From Megaustenia siamemsis (Eukaryota > Mollusca > Gastropoda > Stylommatophora > Ariophantidae), in contig JAVIAB010000160.1 in assembly GCA_032433765.1 (NCBI GenBank), forward strand, positions 37,408,280 through 37,472,279: 64,000 nt of DNA, in the 5' to 3' direction. The notes under the pieces are model-generated. The model made no database searches and was not told where the DNA came from. It saw only the letters and a program-made list of their open reading frames with translations. Shown here piece by piece: positions 1 to 64,000 of the stretch (the stretch's first letter is position 1; each line of letters opens with the position of its first letter). The position numbers and the translations under genes are program-made.

Positions 1-29
1 GTTTATTAAATGTTAAATTAAGCAGATCG

Positions 30-328
30 TAAAATATTATTAATATTAAAATTATTATAAAAAATAATATTAACGAACACAAAAACATAGATCTTCTCTG
101 GATACATGTTTAACAAAATTGGAGTGGTCAAAAAAATTATGACATTTACTTTTACTCACAGAAATGATTAAACTTTACTGCTGTATACAAAAATCTAGAT
201 TTAAAACATTAATATGAGAGATTAAATGTCGTGCATTAAGCAGATCATAATATAAAATATATAGTCCAGGTGTAATTTTTCAAGCAGCGGCAGGCTAGAA
301 ACATTCTGGTTAGACTTAGTGGGAGGGA
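30..328 (-). repeat. Dispersed repeat 'A', copy 1 (unclassified)
   Basis: This AT-rich stretch is the reverse complement of about 28770-29075, with few differences over some 300 bases. Diverged relatives lie near 3060-3260, 4480-4870, 19850-20290 and 29085-29470. It has no coding potential. All copies share a block reading like GTGAGTAAAAGTGAAAGTC followed by a T-rich run. I cannot assign it to a transposon class; it could be the tail of a larger DNA transposon or SINE-like element. Confidence 0.55.
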
Positions 329-979
329 ATTAAATATTTGATGTCACAACTGCATAAAACTATGGTAGATGTTTTAAAGAGCAGGTGTTCACATGTGTAT
401 GGTATCATGGACTTACGGCAGCTGCATGAATAGACAACATAACACCTCCAGTAGCCACAGCACAATGGAGTTGAATTTCATTCCATAAATCTAATGTAAC
501 CCAGGAAATGATTACAGCCTCCAATTCCCATGTCTCTGCTTGGTAAACACAAAGCTGTGTAGCAAAATTTCAAAGAAAATACTATTTTAAAAGATCCAAA
601 TGTAATAATTAAATGGTAGAATTTTTACAACGGTATCATGAAAACGTCACTCACAGATCATCATCATTACCGAGTGCCGTCGCATCGAAGGTTGGATGCA
701 ATGAAACGTCATTCCGCTTTGTCTCTTGCTTTGATGGTCCAGGTTGTCATAGGCTGTATTGTCCATCTTTTGATGTTACTCATCCATGTTAGTCTTGGTC
801 TGCCTCTGTTACTTTGTAATTTACCTTCCAACATTACTTTTAGTAGGCTGCTGTGTCTTTTAACTTACCCCCAAAATCTCACTTGTCTTCTTTGAATTGT
901 GTTTAGTAGTTCTCTTTTCATTTTTAGTTGTTTTAAAACTTCATCCTGTGTTCTCTTTTCTTTCCATCCAATTCTAACT

Positions 980-2149
980 GTGAACAGATCATGTGCTGAT
1001 CAAATAACTACTCTACGTATAATAGTTGAACAAAGTTTAGAACTAAAATCCCACTTTATATTGGATTCATAGATTACGAAAAGGCATTTGATAGTTTAGA
1101 CAGAAGAATGCTTTGGAAGTTGCTGAGTCATTACGGAATCCCATAAAGTTTATTAACCTGATAAAAACAATGTATGAAGGAACAAAATGTAGTGTGGTGC
1201 ATGAAGGACAGCTTACAGAAGCATTTGAAATAAGAACAGGAGTAAGGCAAGGATGCCTTCTGTCTCCATTTCTCTTTCTACTGGCCATAGATTGGATTAT
1301 GAAAATAACTCAAAACAACAGAAATGGGATCCAGTGGTCACTGACCAAACAACTTGATGATTTAGACTTTGCTGATGACATAGCTCTCCTATCACACAGC
1401 CATCAACAGATGCAGGATAAAATGAGTATATTAGATGAGAGATCACAACAGCTAGGACTACAGATTAATAGAGATAAGACCAACATTATGAGAATTAATG
1501 CAGTTGGCAATAACCAAATAAAACTAGGAGAAATACCTCTACTAGACGTACAATCTTACATATATCTGGGCAGTAATATAGATAAAGAGGGAGGAACAGA
1601 AAATGATACCAAAATAAGGATATCAAAAGCAAGAGGAGCTTTCATTGCACTGGGAAACATATGGAAATCCAAAGAAATTAGGCTAAATACAAAAATAAAA
1701 ATTTTCAACTCAAATGTTAAATCGGTCCTATTATATGGCTGTGAAACATGGAGAATAACAAAATTGACAATCACGAAGGTACAGACTTTCATTAATGGAT
1801 GCTTGAGCAGAATAAAGGGATGGAAATGGCAGGACAAAGTCACTAACGTGGAATTATGGAAATGCCCCGGTCAAATACCAGTGGATAAAGAGATACAGCA
1901 AAGACGATGGCGATGGATAGGACACACACTACGGAAGCCAACTGAGAGTATTACACAACAGGCCCTTTTTGGAATCCCCAGGGGAAAAGACAAAGAGGAA
2001 GACCAAGGAATTCTTGGAGAAGACAGATCGAAGCAGAGATGAAGATGATGGGGAAGACATGGAATGATATTAAAAGAATTGCAAAAAACAGAACGACTTG
2101 GAGAGTGTTTGTTGAAGACCTATGCTCCACTGGCAGCTAAAAGTAGAAG
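980..2149 (+). mobile_element. LINE-A copy, 5'-truncated, nested in LINE-C
   Basis: The insert is bracketed by a 10-bp duplication, AATTCTAACT (970-979 and 2150-2159), which interrupts the LINE-C thumb coding sequence. It begins inside the reverse transcriptase region (frame with RSCADQITTLRIIVEQSLE) and ends with AAAAGTAGAAG. It therefore has the 5' truncation and target duplication expected of target-primed reverse transcription. A related insertion of the same family is at 60432-62647. Confidence 0.82.
1055..2042 (+). pseudogene. LINE-A reverse transcriptase, broken
   Basis: Reverse transcriptase of a LINE, which copies its own RNA into DNA at the nicked target. The palm motif A region (GFIDYEKAFDS) is read from about 1058 in one frame, ends at a stop near 1144, and the protein continues in another frame. 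That second frame shows RQGCLLSPFLF (motif B) and LDDLDFADDIALL (catalytic FADD, motif C), then the thumb (YLGSNIDKEGGTENDTKIRISKARGAF, VLLYGCETWR) and the C-terminal HTLRKP segment. The longest open frame has no ATG start. The endonuclease is missing. It is a non-functional fragment. Confidence 0.8.
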
Positions 2150-2589
2150 AATTCTAACTATTCTTCTATAAATCCACATTTCAAAGGCTTCAATTTTCTG
2201 TTCTGTTTTCTTATCTAATGGCCGTGTTTCTGCACTATGCAGGAATATTGAGAAGATATAACATTTTGCTATTCTTAGTTTTAGCCCTGATGTTATTTGT
2301 TTTGATGTTAATATACTTTTCAAGGCATTAAAATTACTTTTTGCTATTCCTATTCTTTTGTTTATTTGAGCTTTACATTTTCCGTCAGTGGTTACAGTAT
2401 GTCCAAGGTAGTTGTAGATCTGAACTGTCTACAGGTCTATTCCTTCAACTTTGATATCCACTTGTAGGTTTCGAGTATTATCTTTGTTTATGATCAGAGT
2501 TTTAGTCATTTTGATTTCACTCACAGATAGGTCTTGTAATCTAAGGTTAAGTGGGCATAGATGTATTATTTTGAGCTTTACAGCCAAAG

Positions 2590-2845
2590 TTTGGTATCTG
2601 TGCTTTTCAACCTAAAACATCTGACCTCAGCACAGCATTTCTGAGCACTGGGTTGTCTACCCTCTTTGATCCCTTTTTGCTTGGCCAAACTGGATAGTTT
2701 ATTTCTACAAACACTACTGGGGGGAGGAGTAGGATCTTAACCAGCTTCGTTGTTTGCTGATCCTGACGCAGGAATTCTCTGCTCTCAACTCAGTTACCGG
2801 ATGAGAAACTTGGTGCCCACCCCCATCTCATTTTCTTTAATACTT
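2590..2845. repeat. Dispersed repeat 'B', copy 1 (unclassified)
   Basis: Shares blocks in the same order with 58590-58810 and more loosely with 26210-26400: 'CAGC...TTTnTGAGnACnGGGTT', 'CTCTTnGATCCCT', 'GCTTGGCCA', 'CTGATCCTGRCGCA'. No intact reading frame is shared between the copies. It may be a non-coding end of a larger element. From 2846 to about 3060 I see no gene or clear repeat. Confidence 0.4.
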
Positions 2846-3272
2846 CTACATTACATTTGTCAAGAAGGCCCAATACACTGATCCAGCAACTGACCTAAGT
2901 ACGGTCAGCAGCCCACAGCTGACTGCATGTGCCAGAATCAATGGAGGGAAAAATTTGCGAGTAATAAACAGTCCACATATGAATGCCTGATCTTTAAAAC
3001 CTCTACCATAGTTTTATTTAGCCGTGACGTCAAATACAGAATTCCTTCCTACAATGTCTGACCAGAATGTTTGTCACTCTGCCACTCCTAGAAAAATTAC
3101 ACCATGACTATATATTTTATATTACGGTCCACCTAATTCACAAATTTTATCTCATTAACATTGAACACCTATATTTGTTTATACAGAAATACAATTACAT
3201 AATTTCTGTGGGTAGAAGTGAAAGTCATAATTTCTTTGGCCATTTCAATTTTGATGAATTTGTATTTGGAGT

Positions 3273-3527
3273 CAGTAAAAGTAAAAAGCCTCCGTCACGC
3301 CAAGTGGAGTATAGGGAATATGATGTTAGTGATCATAAATTTTACAGACCTTTAGCACATTATTTTTGGGGTAATGTGGACAGTATTACACCTACCACTT
3401 TACTTTCCCAGAAAAAACCCGGCACCCATTTAAGGCTTGGTGAACCCGGAAGCCGTCGGTTGGGATGAAACCCTACCTCTTGTTCTTTGTAGTCCAGTTC
3501 ACTAACCACTGACTTACCATGGGCTCC
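3273..3527 (-). mobile_element. SINE-1 copy (tRNA-derived), degenerate
   Basis: Reads on the minus strand from a tRNA-like head (GGAGCCC, then an A-box relative and a B-box relative) through the shared body (GGGTTCACCAAGCC..., GGGAAAGTAAAG..., CACTTGGCGTGACGG) to a T/A-rich end. The same body is at 22171-22433, 32063-32324, 61101-61348 and 63783-64000. Several substitutions in both boxes make this the most decayed copy. Confidence 0.75.
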
Positions 3528-3551
3528 TGTATTTGGAGTAGGTCTATGTTT

Positions 3552-3815
3552 TTGTGGAGCTTTGGTGGCTGAGTGGTTAGTGTGCTCACTTCCTGACCAG
3601 AATGGTTCAGGTTTGATACCAGTAGTGGCGAATTTTATTTTGGACTGACAAGGCTCTGGGAGTCACCCAGCCTCTAAAAATAGATACAGAGATCTTTGTG
3701 GGTAATAAAGGTGTCCTAGCAGGATACCGACAACATCGGCCAAAATGTGCCATGGTCATAGAAAAATGTGGTCACTAACACCATATTCCTGATACATCTA
3801 GCAAGACATGGAGGG
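3552..3815 (+). mobile_element. SINE-2 copy (tRNA-derived)
   Basis: The tRNA-like head starts GGAGCTTTGGTGGCTGAGTGG (A-box type) and continues to a B-box-like GGTTTGATACC. The body then has GACAAGGCTCTGGGAGTCACCCAGCC and GTGGTCACTAACACCATATT. The 3' body resembles that of SINE-1, so the two families share a tail. A second copy lies on the minus strand at 6025-6275 and a 3' piece near 60250-60400. Confidence 0.65.
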
Positions 3816-3933
3816 AACCTATTTTTGTTTTTACTTTTTATGCCATTGTGCTTGCCATGCTGGTGACCATAACTGATTTAATAATATTTTATGATCAGCT
3901 TAATTCACAACATTTAATGCCTCATATTAACAT

Positions 3934-4440
3934 TCTTCTTCTTCCTCTTTCCTTCCTCATCTGCCTTTCAGCGTCGAGGGGAGATATAATTTGCGGTCTT
4001 TTGCTCTTCTGTTCGCCTCTGCTGCTGTTATGTTTCCTAGTGCTTCTAATATTCCATCGACCCCTCTTTTCATGGTCGACCCTTGGGTCTGGTGTTCTCA
4101 CGTTTGTTGAAGGCTCGTTGTGTTGTGTTTTGTTCTTTCTGCCTTGTCACGTGGGCAAACCATTTTATCTGTTGTTTCTTTATATATTCTATAGCGGGGG
4201 CTATTCCTAGCTTTTTTCTCAGTTCTTCATTTCTGATCTTATCTCTCAGACTGTTTCCTGTCATTCGTCTAACACATTTCATCTCTGTAGAGGTTATTTT
4301 TCTTATTGTTCTTGCATCTAGGGTCCAGGTCTGGCATTGGTAGCACAACGTTGGGATGAAGATTGCATTGTATAGTGTTTTTTTTGCCTCCAGAATTATT
4401 TCCTTGTTGGACAATAGTGGTGATAACTGTCCGATGATTT
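3934..4440 (-). mobile_element. LINE-D 3' part (thumb and C-terminus)
   Basis: The minus strand encodes the LINE-D C-terminal half: CYQCQTWTLDARTIRKITSTEMKCVRRMTGNSLRDKIRNEELRKKLGIAPAIEYIKKQQIKWFAHVTRQKE. It is closely similar to the copy at 39537-40516. The left edge is a GAA-type tail (CTTCTTCTTCC on the plus strand). The right part, from about 4310, lies inside the giant inverted repeat. No catalytic FADD motif is present in this fragment, so it is a dead remnant. Confidence 0.75.
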
Positions 4441-6024
4441 GACAAGCTTTGTCATATTAACATTGAACAGAATATTATTGAATAAACAAATGTAGCTGTT
4501 CACTGTTCATATTAACATTGAACAGCTATATTTGTTGATACAATAATATAATTTTATAATTTCTGTGAGTAAAAGTGAAAGGAATAATTTTTTTTACTGT
4601 TTCAATTTTGTGCAATTTGTCTTGGAAGTTGAACTATATTTTTGTTCTTGCAGTGCCAGTAAAAGTGACAATCATAAACACTGGGTTATAAGGATGGCAA
4701 TTGTTATTTTAGTAAATTTGCAAGATAAACTGAAACAACAGAGACCGCAATGTCAGCGGTGTTACATAAACAATAACTATTTTTATAGTGCAAAAAGGTG
4801 GGAAAAGATAATGAAAGCTGCATAGACAGCAATCCTGAATGTAAGTTAGAAACTTCTGAAATTTTATCAGGGAAAGGGCTTAATTTGTGTCATATTAGGA
4901 TCTGATTGGTCACGACTGAGGGAATCATAGCTGGCTCATGGTGTCACCAGTATCAGATCTGATCGGTCATGGCTGTGGTCATCAAAGCTGACACAGGAAG
5001 CTGAAAGGCGGGGATTATGGAGAAGACATGGAACAACCTTAAGAGAATGGTAAGAAATAGGACAGCTTGGTAAGTGTTTGTTGAAGAAATATGCCCCATG
5101 GCATCCTTGTATTAAGTCTACTTTTTGACTGGTGGAATGGATGCAAAGAACCCCCACTACAATGATTCCATGGATAGGACAGGATCTGTTCTACAGACTT
5201 ACCAACATGTTTAATGTTGACGTCAACTCATTCATGTAGTCGCCTCTCCACTGTTGTCAAAGTCATTGAACCTCACAGACTTGAAGGTCGTATCCTCATT
5301 CTCTGGGATCTCAGCACAGAAAGGACTATACGAAACAGACTCACTTAGAATCCTCTCTCAGCTCAGAGTTTGACTCCGTGACCCATGTCATATCCATGTT
5401 AGATAGTTGTAAATGTGTACCTGTAACAAAAATTTGAAAGAGTAATAAGAAAAATAATGGATGCCCGCCGCACTTCAAGGGATTGTCATGCTAGTGACCA
5501 CATTTTTCACAGCTGTTTGTCACTGATATTTTAGTTGATTTGCTGATTGGGTGGGTACCGCTTTCCACCTAATGCCATAGTTATGAAAATGCAAGTCGAG
5601 TCTCAAAATCGCAACTTACAATATTTTCCAAACACAGGAAACATTTAAAGAATAAAACCAACAGAAGGGATACATCTAAGAAAAGTTATGACAATAATTA
5701 CTCTTTACATCCCTCTCAAAATGAGCAGTATTTTATTTATTTTAGAGTGAAGACAAATGCATTCATCTGCAGTGCCCGGTATAGTTTTATGATGGACAGA
5801 AACATAGATCTGGTATGTTGTGATGGTCTCGTTTTATCAGAAGTAATGATAGAGTTCTGTTCATTTTTTTTTTTTTTTTGCTTTCAGTTTCAATAAAAAG
5901 GACTGACTATGACCCAGCATATATAAGGCCTATTATCTATTATAGTCTATACTCTACAATAAAATATACTGTTTGTTTAATTTCCCTCCCCAGCTTTGAT
6001 AGAAGTATGGAGAATTTGGTTTTA

Positions 6025-6275
6025 GTGACAATATTTTTTCTATGACCACAGCACGTTTTCAGGTGATGTGGTTGGTATAACACAAGGCCACCTTTACTTC
6101 CCAGAAAAATCTCTGCTACCCATTGCTAGAGACTGCTGGGTGAATCCAGGAGCCTTGTCGGGCAAAAAAAAAAATAATAATAAAAAATACATTGTACTCC
6201 TTCTGCGGATCCAACCCATGCCCTTCTCATCAGGAAGCACACTAACCACTCAGCCACCGAGGCTCCATGTAATGA
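6025..6275 (-). mobile_element. SINE-2 copy (tRNA-derived)
   Basis: Minus-strand tRNA-like head: GGAGCCTCGGTGGCTGAGTGG then a B-box-like GGGTTGGATCC, followed by a body with TGGATTCACCCAGC and GTTATACCAACCACATCACC. An A-rich AATAATAATAAA stretch interrupts the body at about 6163-6190. Present only in the left arm, apart from a roughly 95-bp fragment at 19045-19135 in the right arm. Confidence 0.65.
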
Positions 6276-6363
6276 CAAAATTCATATAAATTTTGGGGTT
6301 TCATTTTCAGAAATAAAATGACTGAGTATGACCCAGCAAATCATATGTGTTATTATTATAATT

Positions 6364-6655
6364 TATGAGGTACTGGTTGGTCTCAAGGCAAGACGCCGGC
6401 CTCAAAACAGAGAGGTTGTGGGTTCAAATCTTGACTGCGTCAGTTGGGATTTTGATTTATCTGCGGCAACCACCCCTGGTCTCAGCAGCGAGGCCCGAAT
6501 TGAAACGTCAATTACTCATGGACCAAAAAATATATAAATACCTCAGAAGATGGAGTTATCTGCCTGTGCGGTGAGGATCCCTGTGCATACAGCTGTCAGG
6601 GAAAAATGGATTAAAACGCAAAATTCAGTTCCTAGTCTCTAGGGACTTCATCAGA
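6364..6655 (+). mobile_element. SINE-5 copy (tRNA-derived)
   Basis: The tRNA-like head shows GGTACTGGTTGGTCTCAAGG then GGGTTCAAATC (B-box). It is followed by a body ending in TCCTAGTCTCTAGGGACTTCATCAGAGG. The box spacing fits an RNA polymerase III promoter derived from tRNA. It is in the left-arm-only segment of the inverted repeat. Confidence 0.6.
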
Positions 6656-6685
6656 GGTGAAAGCTGGTGGGAGAAAAAAAAATAA

Positions 6686-7097
6686 TCTATATGACTACTT
6701 AACATTTATTTATTTTACAACTATATATAATAATAATCTATATGACTACTTTACATTTATTTATATTACAACTATATATAATAATAATCTATATGACTAC
6801 TTTATATTTATTTATTTTACAACTATATATTATAATAATCTATATGACTACTTCACATTTATTTATTTTACAACTATACATAATAATAATCTATTTGACT
6901 ACTTTATATTTATTTATTTTACAACTATATATATATAATAATAATCTATATGACTACTTTATATTTATTTATTTTACAACTATATATTATAATAATCTAT
7001 ATGACTACTTTACATTTATTTATTTTACAACTATATATTATAATAATCTATATGACTACTTTACATTTATTTATTTTACAACTATATATTATAATAA
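6686..7097. repeat. AT-rich minisatellite, ~51-bp unit, ~8 copies
   Basis: Head-to-tail copies of a unit containing ATATGACTACTTTACATTTA then TTTATTTTACAACTATATAT. Units differ by a few substitutions and TA-dinucleotide length changes. Open frames through it (repeats of LFILQLYIII) are by-products of the repeat period and are not called as genes. Confidence 0.85.
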
Positions 7098-7639
7098 AAA
7101 ATATTGAGAATTTAATTAATTGTAGGCACTGTTAATCAATTACTATTGTATTAGTGTTACCACATAAAATAAAAGGTAAAAGTCGTGTTTAGTGTCCTAA
7201 ATTATTTCTGCTAAACGAGTGATCTCCTCCTCACCGACCCGACATATTAAACATGAATTATAAATTTGTTTCTAATTTTTGCGAATTTAATTAAATTTTT
7301 TCAACAAAATTTAGGGTTAGGGTTAGTTGTTGGCTATTCCAGACCCAGGGGGTCTTTTAATGACAGATTCGAGAGCAGCCGAATAAAGTGCACGGGGACG
7401 TTAATCCAAACAGAAATAATTTGGGACGCTATATTATTTTGTGAAAATGAAAGAAAGAAGATAAATTTTGACACCAAATTTCACAAGAAATTCAAATCAA
7501 ATGATCGTAGCTTACAATGACTGGATCAACTATCAAATTAATCCTTCAGTTTAAATATTAAATACCGATCTACATTACAAAATCTAAACTAAACACTACA
7601 ATTTACTTGAATAAAATAAAATAATTAAAACGTGAGAAA

Positions 7640-8232
7640 ACGTTGGAGAATACCAGAAACCATTAATTTTTGTGGCTTGGGAGAAGCAGCTTTCCAAAAA
7701 GTGAGGAGGATATTTAACTATGCATTCAATTGTTGACAACAGAAACAAGAAAAAGAGTTCTTATATGTTATGTAGAGCCAGTCACTGAGTCTTAAATTCA
7801 TGGACAATAGGCTATTAGTTGAATAGGACAACAGACAAGAAAATCACTGAAGTCTGTAGAAATGTGGTTTCACAGAAGAATATTGAGAATACTAAGGACA
7901 GCTAAGATGAGTAATGAAAACGTTCTGAAAGAGGCCAAAGCAAAAAGAGAGCTAATCTCCAATATTAGGAAGAAACAATCATCATTTTTTGGCCATCAAT
8001 GAAAAGAGAACAGCTGGAATATATATATATATTATAATATTCATTGTAACAACTGGGAAAATCGAGGGATGAAGAGATAGAGGGAAACAAAGAGAAAAGA
8101 TACCAGACAGCTTAAGAGAATGGCTTGGCAGAAGGTCAGCAACAAAAATGATAAACAACTGTCGTGATCGAAAGTTGTGGAGAGACATGATCACCTACGC
8201 CAGCAGGCCCGGTACTTGATGATGATTAGGGT
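7640..8232 (+). mobile_element. LINE-B 3' fragment
   Basis: A decayed copy of the LINE-B thumb and C-terminal coding region. The plus-strand translation in broken frames shows the equivalent of MWFHRRILRILRTAKMSNENVLKEA and EWLGRRSATKMINNCRD. It ends with the family's hallmark AGAGACATGATCACCTACGCCAGCAGGCCCGG and a GATGATGATT tail. Mirrored at about 18035-18615 on the minus strand. Confidence 0.75.
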
Positions 8233-8339
8233 CGATCTCGTCTGTTGACATCAACGCCATCTTGGCTAGTCTTCAGCAGCAAATATAAAGAAGGTTCGGA
8301 AATAAAAGAATTAATTGAGGAGAATATTCTATAGAATAA

Positions 8340-8885
8340 TTTGTTCTATATCTCAAGCAATAGAACCTTTCTAAAAAAATTAGGAAAATATTAAACAATT
8401 AATTGTTGACAATAGAAACAAGAAAAAAGAGTTCTTAAATGTTATGTAGAGCCAGTCTTAACATGGAACTGAATCATGGACAATAGGACAAATGGCAATA
8501 AACTTGCTGGATGTTGTAGAATAGTGATTTGACAGAAGACTGTTGAGAATACCATGGATGACAAAGTAGAGTCATGAAATATTTTTGAAAGAGGCCGAAG
8601 CTAAAAATATAGCAAATTTCCAATATTAGGAAGAAACAATCATTTTTTTTGGCCATATAATCAATCAGAAGGGAACAGCTGGAATATATTGTGACACCTG
8701 GGAAAATTGAGGGTTGCAGGGAGAGAGGGAAAGAAAGAAAAAAGAAGAAACCAGATCTTTTAAAGAATGGCTTGGCAGAAGGTCAACAACAAAAATGATA
8801 AATAACTGTTAAGATCAAGAGATATGGAGTGACATGATCACCTATGCCAGCAGACATGGTACTTGAGAATGATGATGATTATATC
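8340..8885 (+). mobile_element. LINE-B 3' fragment, second in tandem
   Basis: Another decayed LINE-B end: it begins near a TAGGAAAATATTAAAC block and ends ATGATCACCTATGCCAGCAG...GATGATGATT. Many stops occur in all frames. Its mirror is at about 17395-17905. The approximately 105 bases between this and the previous LINE-B fragment have no recognisable content. Confidence 0.7.
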
Positions 8886-8889
8886 CAAG

Positions 8890-10015
8890 TATTTTACAAC
8901 AGGTGTCTCCATTATTTATACCCTAACTATAACTTAGTCAGTATGTTTATATCATATAACATTTATCTAACCATAATTATGTCTATAACATATAACATCT
9001 ATCTATAACTTAGTATGTCTAAAACATATAACTTCTATCTAACCATAACTATGTCTATAACATATTACATCTATCTATAACTTAATATATCTATAACATA
9101 TAACATCTATCTATAACTTATTATGTCTATAACATATAATTTCTATCTAACTATAATTATGTCTATAACGTATAACATCTATCTATAACATAGTATGTCT
9201 ATAACATAGTATGTCTATAACATATAACTTCTAACTATAACTTAGTATGTCTATAACATATAACATCTAACTATAACTTAGTATGTCTAAAACATATAAT
9301 TTCTATCTAACTATAATTATGTCTATAACATATAACATCTATCTATAGCTCAGTATGTCTATAACATATAACATCTATCTAACCATAATTATGTATAACA
9401 TATAACATATATCTATAACTTAGTATGTCTAAAACATATAACTTTTATCTAATCATATTTATGTCTATAACATATAACATCTATCTAACCATAATTATGT
9501 ATAACATATGACATCTATCTATAACTTAGTATGTCTATAAAATATAACATATATCTATAACTTAGTATGTCTAAAACATATAACTTTTATTTAATCATAT
9601 TTATGTCTATAACATATAACATCTATCTATAACTTAGTATGTCTATAACATATAACTTTTATCTAATCATATTTATGTCTATAACATATAACATCTAAAT
9701 ATAACATAGTATGTCTATAACATATAACATCTATCTATAACTTAGTATGTCTAAAACATATAACTTCTATCTAATCATAATCATGTCTATAACATATATA
9801 ATCTATCTATAACTTAGTATGTCTATAACATATAACTTTTATCTAATCATATTTATGTCTATAACATATAGCATCTATATCTATAACTTAGTATGTCTAT
9901 AACATATAACATCTATCTAACTGTAACTTGTCAGGGTATCTAGAATATATAATACATATATAAATATAACTTACTCAGTATAGTACTTAGTTATTATGTC
10001 TATAACATATAACTT
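8890..10015. repeat. AT-rich tandem array (CTATAACATATAACATCTAT type)
   Basis: About 30 variable units of 35-47 bases built from CTATAACATATAACATCTAT, CTATAACTTAGTATGT and CTAACCATAATTATGT. The right-arm counterpart at about 17030-17345 holds far fewer units, about 770 bp less. This is the main length difference between the inner parts of the two arms. Confidence 0.85.
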
Positions 10016-10680
10016 CTAATCCATTTTATCCAGAATTGTGCTTTAATGTGACTACAACAAACTGTGTGAGTGAGAGGACTATTAATATTATTGATTTAAT
10101 TTAATTTGTGAATTTAAAATAATAATTAGTAACTTAGAAATTATTGTAATAACATAAGATTGATGTTATAATTGTAATGTGGATTTTTACTTTTTCAATT
10201 TTAATTTTTGTTTATTACAAGTGACAATTATGACAAATAAACAATTAATAATAATGAATGTCCATATGCTTTCATTATGAAGATTGAAATATCTAGAACT
10301 GTTGGAATAATTATTTATAAAATTAAACTTAATCTCTAGTTGAAGATATTCTTAGTTATTTTGTAAGAGAACCTAAAATGATATAGCCCTGTATGATCCT
10401 CAAAATACAATTTTGATTTTGAACTTACTTCTGCATTTGTTCAGGAAAAGATGAAAATAGTCACTTGTTTACATAGGACAATATCTTGTAAACAACTGCT
10501 GTGGTTGTCAGATTTGTTATTATCATATATTAAATAATAAATCAATGAAAATATATAAATAATATCATGCATATAAAATATAACTAATAAAACTGATAAA
10601 TAATACCCTAAAAAGGATACAAACAAATGTAAATATAATTATGTTATTTTATTTCATGAAATTAGGTCTTACATACAGGG

Positions 10681-11735
10681 TGAGTGGCCTACCGCATAAT
10701 TTCTAAATTGTTACCTTTAAACAAAATATTTATTTCCTATTTTTCTGGATCTAAGAATAATAAAGAACATGTACTGGCAACAAGAAGAACAGGAAATCAA
10801 CTGGGAATGTTGAAAAAAATAAAACAGGGTGTTAGGCAAGGTTGTGTGCTGTCACTAGATTTCTTTAATATTTATAGTGAGATTATTTTAAGATCCATAA
10901 GTGGCATGGCTGGAAAAATCAGAGGTCATAATATAAATAATCTAAGGTATGCTGATGATACAGTCTTAATCACTAAGAGTGAAGATGAGTTACAAGAAAG
11001 GTTGGACATTATAGTGAAAAAAAGCAAAAATAAAGGACTCAGCCTTAATATCAAAAAGACAGAGGAAATGGTAACAACAAAGAAAAAAACATCACCTCAG
11101 TGCAAAATAAAGACAAGTGGAACAATGTTAAAAGAGGTAAATGAATTTAAATATTTGGAAAATTTGTGAACCTCAGACAGAAGATATACGAAGATGTACA
11201 AAAGAGGTGAGATGCAGAATGGCTCAAGCAAAAGCAGCTTTGCAAAAAATTAGGAATATACTATGCAATCCACTTTTGATAATAGAAACAAGAAAAAATA
11301 GTTCTTAATTGTTATGTATAGCCAGTCTTAACATATGGATGTGAATCATAGACTATAGGACAACAGACCAAAAAATCACTAGAGTCTGTAAAATGTCGTT
11401 TTACAGAAGAATGTTAAGAATATTATGGACAGCCAAGAAGGTTAATGAAAGCGTTCTGAAAGAGGGCAAAGCAAAAAGAGAGCTATTCCAATTTCCAAAT
11501 TTAGGAGAAAACAATATTTTTTTGGCCATGTATTGAGAGGTGGGCAGCTGGAATATATTGTAACAACATGTAAAATTGAGGAACAAAGTGATAGAGGAAA
11601 GCAAAGAGAAAAGATGCTAGTCAGCTTAAGAGAATTGCTTGGCAGAAAGTAAACAACAGAAATGATAAATAACTGTCGACATCAAACATTGTGGAGAAAC
11701 ATGGTCACCTACTTGATGATGATGATGATTATATC
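10681..11735 (+). mobile_element. LINE-B copy, 5'-truncated
   Basis: Plus-strand LINE-B remnant running from the palm to a GATGATGATGATT tail. Stops and indels break it after about 11168, but the thumb and C-terminal sequence continues (GCTCAAGCAAAAGCAGCTTTG, ATGGTCACCTACTTGATGATG). Its mirror is 15340-16360 on the minus strand. The two are nearly identical, whereas other LINE-B copies differ more, so this is one insertion duplicated by the inversion. Confidence 0.8.
10684..11169 (+). pseudogene. LINE-B reverse transcriptase fragment
   Basis: An open frame of 161 codons without an ATG start. It contains motif B (KQGVRQGCVLSLDFFNIYSEIIL), the catalytic motif C (NNLRYADDTVLI) and the primer-grip side (INIKK-type segment, KTEEMVTTKKK, VNEFKYL). 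Upstream palm motif A and the endonuclease are missing and a stop follows FKYLENL. YADD is intact, but the protein is truncated at both ends. Confidence 0.78.
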
Positions 11736-12688
11736 CTGTTTTAGTTTCTCCATCACACAGTAAACTCCAAATGGAAGACTTACCTTGATTTTTATTTTAT
11801 TTTTAATAATGTTGTCCTAAATGAATTCACTGAAGATTGTCAATCCAAATATGTTTGTGAGAAACTGTAAAACAAAAAGAACACAAAGGTTAGAATTAGT
11901 AAATAAATTAAAGTACTGTCTGTTTTATTCAACAAACAATGGAACAGTTTGTTTTACTGTTTTGTACTAAAATTATTATATCTTTATTTTTTTAAAGAAA
12001 GGTTTCTCTTTTATTTACATTCTAACTATAATTTAGTATGTCTATAAGGTACAACTTCTAATCTATTTTAACTAGAATTTCTCTTTTAACTTGACTGCAA
12101 AATATAATGTGTCAGTAAGAGAACTATTATATTACTCATTTCATTTCATTTTATTAACTTAAAATAACAATTTTGTAACTCAGAGTAATTATTATTATTT
12201 GTAATAGTAGAATGACATTATAATAGTATTAATATATAATTTTTTTAAAATTCATTATCAATTTCAGTTTAAATTGAAGTTGAGGTAACTCGAACTGTGA
12301 CATCATTGTTAATATGGCTCATCGTAATCAATACTTGAGGATATTCTGATTTATTTTGTTAGAGAACCTGAAATGATATGGCCTCTAAATTTCTGAAAAT
12401 ATTATTTGATTTTGACCATCTACATTGCATTTTATGGGGAAAAGACGAAAAAGAAATATCTTGTTTACTTACAAAGCCACCATCTTGAATTACCACCATA
12501 TTGCCACATTGGAATCAATCGAGGAGTTTTAATTGTATGCACACTGGATAATTTTAAAATCCTACCATTTATAAACAAATTAATTTCATATAATTTGCAC
12601 AAAACATATAAGCACATTTATTTATCCATTAATTTTAGTCTATATGCATTGCTAAACATGTTTAATGAGTAATATATTATTTAAATCA

Positions 12689-14277
12689 AACGCCATTTTG
12701 AGTTCTGAGTACTAATTGAATGTTATGCATAGTTGATAATTTTAAATTACTACCATTTAAAAACAAATTAATCACAAATAATTTGCACAAAACTTAGAAG
12801 AACATATATTTATCGTATTATTTAAATCTATATGCATTGCTGAACATGCCTAATGATTAATGCTTTAGAGAATATTATTAACTGTCTAAAAGTTTAAAGG
12901 AATTACCCCTAGGAACAATAACTTGTACTTTACGAAAAACTACACCTTTGCAGTGGCTTCCCTTCATATGCAAGGAAGATAATACTTTAAAAATTCATAT
13001 AAAAGTAATGTTTTTAGTTGTATCATAAATTAAAGGCACATACACTTTGATTGATAAGATTTAATATTAGTGCATTGTAAGACACATTGCCTAATATGTT
13101 TTTGTATGTTTAAACATAAACATTTTTAAGAAAAATATTTTTTTCAAATGATATGCAAAATTGTGGTATTCTTAAAAAAATACAATAGCGAGAGATTTAT
13201 ATAATTAACTATTTTGTATGTAGTTTTCAGTGGTCCGGGTTTATGAAATTCTAGTGAATATTTATAAACCAACTGCCCAATTTTCTCTTTGGCTAAGACG
13301 CAAGGCTTATAAACCTTGTCCTAGGTGCAAAGCCGTGTTGGCTGCTCTAGCAACACAGACTGTGTCACGTCGGCTACGTGACACAGTAGTCTTTGGGTAC
13401 TGCTTTGCTACCTCCCATTATGTCAAAGTTTGAACAGAAAATTGGGGGGGTGGAAGATGCGTGGTCGGACTAGGGTAACACCCGATGTTCTTAGTGCCGA
13501 GATTGCAATCGGCACGTCTGTGTGCTGTTGAATCTGGGCTAGTTTCCACTAGCTAGGCAGCCCTAGCCTAGGGCATCAGTCTTAGTGAGGTGGGGATCCT
13601 GGGGACAGCAGCCCTTCCATTTACACAAATGACATGAATGGTTATCCCCTTAACTTCTGTTCCTACATTTCATGTGGAGTGTGAAAATACACGAGAATGT
13701 GCCCTGTATGACGTAGGCACATGTAAACTACTCCTCGCCAGCGTTGGTAAATCCTCAGACCTGTTTGATGACTTTTCAATTAAATACTATTTTATAACGC
13801 GTGTATTCTGCCAAACAATAACAATTCATTAAGTTCCATTTCAACAATCAATTCAAAAGGACAATCAATCAATTCATAAATATAATTAACTAAGTAATTC
13901 ATACTTAATAATCCTTGGAGAAAGAAAGAACACACGCGATGTTTATGTTTCTTAAGCCAGAAGTAGGTTACACTTACACGGTCACGTGATTGCACACTGT
14001 CTCTCCAGACACTACGTTTCAAGTTCGAAATCTCACAATGTCACACTGTACCCTAGTTAACCTGGATTTGTCGTACGCTAATTGACAATTGACGATTTCA
14101 ATCTTAAACGTGCTCTGTTGTCTTGCAATATTCGGGAGTTTCTAGTGACACGACGCGCTGAAGTAGCTTGAATTCTTTAGTTGTGAACTTATTGTTGACA
14201 TCAATTTGACTTGTCACAACAACTTGAACATGTTTTGTCTTGAGTTTTCACGATAACTTGCTATTTTGAGTCCGTGA
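12689..14277. other. Spacer of the giant inverted repeat, hairpin-rich
   Basis: Single-copy stretch between the arms. The first 170 bases are a diverged repeat of 12536-12660. From 13270 to 13620 the base composition is markedly more GC-rich than its surroundings. It holds three exact hairpins: GTGTTG/CAACAC (13336-13357), a 10-bp stem TGTGTCACGT/ACGTGACACA with a 5-base loop (13361-13385), and GTGCCGA/TCGGCAC (about 13493-13514). A LINE-F fragment is at 13640-13785. No convincing coding frame is seen; short open frames here lack family resemblance. Confidence 0.6.
13640..13785 (-). mobile_element. LINE-F fragment
   Basis: Resembles 43145-43255 in order: AATACACGAGAATGT, a GATGACATAGGCAC-like block, CTCACCAACG-like, then ACCTGTTTGATGAC. 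It is a short decayed piece of the RNase H-bearing LINE-F family, inside the spacer of the inverted repeat. Confidence 0.6.
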
Positions 14278-15339
14278 TCAATTTAAACAATATAATATTA
14301 CTCATTAAACATGTTTAGCAATGCATATAGACTAAAATTAATGCGATAAATAAATGTGCTTATATGTTTTGTGCAAATTATATTAAATTAATTTGTTTAT
14401 GTTTATAAATGGTAGGATTTTAAAATGATCCAGTGTGCATACAATCAATACATACAATTCAATTAAATTAATATTAAAACTCCTCGATTGATTCCAATGT
14501 CCATGTGGCAATGAATATATGGTGGTAATTCAAGATGGTGGCTTTGTAAGTAAACAAGATATTTCTTTTTCGTCTTTTCCCCATAAAATGCAATGTAGAT
14601 GGTCAAAATCAAATAATATTTTCAGAAATTTAGAGGCCATATCATTTCAGGTTCTCTAACAAAATAAATCAGAATATCCTCAAGTATTGATTACGATGAG
14701 CCATATTAACAATAATGTGAATAATGATAATGTCACAGTATTTCGAGTTACCTCAACTTCAATTTTAAACTGAAATTGATAAAGAATTTGTTAAAAATTA
14801 TATATTAATACGATTATAATGTCATTCTACTATTACAAATAATAATAATTACTCTAAGTTACAAAATTGTTATTTTAAGTTAATAAAATGAAATGAGTAA
14901 TATAATAGTTCTCTAGTCTTACTGACACATTATTCATTATATTTTGCAGTCAAGTTAAAAGAGAAATTCTAGTTAAAATGGATTAGAAGTTGTACCTTAT
15001 AGACATACTAAATTATAGTTAGAATCAAGAATGTAAATAAAAGAGAAACCTTTCTTTAAAAAAATAAAGATATAATAATTTTGGTACAAAACAGTAAAAA
15101 AAAAAAAAAACTGTTCCATTGCATTGTATTTGTTGAATAAAAACAGACAGTACTTTAATTTATTTTTATTTACTAATTCTAACCTTTGTGTTCTTTTTGT
15201 TTTACAGTTTCTCACAAACATATTTGGATTGACAATCTTCAGTGAATTCATTTAGGACAACATTATTAAAAATAAAATAAAAATCAAGGTAAGTCTTCCA
15301 TTTTTGGAGTTTACTGTGTGATGGAGAAACTAAAACAGG

Positions 15340-16360
15340 ATAATATAATCATCATCATCAAGTAGGTGACCATGTCTCTCCACAACGTTTGATCTCGACA
15401 GTTATTTATCATTTCTGTTGTTTACTTTCTGCCAAGCAATTCTCTTAAGCTGTCTAGTATCTTTTCTCTTTGCTTTCTTCTTCTATCACTTTGTTCCTCA
15501 ATTCTCAATACATGGCCAAAAAAATATTGTTTTCTCCTAAATTTGGAAATTGGAATAGCTCTCTTTTTGCTTTGCCCTCTTTCAGAACGCTTTCATTAAC
15601 CTTCTTGGCTGTCCATAATATTCTTAACATTCTTCTGTAAAACGACATTTTACAGACTCTAGTGATTTTTTGGTCTGTTGTCCTATAGTCTATGATTCAC
15701 ATCCATATGTTAAGACTGGCTATACATAACAATTAAGAACTATTTTTTCTTGTTTCTATTATCAAAAGTGGATTGCATAGTATATTCCTAATTTTTTGCA
15801 AAGCTGCTTTTGCTTGAGCCATTCTGCATCTCACCTCTTTTGTACATCTTCGTATATCTTCTGTCTGAGGTTCACAAATTTTCCAAATATTTAAATTCAT
15901 TTACCTCTTTTAACATTGTTCCACTTGTCTTTATTTTGCACCGAGGTGATGTTTTTTTCTTTGTTGTTACCATTTCCTCTGTCTTTTTGATATTAAGGCT
16001 GAGTCCTTTATTTTTGCTTTTTTTCACTATAATGTCCAACCTTTCTTGTAACTCATCTTCACTCTTAGTGATTAAGACTGTATCATCAGCATACCTTAGA
16101 TTATTTATATTATGACCTCTGATTTTCCAGCCATGCCACTTATGGATCTTAAAATAATCTCACTATAAATATTAAAGAAATCTAGTGACAGCACACAACC
16201 TTGCCTAACACCCTGTTTTATTTTTTTCAACATTCCCAGTTGATTTCCTGTTCTTCTTGTTGCCAGTACATGTTCTTTATTATTCTTAGATCCAGAAAAA
16301 TAGGAAATAAATATTTTGTTTAAAGGTAACAATTTAGAAATTATGCGGTAGGCCACTCAC
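15340..16360 (-). mobile_element. LINE-B copy (mirror of 10681-11735)
   Basis: The minus-strand reverse transcriptase fragment has an open frame from 16356 with RQGCVLSLDFFNIYSEIIL. In this arm the frame breaks after MAGK, before the YADD motif, because of a small indel. The left arm keeps the same frame open. The 3' GAT tail is at the low-coordinate end (ATCATCATCATCAAG, about 15347-15361). Confidence 0.78.
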
Positions 16361-17029
16361 CCTGTATGTAAGACTTAATTTCATGAAATAAAATAACATA
16401 ATTATATTTACATTTGTTTGTATCCTTTTTAGGGTATTATTTATCAGTTTTATTTGTTATATTTTATATGCATGATATTATTTATATATTTTCATTGATT
16501 TATTATTTAATATATGATAATAAAAAATCTGACAACCACAGCAGTTGTTTACAAGATATTGTCCCATGTAAACAAGTGACTATTTTCATCTTTTCCTGAA
16601 CAAATGCAGAAGTAAGTTCAAAATCAAAATTGTATTTTGAGGATCATACATGGCTATATCATTTTAGGTTCTCTTACAAAATAACTAAGAATATCTTCAA
16701 CTAGAGATTAAGTTTAATTTTATAAATAATTATTCCAATAGTTCTAGATATTTCAATCTTCAAAATGAAAGCATATGGACATTCATTATTATTAATTGTT
16801 TATTTGTCATAATTGTCACTTGTAATAAACAAAAATTAAAATTGAAAAAGTAAAAATCCACATTACAATTATAACATCAATCTTATGTTATTGCAATAAT
16901 TTCTAAGTTACTAATTATTATTTTAAATTCACAAATTAAATTAAATCAATAATATTAATAGCCCTCTCACTCACACAGTTTGTTGTAGTCATATTAAAGC
17001 ACAATTCTGGATAAAATGGATTAGAAGTT

Positions 17030-17345
17030 ATATGTTATAGACATAATAACTAAGTACTATACTGAGTAAGTTATATTTATATATGTATTATATATTATAG
17101 ATACCCTGACAAGTTACTGTTAGATAGATGTTATATGTTATAGACATACTAAGTTATAGATAGATGTTATATGTTATAGACATAATTATAGTTAGTTAGA
17201 TAGAAATTATATGTTATAGACATAATAAGTTATAGATAGATGTTATATGTTATAGATATATTAAGTTATAGATAGATGTAATATGTTATAGACATAATTA
17301 TGGTTAGATAAATGTTATATGATATAAACATACTGACTAAGTTAT
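17030..17345. repeat. AT tandem array, contracted right-arm version
   Basis: Reverse-complement units of the 8890-10015 array (ATAGATAGATGTTATATGTT, AAGTTATAGATAG). It has about 8-9 units against roughly 30 in the left arm. Confidence 0.8.
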
Positions 17346-17394
17346 AGTTAGGGTATAAATAATGGAGACACCTGTTGTAAAATACTTGGATATA

Positions 17395-18615
17395 ATCATC
17401 ATCATTCTCAAGTACCATGTCTGCTGGCATAGGTGATCATGTCACTCCATATCTCTTGATCTTAACAGTTATTTATCATTTTTGTTGTTGACCTTCTGCC
17501 AAGCCATTCTTTAAAAGATCTGGTTTCTTCTTTTTTCTTTCTTTCCCTCTCTCCCTGCAACCCTCAATTTTCCCAGGTGTCACAATATATTCCAGCTGTT
17601 CCCTTCTGATTGATTATATGGCCAAAAAAAATGATTGTTTCTTCCTAATATTGGAAATTTGCTATATTTTTAGCTTTGGCCTCTTTCAAAAATATTTCAT
17701 GACTCTACTTTGTCATCCATGGTATTCTCAACAGTCTTCTGTCAAATCACTTTTCTACAACATCCAGCAAGTTTCTTGCCATTTGTCCTATTGTCCATGA
17801 TTCAGTTCCATGTTAAGACTGGCTCTACATAACATTTAAGAACTCTTTTTTCTTGTTTCTATTGTCAACAATTAATTGTTTAATATTTTCCTAATTTTTT
17901 TAGAAAGGTTCTATTGCTTGAGATATAGAACAAATTATTCTATAGAATATTCTCCTCAATTAATTCTTTTATTTCCGAACCTTCTTTATATTTGCTGCTG
18001 AAGACTAGCCAAGATGGCGTTGATGTCAACAGACGAGATCGACCCTAATCATCATCAAGTACCAGGCCTGCTGGCGTAGGTGATCATGTCTCTCCACAAC
18101 TTTCGATCACGACAGTTGTTTATAATTTTTGTTGCTGACCTTCTGCCGAGCCATTCTCTTAAGCTGTCTGGTATCTTTTCTCTTTGCTTCCCTCTATCTC
18201 TTCATCCCTCAATTTTCCCAGTTGTTACAATGAATATATATTCCAGCTGTTCTCTTTTCATTGATGGCCAAAAAATGATGATTGTTTCTTCCTAATATTG
18301 GAGATTAGCTCTCTTTTTGCTTTGGCCTCTTTCAGAACGTTTTCATTACTCATCTTAGCTGTCCTTAGTATTCTCAATATTCTTCTGTAAAACCACATTT
18401 CTACAGACTCCAGTGATTTTCTTGTCTGTTGTCCTATTCAACTAATAACCTATTGTCCATGAATTTAAGACTCAGTGACTGGCTCTACATAACATATAAG
18501 AACTCTTTTTCTTGTTTCTGTTGTCATCAATTGAATGCATAGTTAAGTATCCTCCTCACTTTTTGGAAAGCTGCTGCACCCAAGCCACAAAAATTAATGG
18601 TTTCTGGTATTTTCC
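17395..18615 (-). mobile_element. Two LINE-B 3' fragments (mirror of 7640-8885)
   Basis: Both LINE-B ends are present in the opposite orientation, with the same order, the same intervening 105 bases and only scattered substitutions relative to the left arm. Tails are ATCATCATTCTCAAGTACC (about 17397) and ATCATCATCAAGTACC (about 18047). Confidence 0.75.
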
Positions 18616-21600
18616 AACGTTTTCTCACGTTTTAATTATTTTATTTTATTCAAGTAAATTGTAGTGTTTAGTTTAGATTTTGTAATGTAGATCGGTATTT
18701 AATGTTTAAACTGAAGGATTAATTTGATAGTTGATCCAGTCATTGTAAGTTACGATCATTTGATTTGAATTTCTTGTGAAATTTGGTGTCAAAATTTATC
18801 TTCTTTCTTTCATTTTCACAAAATAATATAGCGTCCCAAATTATTTCTGTTTGGATTAACGTCCCCATGCACTTTATTCGGCTGCTCTCGAATCTGTCAT
18901 TAAAAGACCCCCTGGGTCTGGAATAGCCAACAACTAACCCTAACCCTAAATTTTGTTGAAAAAATTTAATTAAATTCGCAAAAATTAGAAACAAATTTAT
19001 AATTCATGTTTAATATGTCGGGTCGGTGAGGAGGAGAAGGAGTAGAATTTATTTTTTATTATTATTTTTTTTTTTCCCCGACAAGGCTCCTGGATTCACC
19101 CAGCCTCTAGCAATGGGTAGCAGAGATGTTTGTTTCCTGTGTTTGAAAAATATTGTAAGTTGCGATTTTGAGACTCGACTTGCATTTTCATAACTATGGC
19201 ATTAGGTGGAAAGCGGTACCCACCCAATCAGCAAATCAACTAAAATATCAGTGACAAACAGCTGTGAAAAATGTGGTCACTATCATGACAATCCCTTGAA
19301 GTGCGGCGGGCATCCATTATTTTTCTTATTACTCTTTCAAATTTTTGTTACAGGTACACATTTACAACCATCTAACATGGATCACGGAGTCAAACTCTGA
19401 GCTGAGAGAGGATTCTAAGTGAGTCTGTTTCGTATAGTCCTTTCTGTGCTGAGATCCCAGAGAATGAGGATACGACCTTCAAGTCTGTGAGGTTCAATGA
19501 CTTTGACAACAGTGGAGAGGCGACTACATGAATGAGTTGACGTCAACATTAAACATGTTGGTAAGTCTGTAGAACAGATCCTGTCCTTTCCATGGAATAA
19601 TTGTAGTGGTGGTTCTTTGCATCCATTCCACCAGTCAAAAAGTAGACTTAATACAAGGATGCCATGGGGCATATTTCTTCAACAAACACTTACCAAGCTG
19701 TCCTATTTCCTACCATTCTCATAAGGTTGTTCCATGTCTTCTCCGCCTTTCAGCTTCCTGTGCCAGCTTTGATGACCACAGCCATGACCGATCAGATCTG
19801 ATACCGGTGACACCATGAGCCAGCTATGATTCCCTCAGTCGTGACCAATCAGATCCTAATATGACACAAATTAAGCCCTTTCCCTGATAAAATTTCAGAA
19901 GTTTCTAACTTACATTCAGGATTGCTGTCTATGCAGCTTTCATTATCTTTTCCCACCTTTCCACTATAAAAATAGTTATTGTTTATGTAACACCGCTGAC
20001 ATTGCGGTCTCTGTTGTTTCAGTTTATCTTGCAAATTTACTAAAATAACAATTGCCATCCTTATAACCCAGTGTTTATGATTGTCACTTTTACTGGCACT
20101 GCAAGAACAAAAATATAGTTCAACTTCCAAGACAAATTGCACAAAATTGAAACAGTAAAAAAAAATTATTCCTTTCACTTTTACTCACAGAAATTATAAA
20201 ATTATATTATTGTATCAACAAATATAGCTGTTCAATGTTAATATGAACAGTGAACAGCTACATTTGTTTATTCAATAATATTCTGTTCAATGTTAATATG
20301 ACAAAGCTTGTCAAATCATCGGACAGTTATCACCACTATTGTCCAACAAGGAAATAATTCTGGAGGCAAAAAAAAACACTATACAATGCTATCTTCATCC
20401 CAACGTTGTGCTACCAATGCCAGACCTGGACCCTAGATGCAAGATCAATTTTAAAAATAACCACTAAAAATATGAAATGTGTTAGACTAATGACAAGAAA
20501 CAGCCTGAGAGATAAGATCAGAAACTAAAAAATTAAAAAAAGCTAGAAATAATCCGAAAAGTGGTGCAAGTTATTCAATAAAATTAATGTCAATTGGACT
20601 GTAGAGGATTGAAGTTTTAAACTTTATCATAAATGTGGGAAATTAGTAGCCTCCGTCAGTCATAGTTGACTGTAGTAGCTACCGTCAGTCATAGTTGACT
20701 GTAGTAGCCTCCGTCAGTCATAGTCGACTGTAGTAGCCTCTGTCAGTCATAGTTGACTATAGTAGCTTCTGTCAGTCATACTTGACTGTAGTAGCCTCCG
20801 TCAGTCATAGTCGACTGTAGTAGCCTCTGTCAGTCATAGTTGACTGTAGTAGCCTCCGTCAGTCATAGTTGACTATAGTAGCCTCCGTCAGTTATAGTTG
20901 ACTGTAGTAGCCTCCATCAGTCATAGTTGACCGTAGTAGCCTCCGTCAGTCATAGTTGAATGCAGCAGCCTCTGTCAGTCATAGTTGACTGTAGTAGCTT
21001 CCATCAGTCATAGTTGACTATAGTAGCCTCCGTCAGTTGTAGTTGACTGTAGTAGCCTCCGTCAGTCATAGTTGACTGTAGTAGCCTCCGTCAGTCATAG
21101 TTGACTATAGTAGCCTCCATAAGTCATAGTTGATTATAGTAGCCTCCATAAGTCATAGTTGACTGTGGTAGCCCTTGTCAGTCATAGTTGACTATAGTAG
21201 CCTCCGTCAGTCATAGTTGACTGTAGTAGCCTCCATCAGTCATAGTTGACTAAAGTAGCCTCCGTCTGTCATAGTTGACTATAGTAGCCTCCGTCAGTCA
21301 TAGTTGACTATAGTAGCCTCTGTCAGTCATAGTTGACTGTAGTAGCTTCCATCAGTCATAGTTGACTGTAGTAGCTTCCATCAGTCATAGTTGACTATAG
21401 TAGCCTCCGTCAGTTATAGTTGACTATAGTAGCCTCTGTCAGACATAGTTGATTATAGTAGCCTCCATCATTCATAGTTGACTGTGGTAGCCTCCGTCAG
21501 TCATAGTTGACTGTAGTAGCCTTTGTCAGTCATAGTTGACTATAGTAACCTCCGTCAGTCATAGTTGATTATAATAACCTCCATCAGTTATAGTTGACTA

Positions 21601-22170
21601 TAGAAGCCTCTGTCAGTCATAGTTAATTATAGTAGTCTATGTCAGTCATAGTTGGCTATAGTAGCCTCTGTCAGTCATAGTTGACTGTAGTAGCTTCCAT
21701 CAGTCATAGTTGACTGTAGTAGCTTCCATCAGTCATAGTTGACTATAGTAGCCTCCGTCAGTTATAGTTGACTATAGTAGCCTCCGTCAGTCATAGTTGA
21801 TTATAGTAGCCTCCATCAGTCATAGTTGAGTGAAGTAGCCCTTGTCAGTCATAGTTGACTATAGTAGCCTCCGTAAGTCATAGTCGACTGTAGTAGCCTC
21901 TGTCAGTCATAGTTGACTGTAGTAGCTTCCATCAGTCATAGTTGACTATAGTAGCCTACGTCAGTTATAGTTGACTGTAGTAGCCTCCGTCAGTCATAGT
22001 TGATTATAGTAGCCTCTGTCAGTCATAGTTGACTATAGGAGCCTCCGTCAGTCATAGTTGATTATAGTAGCCTCCATCAGTCATAGTTGACTGTGGTAGC
22101 CCGTGTCAGTCATAGTTGACTATAGTTGCCTCCATCAGTCATAGTTGACTGTAGTAGCCTTGTCAGTCAT

Positions 22171-22433
22171 AAAAAAAAAAAAAGTAAAGTACCCCCCGTT
22201 ACGCCAAGTGGCGTATAGGGAAATATGGTGTTAGTGACCCTATATTTTACAGACCTTCAGCACATGATTTTTGGGGTAATGTGGTCGGTATTACGCCCGT
22301 GCTGCTTTTACTTTCCCAGAAAAAATCCGGTACCCATTTAAGGCTGGGTGAACCCGGAGCCGTCGGTTGGGATCGAACCCTACCCCTTGTCCGTAGTAGT
22401 CCAGTTCACTAACCACTGAGCTATCGCGGCTCC
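22171..22433 (-). mobile_element. SINE-1 copy (tRNA-derived), inside the 29-bp array
   Basis: Minus strand: the head GGAGCCGCGATAGCTCAGTGG (A-box) and GGTTCGATCCC (a perfect B-box) are followed by the full body and a T-run (A13 on the plus strand). The flanks are array units (CTTGTCAGTCAT on both outer sides of the SINE pair), consistent with insertion into the array, though the array period makes a target duplication hard to prove. Confidence 0.82.
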
Positions 22434-22542
22434 TACTAATTTTTAGGGAATTAGTAAAACCCAGGTGTCCTCGCCAGGATTACGAACCCCGGCTGTTGCC
22501 GTGGTAAGCCAACCGCCTATCGATTGCGCTAACCGGACACCC
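22434..22542 (-). mobile_element. SINE-6 head (tRNA-derived)
   Basis: Minus strand GGGGGTGTCCGGTTAGCGCAATCGATAGG (A-box region), then CCGGGGTTCGTAATCCTGGCG (B-box). It looks like a tRNA gene-derived head with little body, joined directly to the head of the neighbouring SINE-1. The pair may have moved as a composite. Confidence 0.6.
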
Positions 22543-23300
22543 CCTTGTCAGTCATAGTTGACTATATTAGCCTCTGTCAGTCATTGTTGACTGTAGTAGC
22601 CTTATTCAGTCATAGTTGATTGTAGTAGCCTTTGTCAGTCATAGTTGACTATAGTAACCTCCATCAGTCATAGTTGACAGAAGTAGCCCTTGTCAGTCAT
22701 AGTTGACTATAGTAACCTCCATCAGTCATAGTTGACAGAAGTAGCCCTTGTCAGTCATAGTATAGTAGCCTCCGTCTGTCATAGTTGTCTATAGTAGCCT
22801 CCGTCAGTCATAGTTGACTATAGTAGCCTCTGTCAATCATAGTTGACTGTAGTAGCCTCCGTCAGTCATAGTTGATTATAGTAGCCTCTATCAGTCATAG
22901 TTGACTGTAATAGCCTCCGTCTATCATAGTTGACTATATTAGCCTCTGTCAGTCATTGTTGACTGTAGTAGCCTTATTCAGTCATAGTTGATTATAGCAG
23001 CCTCTGTCAGTCATAGTTGACTGTAGTAGCCTTTGTCAGTCATAGTTGACTATAGTAGCCTCCGTCTGTCATTGTTGACTATAGTAGCCTCCGTCAGTCA
23101 TAGTTGACTATATTAGCCTCTGTCAGTCATTATTGACTATAGTAGCCTCCATCAGTCATAGTTGACTATATTAGCCTCAGTCAGTCATAGTTGACTATAG
23201 TAGCCTCCATCAGTCATAGTTGACTGTAGTAGCCTCCATCAGTCATAGTTGACTATAGTAGCCTCCATCAGTCATAGTTGACTATAGTAGCCTCTGTCAG

Positions 23301-23670
23301 TCATAGTTGACTATAGTAGCCTCCATCAGTCATAGTTGACTGTGGATTTTTCAGCTCCCCTAGAAATGTTATTTTTTTCTTTACTTTTTCCGCGGAATTC
23401 ACTTTTTCTATGAACCTGTCTACTTCATGTTTGAGTTGCAGCTTTAGAGTGTGTTTCCAAAGATTGCGGTCTGCAGCTATGTCTTCCCAGACTACAGGAT
23501 TTATGTCATGTTTACACACATCTACAAATCAAAGTTTTGGGCACCGCCCAGGCCTTTTGCCATCTGCCAGTTGTCTGTAGAGTATATCTTTTGATATGTG
23601 GCCATCTTTCATACGGTGTATGTATGTGTGAAATTAACAACCTTGATTCTTGGTCCTACACCTATGTCCA
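23301..23670 (-). pseudogene. LINE-E C-terminal region, fragment
   Basis: The minus strand encodes a typical C-terminal end of a LINE reverse transcriptase polyprotein: HISKDILYRQLADGKRP, then VCKHDINPVVWEDIAADRNLWKHTLKLQLKHEVDRF. These segments are well known downstream of the reverse transcriptase thumb. One frame break separates the two parts. The open frame then runs into the first 29-bp repeat units, so its last residues are repeat-derived. Confidence 0.75.
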
Positions 23671-23823
23671 TCATCTTTACTTAATTGTCGATGAGATCTT
23701 TGGTTGCATGGCAATTTCTCTTATTTCAATTTTAGTCTTAAATTCATTCTATTGTAGATGAGATCGTTGGCTGCATGGCCATTTCTCTTATTTCTATTTT
23801 AGTCTAGAATTAATTCCATTGTA

Positions 23824-25168
23824 TGAAGGGAGGTCAAAAAGTAATGCACACCAATTTTTTTCTTGGAAACTATTCGGGCAAAATGTGTGAAATTTTCACA
23901 GATTGTAGCTGAACATCCCCTTTACACTACCTATTTTTCAACATAATCTCCGTCCAAGCGTATTGCCTTACGCCAACGCGAAACTAGGTCATGAATGTCA
24001 GAACGTTTGTACCAAGTTTTGTCCTGCTCGCGTTGCCATTTTTTAACTGCACGGATCACATCCTCATCATTGTCAAAGTGTTTCCCACGCAGGAATTTTT
24101 TGAGTGGTCCAAACAGATGGAAATCTGAGGGAGCCAGATCAGGGCTGTAAGGAGGATGGGGCAGTACAGTCCAACCAAATTTGTTGATTGCTTCCCGTGT
24201 TACCAGACTTGTGTGAGGGTGTGCATTGTCATGTTGAAGCAACAAATCTGCAGATGGCTTATTAGGCCGAACTCTGTGGAACCGATTTTTGAGTTTTGTC
24301 AGTGTATTGATGTAAGCTGTCGAGTTGATTGTCTCACCTCTTGTCATTACATCAACAAGAATCACACCATCAATGTCCCAGAAGACAGTGATCATCACCT
24401 TTCCGGCTGATGGAGATGTTTTGAATTTTTTTCTTTTTGGTGACTGCGGATGATGCCATTCCATTGACTGCATTTTTGTTTCAGGCTCATAATAATGTGC
24501 CCACGTTTCGTCACCGGTAACAATTTTTGACAAAAACATTTCTCCTTCAACACCGAAACGCTCCAACAATTCAGAACAGAATGTTTTCCTTTGAACTCTG
24601 TGATCATTTGTTAGGCACCGAGGAACCCATCGAGCGCAAATCTTTGAATATCCGAGAGTTTTAAAAATTGCGATTGCAATTTCTTCCCTTGCTGACTGTA
24701 AGCTGCAATGCCAATTGCTGACTAGTGATACGCCTATCCTTACGAATAATGGCATCAGCCCGGTTTAACATGTCTGTGCTGGTAGCCGAGGCAACACGTC
24801 CAGAACGCGGTAAATCATGCAGCTCCACTCGTACACTTTCTGCAGCTTTAATTCTCTGAACCCAGCGACTAACTGTGCTCCTATCGACTGCAGAACATTT
24901 GTACACTGCACACAGTCGTTTATGAATGTTTGCCACAGTTTCTTTTTCCGCAACCAGAAATTCTATGACAATTCGCTGTTTGTAACGGACATTGTTGACA
25001 AGCTCCATTTTAACGGTTCATAGATTGCGTAATATTTTTCAGAATGCTGTGCAATTTGGTGCACATAATTGGAACATGTCATATTCCAAGTGTGCAAAAT
25101 TTCATATTCCTATCTTTATTATTAGCCGAGAAAAAAATTGGTGTGCATTACTTTTTGACCTCCCTACG
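23824..25168 (-). mobile_element. mariner-family DNA transposon
   Basis: A 1,345-bp element with inverted ends of about 40 bp (AGGGAGGTCAAAAAGTAATGCACACC... at both ends; outermost 4 bases differ). It is flanked by TA at 23822-23823 and 25169-25170, the mariner target duplication. Length, ends and the transposase fit the Tc1/mariner superfamily, mariner clade. It inserted into the 67-bp array and splits a repeat unit. Confidence 0.93.
23931..25008 (-). pseudogene. mariner transposase (DD34D), frameshifted
   Basis: Cut-and-paste transposase. The ATG at 25008 opens MELVNNVRYKQRIVIEFL and a helix-turn-helix region (STVSRWVQRIK) to about 24690. A 1-nt frameshift near 24700 then moves the protein into another frame: CARWVPRCLT (the WVPHEL-type motif), VTGDETW (first Asp), LLLQHDNAHPH (second Asp) and PDLAPSDFHLF (third Asp, 34 residues after the second: DD34D). 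Total length of about 345-350 residues is normal for the family. All three catalytic Asp codons survive, but the frameshift should inactivate it. Confidence 0.92.
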
Positions 25169-25570
25169 TACATGAGATCTTTGGTTGCATGACCATTTCT
25201 CTTATTTCAATATTAGTCTAGAATTCATTCCATTGTAGATGAGATCTTTGGTTGCATGACCATTTCTCTTATTTCAATATTAGTCTAGAATTCATTCAAT
25301 TGTAGATGAGATCTTTGGTTGCATGGCCATTTCTCTTATTTCAATATCAGTCTAGAACTAATTCCATTGTAGATATCTTTGGTTGCATGACCATTTCTCT
25401 TATTTCAATATTAGTCTAGGACTAATTCCATTGTAGATGAGATCGTTGGCTGCATGGCCATTTCTCTTATTTCAATATTAGTCTTGAATTCATTCCATTG
25501 TAGATGAGATCGTTGGTTGCATGACCATTTCTCTTATTTCAATATTAGTCTTGAATTCATTCCATTGTAC

Positions 25571-25745
25571 ACAGAGTATTTTTCTAAGCATTTGTCTTCA
25601 AAAGCGTTTAGTTTTCTCTCAATCTCTTTTGATGTTTTTCAGCTTTCACATGCATAGATAAGTGTTGATAATACGTTTGAGTTGAATATTCTAAATTTGG
25701 TTTTCTCGTTTCGTATTTTTTATTTCCATATTTTGTCCAGGATAT
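25571..25745 (-). pseudogene. LINE-E thumb fragment
   Basis: The antisense matches the LINE-E stretch at about 33980-34160 (KLRLFKSNVLSTLTYVCES-type sequence; here stops are present). Together with 23301-23670 and the 67-bp array it forms one LINE-E copy that was stretched by tandem duplication and invaded by mariner. From 25746 to 26107 I see no gene or known repeat. Confidence 0.6.
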
Positions 25746-26149
25746 ACATGTAAATCTTACGTATATCTTAGAGAAGATTATTGTTTGATGTGTATCTTAC
25801 AGAAGATTCCTGTGACGTTGTGTATACCACCAAGGACATGACCAGAATGTTGAGGCAGTACTCCCTGTTGCATGTCGCATGTGGGGTATGTATTAGATAA
25901 ACAGAAATAAAGTTGGTGTATTTAACTCTAAATAAAATCTTTAGGTAATAACAACCTCTTCGCAATACATATTTCTTGGAATTGGACACATGCCAGTTCG
26001 GGACACGTTCTTTAGCTGAAATGACCTAAGTCACAATGACACAAATTAATCTCTCTCTCTGTCTCTCTCTGCATTCAGGACTCAATCAGAGTAAGGATTC
26101 CAGACTCTCATATGAAGTCAGCTGTCAGGCTAAGTGTGTTGATCGCCCC

Positions 26150-26404
26150 CACATACAGAACATCACAATTAGAGTCTGTTTGATCCACTGTGACTGAACA
26201 CCCGTTAATACGTTGCACTGTGTTCTGCGCCAGTGGCCCAGTGCATCCGATTTCAGCCAGCATTTTATTCGGGTTCGCTTTCCCTAGGCTTTGATTGTCC
26301 CTAATCTTCCTGCAAGGCAGCAGATGATCTTTTCTGTAGGGGGATTCTGCCCTTAGATGGCCGGCCCTCCCAGGTTTACGAGCACCATCTGCCCGAGTCA
26401 CTAG
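26150..26404. repeat. Dispersed repeat 'B', copy 2
   Basis: Shares with 58550-58720 the run CCnAnnGCATCCGAnTTCAGCCnnCATTTT and neighbouring blocks. On the minus strand both copies encode a similar KMxAEIGCxGP segment, which could mean a decayed coding end of an element. Evidence for function is lacking. Confidence 0.4.
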
Positions 26405-27020
26405 AGGTGACTAACACAGACACGGACACACAAAGATGTGAGATGTGAATAACACAGACATACACACACAAAGATGTGAGATGTGACTAACACAGACATG
26501 CACACACAAAGAAATGAGATGTGACTAATACAGACATGCACACAGCGATACGAGGCATGACTAACACTGACACACATCAAGATATATGACACATGACTAA
26601 CATAAACATGCACATAAAGATATGAGATATAACTGACATTGACATGCACACACAAAGATATGACACATGCCTAACATAGACATGCACACAAAGATAAGAG
26701 ATATGACTAACATAGATATGCACACACAAAGATATGAGATGGGACTAACATAGCCATGCACACACAAGGATATGAGATGTGACAAACACAGACATGCACA
26801 TACAAAGATATGGGATATCACTAACCCAGACATGCACACATAAAGATATGACATATGACTAACACTGGTACACACTAAGATATAAGATATGACTAAACAC
26901 AGACACACATAAAGATATGAGACATGATTAACATGGACACACCGAGATATGAGATATGACTAACATGACACACACCAAGATGTGAGCCATGGCCAGCACA
27001 CACAAGCTAAGATATGAGCC
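26405..27020. repeat. Minisatellite, ~38-bp unit (GACTAACACAGACATGCACA...)
   Basis: About 16 imperfect units of TGACTAACACAGACATGCAC followed by ACACAAAGATATGAGATG, with length variation from 30 to 40 bases. The open frames on the minus strand (repeats of SHISYLCVCMS) are a result of the repeat period. Confidence 0.85.
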
Positions 27021-27029
27021 ATGGCTTCA

Positions 27030-28496
27030 CTAAAAAACACAAAAAAATGAACCATGTCTAGCACAGAAACACATTAAAGTGCCCATATGCTTGGGCTTGT
27101 TGTAGTCGCAGACTCTTCTGAACGTGGGAATCACAGGTTTCGTTAAACAGTTGTCCGGAGATTTGAGAGTGCAGTCTGACCCATAGAACGTTCTCTTGCA
27201 TGTACAGATTCCCGATCGACTGTTGACAGGTGTCGTTAAAACAGTTGTCCGGACATTTGAGAGTACATATGATGTCACAGCCATCAGAACACATCTGTTC
27301 GCACTGTAGCCCAAAATTACCATCTGGACAAGTGTCATTACAGGTATAGCCAAGATGTTTACATTGTAGGCATTTTCCAGATTTTTCCTCAAATAAAGGA
27401 CAGACACTGAGACAAGACCCGGAACAGTCGTGTCCATAGATCCCATGTGAACAGTTGCCGTGACAAATACCGATGATGACATTGCAGCCTTTACTACACA
27501 CTGCACAAAACGACAAGAATGCTCGTCCAGACAATAGGTGTCTGTAAATGTTTGCACCTCACATACCGTCAGTGCACTGTCGGCCTGCGAAATGGTCGGT
27601 GAGAACTCAATCTTAATGTGTGCCATTGACATTTGTGTTTTGACTACAATAGTGTTCACAGATAAATTAGGGTAGGATATATCATTATACTGGAACACTA
27701 CTCCGCCACTGTCAGAGAAAGCCCTTAGAGTGGCATTCTTTACCCGAATCATAGTGCTAGCTCGATGATAGATTCGAATGATGTGAGTCTTCTGGGGCGT
27801 TGCAAAGTTCAGATACCAGTAAACAGAATTGGTTCCACTTCTCCATTGTGTGTGTGCGCAGTCATTGTCATAGAGATTGGTCTTTGTTTTGCTATTAACT
27901 GCGGCCTCTGGTCCACATCCGTCTCCTGTATAACATGCATTAAATGTTTTATGCATTAAATCGGTCTGGTTTGTGTTCTGTTTGAGAGTCAGTTTCCGAC
28001 CACCGCCAATGTAGTTGGAGCAGCTATTTGCAACTATCGCCCTTTCAATCCGTAACTTGTTGATCAGACCAGCCCCAGGGCAGAAGGCATCAATCTTGTG
28101 CGGACTAACTACAAACCTTGATACATTGTTACATGAGGCAGAACCATTCAGTTTTACCGTGAAACTGTCCGGATATTTTAAGTCATTCGCATAAATCCTA
28201 AACCAGGAGCACGGCAAAGATTGATTGAGAGTTGCCTCAACTGATGTAGAATCTGTGTCCGGATTACATGAGGTGTCGTTGCCATCAAACAGGAAAGTAG
28301 GTTCAGATTTTTGGGCATATTTGCAAATAAAATCCAAGTACCGACACTGGGGTCCGAAAATTTTGTGCTGACAACTGTCATTGTTTGGGCATGTCCCTGT
28401 AGTTTTGCCACAAACTAAGCCATTATAGCAGTGACATTGTAACGTCAAATTTGTCCCAAACCAACCGGCTGCACAAGTAAGGTCATTAGCTTCCAT
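27030..28496 (-). pseudogene. EGF-like / galactose-binding-like extracellular protein, frameshifted or exon block
   Basis: Cysteine-rich extracellular coding block. The first ATG in frame is at 28496; open frame upstream starts with no ATG. In order: EGF-type cysteines (CAAGWFGTNLTLQCHCYNGLVCG, CQHKIFGPQC), a region with several N-glycosylation sites, then a fucolectin/F5-8C-like stretch (ACYTGDGCGPEAAVNS...NSVYWYLNF...HIIRIYHRAS). Next come laminin/EGF repeats (CHGNCSHGIYGHDCSGSC, CPDGNFGLQCEQMC), which lie in a different frame from about 27510 to 27230. The last EGF end (GICTCKRTFYGSDC) returns to the first frame. No signal peptide or membrane segment is visible. The architecture resembles multiple-EGF-like (MEGF) or receptor proteins abundant in molluscs. 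It is either a retro-pseudogene or an exon block with two indel errors. Confidence 0.6.
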
Positions 28497-28769
28497 TGTT
28501 GCTAACGAAGCCAGTGAATAAAGACTTGATCTACAGCGATGGTTAACGAACTGTGTACACACATTTATTATCAAACCCGTGTTTACATTTTTAAAAAATC
28601 CGCCATCTCACTGTGGTAGCAGATAGCGTGAAATTCTCTAATAGATTGAGATAAACCGTTGGAGACAAGGAAAGTCAACATTGTTTACATGGCTTGGACG
28701 CAAGAAGCGTCCATTTTTTTCCATTAAATTAAGCCATTCCCCTGATAAAAATTCAGAAGTTTCTAACTT

Positions 28770-29480
28770 ACATTACTCCCACTAAGTCTAACCAGAATGT
28801 TTCTAGCCTGCCGCTGCTGGAAAAATTACACCTGGACTATATATTTTATATTATGATCTGCTTAATGCACGACATTTAATCTCTCATATTAATGTTTTTA
28901 TTCTAGATTTTTGTATACAGCAGTAAAGTTTAATCATTTCTGTGAGTAAAAGTAAATGTCATAATTTTTTTGACCACTCCAATTTTGTTAAACATGTATC
29001 CAGAGAAGATCTATGTTTTTGTGTTCGTTAATATTATTTTTTTATAATATTTGTAATATTAATAATATTTTACAATCCGCTTAATTCATGACATTTAATC
29101 TCGTCATATTAACATTTAGAATCTATATTTGTTTATACAACAATACAACCTAATAATTTCAGTGAGTAGAAGTGAAAGTCATAATTTTTGTGACCGCTTC
29201 AATTTTGTTAAACTTGCATTTGAAGTTGAAACATATTTTTTGTGCTCGCTGCGTCGGTGAAAGTGAAAGTCATCAACACTGGTCTATTATGTGGCAGTTG
29301 TTATTTTAGCAAATTTGTGAGATGAACTGAAACAACAGACAGGACACTGTTGACAGTGTTATATAAACAATTATTATTTTTACAGCAGCAAGGTGGCGGG
29401 GAAAGGTTCAGAATGTAGGTTAGAAACAGCAGAACCACAGCAGAATTGTTGTCAGAGGAAGGGGCTCTTTTGTGTCAATG
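28770..29480 (+). repeat. Dispersed repeat 'A', copies 2 and 3
   Basis: 28770-29075 is the reverse complement of 30-328. 29085-29470 is a further, related unit (TCATTTCTGTGAGTAAAAG... / AATTTCAGTGAGTAGAAG...), so two units lie in tandem. The second unit resembles 4500-4870. No reading frame is conserved. 28575-28769 and 29481-29745 hold no gene that I can recognise. Confidence 0.55.
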
Positions 29481-29745
29481 CGACTTAGGTCATTTCAGCT
29501 ACAGAGCATGTCCCGAACAGACATGCATTATATTTTTTATGGTTGCTACATTTATGTCTGATCCAACATCAAGGGAAACAAATCCAATACACAAGTTTCA
29601 CTGGAAGTAGTAATTAGAAAAGGGAGGGGGGGATGTTTGCAGGCAGCAAACTGACAAATTTCAAGAATTTGTATTTTTGAGGTGGTAATTTTTTACGACG
29701 GTATCATAGTATAGGGTTAATGTCTATCTAAGGGGTATGAAACAG

Positions 29746-30336
29746 GTAAATGAATTTAAATATTTGGGAACTTTGTTAACCTGAGACGGAAGATGCACGA
29801 AAGAGGTGAGATGTAGAATGGCTCAGGCAAAAGCAGCGTTCCAAAAAATTAGGAAAATACTATGCAATCCATTTTTGACAATAAAAACAAGAAAAAGAGT
29901 TCTTAAATGTTACGTAGAGCCAGTCTTAACATACGGATGCGAATCATGGACAATAGGACAACAGACAAGAAAATCACTGGAGTCTGTAGAAATGTGGTTT
30001 TACAGAAGAATGTTGAGAATACCATGGATAGCTAAGAAGAGTAATGAAGATGATCTGAGAGAGGTCAAAGCAAAAAGAGAGCTAATTTCCAATATTAGGA
30101 AGAGACAATCATCATTTTTTTTCCATGTGATGGGAAGAGAACAACTTGAATATATTGCAACAACTGGAAAAATTGAGGGACGAAGAGATAGAGGGAAGCA
30201 AAGAGAAAAAATAACAGACAGCTTAAGAGAATGGCTCGGCAGAAGGTCAACAACAGAAATGATAAATAGCTGCCGAGATCGAGTGTTGTGGAGAGACATG
30301 ATCACCTACGCCACTAGGCCCGGTACTTGATGATGA
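29746..30336 (+). mobile_element. LINE-B copy, 3' part
   Basis: A well-preserved 3' end of LINE-B with an open frame at 29806-30330: MAQAKAAFQKIRKILCNPFLTI, LTYGCESWTIGQQTRKSLESVEMWFYRRMLRIPWIAKKSNEDDL, EWLGRRSTTEMINSCRDRVLWRDMITYA. This covers the thumb and C-terminal region only; no palm or endonuclease is present. The tail is TTGATGATGA. It is the cleanest C-terminal LINE-B frame in the window. 30337-30800 has no recognisable gene. Confidence 0.8.
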
Positions 30337-30809
30337 AGGGATATGACAGCTCATTTGAGTAATGGGGTATAAACAAGAAAGAATGAGAAAGAAAGAGTGG
30401 CGTATGGAAAGAAGTAAGGCAGGTGTTTGAAAGTAAGATTTCAAAAGATAGCCAGAGTAGATTTGAGGAAAAAAAAACTATCTTTATGACACATGTTACC
30501 ATTGCTGGGAATGGGGGGGCTCATGACAGGACCGGAAAGATAAATGCTGTGCTTGGTCTAAGTAGTCGCTACAACATGTGAAAATCAAAATTTTATTTCA
30601 CCCCTGATAGAAAAAATCCTTTCTATCTACTGCGAGTTTCAAACACAGCACACAGGCTCAGCCAGTGAAATAGTGGATTTTGATGCACAGCCACGGGCTT
30701 CTCAGAACTGAATAGGTAAATCTGGAATAGAAAGACAAGGTAGATCAAAGAGAATATTTGTGAGAAATCTAAAAATGTTCTAATTGTTGATGATTACAAA
30801 TAGACTCAA

Positions 30810-31345
30810 GATGTAACAAAGCTTGTCAGATCATCAGTCACATATCACCACTATTGTTCAACATGGAAATAACTCTAGAAACAAAACGAGCACTCTAAAT
30901 ACAATCTTCATCCCAATGTTGTGCTACCAATGCCAGTCCTGGACCCTAGATGCATGATCAATTTTAAAAATAACCACTAAAAATATGAAATGTGTTAGAC
31001 GAATGACAAGAAACAGCCTGAGAGATAAGATCAGAAACTAAAAACTTAAAAAAAGCTAGAAATAATTCCCGCCAAAGAATATATAAAGAAACAGCAGATA
31101 AAATGGTTTGGCCACGTGATAATACAGAAAGACCAAAACACAACATATCAAGCCTTCAATAAACATTGTGAGAACACCATACCTAAGGGCTGACCATGAG
31201 AAAAAATGGATTGATGGAATATTAAAAACACAATGAAACATAACAGCAGGAGAGACCAGCAGAGGAGTTAAAGACCACAAAATATATCTCCCCTTGACGC
31301 TAAAAGGCAAATGAGGAAGGAAAGAAGAAGATAAAGGTAATGTAC
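30810..31345 (+). mobile_element. LINE-D copy, 3' part, decayed
   Basis: Plus-strand remnant corresponding to the LINE-D thumb and C-terminus: CCAATGCCAGTCCTGGACCC, GAAATGTGTTAGACGAATGACA, GAAACAGCAGATAAAATGG, TAAAAGGCAAATGAGGAAGG and a GAAGAAG tail. Stops occur in every frame. It shares the unusual block TCAATTTTAAAAATAACCACTAAAAAT with 20446-20472, so both belong to one LINE-D subfamily. Confidence 0.7.
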
Positions 31346-31439
31346 AAGACTTGAATCAGCATCTTACTACGCGAGTTTTCACCCATATGTGCTCGGCCGC
31401 CTCCAGAAGTGCTCTGAGATGTCTGGATAATGTCACGTC

Positions 31440-31655
31440 TGGCATCGAAACTCATGATGCAAGATGGCATTCCTCACCTTACCAGAGTACTACCCTGGTA
31501 CCCATTTCTTCCAGCGGCAGGGTTAGCCGCAAGGATATTTTTCTCCAACCACAAGTACAATTCAGACTGCTTCCAGCGAGAATCGAGCACGGGTTATCCA
31601 AACGTCGGTAGCCCAGTCGGGTGGTTTTTCCAAATAGGCTACCGAGGCTCCCAAG
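31440..31655 (-). mobile_element. SINE-7-like copy (tRNA-derived), decayed
   Basis: On the minus strand, GAGCCTCGGTAGCC and, some 60 bases later, CCCGTGCTCGATTCTCGCTGG resemble A- and B-boxes of a tRNA-derived head. A body with GGTTAGCCGCAAGG-type blocks (minus: CTTGCGGCTAACCCTGCCGC) follows. Only one copy is seen in the window, so the family assignment is weak. Confidence 0.4.
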
Positions 31656-31728
31656 AAGAATATGATTTTGAGAAATATGATTCTCAAGGTTCCATGACAT
31701 TGACACATATCATGTCTTGTTTTCACAG

Positions 31729-31852
31729 ACAATGTTGCTACTTCTCTCCCACGGAGCTAATGTGAACATAACGGACTAGAATCATATGTCACCTCTGTCA
31801 CTGGCTGTAACCACACAACGACCAGATGTAGTTAAACTTCTTATTGAAGAAG
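31729..31852 (+). pseudogene. Ankyrin-repeat exon with an in-frame stop
   Basis: A candidate host-gene exon. It follows a strong splice acceptor (TTGTTTTCACAG, ending 31728) and is followed by a donor (AAG|GTCAGT at 31853). The 124 nt encode one ankyrin unit: LLLLSHGANVNITD, a TAG stop, then HMSPLSLAVTTQRPDVVKLLIEEG. The TAG is the only disabling base and falls at the end of one repeat and the start of the next. The exon ends in phase 1. The stop may be a real nonsense mutation (pseudogene) or a base error. No other ankyrin exon was found in the window. Confidence 0.62.
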
Positions 31853-32062
31853 GTCAGTCTATTTCTAACAAATTATTAGAAGAGACAGATCAGATTAAAA
31901 CAAATGTGTTTTTTTACATGCCAACTTTATATCTCTGAAGTCTACAAGGACTGAATATTTGTGTGAATAGCACTTTTTCCTATTTTTTCACTCCAGTAGT
32001 CATATGCTTTCAAAAATTTGTTGTTTTTTGGATAGATTTTGTCCTATCAGTTTAACCCATAA

Positions 32063-32324
32063 GTAAAAAAAAAGTAAAGTGCTCCCGTCACGCCAAGTGG
32101 CGTATAGGGAATATGGTGTTAGTGACCATATATTTTACGGACCTTCGGCACATGATTTTTGGGGTAATGTGGTCAGTATTACGCCCGTGCCACTTTACTT
32201 TCCCTGAAAAAAAAATCAGGTACCCATTAAAGGCTGGGTGAACCCGGAAGCCGTCGGTTGGGATCGAACCCTACCTCTTGTTCTTTGTAGTCCAGTTCAC
32301 TAACCACTGAGCTATCGCGGCTCC
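32063..32324 (-). mobile_element. SINE-1 copy (tRNA-derived)
   Basis: Complete element: head GGGAGCCGCGATAGCTCAGTGG and GGTTCGATCCC on the minus strand, body, and a TTTTTTTTTACTT end. It is flanked by an imperfect duplication, AGTTTAACCCAT on the left (ending about 32060) and AGTTTAACCTAT after 32324. 31861-32046 is AT-rich with no gene seen. Confidence 0.82.
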
Positions 32325-32349
32325 CAGTTTAACCTATGCAGTGGTTATT

Positions 32350-33600
32350 TTCAACCGACTCCTTTCTATTGTTCTGTCAATCCATCTTTTTCGTGGTCAG
32401 CCTTTGAGTTTTGTGTTCTCGCAATGTTTATTGAAGGCTTGTTTTGTTGTGTTTTGATCTTTTTGCCTTATCATGTGGCCAAACCATTTTATCTGTTGAA
32501 GACCAATAATCATAAATTAATATTATTATAGAGGGAAACTTCCGAGGTGATAATTCAGGGAATCATAGGAGGAAGAGGTATGTACTACAGCACTCAGAAA
32601 AAAATGACAAATAAACAACAAGAGAAAAAAACAAAGAACAATATATGGTCCGAAGCAGGATCGAACCTGTAATCTATGGCACTGTGCCTTGCCACGAGAA
32701 GCCGAACGCTTAGGAATAATGCCACTCAGCTAACTAAAAAATTTAGCTATTGCGGAAAATGTCTTACGTGAAGGCGTTCTCATGACTATAGCATAGGGTT
32801 ACGATCACAGCTCGGAAATAAATTGTATTTCTGTACTTTCCTATTAAGACAAGTATCTTCCACTAGGGCTGAATACTTGTGTTAGAGACAAACATTTATT
32901 GGACGAAACTGCACGAATAGTAGTATCCAGTGGTTTTATAATGGAGACAAATAATAATAAATTAATATTATTATAGAGGGAAACTTCCGAGGCAATAATT
33001 CAGGGAATCATAGGAGGAAGAGGTATGTACTACAGCACTCAGAAAAAAATGACAACAGTGCTGTAGTCATACATGTAGTAGACATTGTCTGCAATAGCGA
33101 AATTTTTTTGTTAGCTGAGTGGCAGTTTTCCTAAGTGTTCGGCTTCTCGTGGCAAGGCGCAATGCCATGGAGTACGGGTTCGATCCTACTTCGGAGCATA
33201 TATTGTTCTTTGTTTTTTTCTGTTGTTTTTTATTTATCATTTTTTTGTCTGAGTGCTGTAGTACATACCTCTTCCTATGATCGCCCCATTTTATCTGTTG
33301 TTTCTTTATATATTCTATGGCAGGGATTATGCCTAGCTTTTTTCAGTTCTACATTTCTAATCTTATCTCTCAGGCTGTTTCCTGTCATTTGTTCTTGATT
33401 CCATGTCTGGCATTGGTAGCACAACAATGTTATGTAGATTGCCCCATTTTTTACCTCTAGAGTTATTTCCTTATTGGACAATAGTCATGATAGTTGTCTG
33501 ATGATTTGACAAGCTTTGTTGCATCTTGAGTCTATTTCTGCTGTTTGTGAATTGTCGTTGTGAATAACTGATGTTACAAATGTAAAAATTCTGTCAAATA
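32350..33600 (-). mobile_element. LINE-D remnant split by a SINE-3 composite
   Basis: Minus-strand LINE-D C-terminal sequence occupies 32350-32498 and resumes at 33286-33600. The second part encodes MTGNSLRDKIRNVELKKA on the minus strand. The two halves join cleanly across a 15-bp duplication, CCATTTTATCTGTTG (32484-32498 and 33286-33300), which marks the inserted composite. Frames are broken throughout. Confidence 0.75.
32499..33285. mobile_element. SINE-3 composite (inverted units) with 15-bp target duplication
   Basis: A 787-bp insert. It holds a minus-strand tRNA-derived unit (about 32505-32765: TTAGCTGAGTGG, then AGGTTCGATCCTGCTTCGG), a second start of the same tail (32940-33058, GAGGGAAACTTCCGAGG...), and a plus-strand unit (33110-33285: TTAGCTGAGTGG, GGGTTCGATCCTACTTCGG). 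The inverted arrangement makes a fold-back. A single plus-strand unit of the same family is at 57050-57255. Confidence 0.7.
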
Positions 33601-33627
33601 TTATGGTTTTAATTCAAACATATCTAA

Positions 33628-33848
33628 TACGGGGAGGCTGGGTGGTCTAGAAGTATGACCTCAGCCTCTAGACAAGAGAGAAAAGGAATGTCCAAGACAA
33701 GAATGTCCCGGGTTCGATTCACACTGGCCATGAATAGTTTTTTAATTAATAAAATGTAATCCATGGCTTTACCTTCCCCTGGTCTCTGGGTAGTGTGATC
33801 CGAAGTTATTAAATAAAATTAATGTTAATTAGTCTTTAGAGGAATGAA
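33628..33848 (+). mobile_element. SINE-4 copy (tRNA-derived)
   Basis: Head GGGGAGGCTGGGTGGTCTAGAAG then CCCGGGTTCGATTCACAC (B-box). The extended middle suggests a class II (Leu/Ser-like) tRNA ancestor. The body ends AGTCTTTAGAGGAATGAAGTCTC. A related tail is at 20565-20640 (AATAAAATTAATGTCAATTGG), next to the end of the right inverted-repeat arm. Confidence 0.65.
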
Positions 33849-34740
33849 GTCTCTTCTCATCACATGACCAACATATGACCATCGTAACTTTTCTTGATTA
33901 CTGAAGATATTAGTGGTTGATTGGCGATTTCTCTAATTTCCTCGTTTGTTTTGAATTCGTTCCACGCTATACCAAGTATTTTTCTTAGACATTTATTTTC
34001 TAATGCATTCAACTATATCTCTATATACGTTTCTATAACATTTCTATCTCTTGTTGTTTTTCAGCTTTCACACACATACGTAAGGGTTGATAGTACATTT
34101 GATTTGAATAGTCTAAGTTTTGTGTTTGTGCTGATGAGTTTTGATTTCCACAACTTTTCAAGGCTTCTGAAAGACATTGCTGCTTTAGCTATTCTAATTC
34201 TAATTTCTTTACTTGTATCCACTTCTCGATCAATGTGACTTCCAAGATAGATAAAGTGATCGATCTCTTCCACTGGTTTGTTTTCCATGTATATTTTGTC
34301 ATCTGTTGGAATTAAGCTTTTCATGACTTTAGTCTTTTCATGATTGATCTCAAGCCCAATTTTGCTGGCTATTGATGATAGTTCATTTGTGTTTTTTTCC
34401 TGCATCGTTTTTAACTGACTGCTGATGAGAACTATGTCATCAGCAAAGTCAAGGTCCTTCAAATGGTCTCCTTGTATCCATTCGATGCCTTTATCACCAG
34501 TGCAGCATTTCTTCATCATGAAGTCCATAACAACTCCAAATAACAAGGGCGATAAAATACATCCTTGTTTAACCCCAGTTTCTATTAGGAAAAATTTGCT
34601 CAGTCCTTCCTCTGTTCAAACACATGTGTAACCATCATACATGTCTTTAATAATATTTATGATTTTTTATGGTAAGCCATATTCTTTCAGAATTTTCCGC
34701 AAAGAATCTGTATGATTTGTGTACTTATATATGATATGTG
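33849..34740 (-). mobile_element. LINE-E copy, truncated at both ends
   Basis: Minus-strand remnant covering the palm and thumb of LINE-E, cut at its 3' side by SINE-4. Outside the open frame it also encodes WNEFKTNEEIREIANQPLISS (about 33905-33970), the segment that became the 67-bp array at 23.7-25.6 kb. A plus-strand copy of the 3' half lies at 57715-58410. Confidence 0.75.
34061..34546 (-). pseudogene. LINE-E reverse transcriptase fragment
   Basis: 161-codon open frame: GVVMDFMMKKC (after motif B), HLKDLDFADDIVLISS (catalytic FADD), IGLEINHEKTKVMK, HFIYLGSHIDREVDTSKEIRIRIAKAAMSFRSLEKLWKS, and LRLFKSNVLSTLTYVCES. Motif A and the endonuclease are missing, and the LSTLLYGCE-type signature is altered. 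It is non-functional. Confidence 0.78.
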
Positions 34741-34925
34741 TATATATCCTTATATATATTTTTGTGTTGTTGATAGCTGTTCCAGCTTACTTGGCCGAAA
34801 CATCAACTTTTGTTTTGAACTCACCTACATAAAGCTGTTCCCATACCACATTTTTTTGTTTAATTGTCACTTTATCTGCCTTCTGCAATAATTTCATTCT
34901 CATTAATGGGTTTGTTTATTTCTAG

Positions 34926-35165
34926 GAATCATCGCAGGCCATTCAAAATTTGGTGGAAGAGCTGAAGAAGCTATTGGGATCTCTCACAGCTTTGTTTCTC
35001 TCTAAAGTGTTTGGAGGCTGCTGTCTTAGGAATTGGCCAATTCCTTTCTATATAAACACATACACACATGAGCTGACACACATGCACTTACACAACTACA
35101 CACATTCATTCTCACACATAAACCAAGGGAAGTAATCATACAATAAAAGAAAACAAAATGTCTCA
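34926..35165 (+). other. Candidate 3'-terminal exon with polyadenylation signal
   Basis: Preceded by a good acceptor (GTTTATTTCTAG, ending 34925). AATAAA is at 35142-35147. If joined to the ankyrin exon's phase-1 donor, the frame reads IIAGHSKFGGRAEEAIG... and stops at 35003-35005. In another phase it stays open to about 35135 (VEELKKLLGSLTALFLSKVFGG). The link to the ankyrin exon is inference based on strand, order, splice sites and phase only. Confidence 0.35.
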
Positions 35166-35224
35166 GTTTTAAATTGTTGAATTTATTCTTGTTTATGTTC
35201 AGTCTTCTATATTTTCGTCTTCTT

Positions 35225-35575
35225 GTTCTTCTCTTTCTTCTGTTGTTGATATTTCTACATCTGCTTCTCTGCGATTTTTACTTCTTCTGTTGTTGATATT
35301 TCTACATCTGCTTCTCTGCTATTTTTACTTCTTCTTCTGTTGTTGATATTTCTACATCTGCTTCTCTCCTATTTTTACTTCTTCTTCTGTTGTTGATATT
35401 TCTACATCTGCTTCTCTAATATTTTTACTTCTTCTGTTGTTGATATTTCTACATCTGCTTCTCTGCTATTTTTACTTCTTCTGTTGTTGATATTTCTACA
35501 TCTGCTTCTCTGCTATTTTTACTTCTTCTGTTGTTGATATTTCTACATCTGCTTCTCTGCTATTTTTACTTCTTC
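35225..35575. repeat. Minisatellite, ~47-55-bp unit (GTTGTTGATATTTCTACATC)
   Basis: Seven to eight units of TTCTTCTGTTGTTGATATTT followed by CTACATCTGCTTCTCTGCTATTTTTAC. CT-rich on the plus strand. It continues into irregular CTT-rich sequence up to 35740. Confidence 0.85.
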
Positions 35576-35742
35576 TTCTACTTTTTCTTATTATTCTTCT
35601 TCTTCCTTCTCTTCTCTTTTTTCTTCGTCCACTTTTTCCTCTATCTCATCTTCTCCTTTATCCTCATCCTCTTCTTCTGCTTGTTTATTTCTTCCTCTTC
35701 TTCATCTCCTTCTTCTGTTTCAGTTTCTACATATTCTTCCTC

Positions 35743-35990
35743 AGTTCCTACTTCTATTACTACTATTTATTTTTCTTCTTCCTCAGTTCCTACTTCTATT
35801 ACTACTATTTATTTTTCTTCTTCCTCAGTTCCTACTTCTATTACTACTATTTATTTTTCTTCTTCCTCAGTTCCTACTTCTATTACTACTATTTATTTTT
35901 CTTCTTCCTCAGTTCCTACTTCTATTACTACTATTTATTTTTCTCCTTTCTCTGTTCCTACTTCTATTACTACTATTTATTTTTCTACTT
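35743..35990. repeat. Minisatellite, 42-bp unit, ~6 copies
   Basis: Exact or near-exact repeats of TTCCTCAGTTCCTACTTCTA plus TTACTACTATTTATTTTTCTTC. The 42-base period is divisible by three, which keeps a 14-residue repeat (SSSVPTSITTIYFS) open on the plus strand. No start, splice or conservation evidence supports a protein. Confidence 0.88.
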
Positions 35991-36074
35991 CTTCATTCCA
36001 TTATCTTGGGGATCGTTGGGTCACCACTGACAGACCTCGTCAATGTTGTCCATTTCTCTCTACCTCTGATCTTT

Positions 36075-36340
36075 CTTTGAGACTGAAAGTTGAGACCTGC
36101 CCATTGTTTCACATTACTTTGCCATCTCTACCTCCAATATTTCTTTGAAAATGAAAGTTGAAACCTGCCCATTGTTTCATGTTACTTTCCCATCTCTACC
36201 TCCAATCTTTATTTGAGACTGAAAGTTGAGACCTGCCCATTGTTTCATATTACTTTCCCATCTCTATCTCCAATCTTTCTTTGAGACTGAAAGTTGAGAC
36301 CTGTTTATTGTTTCATGTTACTTTCCCATCTCTATCTCCC
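36075..36340. repeat. ~68-bp tandem repeat, 4 copies
   Basis: Units of GAGACTGAAAGTTGAGACCT then GCCCATTGTTTCACATTACTTTCCCATCTCTACCTCCAATCTTTCTTT. The last unit is slightly diverged and runs into the LINE-F remnant. Confidence 0.85.
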
Positions 36341-36344
36341 GTGG

Positions 36345-37805
36345 TTCTCCCTTAACAATCATATTATTAACATGGAAACCCTGGTGGTACGAATGGAAAC
36401 TGATGAGGTGACCAGGGACAGGTTGATGACATAGCTCAAAGTTTAGTTTGATTGCAGCCTGTGTTTCAGGGACCATGACGACCATGTGATAACAAAATCC
36501 CACTAAAGATTAGATGTCTTTAAGGTCATGGCAGCTGCCAACATTGAGCAGAGGCTACCTACCCTTCTATTACAGCGACTAGTCCTCGCACTAATTGTGT
36601 ACACCTTAGCAATTCTTACTGTCAGTACAACATAAATTGACAGGCTGGAGAAAATACAGAATGAAGCTATGTGCTTTATCTTGGGGATGTACGAGGGACA
36701 CTCCCTGTGTAGCAATGAGGTATCTTCTTGACTTTCCAACCATGGATGACAGATTCAAGTTCTGGAGGGAAGGAGCATATCTGAAGATAAGTGCAGATAA
36801 GGAGCATCCATTGCACAATGAGCTCAACACAGGGAAAGGTGTCAGGCTAAAAAGAGACAAATCATGGGTGGGCCGAGCAGAAGATATCATCATACTGGTC
36901 AGTGGGCTTACCAATATCAGCGTTGGTGAGGAGTGGATACAGGTGCCTACATCATCCGGGGGATCATTCTCGTGTATTATCACACTCGGTTGAAAATGTA
37001 AGGAACAGAACTCAGTCATGATCAATACGGAAATCATCTGGGATAACACTGATAAAAAGGATGCAGTCATCTATACAGACAGATCTGTAATACGACACCA
37101 AGTGAGTGTATGGGCACTTGCAGCACGCTCGGCAAGCAGAATAGTTAAGGAAGACAGTGATGCATACGTTATGACCACGAGAAGCATGATGATGAAGGTG
37201 ATGGCAATGACCAGGAAATTCATCTGTTTAGAGTAACAAAACTACACCCACGTCTGCATACTAAGTGATCCATTGAGCATGATAAGAAAAGTGGAGGCGG
37301 GCTCTGTATGTAGGCAATGGGGAGAGTCATTGCAGAGGTAAAAATGCATAAGGTCATATTTTCTACGTCCCTGAACATTCGGGAACACTGGGAAAAGTAA
37401 GAGCGGACAGACTGGCTAGCTGTGCTGTCATTGAAGACGGTCAATCAATGGGTCGGTATCAATGCCATCCGAGATGTGGGAAGGGCACTTGACTTTGACA
37501 ACCATGAGTCCATATCACTCCTTGGGATGAAAAAGATGGGAACAGCGAGAAACGTAGTGGGCGTATCAAAAGACATATTAACCAACACAGAACTGGAATC
37601 GTCAGTCGTTGGACACTGCTGGGCTTTGATGATGAGTGATTCTGAGCATATATGGACATGTTTGGAGTGCAATGATGATGACCCGCAAATAACTCAATAC
37701 GTTGCTACTTCCAGGGTCTTCTTGAACTTGTATCTGTGTAGCATGTCTATTATCTGGGATACGATGTTCATCCATGTAGTTTTATGTACTCTCTTTGAGA
37801 GCCAC
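36345..37805 (+). mobile_element. LINE-F remnant with RNase H region
   Basis: Plus-strand remnant of a LINE with an RNase H domain downstream of the reverse transcriptase. It shows LSWGCTRDTPCVAMRYLLDFPTMDDRFK, EHPLHNELNTGKGVRLKRDKSWVGRAEDI (36640-36990), then an RNase H start DAVIYTDRSVIRHQ (37060-37100; the canonical motif is YTDGS). Later, decayed, come an HxGxxGNERAD-like segment (about 37370-37430) and C-terminal FDNHESISLLGMKKMG. Frames change several times. A second copy lies inverted at 42400-43620. Confidence 0.72.
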
Positions 37806-37827
37806 TGAAGTGTGTGCCATAGAGTTT

Positions 37828-37945
37828 GATGTTATATATTAATGTTATGTGTTGATGTTATATGTTAATGTTATGTGTTAATGTTATGTGTTGATGTTAT
37901 ATATTAATGTTATGTGTTGATGTTATGTTTTGATGTTAGACCGAA
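37828..37945. repeat. Short tandem array, 13-14-bp unit (GATGTTATGTGTT)
   Basis: About eight units alternating TTAATGTTATGTG and TTGATGTTATATG. It sits between the LINE-F and LINE-G remnants. Confidence 0.8.
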
Positions 37946-38262
37946 GGGGAAGTCTGCCTTGTTTGTCCATTTGCCGATCACAATTATGGTTTTTTTTTGG
38001 ACGTTCAGTTTGGCTCCACAGCCCTGAATTAAATCTTTGAATGTCTCTGATATGTTCTGAGTGGATGTTTCACTTGGCGGGAAGAAAATGGTGTCCTCCA
38101 CATAGATGGGCAGCTTTTGTTCTCCTCTGACTTGAATGAAAGTGCCCCTTATGGCTGCGTCTTTACTAATTTTTTTCTAAAAGTGGTTCTATTTCGAGTA
38201 TACAGAGTAACGGGGTTAGCGGGCATCCTTGTCTCACTGAAATACATAGAACACATTATGGA
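37946..38262 (-). mobile_element. LINE-G reverse transcriptase fragment
   Basis: On the minus strand: VRQGCPLTPLL (motif B), AAIRGTFIQVRGEQKLPIYVEDTIFF (motif C region with VEDT in place of ADDT) and CGAKLNVQKKTIIVIGKW. The wording resembles L1/Tx1-like reverse transcriptases more than families A-F. The catalytic position is altered and a stop interrupts it. 38263-38724 holds AT-rich sequence with no gene recognised. Confidence 0.65.
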
Positions 38263-38724
38263 GATTAATATCATTAGTTCTTATAGGTGACCACACAACC
38301 GTGACCATTTCTCTTTTTATTTATTTGAAATTTTTTGTCAACTCTCAAGTTGAGAAAGTTAATATCGTATGCAGACTTCGTTTATGAACCGAACCAGACC
38401 TTGAACTAAAGTACAGCTGATGTGACCAACGAACTTCTGAGCAACATCAAAATACGGACAAATGTCATTCTCTCACCAACTATCATCAAGACAGCATACA
38501 CATAATATTATGCATCCACTGCTACTGCGGAAGCCATTTGGGAATATTACTCGATATGAATTTTTTTGGAATCCCTCAAGAAAGAAGACAAATTGTAATC
38601 TTTGAAGAAACATGTACAAATGTTGCATAATATTTAATGGCTCCCCTCGTTCTAAAACAACCAATTTAAATGCTTAAACATGTTCTACCATTGAATTGTT
38701 GAATAGAAAATATTATAAATATCA

Positions 38725-39262
38725 AAATTGAAATAAACAAAAGAATAGGTATGGCAAAAAGTAATTTTAATGCCATGGAAAATATACTAACAACAAAACA
38801 AATATCAGCAGGGCTGAAACTAAGAATGGCAAAATGTTACATCTTCTCAATATTCCTTTATGGTGCAGAAACATGGACATTAGACAAGAAAACAGAACAG
38901 AAAATTGAAGCCTTTGAAATGTGGATTTATAGAAGAATAGGAAGAATTAGATGGAAGGAAAAGAAAACAAACGATGAAGTTTTAAAACAGCTGAAAATAA
39001 AAAGAGAACTACTAAATACAATTAAGACAAGACAAATGAAATTTTTGGGGCATGTTAAAAGACACAACAGCCTACTAAAAGTAATATTGGAAGGGAAAAT
39101 ACAAGGCAAAAGAGGCAGACCAAGACTAACATGGATGAGTAACATCAAAAGATGGAGAAGTCAATCTATGACAACCTGCACCATCAAAGCAAGAAACAGA
39201 GTAGAATGGCGATCCATGGTAGCCAACCTTCGTTGCGGAGACGGCACACGATGATGATGATG
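38725..39262 (+). mobile_element. LINE-C copy, 3' part
   Basis: Longest clean LINE-C C-terminal frame (38751-39254): MAKSNFNAMENILTTKQ, AKCYIFSIFLYGAETWTLDKK, IEAFEMWIYRRIGRIRWKEKKTNDEVLKQL, LGHVKRHNSLLKVILEGKIQGKRGRPRLTWM, ending LRCGDGTR* and a GATGATGATGATG tail. It corresponds to the thumb and C-terminal domain; the palm is absent. Confidence 0.8.
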
Positions 39263-39536
39263 TTTCTTTCTAAATTAGTGATGAACAGTATGGTTCTGTT
39301 GGAGGTACGAGCAACGCCATATAGATAATACGATCTTTAGTAGACAGAGCCGTATAGGTGAAAACAGATGTATACCGATGTTTTATAGATTACACCAAGG
39401 CATTTGACAAAGTAAAGCACCAACAAATAATCAAAATTTTAGAAAGCAGAAACGTAGACAGCAAAGATCTAAGAATAATAAAGAACATGTACTGGCAACA
39501 AACAGCGGCCATAAGAACTGGAAACCAATTGGGAAT

Positions 39537-40516
39537 CTTCTTCTTCTTCTTTCCTTCCTCATTTGCCTTTCAGCGTCGAGGGGAGATATAATTTGCGGTC
39601 TTTTGCCCTTCTGTTCGCCTCTGTTATGTTTCCTAGTGCTTCTAATATTCCATCGACCCATCTTTTTCGTGGTCGACCCTTGGGTCTGGTGTTCTCACAA
39701 CGTTTGTTGAAGGCTCGTTGTGTTGTGTTTTTTTCTTTCTGCCTTGTCACGTGGCCAAACCATTTTATTTGTTGTTTCCTTATATATTCTATGGCGGGGG
39801 CTATTCCTAGCTTTTTTCTCAGTTCTTCAATTCTGATCTTATCTCTCAGACTGTTTCCTGTCATTCTTCTAACACATTTCATCTCTGTAGAGGTTATTTT
39901 TCTTATTGTTCTTGCATCTTGGGTCCAAGATGGCATTGGTAGCACAACGTTGGGATGAAGATTGTATTGTATAGTGCTCGTTTTGCCTCCAGAGTTATTT
40001 CCTTGTTGGACAATAGTCCAACTGGATAACTGTCCAATGATTTGACAAGCTTTGTTGCATCTTGATTCTATCTCTGCCGTTTGAGAATTATCATTTGTCA
40101 TTAGACTTCCTAGGTATTTGAATTCCTCTACTTGTTTTAGTTGTCTGCCTTCTATAGTTATGTTGATGTTCTGTATATTTTTGGCGACATTCATAACTTC
40201 TGTTTTATTGATGTTGATTTTCATGTTGTATTTTGTGCCTGAGATGTTGAGTTTGTTTAAGTGTTCTTGTAGGTCTTCTATTGTTTCATGTATCAGTGCC
40301 TGGTCGTCTGCAAATAAAAGATCGTTGATCTCCTCTGTCTCTGATGGGTTGGCTAGCTTGCTTATATAGTCCATATATGTAATAAACAGTAGGGGGGATA
40401 GTGCGCACCCATGTCTTACACCTGATCTAACTTCAAAGTGGTCTGTGTAGCCTGCTGCTGTTCTGACCCTGCAGCTACTGTTGATGTAGAGACTTTTAAT
40501 TAGGTTGGTAAATTTT
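39537..40516 (-). mobile_element. LINE-D copy inserted in LINE-B, 10-bp target duplication
   Basis: Flanked by AATTGGGAAT at 39527-39536 and 40517-40526. The 3' end, with a GAA-type tail (CTTCTTCTTCTTC on the plus strand), is at the low-coordinate side. The 5' end is truncated inside the palm. The copy is young: almost its entire length is one open frame. Confidence 0.88.
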
Positions 40517-40557
40517 AATTGGGAATGTTTCAACAAATAAAACGGGGTGTTAGACAA
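39559..40557 (-). CDS. LINE-D reverse transcriptase (5'-truncated open frame)
   Basis: 332-codon open frame. Its first 13 codons, including the ATG, lie outside the insertion in antisense LINE-B sequence, so that start is accidental. Then come LTNLIKSLYINSSCRVRTAAG-type sequence, SGVRHGCALSPLLFITYMDYI (motif B, residues about 45-65), NDLLFADDQALI (FADD, 82-85), MKININKTEVMNVAK, VEEFKYLGSLMTND, then C-terminal CVRRMTGNSLRDKIRIEELRKKLG and QQIKWFGHVTRQKE. Motif A and the endonuclease are lost by truncation. The fragment cannot retrotranspose alone. Confidence 0.8.
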   Translation of the reverse strand: MSNTPFYLLKHSQLKFTNLIKSLYINSSCRVRTAAGYTDHFEVRSGVRHGCALSPLLFITYMDYISKLANPSETEEINDLLFADDQALIHETIEDLQEHLNKLNISGTKYNMKININKTEVMNVAKNIQNINITIEGRQLKQVEEFKYLGSLMTNDNSQTAEIESRCNKACQIIGQLSSWTIVQQGNNSGGKTSTIQYNLHPNVVLPMPSWTQDARTIRKITSTEMKCVRRMTGNSLRDKIRIEELRKKLGIAPAIEYIRKQQIKWFGHVTRQKEKNTTQRAFNKRCENTRPKGRPRKRWVDGILEALGNITEANRRAKDRKLYLPSTLKGK

Positions 40558-40559
40558 GG

Positions 40560-41315
40560 TTGTGTGCTGTCACCCCAGATTTGTTTAATATTTATAGTGA
40601 GATTATTTTAAGATCCATATGGGACATGTCTGGAATAACAGTTGGAGGTCATAATATACATAATCTAAGGTATGCTGATGATACAGTCTTAATCGCTAAG
40701 AGTGAAAATGAGTTACAAGAAATGTTGGACAATATAGTGAAAGAAAGCAAAAATAAAGGAAACCTTAATCGCAAAAAGACAGAACTAATGGTAACAACAA
40801 AGGAAAAGACATCACCTCAGTACAAAATAAAGACAAGTGGAACAATATTAAAACAGGTAAATGAATTTAAATATTTGGGAACTTTGTTAACCTTAGACGG
40901 AAGATGTACAAAAAAGGTGAGATGCAGAATGGCTCAGGCAAAAGCAGCTTTCCAAAAAATTAGGAAGATACTATGCAATCCATTTTTAACAATAGAAAGG
41001 AGAAAAAGAGTTCCGCAATGTTATGTAGAGCCAGTTTTAACAGATGGATGTGAATCATGAACACTAGGACAACAGACAAGAAAATCACTGGAGTATGTAG
41101 AAATGTGGTTTTACAGAAGAATGTTAAGATTACCATGGACAGCTAAGAAGAGTAATGAAAATGTCATGAAAGAGGTCAAAGATAAAAGAGAGCTAATTTC
41201 CAATATTAGGAAGAAACAATCATCATTTTTTGGCCATGTAATGAGAAGAGACTCCTGTGAGTTACGCGGCCTCATTATGAGAGAAGTAAACAATAGTGAC
41301 ACTGTGACCTTCTAG
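40560..41315 (+). pseudogene. LINE-B reverse transcriptase, second part
   Basis: Continues the interrupted LINE-B: IYSEIILRSIWDM, HNLRYADDTVLIAKSENELQEMLDN (YADD intact), NRKKTELMVTTKEKT, VNEFKYLGTLLTLDGRCTKKVRCRMAQAKAAF. A stop follows near 41058, and a second frame from 41103 carries MWFYRRMLRLPWTAKKSNENVMKEV before running into SINE-8. Confidence 0.75.
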
Positions 41316-41518
41316 GCATGTCGTAAGAGACGACTAAGGAGGTTGATCGATGGCTTGACAAGCATTCATTGTAAAAGGTATTGTTATGGAAACAGAGATT
41401 TTGGAAGCAGTGATCTCTGCAATATGTGCCATTTTTGGCACGCAAGGTTTCTGTTTTTTTTATATTGTGGTTCAGCCCTATGTGCCGTCTTCGGCTCGAA
41501 AGGACAATAGATAGATAG
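41252..41518 (+). mobile_element. SINE-8: 267-bp insert with 12-bp target duplication
   Basis: Bracketed by AATGAGAAGAGA (41240-41251 and 41519-41530), which interrupts LINE-B. It starts CTCCTGTGAGTTACGCGGCC, contains GCATGTCGTAAGAGACGACTAA and ends with GTGCCGTCTTCGGCTCGAAAGG...(GATA)n. I do not see a convincing A-box/B-box pair. A similar 3' end (CTACGGCTCGAAATGACAATG...ATAGATAG) closes repeat B near 58890-58925, so this tail is shared. Confidence 0.75.
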
Positions 41519-41869
41519 AATGAGAAGAGAACAACTGGAATATATTGTAACAACTGGAAAAATTGACGGACGAAGAGATAGAGGGAAGCAAAGAGAAAAA
41601 ATACCAGACAGCTTAAGAGAATGACTTGGCAGAAGGTCAACAGCATAAATGATAAATAACTGTCGAGATCGAAAGTTGTGGAGAGACATGATCACCTACG
41701 CCAGCAGGTCCGGTACTTGATGATGATGATGATATTAATTAAATTAGGCGGTTATATGCAATGGATCGGTTTGACAATCTGAATGCCCTCAGGGAAGCAG
41801 GGCGAGCTGATGACTCAATCAATGATCTGAATGAATCTACCACCATGTTCAGACTGCAGGGACTCTAGG

Positions 41870-42060
41870 TCTATACTGGGTATGCCAGAAAGGAGAGAAA
41901 CAAAAGAATAACAAATCGGCACTGAACTGGAGTCGAAGGTCTCCACACATTGAAGGACACACTGGAAGGAAATATGAGCACTTATTGATATGTCCGATGT
42001 TCAATAAGGACGATCCGTTGACTAAACTAAACTATATTAATTACATTAAAAAACCTTTCA
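41870..42060 (+). mobile_element. LINE C-terminal fragment (RNase H-type LINE)
   Basis: The plus strand encodes HIEGHTGRKYEHLLICPMFNKDDP, like the conserved cysteine/histidine end of RNase H-bearing LINEs. Short and broken. 42061-42395 shows no gene that I recognise. Confidence 0.5.
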
Positions 42061-42399
42061 AATCTTTCGTCCGTTGTCTCCATTGTGTTATGGTATCTAG
42101 GAGAGATATTTTTGCGGTCTTTTGCTCGTTGGATGGTCTTTTCTGTTTTGCTTGTCACGCTTCCAGTGCCTAGTCTATTACTCCGCTTTTATTTTTCACT
42201 GAGGACGCTCTTTGGTCTATTTTATTTTTCCTATAGCGTTTGTTTTAAAGTTTTGAGAGGATAGTAAAGATCAAACAATCTCACTGCCTTAAAGGAATTA
42301 AATCATCACGTAGAGTGGAGTGCTGTAGAGTCTTGCCACGTAGCCAAGGTATTAAAATGCGAAGATTCTGTAAAGCTGATGTTAATGATGAGAAGAAAG

Positions 42400-43620
42400 T
42401 AAACATTGAGTTATTTTCGGGTCATCATCGTTGCACTCCGAACATGATCATAGGTGCTCAGATCCCCTCTTCAACAAGTACATCAGTGTCTAGCGACTGA
42501 CGAAACCAGTTCTGTGTTGGTTGATAAGTCTTCTTACACGCCCACTAAGTTTCTCGTTTCTGGATGTGTCTATCTTAACTCCCATCTCTTTCATCCGAAG
42601 GAGTGACGTGGACTCATGGTTGTCGAAGTCCTGTGTTCTTCCCACATCTCGGAAAGCACTGATGATGTCCGCCCGATCCATTGGTTGGCCGTCATCAACG
42701 ATAACGCAGCTAGCCAAGATGTCCGCCCTTTCATTTCCGCGTACTCCCGCATGCCCTGGAGCGTAGACAAAGGTGGCTGTACGTATTTTTGACTTCTGCA
42801 AAGACTCTAACCATTGTATACGTACATAGCCCGCCTCCACTTTTTTTTATCATGCTCATCGACTCACTTAGTATGCAGGCGTGGTTGTAGTCTTGTGACT
42901 CTAACCAGATGAATGCCCTGGTCACTGCCATCACCTCCATCGTCATCCTACTCGTGGTCATGATGCACCACTGTCTTCTTTAACTATACTGCCTGCCGAG
43001 CGTGATGTAAATGCCCATGCACTTCTTTGGTGTCGTATTACAGATCCGTCTGTATAGATGATTGCATCTTTCTCATCGGTGTTATCCCAGATGAGACCGT
43101 TGACTTCCGCATTCACCACGACTGAGTTCTATTCACGATATTTCCTGTCGAGTGTGACAATACACGAGAATGTCCCCCTGGATGACATAGGCACCGGTAT
43201 CCACTCCTCACCAACGCTGATATTGGTAAGACCACATACCTGTTTGATGACATCTTCTGCTCGGCCCACCATGATTTGACTCTTTTTAGCCTGACACCCT
43301 TCCCTGTGTTGAGCTCATGGTGCAATGGATGCTCCTTATCCAGCCTTTTTCTCCAGCCTGTCAATTTGCGTCGTACTGACAGTAAGAATTGCCAGGGCAT
43401 ACTTGATTGGTGCGAGGACTAGTCCCTGGAACAGAAGAGTAAGTAGCCTCTGCTCGATGTTGGCAGCTGCCATGACTTTCAACGCGGCTAATCCTTTGTG
43501 GAATTTTGTTATCACATGGTCGACGTGGTCCCGAAAACACAGGCTGCGATCAACCGGGCCCTGGTCACCTCATTATCTCACATTCGTACCATCGGTGTTT
43601 CCGTGTTAACGATTTGATTA
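42400..43620 (-). mobile_element. LINE-F remnant, inverted relative to 36345-37805
   Basis: The minus strand carries, in order: CTRD-region relatives, ADKEHPLHHELNTGKGVRLKRVKSW (43270-43330), the RNase H region with TSRMTMEVMAVTRAFIWLES, and ATFVYAPGHAGVRGNERADILA (42690-42780), the classic HxGxxGNExAD block of RNase H. The C-terminal part is FDNHESTSLLRMKEMG, LSGRVRRLINQHRTGFVSR. The open frame 42490-42840 is the best preserved portion. It is more intact in RNase H than the plus-strand copy. Confidence 0.75.
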
Positions 43621-43799
43621 TTAAGGAAGAACCATGCAACTGATGCTTTATTAGAATTAACCAATGCACCTGATACTCCACCCCAGGAAGAGATGCGATC
43701 GAGTTCGATTTGCAAAAAAAAAAAAAAAAAAAAATGTATGGTATGGTTACAGCTTTATGTAGGTTAATAGCAAAGTTGTGGTTCAGTAGCAACATTCAG

Positions 43800-44396
43800 C
43801 TGGAATAGACTAAGACTAATAGACACAATTTTTGGCATTGAAGCGAACACAGATATATGTAACGACATATACCATACAGGATACATACCAAAATGTACTA
43901 AAAGCATCAACTTTCAATGCATTGTTTAAAACAAAAATGGTGCAGTTGAATGCAGTGATTTTAGAACAATAAGCCTAATGAGCCGTGTAACAAAAATCTT
44001 GCTAAAAGTTATACAAGGAAGGAGTCAGAATAAAATCAATATTGAATTAGAAGAACAACAATTTGGATTTAGGAAAAATAGTGGGACAAAAGAAGCCATA
44101 TTCTGCATGAGAATATTAATCGAGAAGTACACAGAAGTAAACAAATCAATATTTGCTTGCTTCATAGACTACACCAAAGCTTTTGATAGAATACACCATC
44201 AACAACTTATAGACTGCCTAAAAGATAAAAATCTGGACGATACAGATATACGACTAATATGTAATTTATACTGGGAGCACACAGCAATAATAAAATATAA
44301 CAAAGAGTATAAATAAACATAAATGTAACTATAACCATTTATATAAAAAAGGAGTAAGACTGGGATGCATCCTATTACCAAGCTTATTCAATCTAT
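43800..44396 (+). mobile_element. LINE-C copy (host of nested insertions), left part
   Basis: The plus strand encodes the fingers/palm: MSRVTKILLKVIQGR, QQFGFRKNSGTKEAIFCMRILIEKY, ACFIDYTKAFDRIHHQQLIDCL (motif A), DDTDIRLICNLYWEHTA, then RLGCILLPSLFNL (motif B, RQGC-like but altered). It stops where LINE-B and the Polinton were inserted, and resumes at 56869 with KIISNLRYADG (motif C). The repeated TCAATCTAT at 44388-44396 and 56869-56877 is the LINE-B target duplication. 43700-43735 contains an A20-type run with no gene. Confidence 0.75.
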
Positions 44397-44403
44397 CATC
44401 ATC

Positions 44404-44870
44404 AGTAGTATAGTATGTCAATTAGGACGGATAAAAGTGCCTTTGAAGGCACCTAAATCCTTATATAAATAGTCTACCCGTACATCGAGGCACATTTTTT
44501 GGTGCCGTTTTTCCTTATATGAGAGTCTTCATTTTTTCTTATATGAGAGTCTACCCGCCCATTTTGGTTCCGGTGACCTCTCGTTGACCTCTCGTTGACC
44601 TCTCGTGGTGTTGTGAAGGCGTCGAAACGCAGATAAATCCTTATATAAATAGTCTACACGCAGATCGAGGCACAATTTTTGGTGCCGTTTTTCCTTATAT
44701 GAGAGTCTACCCGCCCCTTTTTGTTCCGGTCGTGGTGGTGGTGGTGGTGGTGGTGACCTCCCGGTGACCTCCCGGTGACCTCTCGTGGTGACCTCCCGCT
44801 GCGGTGGTGTTGTGAAGGGGTGGTGAAGGGGTGGTGAAGGGGCGGCGGTGGTATCATAACTTTCATATTC
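44404..44870 (+). repeat. Polinton terminal region with short repeats
   Basis: The terminus is built of direct repeats: a CCTTATATAAATAGTCTACnCG...GGTGCCGTTTTTCCTTATATGAGAGTCT block occurs twice. Between and after lie short GACCTCTCGTT and GACCTCCCGGT units and (GTG)8. The mirrored version is at 55975-56437. Such repetitive ends are seen in Polintons and may serve as replication-origin DNA for protein priming. Proline/histidine-rich open frames here are by-products. Confidence 0.75.
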
Positions 44871-44957
44871 TTTGTACTTTCAATGGTTCCGTAACTTTCA
44901 TAAATCTATTCTTTCTTTATACTCTCATTCAATAAAAAACAGTGACAAGTTTATTTA

Positions 44958-45345
44958 TTTATTTATTGTTTTATTCCTATATATTGAACAATCGATAACA
45001 CATGGTTTTGACAAAAATGTATTCTTTAACTAATGTACATTATACACATATTTAATACATAGAAAACAAAGTAGTTTATTTACAATCAGTAATACATGAT
45101 AGTGTTAAATGAGTAAAGGGGAGGTGGTCACGTTGTCAGAATGGACCTGATATTTATTTATTGTTTTATTCGTATATATTGAACAATAGATAACACATGG
45201 TTTAGACAAAAATGTATTCTTTAACTAATGTCATTATACACATATTTAATACATAGAAAACAAAGTAGTTTATTTACAAGCAGTAATAAATGATAGTGTT
45301 AAATGGATAAAGGGGAGGTGGTCACGTTGTCAGAATGGACCTGAC
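44958..45345. repeat. Tandem duplication (~194 bp x2) of the PolB 3' end
   Basis: Two copies, 44958-45151 and 45152-45345, of a segment containing the last codons of PolB, its stop region and a 3' flank with ATAAAACAATAAATAAA-type polyadenylation signals (minus strand). The inner copy is the real gene end; the outer copy has a few substitutions. The same duplication is at about 55500-55890 in the right arm, so it predates the mirror event. Confidence 0.8.
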
Positions 45346-48300
45346 GCTTGATGTAGAAATACGAGAGTGAGTTCCGATGTTGTGTATATGTGTGTACCGA
45401 CCCCTTGTATGTTTTAAACCCTATGTTTTTACCACCCCCGGCTTGTTTTTTGGTTAGGACCTCTGTGAATGTATCCTTATCTAACTTATTGTGGCGTTTA
45501 TTAAGACCCTTGGTGCTAACTTTAGCATAATCCCCAAAACAGTAATAGGTCTTGCTACACAAGGAAATCATCCCATCCCCCGAATATTCCAACTTGAACA
45601 GACCAGGAGTCCGTTTGTCGTATAGCTGTCTCGTCTTACAATCTGAACAGTCATACTTTACGCCCCTGTGTTGAATGAAATCGGCCCGATGGACTTCACA
45701 AGTCTCTGAAGGGAACCATTTGTCGTACTGTGAGAAAAATTCATCTACCTTATCGGTTTTAACGACCTCTTCTAACGATGACTCGCTGAGGGCCAAGTAC
45801 AGGCTATCGGTATCCATCTCACAGAGTTGAAAGTTGGACCTAGCTACAAACTTATCGAGGAAGTCGTAATAAAATTCCAACATCCGCAATTTCGCGTACT
45901 GGTAGACGAAAAAACCAATCTGCGAAGGAAGATCCCACATTATACCTCTTTTACCCATCGATACCTCGTACAGGTCCTCACCAATAGATGTCATGTTTTT
46001 AAATCGTGGGTTATTTACCAACTTGGTTGTATCAGCCCCCTCTTTAACATAGGAGACGTCCACGTGTTTCGCCATATTCGTCAAGGTCTTCCCGTAGGCC
46101 GAGTTTCCTAAGAGCTTCATCGTGTCGCTTACTATAGATTGACTTGGATCTAAATCACCAGCCCGACGCGCCTCTGTGACCTTGTCCCCAAACTCCTTAA
46201 AACAACTAATGGGTAGGTACTCTACCACCTGATAAATTTTTGTTACCTCTAGCCCATGCTCTAAATACCACTTTAACAGCGGTGTGGCCAACAGAATCTT
46301 TGTTCCACTATAACTACCCACGAGAGTACGTCTGGGGGTACGTAATAGTTTGTTTTTGGTGGCGTACTCTCGCATAAACGGACCGATATCATCTAGACCT
46401 ACATCTACATTTTTAAAGATGGGGGTCATCTCACTAAAATACTCTTTTAACTTGTCGGGAACGTGAATGTCACACTCGACGAGCCCAAAAAACGACTCGT
46501 CTGAAACTGAATCTATAATGGCTTTATCAGTGATTGGTTTATATTTACCAAAAGATGGTTTAGAACCACGTAGGTTCTCATCTATAAAGACCTGAATAGC
46601 TGGCGTTGTTTTCTTTAGCCGTTGCCACTCACACTCCCACATAACTACTACGCGAACACGGTCGAGGCTCTTTAAATAAGCCGTTATTTCACAGGTTTTC
46701 GCGTACAAATCAGCCAACTGTATATTATTCACCGGATTGACTTCTCGATCCCTGGTGATGTCACAGTTTGGATGACCGTGAAAGAGACAGCCATGGAACT
46801 GATACACGGTCCTACTGGATTTATCCCACCCATCCACTCTAATCTTGCGCTCACCCAAAGCGATCTCGCGAGCATTAAACTGGGTTCTCAAATGAACCTG
46901 GTTTTGGTGGGCAATCCAAGTCAGATACTCTCTGCACTGACGCGTGTAGTAGTTCATTTTAAGGGGTTTATACCCATCTTCAGCCTTACGTATGACCGTA
47001 TAATCGGTGGGCATCTTTTGCATAAGTGCCCATAGATAAAGGGCGTTGGCATCATAGCCTTTAATGGATTTGACCACTTTTCCGCCCCTAATAAAGGTTT
47101 TATCCTTCTCGTGGTACCGATGAAAGATAATAGAGGGGCCTCCGACAATATTCTGTCTTATTGTATGATGCAAATCGGCTTCCTTTTTTGCAATCAGGGA
47201 AAAACCCACATCCCTGGAGAGAGTTTTAAATAGATACCTCAGAGTTATTCCGGGGACCGAAATCGCATTCTTAAACATATCGATGTCTAATTTCCTATAA
47301 AACCAAAACTGTTGTGCTAAGGCCTCTAAGAAGGGGACTACATCTTTGTTGTTATACCAAACTAAAAAGTCCCTAAGGGTCGTCATTTTATTGTCCTTCC
47401 AGACCTTTTGACACAGAGCATACTCCTCCTCGGAAATATTACAATTTTTTAGTTTCGAAAAGAACGCTTCGTATGGGGGTAACTCCCTCTCATTCAACTT
47501 ATTTAAATCTGTTACGTACTCGTAACAGAAAACACCCTTTGTCTCCTCTACTTTATAGGCTGCCAAGTACTTGCTATAACTAAACCCAGGGGCTAAATAA
47601 TTTACTATATCTAAGAATTTTAGATTCGGTGTTGCAATACACATAAAGTTATTATTTCGTTTAACTATAAAATTTATTTCACCAAGTCGGTTTTCTTCTT
47701 CTTCTATCCGTTCCTCCTCAGCATCCTGTATCACACTTTCCTGCTCGTGCTCCTCATCCTCTCCCTCGTCTTCCTGATCGCTGTCCTCAATGTAGTGGTT
47801 ACCCTTTCCAGCTGTTTCAGGTACGGAGGCGGCAGCGAAGTAATGTATTAAATACGGCTTTATTAAATTTATGTCGTACTTGCCCGAGTTGAAACCTATC
47901 ACTGGGAGCTGCTTCAAGTAAGCTTTTAGACGACCTCTTGGGTCAGATTTCTTCCGATCACGCCTTTGCGCACATCCGGCCAGCTTTTCAAACAGTTCTC
48001 TGAAATCCTCTTTTAAAATTTTATACGCCTCCTTCGAGATAGATTTTAGATACTTAATCATTTTATTTACTAATTTCTGAGGATCTCCCTCGCTAACAAA
48101 ACAGACAGGATCTTCAAACCCAGGAACGTTAGAGGCCACAGATACAGACAGAGGGACATGTTTTGCTAAAAAATGTGTACTAACAGAGGTACCTTTGGGG
48201 GTGGGCAAGTTGGTATTATCAAAATAACATTCCATATCAAAGGTGGCCCTAAAGGGATACACGAAACCGCCGGGTACGTCAATACCCTCTTCCTCTATTA

Positions 48301-48940
48301 CATCCCCAATAGTCTCGCTAGGCATATAAATTCCACCTCTAAAATAATCTTTAGGTTTACCACCATTACATGTTTGGGCATGCCTGGTCATCATAGAATA
48401 GCAAGCCCATAATTTTCCACACTGTGGACAAGAGAAAGCACTAGCTGCTTTATTAATATTACTAATGTACATGAAATGGTCCTTGTGAAACAAGACCCGC
48501 ATAGTATCATCATGTGATCCCCTGCTTCGGAGTTTTGGACAGAGGGCCTCTTCATCATTGAACTCAAATACATCGATGTTTATATTGAAACATTCTTTTA
48601 AGTGTGGTAGTTGTTGTAACGTCACACCTGGAAAAGTGTCAACGAAAAGAATGTCCCAGTGCAAGTGCCACTGACTCACGAGATGACAAATGTTCAATTC
48701 TAGATTGTCGATATCACTTCCTTTAAATAACGCCAAACAGCGGAAAAAACAGAGATTGTCATTATAAAAATTCTTAGTCGACCGACACTTCTGCATGGTG
48801 TAAATGTACCTATTGTTAGTAATATAAGATGGTAATTCCTCTAAACAACATCCAATGGGGAAGTCACGTATGTGAAATAAATAGAAACTAGTTGCTGGAA
48901 TACTCTCCACCATCCACTTAGTATCAGGTCTGTTGATCAT
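45299..48940 (-). CDS. PolB: Protein-primed DNA polymerase B (Polinton PolB), intact copy
   Basis: Family B polymerase that copies the element from a terminal-protein primer. The frame has 1,213 codons from the ATG at 48940. Visible parts: a CFFRCLALFKG segment (64-74), a C2H2-like finger (CPQCGKLWACYSMMTRHAQTC, 171-191), and a 3'-5' exonuclease with FDMECYF (Exo I, Asp235/Glu237), FNSGKYD (Exo II, 350-356) and YNNKDVV (Exo III, 529-535). The acidic loop is 385-418. The polymerase has YDANALYLWAL (motif A, 629-639), an FHGCLFHGHPNC block (715-726) typical of Polinton PolBs, KLLGNSAYGK (motif B, 942-951) and MDTDSLYL (motif C, 1042-1049). All catalytic acids are present. The frame is open a further 127 codons upstream with no ATG, so the natural start may lie in the zinc-finger frame. 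Twin copy: 51913-55553. Confidence 0.93.
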   Translation of the reverse strand: MINRPDTKWMVESIPATSFYLFHIRDFPIGCCLEELPSYITNNRYIYTMQKCRSTKNFYNDNLCFFRCLALFKGSDIDNLELNICHLVSQWHLHWDILFVDTFPGVTLQQLPHLKECFNINIDVFEFNDEEALCPKLRSRGSHDDTMRVLFHKDHFMYISNINKAASAFSCPQCGKLWACYSMMTRHAQTCNGGKPKDYFRGGIYMPSETIGDVIEEEGIDVPGGFVYPFRATFDMECYFDNTNLPTPKGTSVSTHFLAKHVPLSVSVASNVPGFEDPVCFVSEGDPQKLVNKMIKYLKSISKEAYKILKEDFRELFEKLAGCAQRRDRKKSDPRGRLKAYLKQLPVIGFNSGKYDINLIKPYLIHYFAAASVPETAGKGNHYIEDSDQEDEGEDEEHEQESVIQDAEEERIEEEENRLGEINFIVKRNNNFMCIATPNLKFLDIVNYLAPGFSYSKYLAAYKVEETKGVFCYEYVTDLNKLNERELPPYEAFFSKLKNCNISEEEYALCQKVWKDNKMTTLRDFLVWYNNKDVVPFLEALAQQFWFYRKLDIDMFKNAISVPGITLRYLFKTLSRDVGFSLIAKKEADLHHTIRQNIVGGPSIIFHRYHEKDKTFIRGGKVVKSIKGYDANALYLWALMQKMPTDYTVIRKAEDGYKPLKMNYYTRQCREYLTWIAHQNQVHLRTQFNAREIALGERKIRVDGWDKSSRTVYQFHGCLFHGHPNCDITRDREVNPVNNIQLADLYAKTCEITAYLKSLDRVRVVVMWECEWQRLKKTTPAIQVFIDENLRGSKPSFGKYKPITDKAIIDSVSDESFFGLVECDIHVPDKLKEYFSEMTPIFKNVDVGLDDIGPFMREYATKNKLLRTPRRTLVGSYSGTKILLATPLLKWYLEHGLEVTKIYQVVEYLPISCFKEFGDKVTEARRAGDLDPSQSIVSDTMKLLGNSAYGKTLTNMAKHVDVSYVKEGADTTKLVNNPRFKNMTSIGEDLYEVSMGKRGIMWDLPSQIGFFVYQYAKLRMLEFYYDFLDKFVARSNFQLCEMDTDSLYLALSESSLEEVVKTDKVDEFFSQYDKWFPSETCEVHRADFIQHRGVKYDCSDCKTRQLYDKRTPGLFKLEYSGDGMISLCSKTYYCFGDYAKVSTKGLNKRHNKLDKDTFTEVLTKKQAGGGKNIGFKTYKGSVHTYTQHRNSLSYFYIKRQVHSDNVTTSPLSI

Positions 48941-49321
48941 GGCAATGTCTACAGGGTTCTGTTCGTTTAGAGAATCAACGAAGCTGTTGAAATCTCCAAG
49001 ATTATTGATTAATTGAGGAAATTCTAGAACAGCCGAGTTGTTGAGGGAAGAGTGGAAAAAACGTAGATCACCGGTGTCCCGGTGTCTAAGGATCAGGTGG
49101 TGACCATAGTTAATTTTGAATCGGGTTGTCTGAGTGTCAAATATATCCCTTAAAAGAGCAGACCAGTCTGTGATAAATGGACGTGCTGGTGAATGGAAAA
49201 ATGTATATGTAGAAACTGTCTTGTTGATTGTAGCATGGGTGTTTATAGCTGCCCAATTTTGCTCATATACAACCCGTACATCATCAGGCAGTGTTGCTAA
49301 TGGATCATCATCTTTGAATTT
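48941..49321 (-). other. Open N-terminal extension of PolB without ATG
   Basis: 127 sense codons lie directly upstream of and in frame with the PolB ATG, after a TAA at 49322-49324. They read as a plausible folded domain (DDDPLATLPDDVRVVYEQNW..., TDWSALLRDIFDTQTTRFKIN, LRHRDTGDLRFFHSS). Amino acid composition matches the downstream polymerase. The same stretch is at 51532-51912. It suggests that the polymerase is longer than the ATG-delimited frame. Confidence 0.7.
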
Positions 49322-49669
49322 TTAACTTGGAGTTGAATGTTCTGCATCTATCTTTCGTTTGTTTGTTGTAGAAGAGGTCGAGGGTGAAGTGGGTGATGTT
49401 GTTTCAGTCGGTGATGCTGTTGCTGATGGTAAAGTGGGTGTTGTAGAAGGAGCCATTGATGAAGCTGGTGCTGTTGTAGAATGTTTTACTCTCATATGTC
49501 TGGCTAACGAACTACGTCTCGTATACGTACGTTGACAAATGTCACACGCGTGTCGTATAAGTCGATGTGCACCTCGATGGTGCTCCAACAAATCGCTGTG
49601 CCATTTAAATTTCTTTGGGCACAACGCACACTGATGTTCTCCAGGTGCTGCATCGTTATAAGAAATCAT
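49322..49669 (-). CDS. C2H2 zinc-finger frame, in phase with PolB
   Basis: 115 codons. Two C2H2 fingers: CALCPKKFKWHSDLLEHHRGAH (about 14-35) and CDICQRTYTRRSSLARHMRVKH (42-63). A Thr/Ser/Pro-rich linker and a basic KRKID patch (nuclear-localisation-like) follow, then TAA. A strong splice acceptor (TTATTTTTCTACAG) abuts the ATG. After the single TAA the same frame continues into the PolB extension, so zinc finger, extension and PolB form one phase-matched block of roughly 1,456 codons broken by one stop. N-terminal fingers are known in some Polinton-type polymerases. Only its C-terminal tail is duplicated in the right arm. Confidence 0.72.
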   Translation of the reverse strand: MISYNDAAPGEHQCALCPKKFKWHSDLLEHHRGAHRLIRHACDICQRTYTRRSSLARHMRVKHSTTAPASSMAPSTTPTLPSATASPTETTSPTSPSTSSTTNKRKIDAEHSTPS

Positions 49670-49830
49670 CTGTAGAAAAATAAATAACCCTTTGTCAATG
49701 ATACTTTACATACCTAGGTTTAAACATGTTAATAACATCGAATAACAAGACTTAAAATACTTAGTTTAATCATCCAATAAATGAAGAAATTCAACAATAC
49801 TTAGCATACCTATATTAAACACCTTGAATA

Positions 49831-50100
49831 ACCTATTATCGCTAAGCGTTAACATACTTTAATAGAAAACAATCCAACTTATAACGTAAAATATAGTCTC
49901 CATCTTCTACACTGAATATAACCTATTATCGATAACACCTAACATACCTTAATAGAAAACAATCCAACTTATAACGCAAAATATAGTCTCAATCATCTAC
50001 ACTGAATATAACCTATTATCGATAACACTTAACATACTTTAAGTGAAAACAATCCAACTTACTGTGTAAAATAGAATCTCAATCCGCTAGAATGAACAGT
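49831..50100. repeat. 90-bp tandem repeat, 3 copies
   Basis: ACCTATTATCGnTAA...AACATACTTTAATAGAAAACAATCCAACTTAT...AATATAGTCTC begins at 49831, 49921 and 50011. The third copy is the most diverged. It lies between the promoter-like block and the zinc-finger frame. Confidence 0.9.
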
Positions 50101-50153
50101 AACTTTCCTTGAAGCAACCAAACTTATGACACAAATTCTCACATGAGACTAGT

Positions 50154-50297
50154 TTAAATATATCCTGGTACAAGCTTTTAACCAATCAGCGAGTGACTAT
50201 GAAAACATCGACTGATATCTGGATTAACCAATCAGAGAAGAGTATTAGTATAGGAGGCGGGGCAAAGAAATGACTGACAGCTAGATTAACCAATCAG
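50154..50297 (-). promoter_or_regulatory. Promoter-like block for the zinc-finger/PolB unit
   Basis: Three CCAATCAG elements (50182, 50228, 50290; inverted CCAAT boxes for the minus strand), one GC box (GGCGGGG, 50256-50262) and, downstream on the minus strand, a TATATTTAA sequence (about 50154-50163). Order and spacing (CCAAT/GC, then TATA about 20-140 bases on) fit a RNA polymerase II promoter firing left toward the zinc-finger frame. Confidence 0.5.
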
Positions 50298-50755
50298 AGA
50301 AGTGGGTGAATACTGACCTCATTTCCTGGTTGACAGGCCGTCGACTCTGGTTCATCGGTGGGGTCGGCAAATAGGGGTGGTGGCGGTAAAATTTCATCAT
50401 CCTCCGCTTTATATGTAGTGGCTGTGGGTTCAGTGGTGGGGTCAAGTAATGCGGGTGGTGAGTTAGTTGAACTGACAGGGGAGGGTGGTGCAGAGTCAGC
50501 TCCTTCCCAATTAATGTATTCCTTTATTCGTTGGGCTAAATGTTCCCCACACAAGAAGACTACATCCTCTTTCGTGAACTCATGATATAAAATATCATTT
50601 ATTTGCGCGCTAAGGCGTTCCTCAAACTCTAGAAGACACGAGTGAGGTAACGTGTTGTCATCTTTCACCTGACACCCTTTACAATAGTCATATGGTTGAT
50701 ACTGTAGAATGCACAACACCTTGTCAAATAGGATGTAAGGTCTGATAGATGCCAT
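50294..50755 (-). CDS. Unknown Polinton protein (MASIRPY...)
   Basis: From the ATG at 50755 there are 153 codons; the frame is open upstream but without an ATG there, and an acceptor-like TTATATTACAG lies just upstream (about 50769). The N-terminal 90 residues look globular with a Cys pair (DYCKGCQVKDD) and an acidic/amphipathic segment (EEFERLSAQINDIL-like; actual LEFEERLSAQINDILYHEF). The C-terminal part is Pro/Thr/Asp-rich and disordered. I do not recognise the family. It is divergent from the ATPase gene with about 120 bp between the ATGs. It may be spliced to the zinc-finger frame through the donor at 50317. Confidence 0.5.
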   Translation of the reverse strand: MASIRPYILFDKVLCILQYQPYDYCKGCQVKDDNTLPHSCLLEFEERLSAQINDILYHEFTKEDVVFLCGEHLAQRIKEYINWEGADSAPPSPVSSTNSPPALLDPTTEPTATTYKAEDDEILPPPPLFADPTDEPESTACQPGNEVSIHPLL

Positions 50756-50877
50756 TTTATGGGAATCTGTAATATAAGAAAACCACATCACAAATATTTG
50801 GAATGGGACAGAACATGTAATACATGATAAAAATACTTTAAATGTGATAATACTCAATCAAAGTGTCATTAGTGACG

Positions 50878-51408
50878 ATGGACCCTCGGTGGAAACACCC
50901 CTTCACTGCTCTTATTGCTGGTCCCACCGGTTGTGGAAAAACTGTATTTGTTCAAAAGTTTCTACAGAATCTACAAGAGCTAGTTGTCCCCGTACCCGAG
51001 GAAGTTATATGGTGTTACGGGGAATGGCAACCAATATACGAGACTATGGAGAAAGTGAGATTTATCGAGGGTCTACCAGATATCGATAACTTGGAAGGGG
51101 GTAAGAAGAGAAGACTCATCATCCTCGATGACTTGATGTCAGAAACAGATGAGAGGGTGACAAAATTATTCACCAAAGGTAGTCATCACAGAGATATGAG
51201 CGTGATCTACATTGTTCAAAATCTATTTGGAAAAAATAAGGAACATCGAACTATAAGCCTCAATACTCATTATATAGTCCTTTTCAAGAATCCAAGAGAC
51301 GGAAGTCAAATTACAAATCTGGCTAAGCAAATGTACCCTGGTCAAGTGGCGTACCTCCAAGAGAGTTTTAAGGACGCGACAGCGTCTCCCCACTGTTATT
51401 TGCTGTGA
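50878..51408 (+). CDS. FtsK/HerA-type packaging ATPase (A32-like), 3'-truncated
   Basis: The genome-packaging ATPase of Polintons and related DNA viruses. The first ATG is 50878, giving 176 codons (MDPRWKHPFTALIAG). Walker A is GPTGCGKT (codons 15-22), Walker B is RLIILDD (79-85), and a downstream sensor region reads MSVIYIVQNLF. The frame ends YLL then TGA exactly where the sequence switches to a PolB fragment (51406-51488), so the usual C-terminal strand region (beyond the CYLL position) is lost. It is single copy, in the unique centre. It is probably inactive or impaired. Confidence 0.85.
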   Translation: MDPRWKHPFTALIAGPTGCGKTVFVQKFLQNLQELVVPVPEEVIWCYGEWQPIYETMEKVRFIEGLPDIDNLEGGKKRRLIILDDLMSETDERVTKLFTKGSHHRDMSVIYIVQNLFGKNKEHRTISLNTHYIVLFKNPRDGSQITNLAKQMYPGQVAYLQESFKDATASPHCYLL

Positions 51409-51488
51409 GTTCAATGATGAAGAGGCCCTCTGTCCAAAACTCCGAAGCAGGGGATCACATGATGATACTATGCGGGTCTTGTTTCACA
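51406..51488 (+). other. 83-bp PolB fragment at the fold-back junction
   Basis: Identical to 52287-52369 (inside the right-arm PolB, codons about 125-152) and therefore to the complementary left-arm position. It follows the truncated ATPase and is separated by a single extra base (C, 51489) from the start of the right arm. It has no function as coding sequence. Confidence 0.92.
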
Positions 51489-51489
51489 C

Positions 51490-54400
51490 AACAAACGAAA
51501 GATAGATGCAGAACATTCAACTCCAAGTTAAAAATTCAAAGATGATGATCCATTAGCAACACTGCCTGATGATGTACGGGTTGTATATGAGCAAAATTGG
51601 GCAGCTATAAACACCCATGCTACAATCAACAAGACAGTTTCTACATATACATTTTTCCATTCACCAGCACGTCCATTTATCACAGACTGGTCTGCTCTTT
51701 TAAGGGATATATTTGACACTCAGACAACCCGATTCAAAATTAACTATGGTCACCACCTGATCCTTAGACACCGGGACACCGGTGATCTACGTTTTTTCCA
51801 CTCTTCCCTCAACAACTCGGCTGTTCTAGAATTTCCTCAATTAATCAATAATCTTGGAGATTTCAACAGCTTCGTTGATTCTCTAAACGAACAGAACCCT
51901 GTAGACATTGCCATGATCAACAGACCTGATACTAAGTGGATGGTGGAGAGTATTCCAGCAACTAGTTTCTATTTATTTCACATACGTGACTTCCCCATTG
52001 GATGTTGTTTAGAGGAATTACCATCTTATATTACTAACAATAGGTACATTTACACCATGCAGAAGTGTCGGTCGACTAAGAATTTTTATAATGACAATCT
52101 CTGTTTTTTCCGCTGTTTGGCGTTATTTAAAGGAAGTGATATCGACAATCTAGAATTGAACATTTGTCATCTCGTGAGTCAGTGGCACTTGCACTGGGAC
52201 ATTCTTTTCGTTGACACTTTTCCAGGTGTGACGTTACAACAACTACCACACTTAAAAGAATGTTTCAATATAAACATCGATGTATTTGAGTTCAATGATG
52301 AAGAGGCCCTCTGTCCAAAACTCCGAAGCAGGGGATCACATGATGATACTATGCGGGTCTTGTTTCACAAGGACCATTTCATGTACATTAGTAATATTAA
52401 TAAAGCAGCTAGTGCTTTCTCTTGTCCACAGTGTGGAAAATTATGGGCTTGCTATTCTATGATGACCAGGCATGCCCAAACATGTAATGGTGGTAAACCT
52501 AAAGATTATTTTAGAGGTGGAATTTATATGCCTAGCGAGACTATTGGGGATGTAATAGAGGAAGAGGGTATTGACGTACCCGGCGGTTTCGTGTATCCCT
52601 TTAGGGCCACCTTTGATATGGAATGTTATTTTGATAATACCAACTTGCCCACCCCCAAAGGTACCTCTGTTAGTACACATTTTTTAGCAAAACATGTCCC
52701 TCTGTCTGTATCTGTGGCCTCTAACGTTCCTGGGTTTGAAGATCCTGTCTGTTTTGTTAGCGAGGGAGATCCTCAGAAATTAGTAAATAAAATGATTAAG
52801 TATCTAAAATCTATCTCGAAGGAGGCGTATAAAATTTTAAAAGAGGATTTCAGAGAACTGTTTGAAAAGCTGGCCGGATGTGCGCAAAGGCGTGATCGGA
52901 AGAAATCTGACCCAAGAGGTCGTCTAAAAGCTTACTTGAAGCAGCTCCCAGTGATAGGTTTCAACTCGGGCAAGTACGACATAAATTTAATAAAGCCGTA
53001 TTTAATACATTACTTCGCTGCCGCCTCCGTACCTGAAACAGCTGGAAAGGGTAACCACTACATTGAGGACAGCGATCAGGAAGACGAGGGAGAGGATGAG
53101 GAGCACGAGCAGGAAAGTGTGATACAGGATGCTGAGGAGGAACGGATAGAAGAAGAAGAAAACCGACTTGGTGAAATAAATTTTATAGTTAAACGAAATA
53201 ATAACTTTATGTGTATTGCAACACCGAATCTAAAATTCTTAGATATAGTAAATTATTTAGCCCCTGGGTTTAGTTATAGCAAGTACTTGGCAGCCTATAA
53301 AGTAGAGGAGACAAAGGGTGTTTTCTGTTACGAGTACGTAACAGATTTAAATAAGTTGAATGAGAGGGAGTTACCCCCATACGAAGCGTTCTTTTCGAAA
53401 CTAAAAATTGTAATATTTCCGAGGAGGAGTATGCTCTGTGTCAAAAGGTCTGGAAGGACAATAAAATGACGACCCTTAGGGACTTTTTAGTTTGGTATAA
53501 CAACAAAGATGTAGTCCCCTTCTTAGAGGCCTTAGCACAACAGTTTTGGTTTTATAGGAAATTAGACATCGATATGTTTAAGAATGCGATTTCGGTCCCC
53601 GGAATAACTCTGAGGTATCTATTTAAAACTCTCTCCAGGGATGTGGGTTTTTCCCTGATTGCAAAAAAGGAAGCCGATTTGCATCATACAATAAGACAGA
53701 ATATTGTCGGAGGCCCCTCTATTATCTTTCATCGGTACCACGAGAAGGATAAAACCTTTATTAGGGGCGGAAAAGTGGTCAAATCCATTAAAGGCTATGA
53801 TGCCAACGCCCTTTATCTATGGGCACTTATGCAAAAGATGCCCACCGATTATACGGTCATACGTAAGGCTGAAGATGGGTATAAACCCCTTAAAATGAAC
53901 TACTACACGCGTCAGTGCAGAGAGTATCTGACTTGGATTGCCCACCAAAACCAGGTTCATTTGAGAACCCAGTTTAATGCTCGCGAGATCGCTTTGGGTG
54001 AGCGCAAGATTAGAGTGGATGGGTGGGATAAATCCAGTAGGACCGTGTATCAGTTCCATGGCTGTCTCTTTCACGGTCATCCAAACTGTGACATCACCAG
54101 GGATCGAGAAGTCAATCCGGTGAATAATATACAGTTGGCTGATTTGTACGCGAAAACCTGTGAAATAACGGCTTATTTAAAGAGCCTCGACCGTGTTCGC
54201 GTAGTAGTTATGTGGGAGTGTGAGTGGCAACGGCTAAAGAAAACAACGCCAGCTATTCAGGTCTTTATAGATGAGAACCTACGTGGTTCTAAACCATCTT
54301 TTGGTAAATATAAACCAATCACTGATAAAGCCATTATAGATTCAGTTTCAGACGAGTCGTTTTTTGGGCTCGTCGAGTGTGACATTCACGTTCCCGACAA

Positions 54401-56437
54401 GTTAAAAGAGTATTTTAGTGAGATGACCCCCATCTTTAAAAATGTAGATGTAGGTCTAGATGATATCGGTCCGTTTATGCGAGAGTACGCCACCAAAAAC
54501 AAACTATTACGTACCCCCAGACGTACTCTCGTGGGTAGTTATAGTGGAACAAAGATTCTGTTGGCCACACCGCTGTTAAAGTGGTATTTAGAGCATGGGC
54601 TAGAGGTAACAAAAATTTATCAGGTGGTAGAGTACCTACCCATTAGTTGTTTTAAGGAGTTTGGGGACAAGGTCACAGAGGCGCGTCGGGCTGGTGATTT
54701 AGATCCAAGTCAATCTATAGTAAGCGACACGATGAAGCTCTTAGGAAACTCGGCCTACGGGAAGACCTTGACGAATATGGCGAAACACGTGGACGTCTCC
54801 TATGTTAAAGAGGGGGCTGATACAACCAAGTTGGTAAATAACCCACGATTTAAAAACATGACATCTATTGGTGAGGACCTGTACGAGGTATCGATGGGTA
54901 AAAGAGGTATAATGTGGGATCTTCCTTCGCAGATTGGTTTTTTCGTCTACCAGTACGCGAAATTGCGGATGTTGGAATTTTATTACGACTTCCTCGATAA
55001 GTTTGTAGCTAGGTCCAACTTTCAACTCTGTGAGATGGATACCGATAGCCTGTACTTGGCCCTCAGCGAGTCATCGTTAGAAGAGGTCGTTAAAACCGAT
55101 AAGGTAGATGAATTTTTCTCACAGTACGACAAATGGTTCCCTTCAGAGACTTGTGAAGTCCATCGGGCCGATTTCATTCAACACAGGGGCGTAAAGTATG
55201 ACTGTTCAGATTGTAAGACGAGACAGCTATACGACAAACGGACTCCTGGTCTGTTCAAGTTGGAATATTCGGGGGATGGGATGATTTCCTTGTGTAGCAA
55301 GACCTATTACTGTTTTGGGGATTATGCTAAAGTTAGCACCAAGGGTCTTAATAAACGCCACAATAAGTTAGATAAGGATACATTCACAGAGGTCCTAACC
55401 AAAAAACAAGCCGGGGGTGGTAAAAACATAGGGTTTAAAACATACAAGGGGTCGGTACACACATATACACAACATCGGAACTCACTCTCGTATTTCTACA
55501 TCAAGCGTCAGGTCCATTCTGACAACGTGACCACCTCCCCTTTATCCATTTAACACTATCATTTATTACTGCTTGTAAATAAACTACTTTGTTTTCTATG
55601 TATTAAATATGTGTATAATGACATTAGTTAAAGAATACATTTTTGTCTAAACCATGTGTTATCTATTGTTCAATATATACGAATAAAACAATAAATAAAT
55701 ATCAGGTCCATTCTGACAACGTGACCACCTCCCCTTTACTCATTTAACACTATCATGTATTACTGATTGTAAATAAACTACTTTGTTTTCTATGTATTAA
55801 ATATGTGTATAATGTACATTAGTTAAAGAATACATTTTTGTCAAAACCATGTGTTATCGATTGTTCAATATATAGGAATAAAACAATAAATAAATAAATA
55901 AACTTGTCACTGTTTTTTATTGAATGAGAGTATAAAGAAAGAATAGATTTATGAAAGTTACGGAACCATTGAAAGTACAAAGAATATGAAAGTTATGATA
56001 CCACCGCCGCCCCTTCACCACCCCTTCACCACCCCTTCACAACACCACCGCAGCGGGAGGTCACCACGAGAGGTCACCGGGAGGTCACCACCACCACCAC
56101 CACCACCACGACCGGAACAAAAAGGGGCGGGTAGACTCTCATATAAGGAAAAACGGCACCAAAAATTGTGCCTCGATCTGCGTGTAGACTATTTATATAA
56201 GGATTTATCTGCGTTTCGACGCCTTCACAACACCACGAGAGGTCAACGAGAGGTCAACGAGAGGTCACCGGAACCAAAATGGGCGGGTAGACTCTCATAT
56301 AAGAAAAAATGAAGACTCTCATATAAGGAAAAACGGCACCAAAAAATGTGCCTCGATGTACGGGTAGACTATTTATATAAGGATTTAGGTGCCTTCAAAG
56401 GCACTTTTATCCGTCCTAATTGACATACTATACTACT
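51490..56437 (-). repeat. Right mirror arm (4,948 bp)
   Basis: Starts inside the zinc-finger tail (AACAAACGAAAG) and runs through the PolB extension, PolB, the duplicated 3' end and the terminal repeats to the element's right end. It differs in length from the left arm by 12 bases (11-bp unit plus 1 base). Confidence 0.93.
51913..55553 (+). pseudogene. PolB: PolB, right-arm copy, 1-nt frameshift
   Basis: The same gene as 45299-48940 but with A5 at 53403-53407 in place of A6. The frame therefore leaves the polymerase after ...FFSKLK (codon 498), ends at 53469, and the rest is open from 53466 to 55553 (695 codons). The upstream part retains the exonuclease Exo I and II motifs; the downstream part retains Exo III and all polymerase motifs. 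The homopolymer position means that a sequencing error cannot be excluded. The upstream 127-codon extension (51532-51912) and the in-frame TAA (51529-51531) are also present. Confidence 0.88.
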
Positions 56438-56446
56438 ATCATCATC

Positions 56447-56868
56447 ACCATGTGGCATACCTGTTGGCGTAGGCGATCATGTCCTTCCACAATCTCCTGT
56501 CCACAGTGCATCGTATCAGTTCTGTTGTTGACTGTTTTCCATGCCATGACACCAAGCTATTCAGTATTTTCTCTCTTTTTATCGTCCACGATCTCTCTTT
56601 CCTTTTATTTTGCCAGTTGTAACCAAGAATCCCAACGTCCCTCTTCTCATGATGTGCGTGAAAAATGTTGATTGTTTCTTTCTGTTTTTTTATGAGTTCC
56701 CTTTTTGTATTGGCCTCTTTGAGAATTTCCTCATTGGTCTTTTGTCCAGGAAACTTTCAACATTCTTCTGAGAAATCCCATCTCTGTGGCCTCTAATCGT
56801 CTTGTCATTTGTTTGTCTACTGACCAAGATTCGCTTCATAGGTCAGAATTGGTTCTATATAGTACTGA
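56447..56868 (-). mobile_element. LINE-B 3' fragment; its tail is the Polinton target
   Basis: Minus-strand LINE-B end (ATGTGGCATACCTGTTGGCGTAGGCGATCATGTC, then thumb-region relatives). On the plus strand its 3' tail is (ATC)n, which continues on the other side of the Polinton (44397-44403). The LINE-B insertion is bounded by TCAATCTAT (44388-44396 and 56869-56877). Confidence 0.8.
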
Positions 56869-57355
56869 TCAATCTATACACTGAGCAAATCTTTAAAAAC
56901 ATCACAGAGATGCCAGACCTAAACATTAATGGAAAGATAATCAGTAACCTAAGATATGCTGATGGATACCGTATTACTAACAGAAAATCCTAAAGACCAA
57001 CACAATTTACTTAATGAAATAAGCATGACAGGCAAAAAATATGAATTAGATATGGCACGAAAAGCCAAACGCTTGGGAACACTGCTTTTCGTGGCAAGGC
57101 GCTGTGCCACTGAGTTCGATCCTGCTTTGGTCCATATTTTTTTCTGTTGATTATTTGTCAATTTTTCCGAGTGCTGTAAACATACCTCTTCCTCTGAATT
57201 GATTCGATGATTATCGCCTCGGAAGTTTCCCTCTATAATAATAATCATTTATTATTATTTGTCTTCAGCCTATGACAACCTGCACAATCAAAGCAAGAGA
57301 CAGAGCAGAATGGTAGCCAACATTCGATGCGGAGACGGCACTCAATGATGATGAT
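56869..57355 (+). mobile_element. LINE-C host copy, right part, with SINE-3
   Basis: Resumes the LINE-C frame left at 44396: INLYTEQIFKNITEMPDLNINGKIISNLRYADG (motif C with altered second Asp), then a gap filled by a SINE-3 unit (about 57050-57255: TTCGTGGCAAGG, GTTCGATCCTGC, ACTTCCGAGG-type tail). The last 95 bases are the family's C-terminal codons (MTTCTIKARDRAE, RCGDGT) and a GATGATGATGG tail. Confidence 0.7.
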
Positions 57356-57359
57356 GGTG

Positions 57360-57690
57360 AATCGACAAAGCACACACAAAATATATGTAAGTGAATCCTC
57401 AGAACATGACACAATCGACTCCATAGTCACATGTTAAGAGAATTCAAGATCGGCACATCAACTACTTGTACATGTGGACAGGCGCCCCAGACTGATGAAC
57501 ACATACTTCACGATTGCACAGAATATAGTAGGGCTAGGAAAATCCATTGGCCCAAAGATACAACACTACAGACAAAACTATATGGGCCACTGCAAGAATT
57601 ACAAACGACAGTAAAATTTATACAGGAAACGACATTGCAGATAAAAACAATACTTCGGGTGAACGAAAGATATGTAAGTTAATAAACTCA
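57360..57690 (+). mobile_element. LINE C-terminal fragment (Cys/His end)
   Basis: The open frame 57431-57682 reads LREFKIGTSTTCTCGQAPQTDEHILHDCTEYSRARKIHWP. CxCG...HxxxDC is the conserved zinc-binding end of RNase H-bearing LINE polyproteins. No other part of that element is adjacent. Confidence 0.65.
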
Positions 57691-57714
57691 CACTAAATAA
57701 AACTACTTGGAAAA

Positions 57715-58410
57715 TACTTGGTATAGCGTGGAACGAATTCAAAACAAACGAGGAAATTAGAGAAATCGCCATTCAACCACTAATATCTTCATCATCATCA
57801 TCAAGTACCGGGCCTACTGGCGTAGGTGATCATGTCTCTCCACAACTTTCGATCTCGACAGTTCTTTATCATTTCTGTTGTTGACTTCTGCCAAGCCATT
57901 CTCTTAAGCTGTCTGCTATTTTCTCTCTTTGCTTCCCTCTATCTCTTCGTCCCTCAATTTTTCCAGTTGTTACAATATATTCCAGTTGTTCTCTTCACAT
58001 TACATGGCCAAAAAATGATGATTGTTTCTTCCTAATATTGGAAATTAGCTCTCTTATTGCTTTGACCTCTTTCAGAACACCTTCATTAATCTTCTTAGCT
58101 GTACATGGTATTCTCAACATTCCTCTGTAAAACCACATTTCTACAGACTCCAGTGATTAATAATATAATTACTAACATTTTCAGTAATCAAGAAAAGACG
58201 ATGGTCATATGTTGGACATGTGATGAGAAGAAATAATAACTGAATAGCAAAGCAGGCCCTCGTGTTGGAGGGAAACAACAGGTAAGAGGAAGAACCAGAA
58301 AGACACTGAAAAGAACATTGATGAGAGAGGCAAGAGCAGCAGGAATCGGCTCCCTCAATGAGATAGAGCTTCTTGCACAGAACAGAGACAAATGGTGATA
58401 TTTGATAAAA
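57715..58410 (+). mobile_element. LINE-E 3' part split by LINE-B
   Basis: Starts with the WNEFKTNEEIREIA segment (57720-57785), is interrupted by a minus-strand LINE-B end (about 57790-58160, ATCATCATCATCAAGTACCGGG first), and resumes near 58165 with CAGTAATCAAGAAAAGACG. It ends GRTRKTLKRTLMREARAAGIGSLNEIELLAQNRDKW. The flanks ACTAATATCTT and ACTAACATTTT look like a diverged target duplication. Confidence 0.7.
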
Positions 58411-58439
58411 GATCTTAACAAGGATTGAAAACTACTAGA

Positions 58440-58925
58440 ATAAAAATTTAGATGATGATGATGATGATGATGCGGTCGCCCGATGATTTGAGGTATTCTA
58501 GCGGATACGAACCGTAGACTTCCTCCTCGTCATCCGCCCTTAAAAGGACGTTAAGTGGACGTAGTTACGTTGTGTTGAAGTTTGCAGTGTAACACTGTGA
58601 TATCTGCGCCTTTCGGCCCAACACATCCGACTTCAGCCGACATTTTTGAGTACCGGGTTTGTCGTCCCTCTTCGATCCCTGCTCGCTTGGCCAGACTAGA
58701 CAGGTTAGTCTGTTTCTGGAGGCACCGCGGAGAGGTGTAGCAGGGTCTGGATGGTTCTGGTTCACCGATCCTGGCGCAAGCCATCAGTTATGAGTCACTG
58801 ACGACTTCCAGCTCTGGTGCTGGGTGGGGCGCGCCTTCGCCTCCAAAATTTAGATAGAGAAGGAGTATCTGGGTCTACGCCCTAAGGTCTGGCTACGGCT
58901 CGAAATGACAATGTAATAGATAGAA
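58440..58925. repeat. Dispersed repeat 'B', copy 3, with SINE-8-like tail
   Basis: Begins after a (GAT)8 run. Contains the blocks shared with 2590-2845 and 26150-26404 and ends TACGGCTCGAAATGACAATG...ATAGATAG, like SINE-8. Unusually GC-rich for the window. No intact frame. 58926-60249 is AT-rich and I see neither a gene nor a repeat there. Confidence 0.5.
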
Positions 58926-60249
58926 ATAAAACTACACAGAGACTGGATTATGAAATATCTGAAAAAAAGAAAATATTATTAAAAATGATTAAAAAAAAAA
59001 AAGAAACAACTGATTAGACTTGTTTCGCCATAAGCTACCCAATACAACCTCAAGTCAATATTTCCAATATAAAGTCACATCTGACCCCCAGAAGGAATAG
59101 AAAAGCTTTGTCTGTCTTGTCAAGCTAAGCTGTTTAGCATTTTCTGATTTTCTTCAAGACGAGATTTCTTCTTCCGCCAGCATCTTGGTTAGAATTTCTG
59201 CTGCCGACGTATTCTGCTGGTAGGTACCGTTTGACACTGTCTGGGCTTATCTATGATAATGTCTTTGGTGAATGATCTTTTTCATGAGCTTATTACATCA
59301 TATTTAAAAGCAGTTGTTTTAAATTGCCTTTGTAATTCGATGCTTTAAGGCAGAGTCTTTGCATTTATTTAGCATATTATTGGTACTTGCTATGATTGAA
59401 CAGAACACTATGAATTATTGAATATGATAAAATGATGATGAAGTCGAAGTGATGGAGTGCCGCTGGGCTGGCGCTGCTATATAGCTCTCAAGGTTTCATT
59501 TTGCTGTAGTTCTTTACTGTTCTGAATTTTCAATATAAAAAGTGTTCTGGTTCATTAAACCAGTGGAGAAGGATTCTCGCTTTTTTTTTTCGGCACAAAT
59601 TGCTTCAGAAAACGTTCCATTGATTAAAAGTTGAACAGTACTACTTGACTTGTCTGACTTGTCACTTGAGACAGATTGATTGAAAGTGAGAGTTCACAGA
59701 GAATTAATATATGATACGATTCAGTTATCAACTCAACTGTATCCATATTTACAACGCTTAAAGCGTAAATTATCGATTTAAAAACAATTATAACTAGTTA
59801 AATATGTTACGTATAATTATTGTTTGTAAGTTCAGTTTGTATTATAATTTACTAAGTAGTAAATTTACTTAGTTTTCTTTAAAAAAAATATTGAACTCAG
59901 TGAGTCTGAAATAGTGAAAGCCATCCTCACTCAGAGCTGGTTTGATGATTTGATGGAAAGTTTTTAGTTTCACTTATATAAATAATACCAACATTCTGGC
60001 AGCACTACTAAGAACTAATGTGAATAAAGAAGTGAAATCAGTTATGAAGATAAAAGTAACATTCCTTTGTTTCATCAGCAAAGCAACAAACAACAAAATG
60101 TGAATAGTTACATTTATACTGCTCACACAGTGAATAGTACAGAAGTAATGATTGTTTGATTAAACAGTTTAGTAGCCTTAACCATCTGGGAGACATAGAG
60201 AATTTTTCTTCATGACACTGATTTAATAAAAATAAAGATTCCCTCCACC

Positions 60250-60405
60250 CTTTTCTAAGCATATGAAGAATATGGTGTTAGTGACCCTATTTTTCCATGA
60301 CCACTGCAAATTTTTGGGTGATGGGGTCATCATACCAGGCTGCCTTAACTTCCGGAAAAATCTTTGGTAAGATATTGGGTGAACCCTGGAGCCTCGTTAA
60401 TCTGA
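60250..60405. mobile_element. SINE-2-type 3' fragment
   Basis: TATGGTGTTAGTGACCCTATTTTTCCATGACCAC and GGGTGATGGGGTCATCATACCAGGC match the SINE-2 body in antisense orientation. The tRNA head is missing. It lies just outside the LINE-A insertion at 60432. Confidence 0.5.
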
Positions 60406-61067
60406 AAAAAAATCCACCACTTCTGGGAACTTTCTTTAATTTTATCCAGGGTCTCTGCTGTCATCCATGTCTTATTCTGGCATTCTCTTTGCCCCAGTGT
60501 TTCTTCGCATGTCTCTTTCCATATATCTTTTACCTGTTTCCAATGATCTTCTATATTTATTGTATTTTCTAGTTGTTGGAGGACTTGGTATTTGTTTGAT
60601 ATTGTGACTGCAAATTTATCTTTAATTCCTTGTTCTTTGAGAAACCCTACATTGAAATACTTTCTACCCTTATTAGCTGTAGTATACCTTTTTAATTTAA
60701 TTTTAAGTTTGGCTATCAGAAGATGATGATCAGAAGCTACATCTGCCCCTCTATATACTTTTACATCCTGTAAGGATGACTTAAACTTATTATTAATACA
60801 TATGTGATCAATTTGATTTTCTGTTCTATGATCTGGTAACACCCATATAGCTTTGTGTATTCTTTTATGTTGGAATATTGTTCCTCCTAGGCTCACTTGA
60901 TTAAGGGCGCAGAAATTCACAAATATCTCTCCATTCTCGTTTATATCTCCAAGTCCATGTTTTCTCATAATCTCTTCCAAGCCTCTGTTGTCTGATCCTA
61001 CTTTAGCATTTAGGTCTCCCATCAAGATTATAATATATTTTTGGCTCGCCTTGCATCCATCTGACAT
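60345..61067 (-). pseudogene. LINE-A endonuclease domain, C-terminal part
   Basis: APE-type endonuclease that nicks the target. IIILMGDLNAKVGSDN carries the GDxN motif, ENQIDHICINNKF the QIDHI motif, and GADVASDHHLLIAKLKIKLKR the terminal SDHHLL motif with the catalytic His. After EETLDKIKE the frame leaves the LINE at 60431 and reads host sequence. It is separated from its N-terminal half by the SINE-1 insertion. Confidence 0.82.
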
Positions 61068-61100
61068 TAGTAGCTGTTTATAGAAATCATCTTTAACTAA

Positions 61101-61348
61101 GGGAGCCGCAATAGCTCAGTGGTTAGTGAACTGGACTACAAAGGACAAGGGGTAGGGTTCAATCCCAACCGACGGCTTCCGGGTTCACCCAGCCTTAAAT
61201 GGGTACCAGATTTTTTTCTGGGAAAGTAAAGCAGCATGGGCGTAATACCGACCACATTACCCAAAAATCATGTGCTGAAGGTCTGTAAAATATATGGTCA
61301 CTAACACCATATTTACTTGGCATGACAGAGGTACTTTACTTTTTTACT
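61101..61348 (+). mobile_element. SINE-1 full-length copy with 12-bp target duplication
   Basis: 248-bp element from GGGAGCCGCAATAGCTCAGTGG (A-box) through GGGTTCAATCCC (B-box, one change), TTCCGGGTTCACCCAGCC and the shared body to a T-rich end. It is flanked by ATCTTTAACTAA (61089-61100 and 61349-61360). This copy defines the family's ends and interrupts the LINE-A endonuclease. Confidence 0.92.
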
Positions 61349-61352
61349 ATCT

Positions 61353-61679
61353 TTAACTAAATGTTGCTCTCATTAGTCTTGGTCCTACTGCTTCCCATTC
61401 TATTAGTGTCTTCTGTGTATTCCTTGATAGCATTATAGCTACCCCTTCACTATGTTGTGCTCCAGGTTCCTGGTGTCCTGATGATAAAATCATCTCTCCT
61501 GTATTTAATTTTATTCTTTCCGTTCCTAGCCATCTTGTTTCACACATTCTCAGAATATCTATCTTGTAGTTTGTCATTTCTGCTGCTACCTGAGCAGCTT
61601 TTCCCTGTTTGTTTAGGGTACGTACATTCCAGGTGCCAATTCTGGAGGATTTCCTGGTAGGCAAAGGGTGATTCGACAA
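61353..61679 (-). pseudogene. LINE-A endonuclease domain, N-terminal part
   Basis: SRIGTWNVRTLNKQGKAAQVAAEM (start of the APE fold, with the N of TWNVRT), IDILRMCETRWLGT (catalytic Glu), and EGVAIMLSRNTQKTLIEWEAVGPRLM. Its 3' end is cut by SINE-1. Upstream (61680-61873) is the LINE 5' region, with GAGAAAGGAGGGTTGGGC (minus strand) repeated twice at the very end. Confidence 0.82.
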
Positions 61680-61873
61680 CCCGGACTCCTTACGGCTTTC
61701 TCCGGCTTACATCTTAGACAGAGAGCCCTTATGTTTCCTGGATGGCAGATTTACTTTTTCTCTCTTTGACTTGTCCATGTTTGTGAAATTTTTTCGGCTT
61801 TTTTTTTTTTTTACAGTATGGGATAGCCAGTCATATGCCCAACCCTCCTTTCTCGCCCAACCCTCCTTTCTCG

Positions 61874-62647
61874 TGATGACATAGTTCTCCTATCACACAG
61901 CCATCAACAGATGCAGGATAAAATGAGCATACTTGATGAGAGATCACAACAGCTAGAACTGAAGATTAATAGAGATAAGACCAACATTATAAGAATTAAT
62001 ACAGTTAGCAATAACCAAATAAAACTAGGAGAAATACCTCTACTAGACGTACAATCTTACATATATCTGGGCAGTAATATAGATAAAGAGGGAGGAACAG
62101 AAAATGATACCAAAATAAGGATATCAAAAGCAAGAGGAGCTTTCATTGCACTGAGAAACGTATAGAAATCCCAAGAAATTAGGTTAAATACAAAAATAAA
62201 AATTTTCGACTCAAATGTTAAGTCGATGGAGAACAACAAAATTGACAATCACGAAGATACAGACTTTCATTAATGGATGCCTACGCAGAATAAAAGGATG
62301 GAAATGGCAGGACAAAATCACTAACATAGAATTATGAAAATGTACCAGTCAAATACCAGTGGATAAAGAGATACAGTGAAGACGATGGCGCTGGATAGGA
62401 CACACACTACGGAAACCAACTGAGAGTATTACACAACAGGCCCTTTTTTGGAATTCCCAAGCGGAAAAGACAAAGATAAAGACCAAGGAGACCAAGGAAT
62501 TCTTGGAGAAGACAGATAGAAGCAGAGATGAAGATGATGGGGAAGACATGGAATGATCTTAAAAGAATGACAAAAAACAGAATGACTTGGAAAGTGTTTG
62601 TTGAAGACCTATGCTCCACTGGGAGCTAAAAAGGTAGAAGAAGAAGA
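61874..62647 (+). pseudogene. LINE-A 3' segment (RT motif C to 3' end)
   Basis: Begins mid-motif C (DDIVLLSHSHQQMQDKMSILDERSQQLELKINRDKTNI) and continues LGSNIDKEGGTENDTKIRISKARGAFIAL. A stop follows at 62163, then decayed thumb and C-terminal codons (HTLRKPTESITQQAL). Very similar to 1378-2149, so both came from closely related sources. 62661-63254 has no gene that I recognise. Confidence 0.78.
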
Positions 62648-63254
62648 ACTTCTGGGAACTGAGCCAAGACCCTTGTGATCCTCTTCAGTTCTGATACTGA
62701 CATAGCAATGTATTAATTAAGTGCTTCAATTTTGACACAATTTTCAAAATGATACTTTTAACAACCAAAATGAATCTTTCTTTTAAAATTGCAATTCAAT
62801 GATACTTTAATCATGTGTGTAAATTAAAATTTGTGAATGACTGAAAAAAAAATGTCTAAATTGTAATTTTTAAAGAATTACTTTTGCTTAAAATGAAGTC
62901 ACCAAAATTGATAATAAATTGATTAAATTGTCAATATTACAATATTTGTATGCCTTATTTTGTTTTATAACTTTTCTAAGTAAGATTACTGATTTCAGAT
63001 CAGTTGTAATTGTTACTCCTTGTTAACAGGTTATATACCAATCTATGTGTTATTTCTGCAAAATGATTTACTAATCAACAGAAAACTACCATCATAATTT
63101 ATTTGTATAACCATCGGTCGCTACAATTTTAGAATTTGCGACAAAAATGTCAATGGAGATTCCAGTGGAATATCCTCATTTGGTAGGGGACATAATGTGC
63201 TATAGGGGATACCCGATCATCATCAAGCTGCTGTAAGCAAGATAAAAAAAAATG

Positions 63255-63735
63255 AGGCATATCCATTTTTGACAATAGAAACAAGAAAAAGTGTTCTTAA
63301 ATGTTATGCAGAGACATTCTTAACATATGGATGGGAATCATGGACAATAGGATAATAGATAAGAAAATCACTGAAGGCTGTAGAAATGTAGCTTTACAGA
63401 AGAATGTTGAGAATACTATGGACAGCTAAAAAGAGTAATGAAAATGTTTTGAAAGAGGTCAAAGCAAAAAGAGAGCTAATTTTCAAGAAGAAAAAGTCAT
63501 CATTTTTTGGCCATGTAATGAGAAGGGAACAGCTGGAATATATTATGACAACTGGTAAAATTGAGGGACAAAGAGATAGTGGGAAGTAAAGAGAAAATAT
63601 ACCAGACAACTGAAGAGAATGGCTTGGCAGAAGGTCAACAACAGAAATGATAAAGAACTGTCAAGATCGAAAGTTGTGGAGAGACATTATCACCTATGCC
63701 ACCAAACATGGAACTAGATGATGATGATGATTATG
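63255..63735 (+). mobile_element. LINE-B 3' fragment
   Basis: LINE-B thumb and C-terminus (MLRILWTAKKSNENVLKEVKAKREL, KKSSFFGHVMRREQLEYIMTTGKIEGQRD) with a stop in the middle. It ends ATTATCACCTATGCCACCAA and a GATGATGATGATT tail. Confidence 0.72.
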
Positions 63736-63782
63736 ATTTATTAATTTCCAAACTTATTAAAAGAATGGATGCTAATTTTGAG

Positions 63783-64000
63783 TAAAAAAAAGTAAAGTAC
63801 CCCGTCACGCCAAGTGGCGTATAGGGAAATATGGTGTTAGTGACCCTATATTTTACAGACCTTCAGCACATGATTTTTGGGGTAATGTGGTCGGTATTAC
63901 GCCCGTGCTGCTTTACTTTCCCAGAAAAAAATCCGGTACCCATTTAAGGCTGGGTGAACCCGGAAGCCGTCGGTTGGGATCGAACCCTACCCCTTGTCCG
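63783..64000 (-). mobile_element. SINE-1 copy, cut by window end
   Basis: Body and B-box (GGTTCGATCCC on the minus strand) of SINE-1; the A-box and 5' end lie beyond the window. An A-rich end (AAAAAAAGTAAAG) is on the left. It is very close in sequence to 22185-22390. Confidence 0.85.

Follow-up and report, generated by a model that had tools for sequence, protein, structure and literature searches.

In the genome of Megaustenia siamemsis (GCA_032433765.1), we found a Polinton whose PolB end is present twice, in mirror image, where the integrase-protease half is expected. It occupies positions 44404-56437 of the window, the whole 64,000-nucleotide stretch that was analysed (contig JAVIAB010000160.1, forward strand, 37,408,280-37,472,279). 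We consider it probable, with roughly two chances in three, that this element is a copy-back (snap-back) by-product of a presumed protein-primed linear replication and was then inserted by an integrase likely to have come from a standard copy. The element is not singular: the same genome holds at least ten further mirrored insertions of either end.

A repeat map and an alignment of the two arms, which are inverted copies of 4960 bp (left) and 4948 bp (right), gave the following layout (positions in the window):

44398..44403, no strand: possible 6-bp target duplication, left copy ATCATC, taken from the sequence; inside an ATC run and ambiguous
44404..49363, + strand: left arm, Polinton PolB end, about 99.5% identity in standard copies
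44404..44965, + strand: left-arm segment that in a standard copy forms the usual terminal repeat of about 0.56 kb
45299..48940, - strand: PolB of the left arm, ORF of 1213 aa (ORF list, homologues)
49322..49705, - strand: N-terminal C2H2 zinc-finger ORF, with an in-frame stop between it and PolB
49364..51405, + strand: single-copy centre, where the left half carries on as it does in standard copies
50294..50857, - strand: 187-aa ORF without a Pfam match
50863..51408, + strand: A32-like packaging ATPase, truncated by the joint
51406..51488, - strand: 83-nt filler, inverted copy of left-arm 48484-48566 (same as 52287-52369)
51489..51489, no strand: one base explained by neither neighbour
51490..56437, - strand: right arm, repeating left-arm positions 49363 to 44404 in inverted orientation
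51913..55553, + strand: PolB of the right arm, two ORFs (51913-53469, 53466-55553)
56438..56443, no strand: possible target duplication, right copy ATCATC, taken from the sequence; inside an ATC run

No substitution separates the aligned arms, and they differ in length at two places, by one 11-nt tandem unit and by a single homopolymer base; this confirms the palindrome of about 4.95 kb per arm, with PolB in both and identical outer ends, that had been read from the sequence earlier. The inverted 83-nt piece of PolB and the extra base at the joint had escaped that earlier reading. The tips are AGTAGT...ACTACT, the same at both termini, and terminal inverted repeats with AGTAGT tips are a Polinton/Maverick trait. 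The right arm is a copy of the PolB end out to the tip, so that the same genome end, including the origin, stands at both termini, as in a mirror-ended defective genome. No integrase was found between 44404 and 56437, though standard copies of the same family encode one, and we therefore class the element as a derivative rather than a complete Polinton; protease and capsid genes were likewise absent from it. Comparison with a standard copy upheld the view that the other half (integrase, protease) is missing, and the standard copies of this genome agree with the description of a Polinton in which the mirrored PolB end replaces the integrase-protease half. The window holds another palindrome, at 4.2-20.6 kb; the idea that it is also a mirrored Polinton was rejected, as the rest of the window had no similarity to this Polinton at E 1e-5.

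By homologue search, the polymerase is a family-B DNA polymerase related to Polinton PolB; of the 24 relatives aligned, 10 matched DNA_pol_B_2, and the window's own protein had no direct Pfam match. The claim that PolB is kept in both arms stands for the presence of the gene but not for its integrity: the in-frame stop between the zinc-finger ORF and PolB is common to both arms and absent from all 10 other sequences aligned over that place, and the right copy is also frame-broken, the homopolymer length difference splitting it into two ORFs. The A32-type ATPase lacks its 3' end (181 aa versus 210 aa in a standard copy). Viral contigs searched with the window PolB or ATPase yielded no relative, no phage records with PolB were found, and a PDB sequence search returned nothing useful.

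The first-pass annotation had proposed searching the same genome for full-length Polintons and for other mirrored copies, and both were found, the mirrors with target duplications of their own. One standard copy measures 14.6 kb with terminal repeats of 0.56 kb. Standard copies retain the half with an rve-chromo integrase and a C5 protease; in one of them (C90) the C5 protease is present and the presumed capsid ORFs had no Pfam match. Target duplications were compared by eye on flank sequences, and all 11 standard copies checked had matching 6-bp duplications (one in a TA run). The mirrored insertions comprise at least five left-left (PolB end) and at least six right-right copies, window included; these counts are lower bounds, given that each genome search scored the best 36-40 of 1,977-4,069 candidates. 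Nine of those beyond the window were read at least in part, and one is known only as a hit pair; chimeric copies on C24 and C73:103.9M were excluded. In a census of young copies among the candidates scored, which admitted left ends from 98% and right ends from 96% upward, 7 of 23 loci (about three in ten) were mirrored, a proportion to be read with the bias that one mirrored copy has two chances of being listed.

A matching 6-bp duplication was found in 8 of the 11 mirrors (the window, in its ATC run, and C50, C51, C1, C91:158.7M, C46, C154a and C154b); the other three comprise one with 5 of 6 bases matching, one without a terminus and one unread. Among the eight mirrors other than the window with both ends read, seven had perfect duplications and one had 5 of 6. 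For the window copy itself, the "proper target duplication" claimed earlier did not hold up: the ATCATC on each side is part of an ATC run, which makes a duplication there compatible but not provable. It had also been argued that the mirrored molecule itself was integrated, with integrase supplied from elsewhere. This is still the best reading, but a duplication is no proof of it, because it would equally survive a conversion in place, and so does not by itself show integration of a ready-made mirror; support comes instead from the existence and joints of the other mirrors and from the dating of one of these.

Such a conversion would begin with a break in the right half of an integrated standard Polinton; the right terminal repeat would invade the left one and copy inward, and the product would be joined to the broken centre with filler. 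We regard this as the main rival, unlikely but not negligible. It would keep the duplication, make integrase unnecessary and find the homology it needs in the terminal repeats, and fillers and short overlaps are usual for break repair of this kind. Private substitutions, divided into those shared by both arms and those specific to one, bear on it. The window has 4 shared and 0 arm-specific, and C1 has 5 and 1, which would also fit a late conversion. C50, however, has 1 shared and 14 arm-specific, and five right-right copies pooled have 1 and 7. For C50 and the right-right copies together, 2 of 23 are shared, giving an estimated fraction before mirroring of 0.16 (interval 0.02-0.44); by this estimate these copies are mirrored early in their residence, against what conversion in place predicts. 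All copies pooled (11 shared, 22 arm-specific) do not discriminate between copy-back and in-place conversion, and C50's 14 differences could stem from two source copies, a point against copy-back.

The arms of mirrored elements are far more alike than separate copies, with substitutions at 0 of 4559 positions in the window, 1 in about 3.5 kb in C1 and 1 in 900 in C154a. The window has no private substitutions over 44804-48598, and three lie within 95 bp beside switch points; this pattern fits a young insertion, and the lack of a spread of old mutations over that interval speaks against conversion in place. Left-right indel events numbered 1, 0, 1, 2, 1 and 2 at six mirrored places (two being the duplicated C51) and 4, 2, 1, 0, 1, 3 and 4 in seven standard copies, so that the ranges overlap. 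The terminal repeats of one standard copy, the first compared, had no fixed left/right differences. A tip test for a retained original right end, using side-specific variants, was uninformative, as the terminal repeats do not discriminate.

Near-identity of the arms is also what an assembly or library artefact from chimeric or palindromic reads would give. We find this barely credible: the mirror ends at the element tips with differing flanks, the centre is single-copy and carries a filler, and other loci show different joints, duplications and arm-specific mutations.

The turn was read in nine of the mirrored insertions. Each has a joint of its own, which indicates that mirrors form anew; the window joint is present at the window only, among 40 scored places. 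Many mirrored copies in one genome might suggest a foldback-like transposon family, in which a non-autonomous mirrored form is stable and multiplies as such. Its joints would not be expected to differ in this way, and the one mirrored insertion that is repeated (C51) owes this to a segmental duplication, in which the flanking sequence on either side is the same; such a family is left a very small chance.

The turns look like strand switching. A short overlap of at least 3 nt occurs at 4 of the 9 first turns (P 7e-4), the turn of C51 falls on an inverted homology with 14 of 15 bases matching, and copied-back fillers occur in two cases (71 nt, inverted, in C51 and 83 nt in the window). C1 and C91:158.7M turn near-symmetrically, within 52 and 61 nt (P about 0.003-0.01 for two of nine), as would be expected of a folded-back strand. 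Both these near-symmetric turns, unexpected from two independent ends, and the inverted match in C51 speak against conversion in place. Against copy-back, the other 5 of 9 first turns show either 0-1 nt of overlap or an insertion of bases, and those right-right turns that were read depart widely from symmetry. The window turn lies 12 nt from that of C51, and one inverted repeat contains both. This shared site shows no prominent hairpin, its folding being unremarkable (z 0.45 and 0.17), which also counts against copy-back.

Under copy-back, DNA synthesis would have started at the left tip and run 7.0 kb to 51405, inside the ATPase gene. The 3' end would then have moved onto the strand of opposite sense at the same end and copied 83 nt of PolB, before the growing strand jumped to 49363 and copied back outward to the left tip. 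With two identical origin-bearing ends, the mirrored product could have been replicated and integrated in trans, the latter by the putative integrase of a standard copy; given the stop in both arms, a different copy would have had to provide PolB, which counts against this reading. The repeated occurrence of mirrors of either end in a single genome, with joints differing wherever read, counts for copy-back, and the integrase genes predicted in standard copies count for supply in trans. An origin during replication of a free linear genome is what we infer from joints, symmetry and timing only.

To our knowledge, Polinton replication has never been observed, having been deduced from the PolB gene and the ends. 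Mirrored insertions with readable turns would be physical by-products of it, and the model of free linear replication would become testable from sequence, with turn sites, homology, symmetry and age countable in any genome. We lean towards the view that Polintons here routinely pass through a free linear, end-initiated stage and shed mirror-ended defectives of both ends that integrate often (7 of 23 young loci), leaving a chromosomal archive of replication errors, perhaps including defective-interfering forms. The mirrors also illustrate a way for the PolB and integrase halves to part into complementary elements, and they put multi-kilobase palindromes into chromosomes.

No description of mirrored Polintons was recognisable in the titles and abstract openings listed by text searches of the open-licence PMC literature. 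In one report, vertebrate Mavericks have terminal repeats of 46-1,447 bp, 6-bp duplications and the (AGT)2//(ACT)2 end type (PMC8097293). The window element shares PolB, an A32-like ATPase and the AGTAGT...ACTACT tips with Polintons/Mavericks, and the standard copies add the rve-chromo integrase, C5 protease, terminal repeats of about 0.56 kb and 6-bp duplications; the window element differs in its 4.95-kb arms, its missing integrase-protease half and its PolB end in both arms. Foldback transposons also have long inverted repeats, but their families share one structure, whereas here no single mirrored structure recurs at many sites and the nine joints all differ. Protein-primed linear PolB plasmids form hairpin or dimer palindromic derivatives, which resemble these PolB mirrors but are not integrated. 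In mirror-ended defective genomes of adenoviruses, one end is duplicated in place of the other, turn positions are many and a helper is needed. The elements here are alike in the duplicated end, the varied turn points and, as we suppose, the helper dependence; those genomes, however, are free or packaged viral DNA, whereas these are integrated in chromosomes with target duplications. Incomplete adenovirus particles contain left-end defective DNA, according to PMC5033970. Copy-back defective genomes of RNA viruses are similar in that a strand reverses course to copy its own end, and differ in being RNA and not integrated.

We found that the two arms of the window element, a mirror-image Polinton, are inverted copies with 0 substitutions in the arm alignment and repeat map, in agreement with the palindrome of about 4.95 kb per arm claimed by the first-pass annotation. 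The arms show two length differences, one 11-nt tandem unit and one homopolymer base.

Features of the window
4202-12533 and 14473-20551: second large inverted repeat, not related to this Polinton (identity of the aligned pieces ~90-98%); a 29-nt minisatellite starts at ~20.5 kb
43930-44403: left flank, reverse-transcriptase fragment (RVT_1) stopping close to the element
44404-49363: left arm, with an open PolB of 1213 aa
44446-44801, and right-arm counterpart: terminal repeats with 11-nt and longer tandem units, which vary from copy to copy and also between the ends of a single copy
Single-copy centre: ORF of 187 aa; A32-like ATPase truncated to 181 aa (standard copy, 210 aa)
51406-51488: 83-nt filler
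51490-56437: right arm, inverted, with a split PolB

PolB had been claimed in both arms; it is present in both, but the right copy is split and both arms share an in-frame stop between the zinc-finger N-terminal ORF and PolB. None of the 10 other sequences aligned at that position has this stop. The best PolB homologues with a named source are from gastropods (Bradybaena, Pomacea, Littorina), so the host is probably a snail.

We then compared the element with standard Polintons, which have one PolB end and one integrase-protease end, across the 2.59-Gb assembly (155 contigs), in which the window is C155:37408280-37472279. Positions 44404-51405 are matched at ~99.5% in most standard copies fetched (95-97% in some subfamily copies), and these copies run on past the counterpart of 51405 into sequence absent from the window. 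The full-length Polinton that the first-pass annotation proposed to look for is thus present: a copy on contig C90 is 14.6 kb long, with terminal repeats of ~0.56 kb and the duplication CACATA. In its other half, missing from the window, lie genes for an rve-plus-chromo integrase and an adenovirus-type C5 protease, together with other ORFs that have no Pfam match and are presumed from their position to be capsid genes. All 11 standard copies read at both ends, including three with internal deletions (C59, C91:105M, C87:47M), are flanked by identical 6-bp duplications; in one copy the duplication falls in a TA run.

Other mirrored copies, also suggested as a check, were found with differing target duplications: ten further insertions, named here by contig, give 11 including the window, and nine were read at the first turn, where a copy switches from one arm toward the inverted second arm. 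Left-left copies have the PolB end at both termini and right-right copies the integrase-protease end; C46 and C154a, both retrieved from end to end, keep the integrase region and lack the PolB end, the opposite of the left-left forms.

Mirrored insertions: type, target duplication, first-turn overlap (nt)
Window: left-left; overlap 0
C50: left-left, 9.8 kb, within a tandem repeat; CAAGCT; 3
C51: left-left, one insertion present twice; AATAGC; 4
C1: left-left; GGCGTG; 4
C91:158.7M: left-left; TTTGTA; 7 (read by eye)
C46: right-right; AATGTC; 1
C154a: right-right; AATGTG; 0
C154b: right-right; ATCGTC; -1
C91:60.6M: right-right, internally complex; 5 of 6 bases
C8:63.8M: right-right, without one terminus; overlap -20
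C8:47.2M (C8:47233944-47244069): candidate right-right, known from two opposite capsid-region matches alone, which suggest a further mirror with longer arms

The C51 insertion (L011-L014; C51:118.04M and 118.30M) is present as two copies that are separated by 258 kb and share their flanks; inversions have rearranged the centre of one of them. That the mirrored forms are artefacts is the least probable reading, since joints, duplications and arm mutations differ among independent loci.

For a census, 15 loci whose left ends match at no less than 98% were pooled with 19 loci whose right ends match at no less than 96%, which gave 23 loci: 7 mirrored, 11 standard checked at both ends, 3 unchecked single right ends and 2 chimeras. 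The fraction mirrored (7/23) is indicative only, because each end search scored 40 of ~2,950 candidates and a mirrored copy has two chances of being listed. The chimeras, L015 (C24:60130900-60140800) and L018 (C73:103926000-103935300), join Polinton left ends to a second family resembling this Polinton in short stretches only (~85%); in L015 that family has its own inverted repeat (4209-5466 / 8122-9379, 99.9%). Separately, two ~10-kb forms (C91:193606661-193616658 and C87:12878280-12888277) with nearly identical matches at both ends may represent either a single deletion derivative that has moved or a segmental duplication.

At the window joint, 51405 is followed by the 83-nt filler, identical to 52287-52369 and inverted relative to the left arm, then one extra base, then the right arm from position 49363. 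Of 1,977 candidate places 40 were scored, and among these the complete joint occurred in the window itself only. No joint read recurs at an independent site, so a mirrored family propagating itself is highly improbable.

Overlaps of at least 3 nt occur at 4 of the 9 first turns (P = 7e-4 by chance), with no such overlap at the remaining 5. The 4-nt overlap of C51 sits inside an inverted match of 14/15 bases, and C51, like the window, has an inverted filler at its joint, 71 nt long. The turns of C51 and the window lie 12 nt apart within one and the same inverted repeat. The landing points of C50 and C1 are at most 3 nt apart. Turns are near-symmetric in C1 (within 61 nt) and C91:158.7M (within 52 nt), and the right-right turns read are kilobases away from symmetry. 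A strand end that folds back, either on itself or onto the displaced strand, explains the inverted homology, the short second hops and the near-symmetry; two independent broken ends would not predict near-symmetry (P ~0.003-0.01). The best explanation, to which we give a probability of about two in three, is copy-back of the growing strand during presumed protein-primed linear replication, yielding a mirrored molecule that would then be integrated in trans.

The main rival, in which an integrated copy was repaired through terminal-repeat invasion and end joining, is unlikely, though far less so than the two readings weighed earlier. To order events, private substitutions common to both arms were taken to precede mirroring and arm-specific ones to follow it. 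C50 (1 shared vs 14 arm-specific over ~4.2 kb, although two source copies could also yield 14) and five pooled right-right copies, compared over 0.5-0.96 kb each (1 vs 7), were mirrored early, because shared changes are few relative to arm-specific ones; the fraction of residence before mirroring is 0.16 (interval 0.02-0.44). Mirroring may have been late in C1 (5 vs 1) and the window (4 vs 0). C51 has 15 shared substitutions, without a close relative to polarise them, and one of its copies shows 4 substitutions between the arms over 5.4 kb, the second copy 7. Summed over all copies, 11 shared vs 22 arm-specific changes do not discriminate early from late.

In the window, shared private changes are absent across 44804-48598; three are crowded into 95 bp next to the switch points (48598-48693), followed by the stop. 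This cluster adjoins the filler donor, 48484-48566. The 2-kb centre has two changes, vs 0-6 in nine other young copies and 71-96 in three diverged copies. This pattern would fit a young insertion, with copying errors around its joint, better than late conversion of an old one.

Every part of these mirrored elements, taken singly, is ordinary Polinton; tips and duplication length of the standard copies agree with those of the (AGT)2//(ACT)2 class as described in excerpts of PMC8097293. Searches of open-licence papers that named Polintons gave no description of integrated Polinton mirrors of both ends as a recurrent class. Protein-primed linear genomes are known to yield mirror-ended derivatives in the form of free viral DNA. 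For adenovirus, left-end defective DNA is described in excerpts of PMC5033970.
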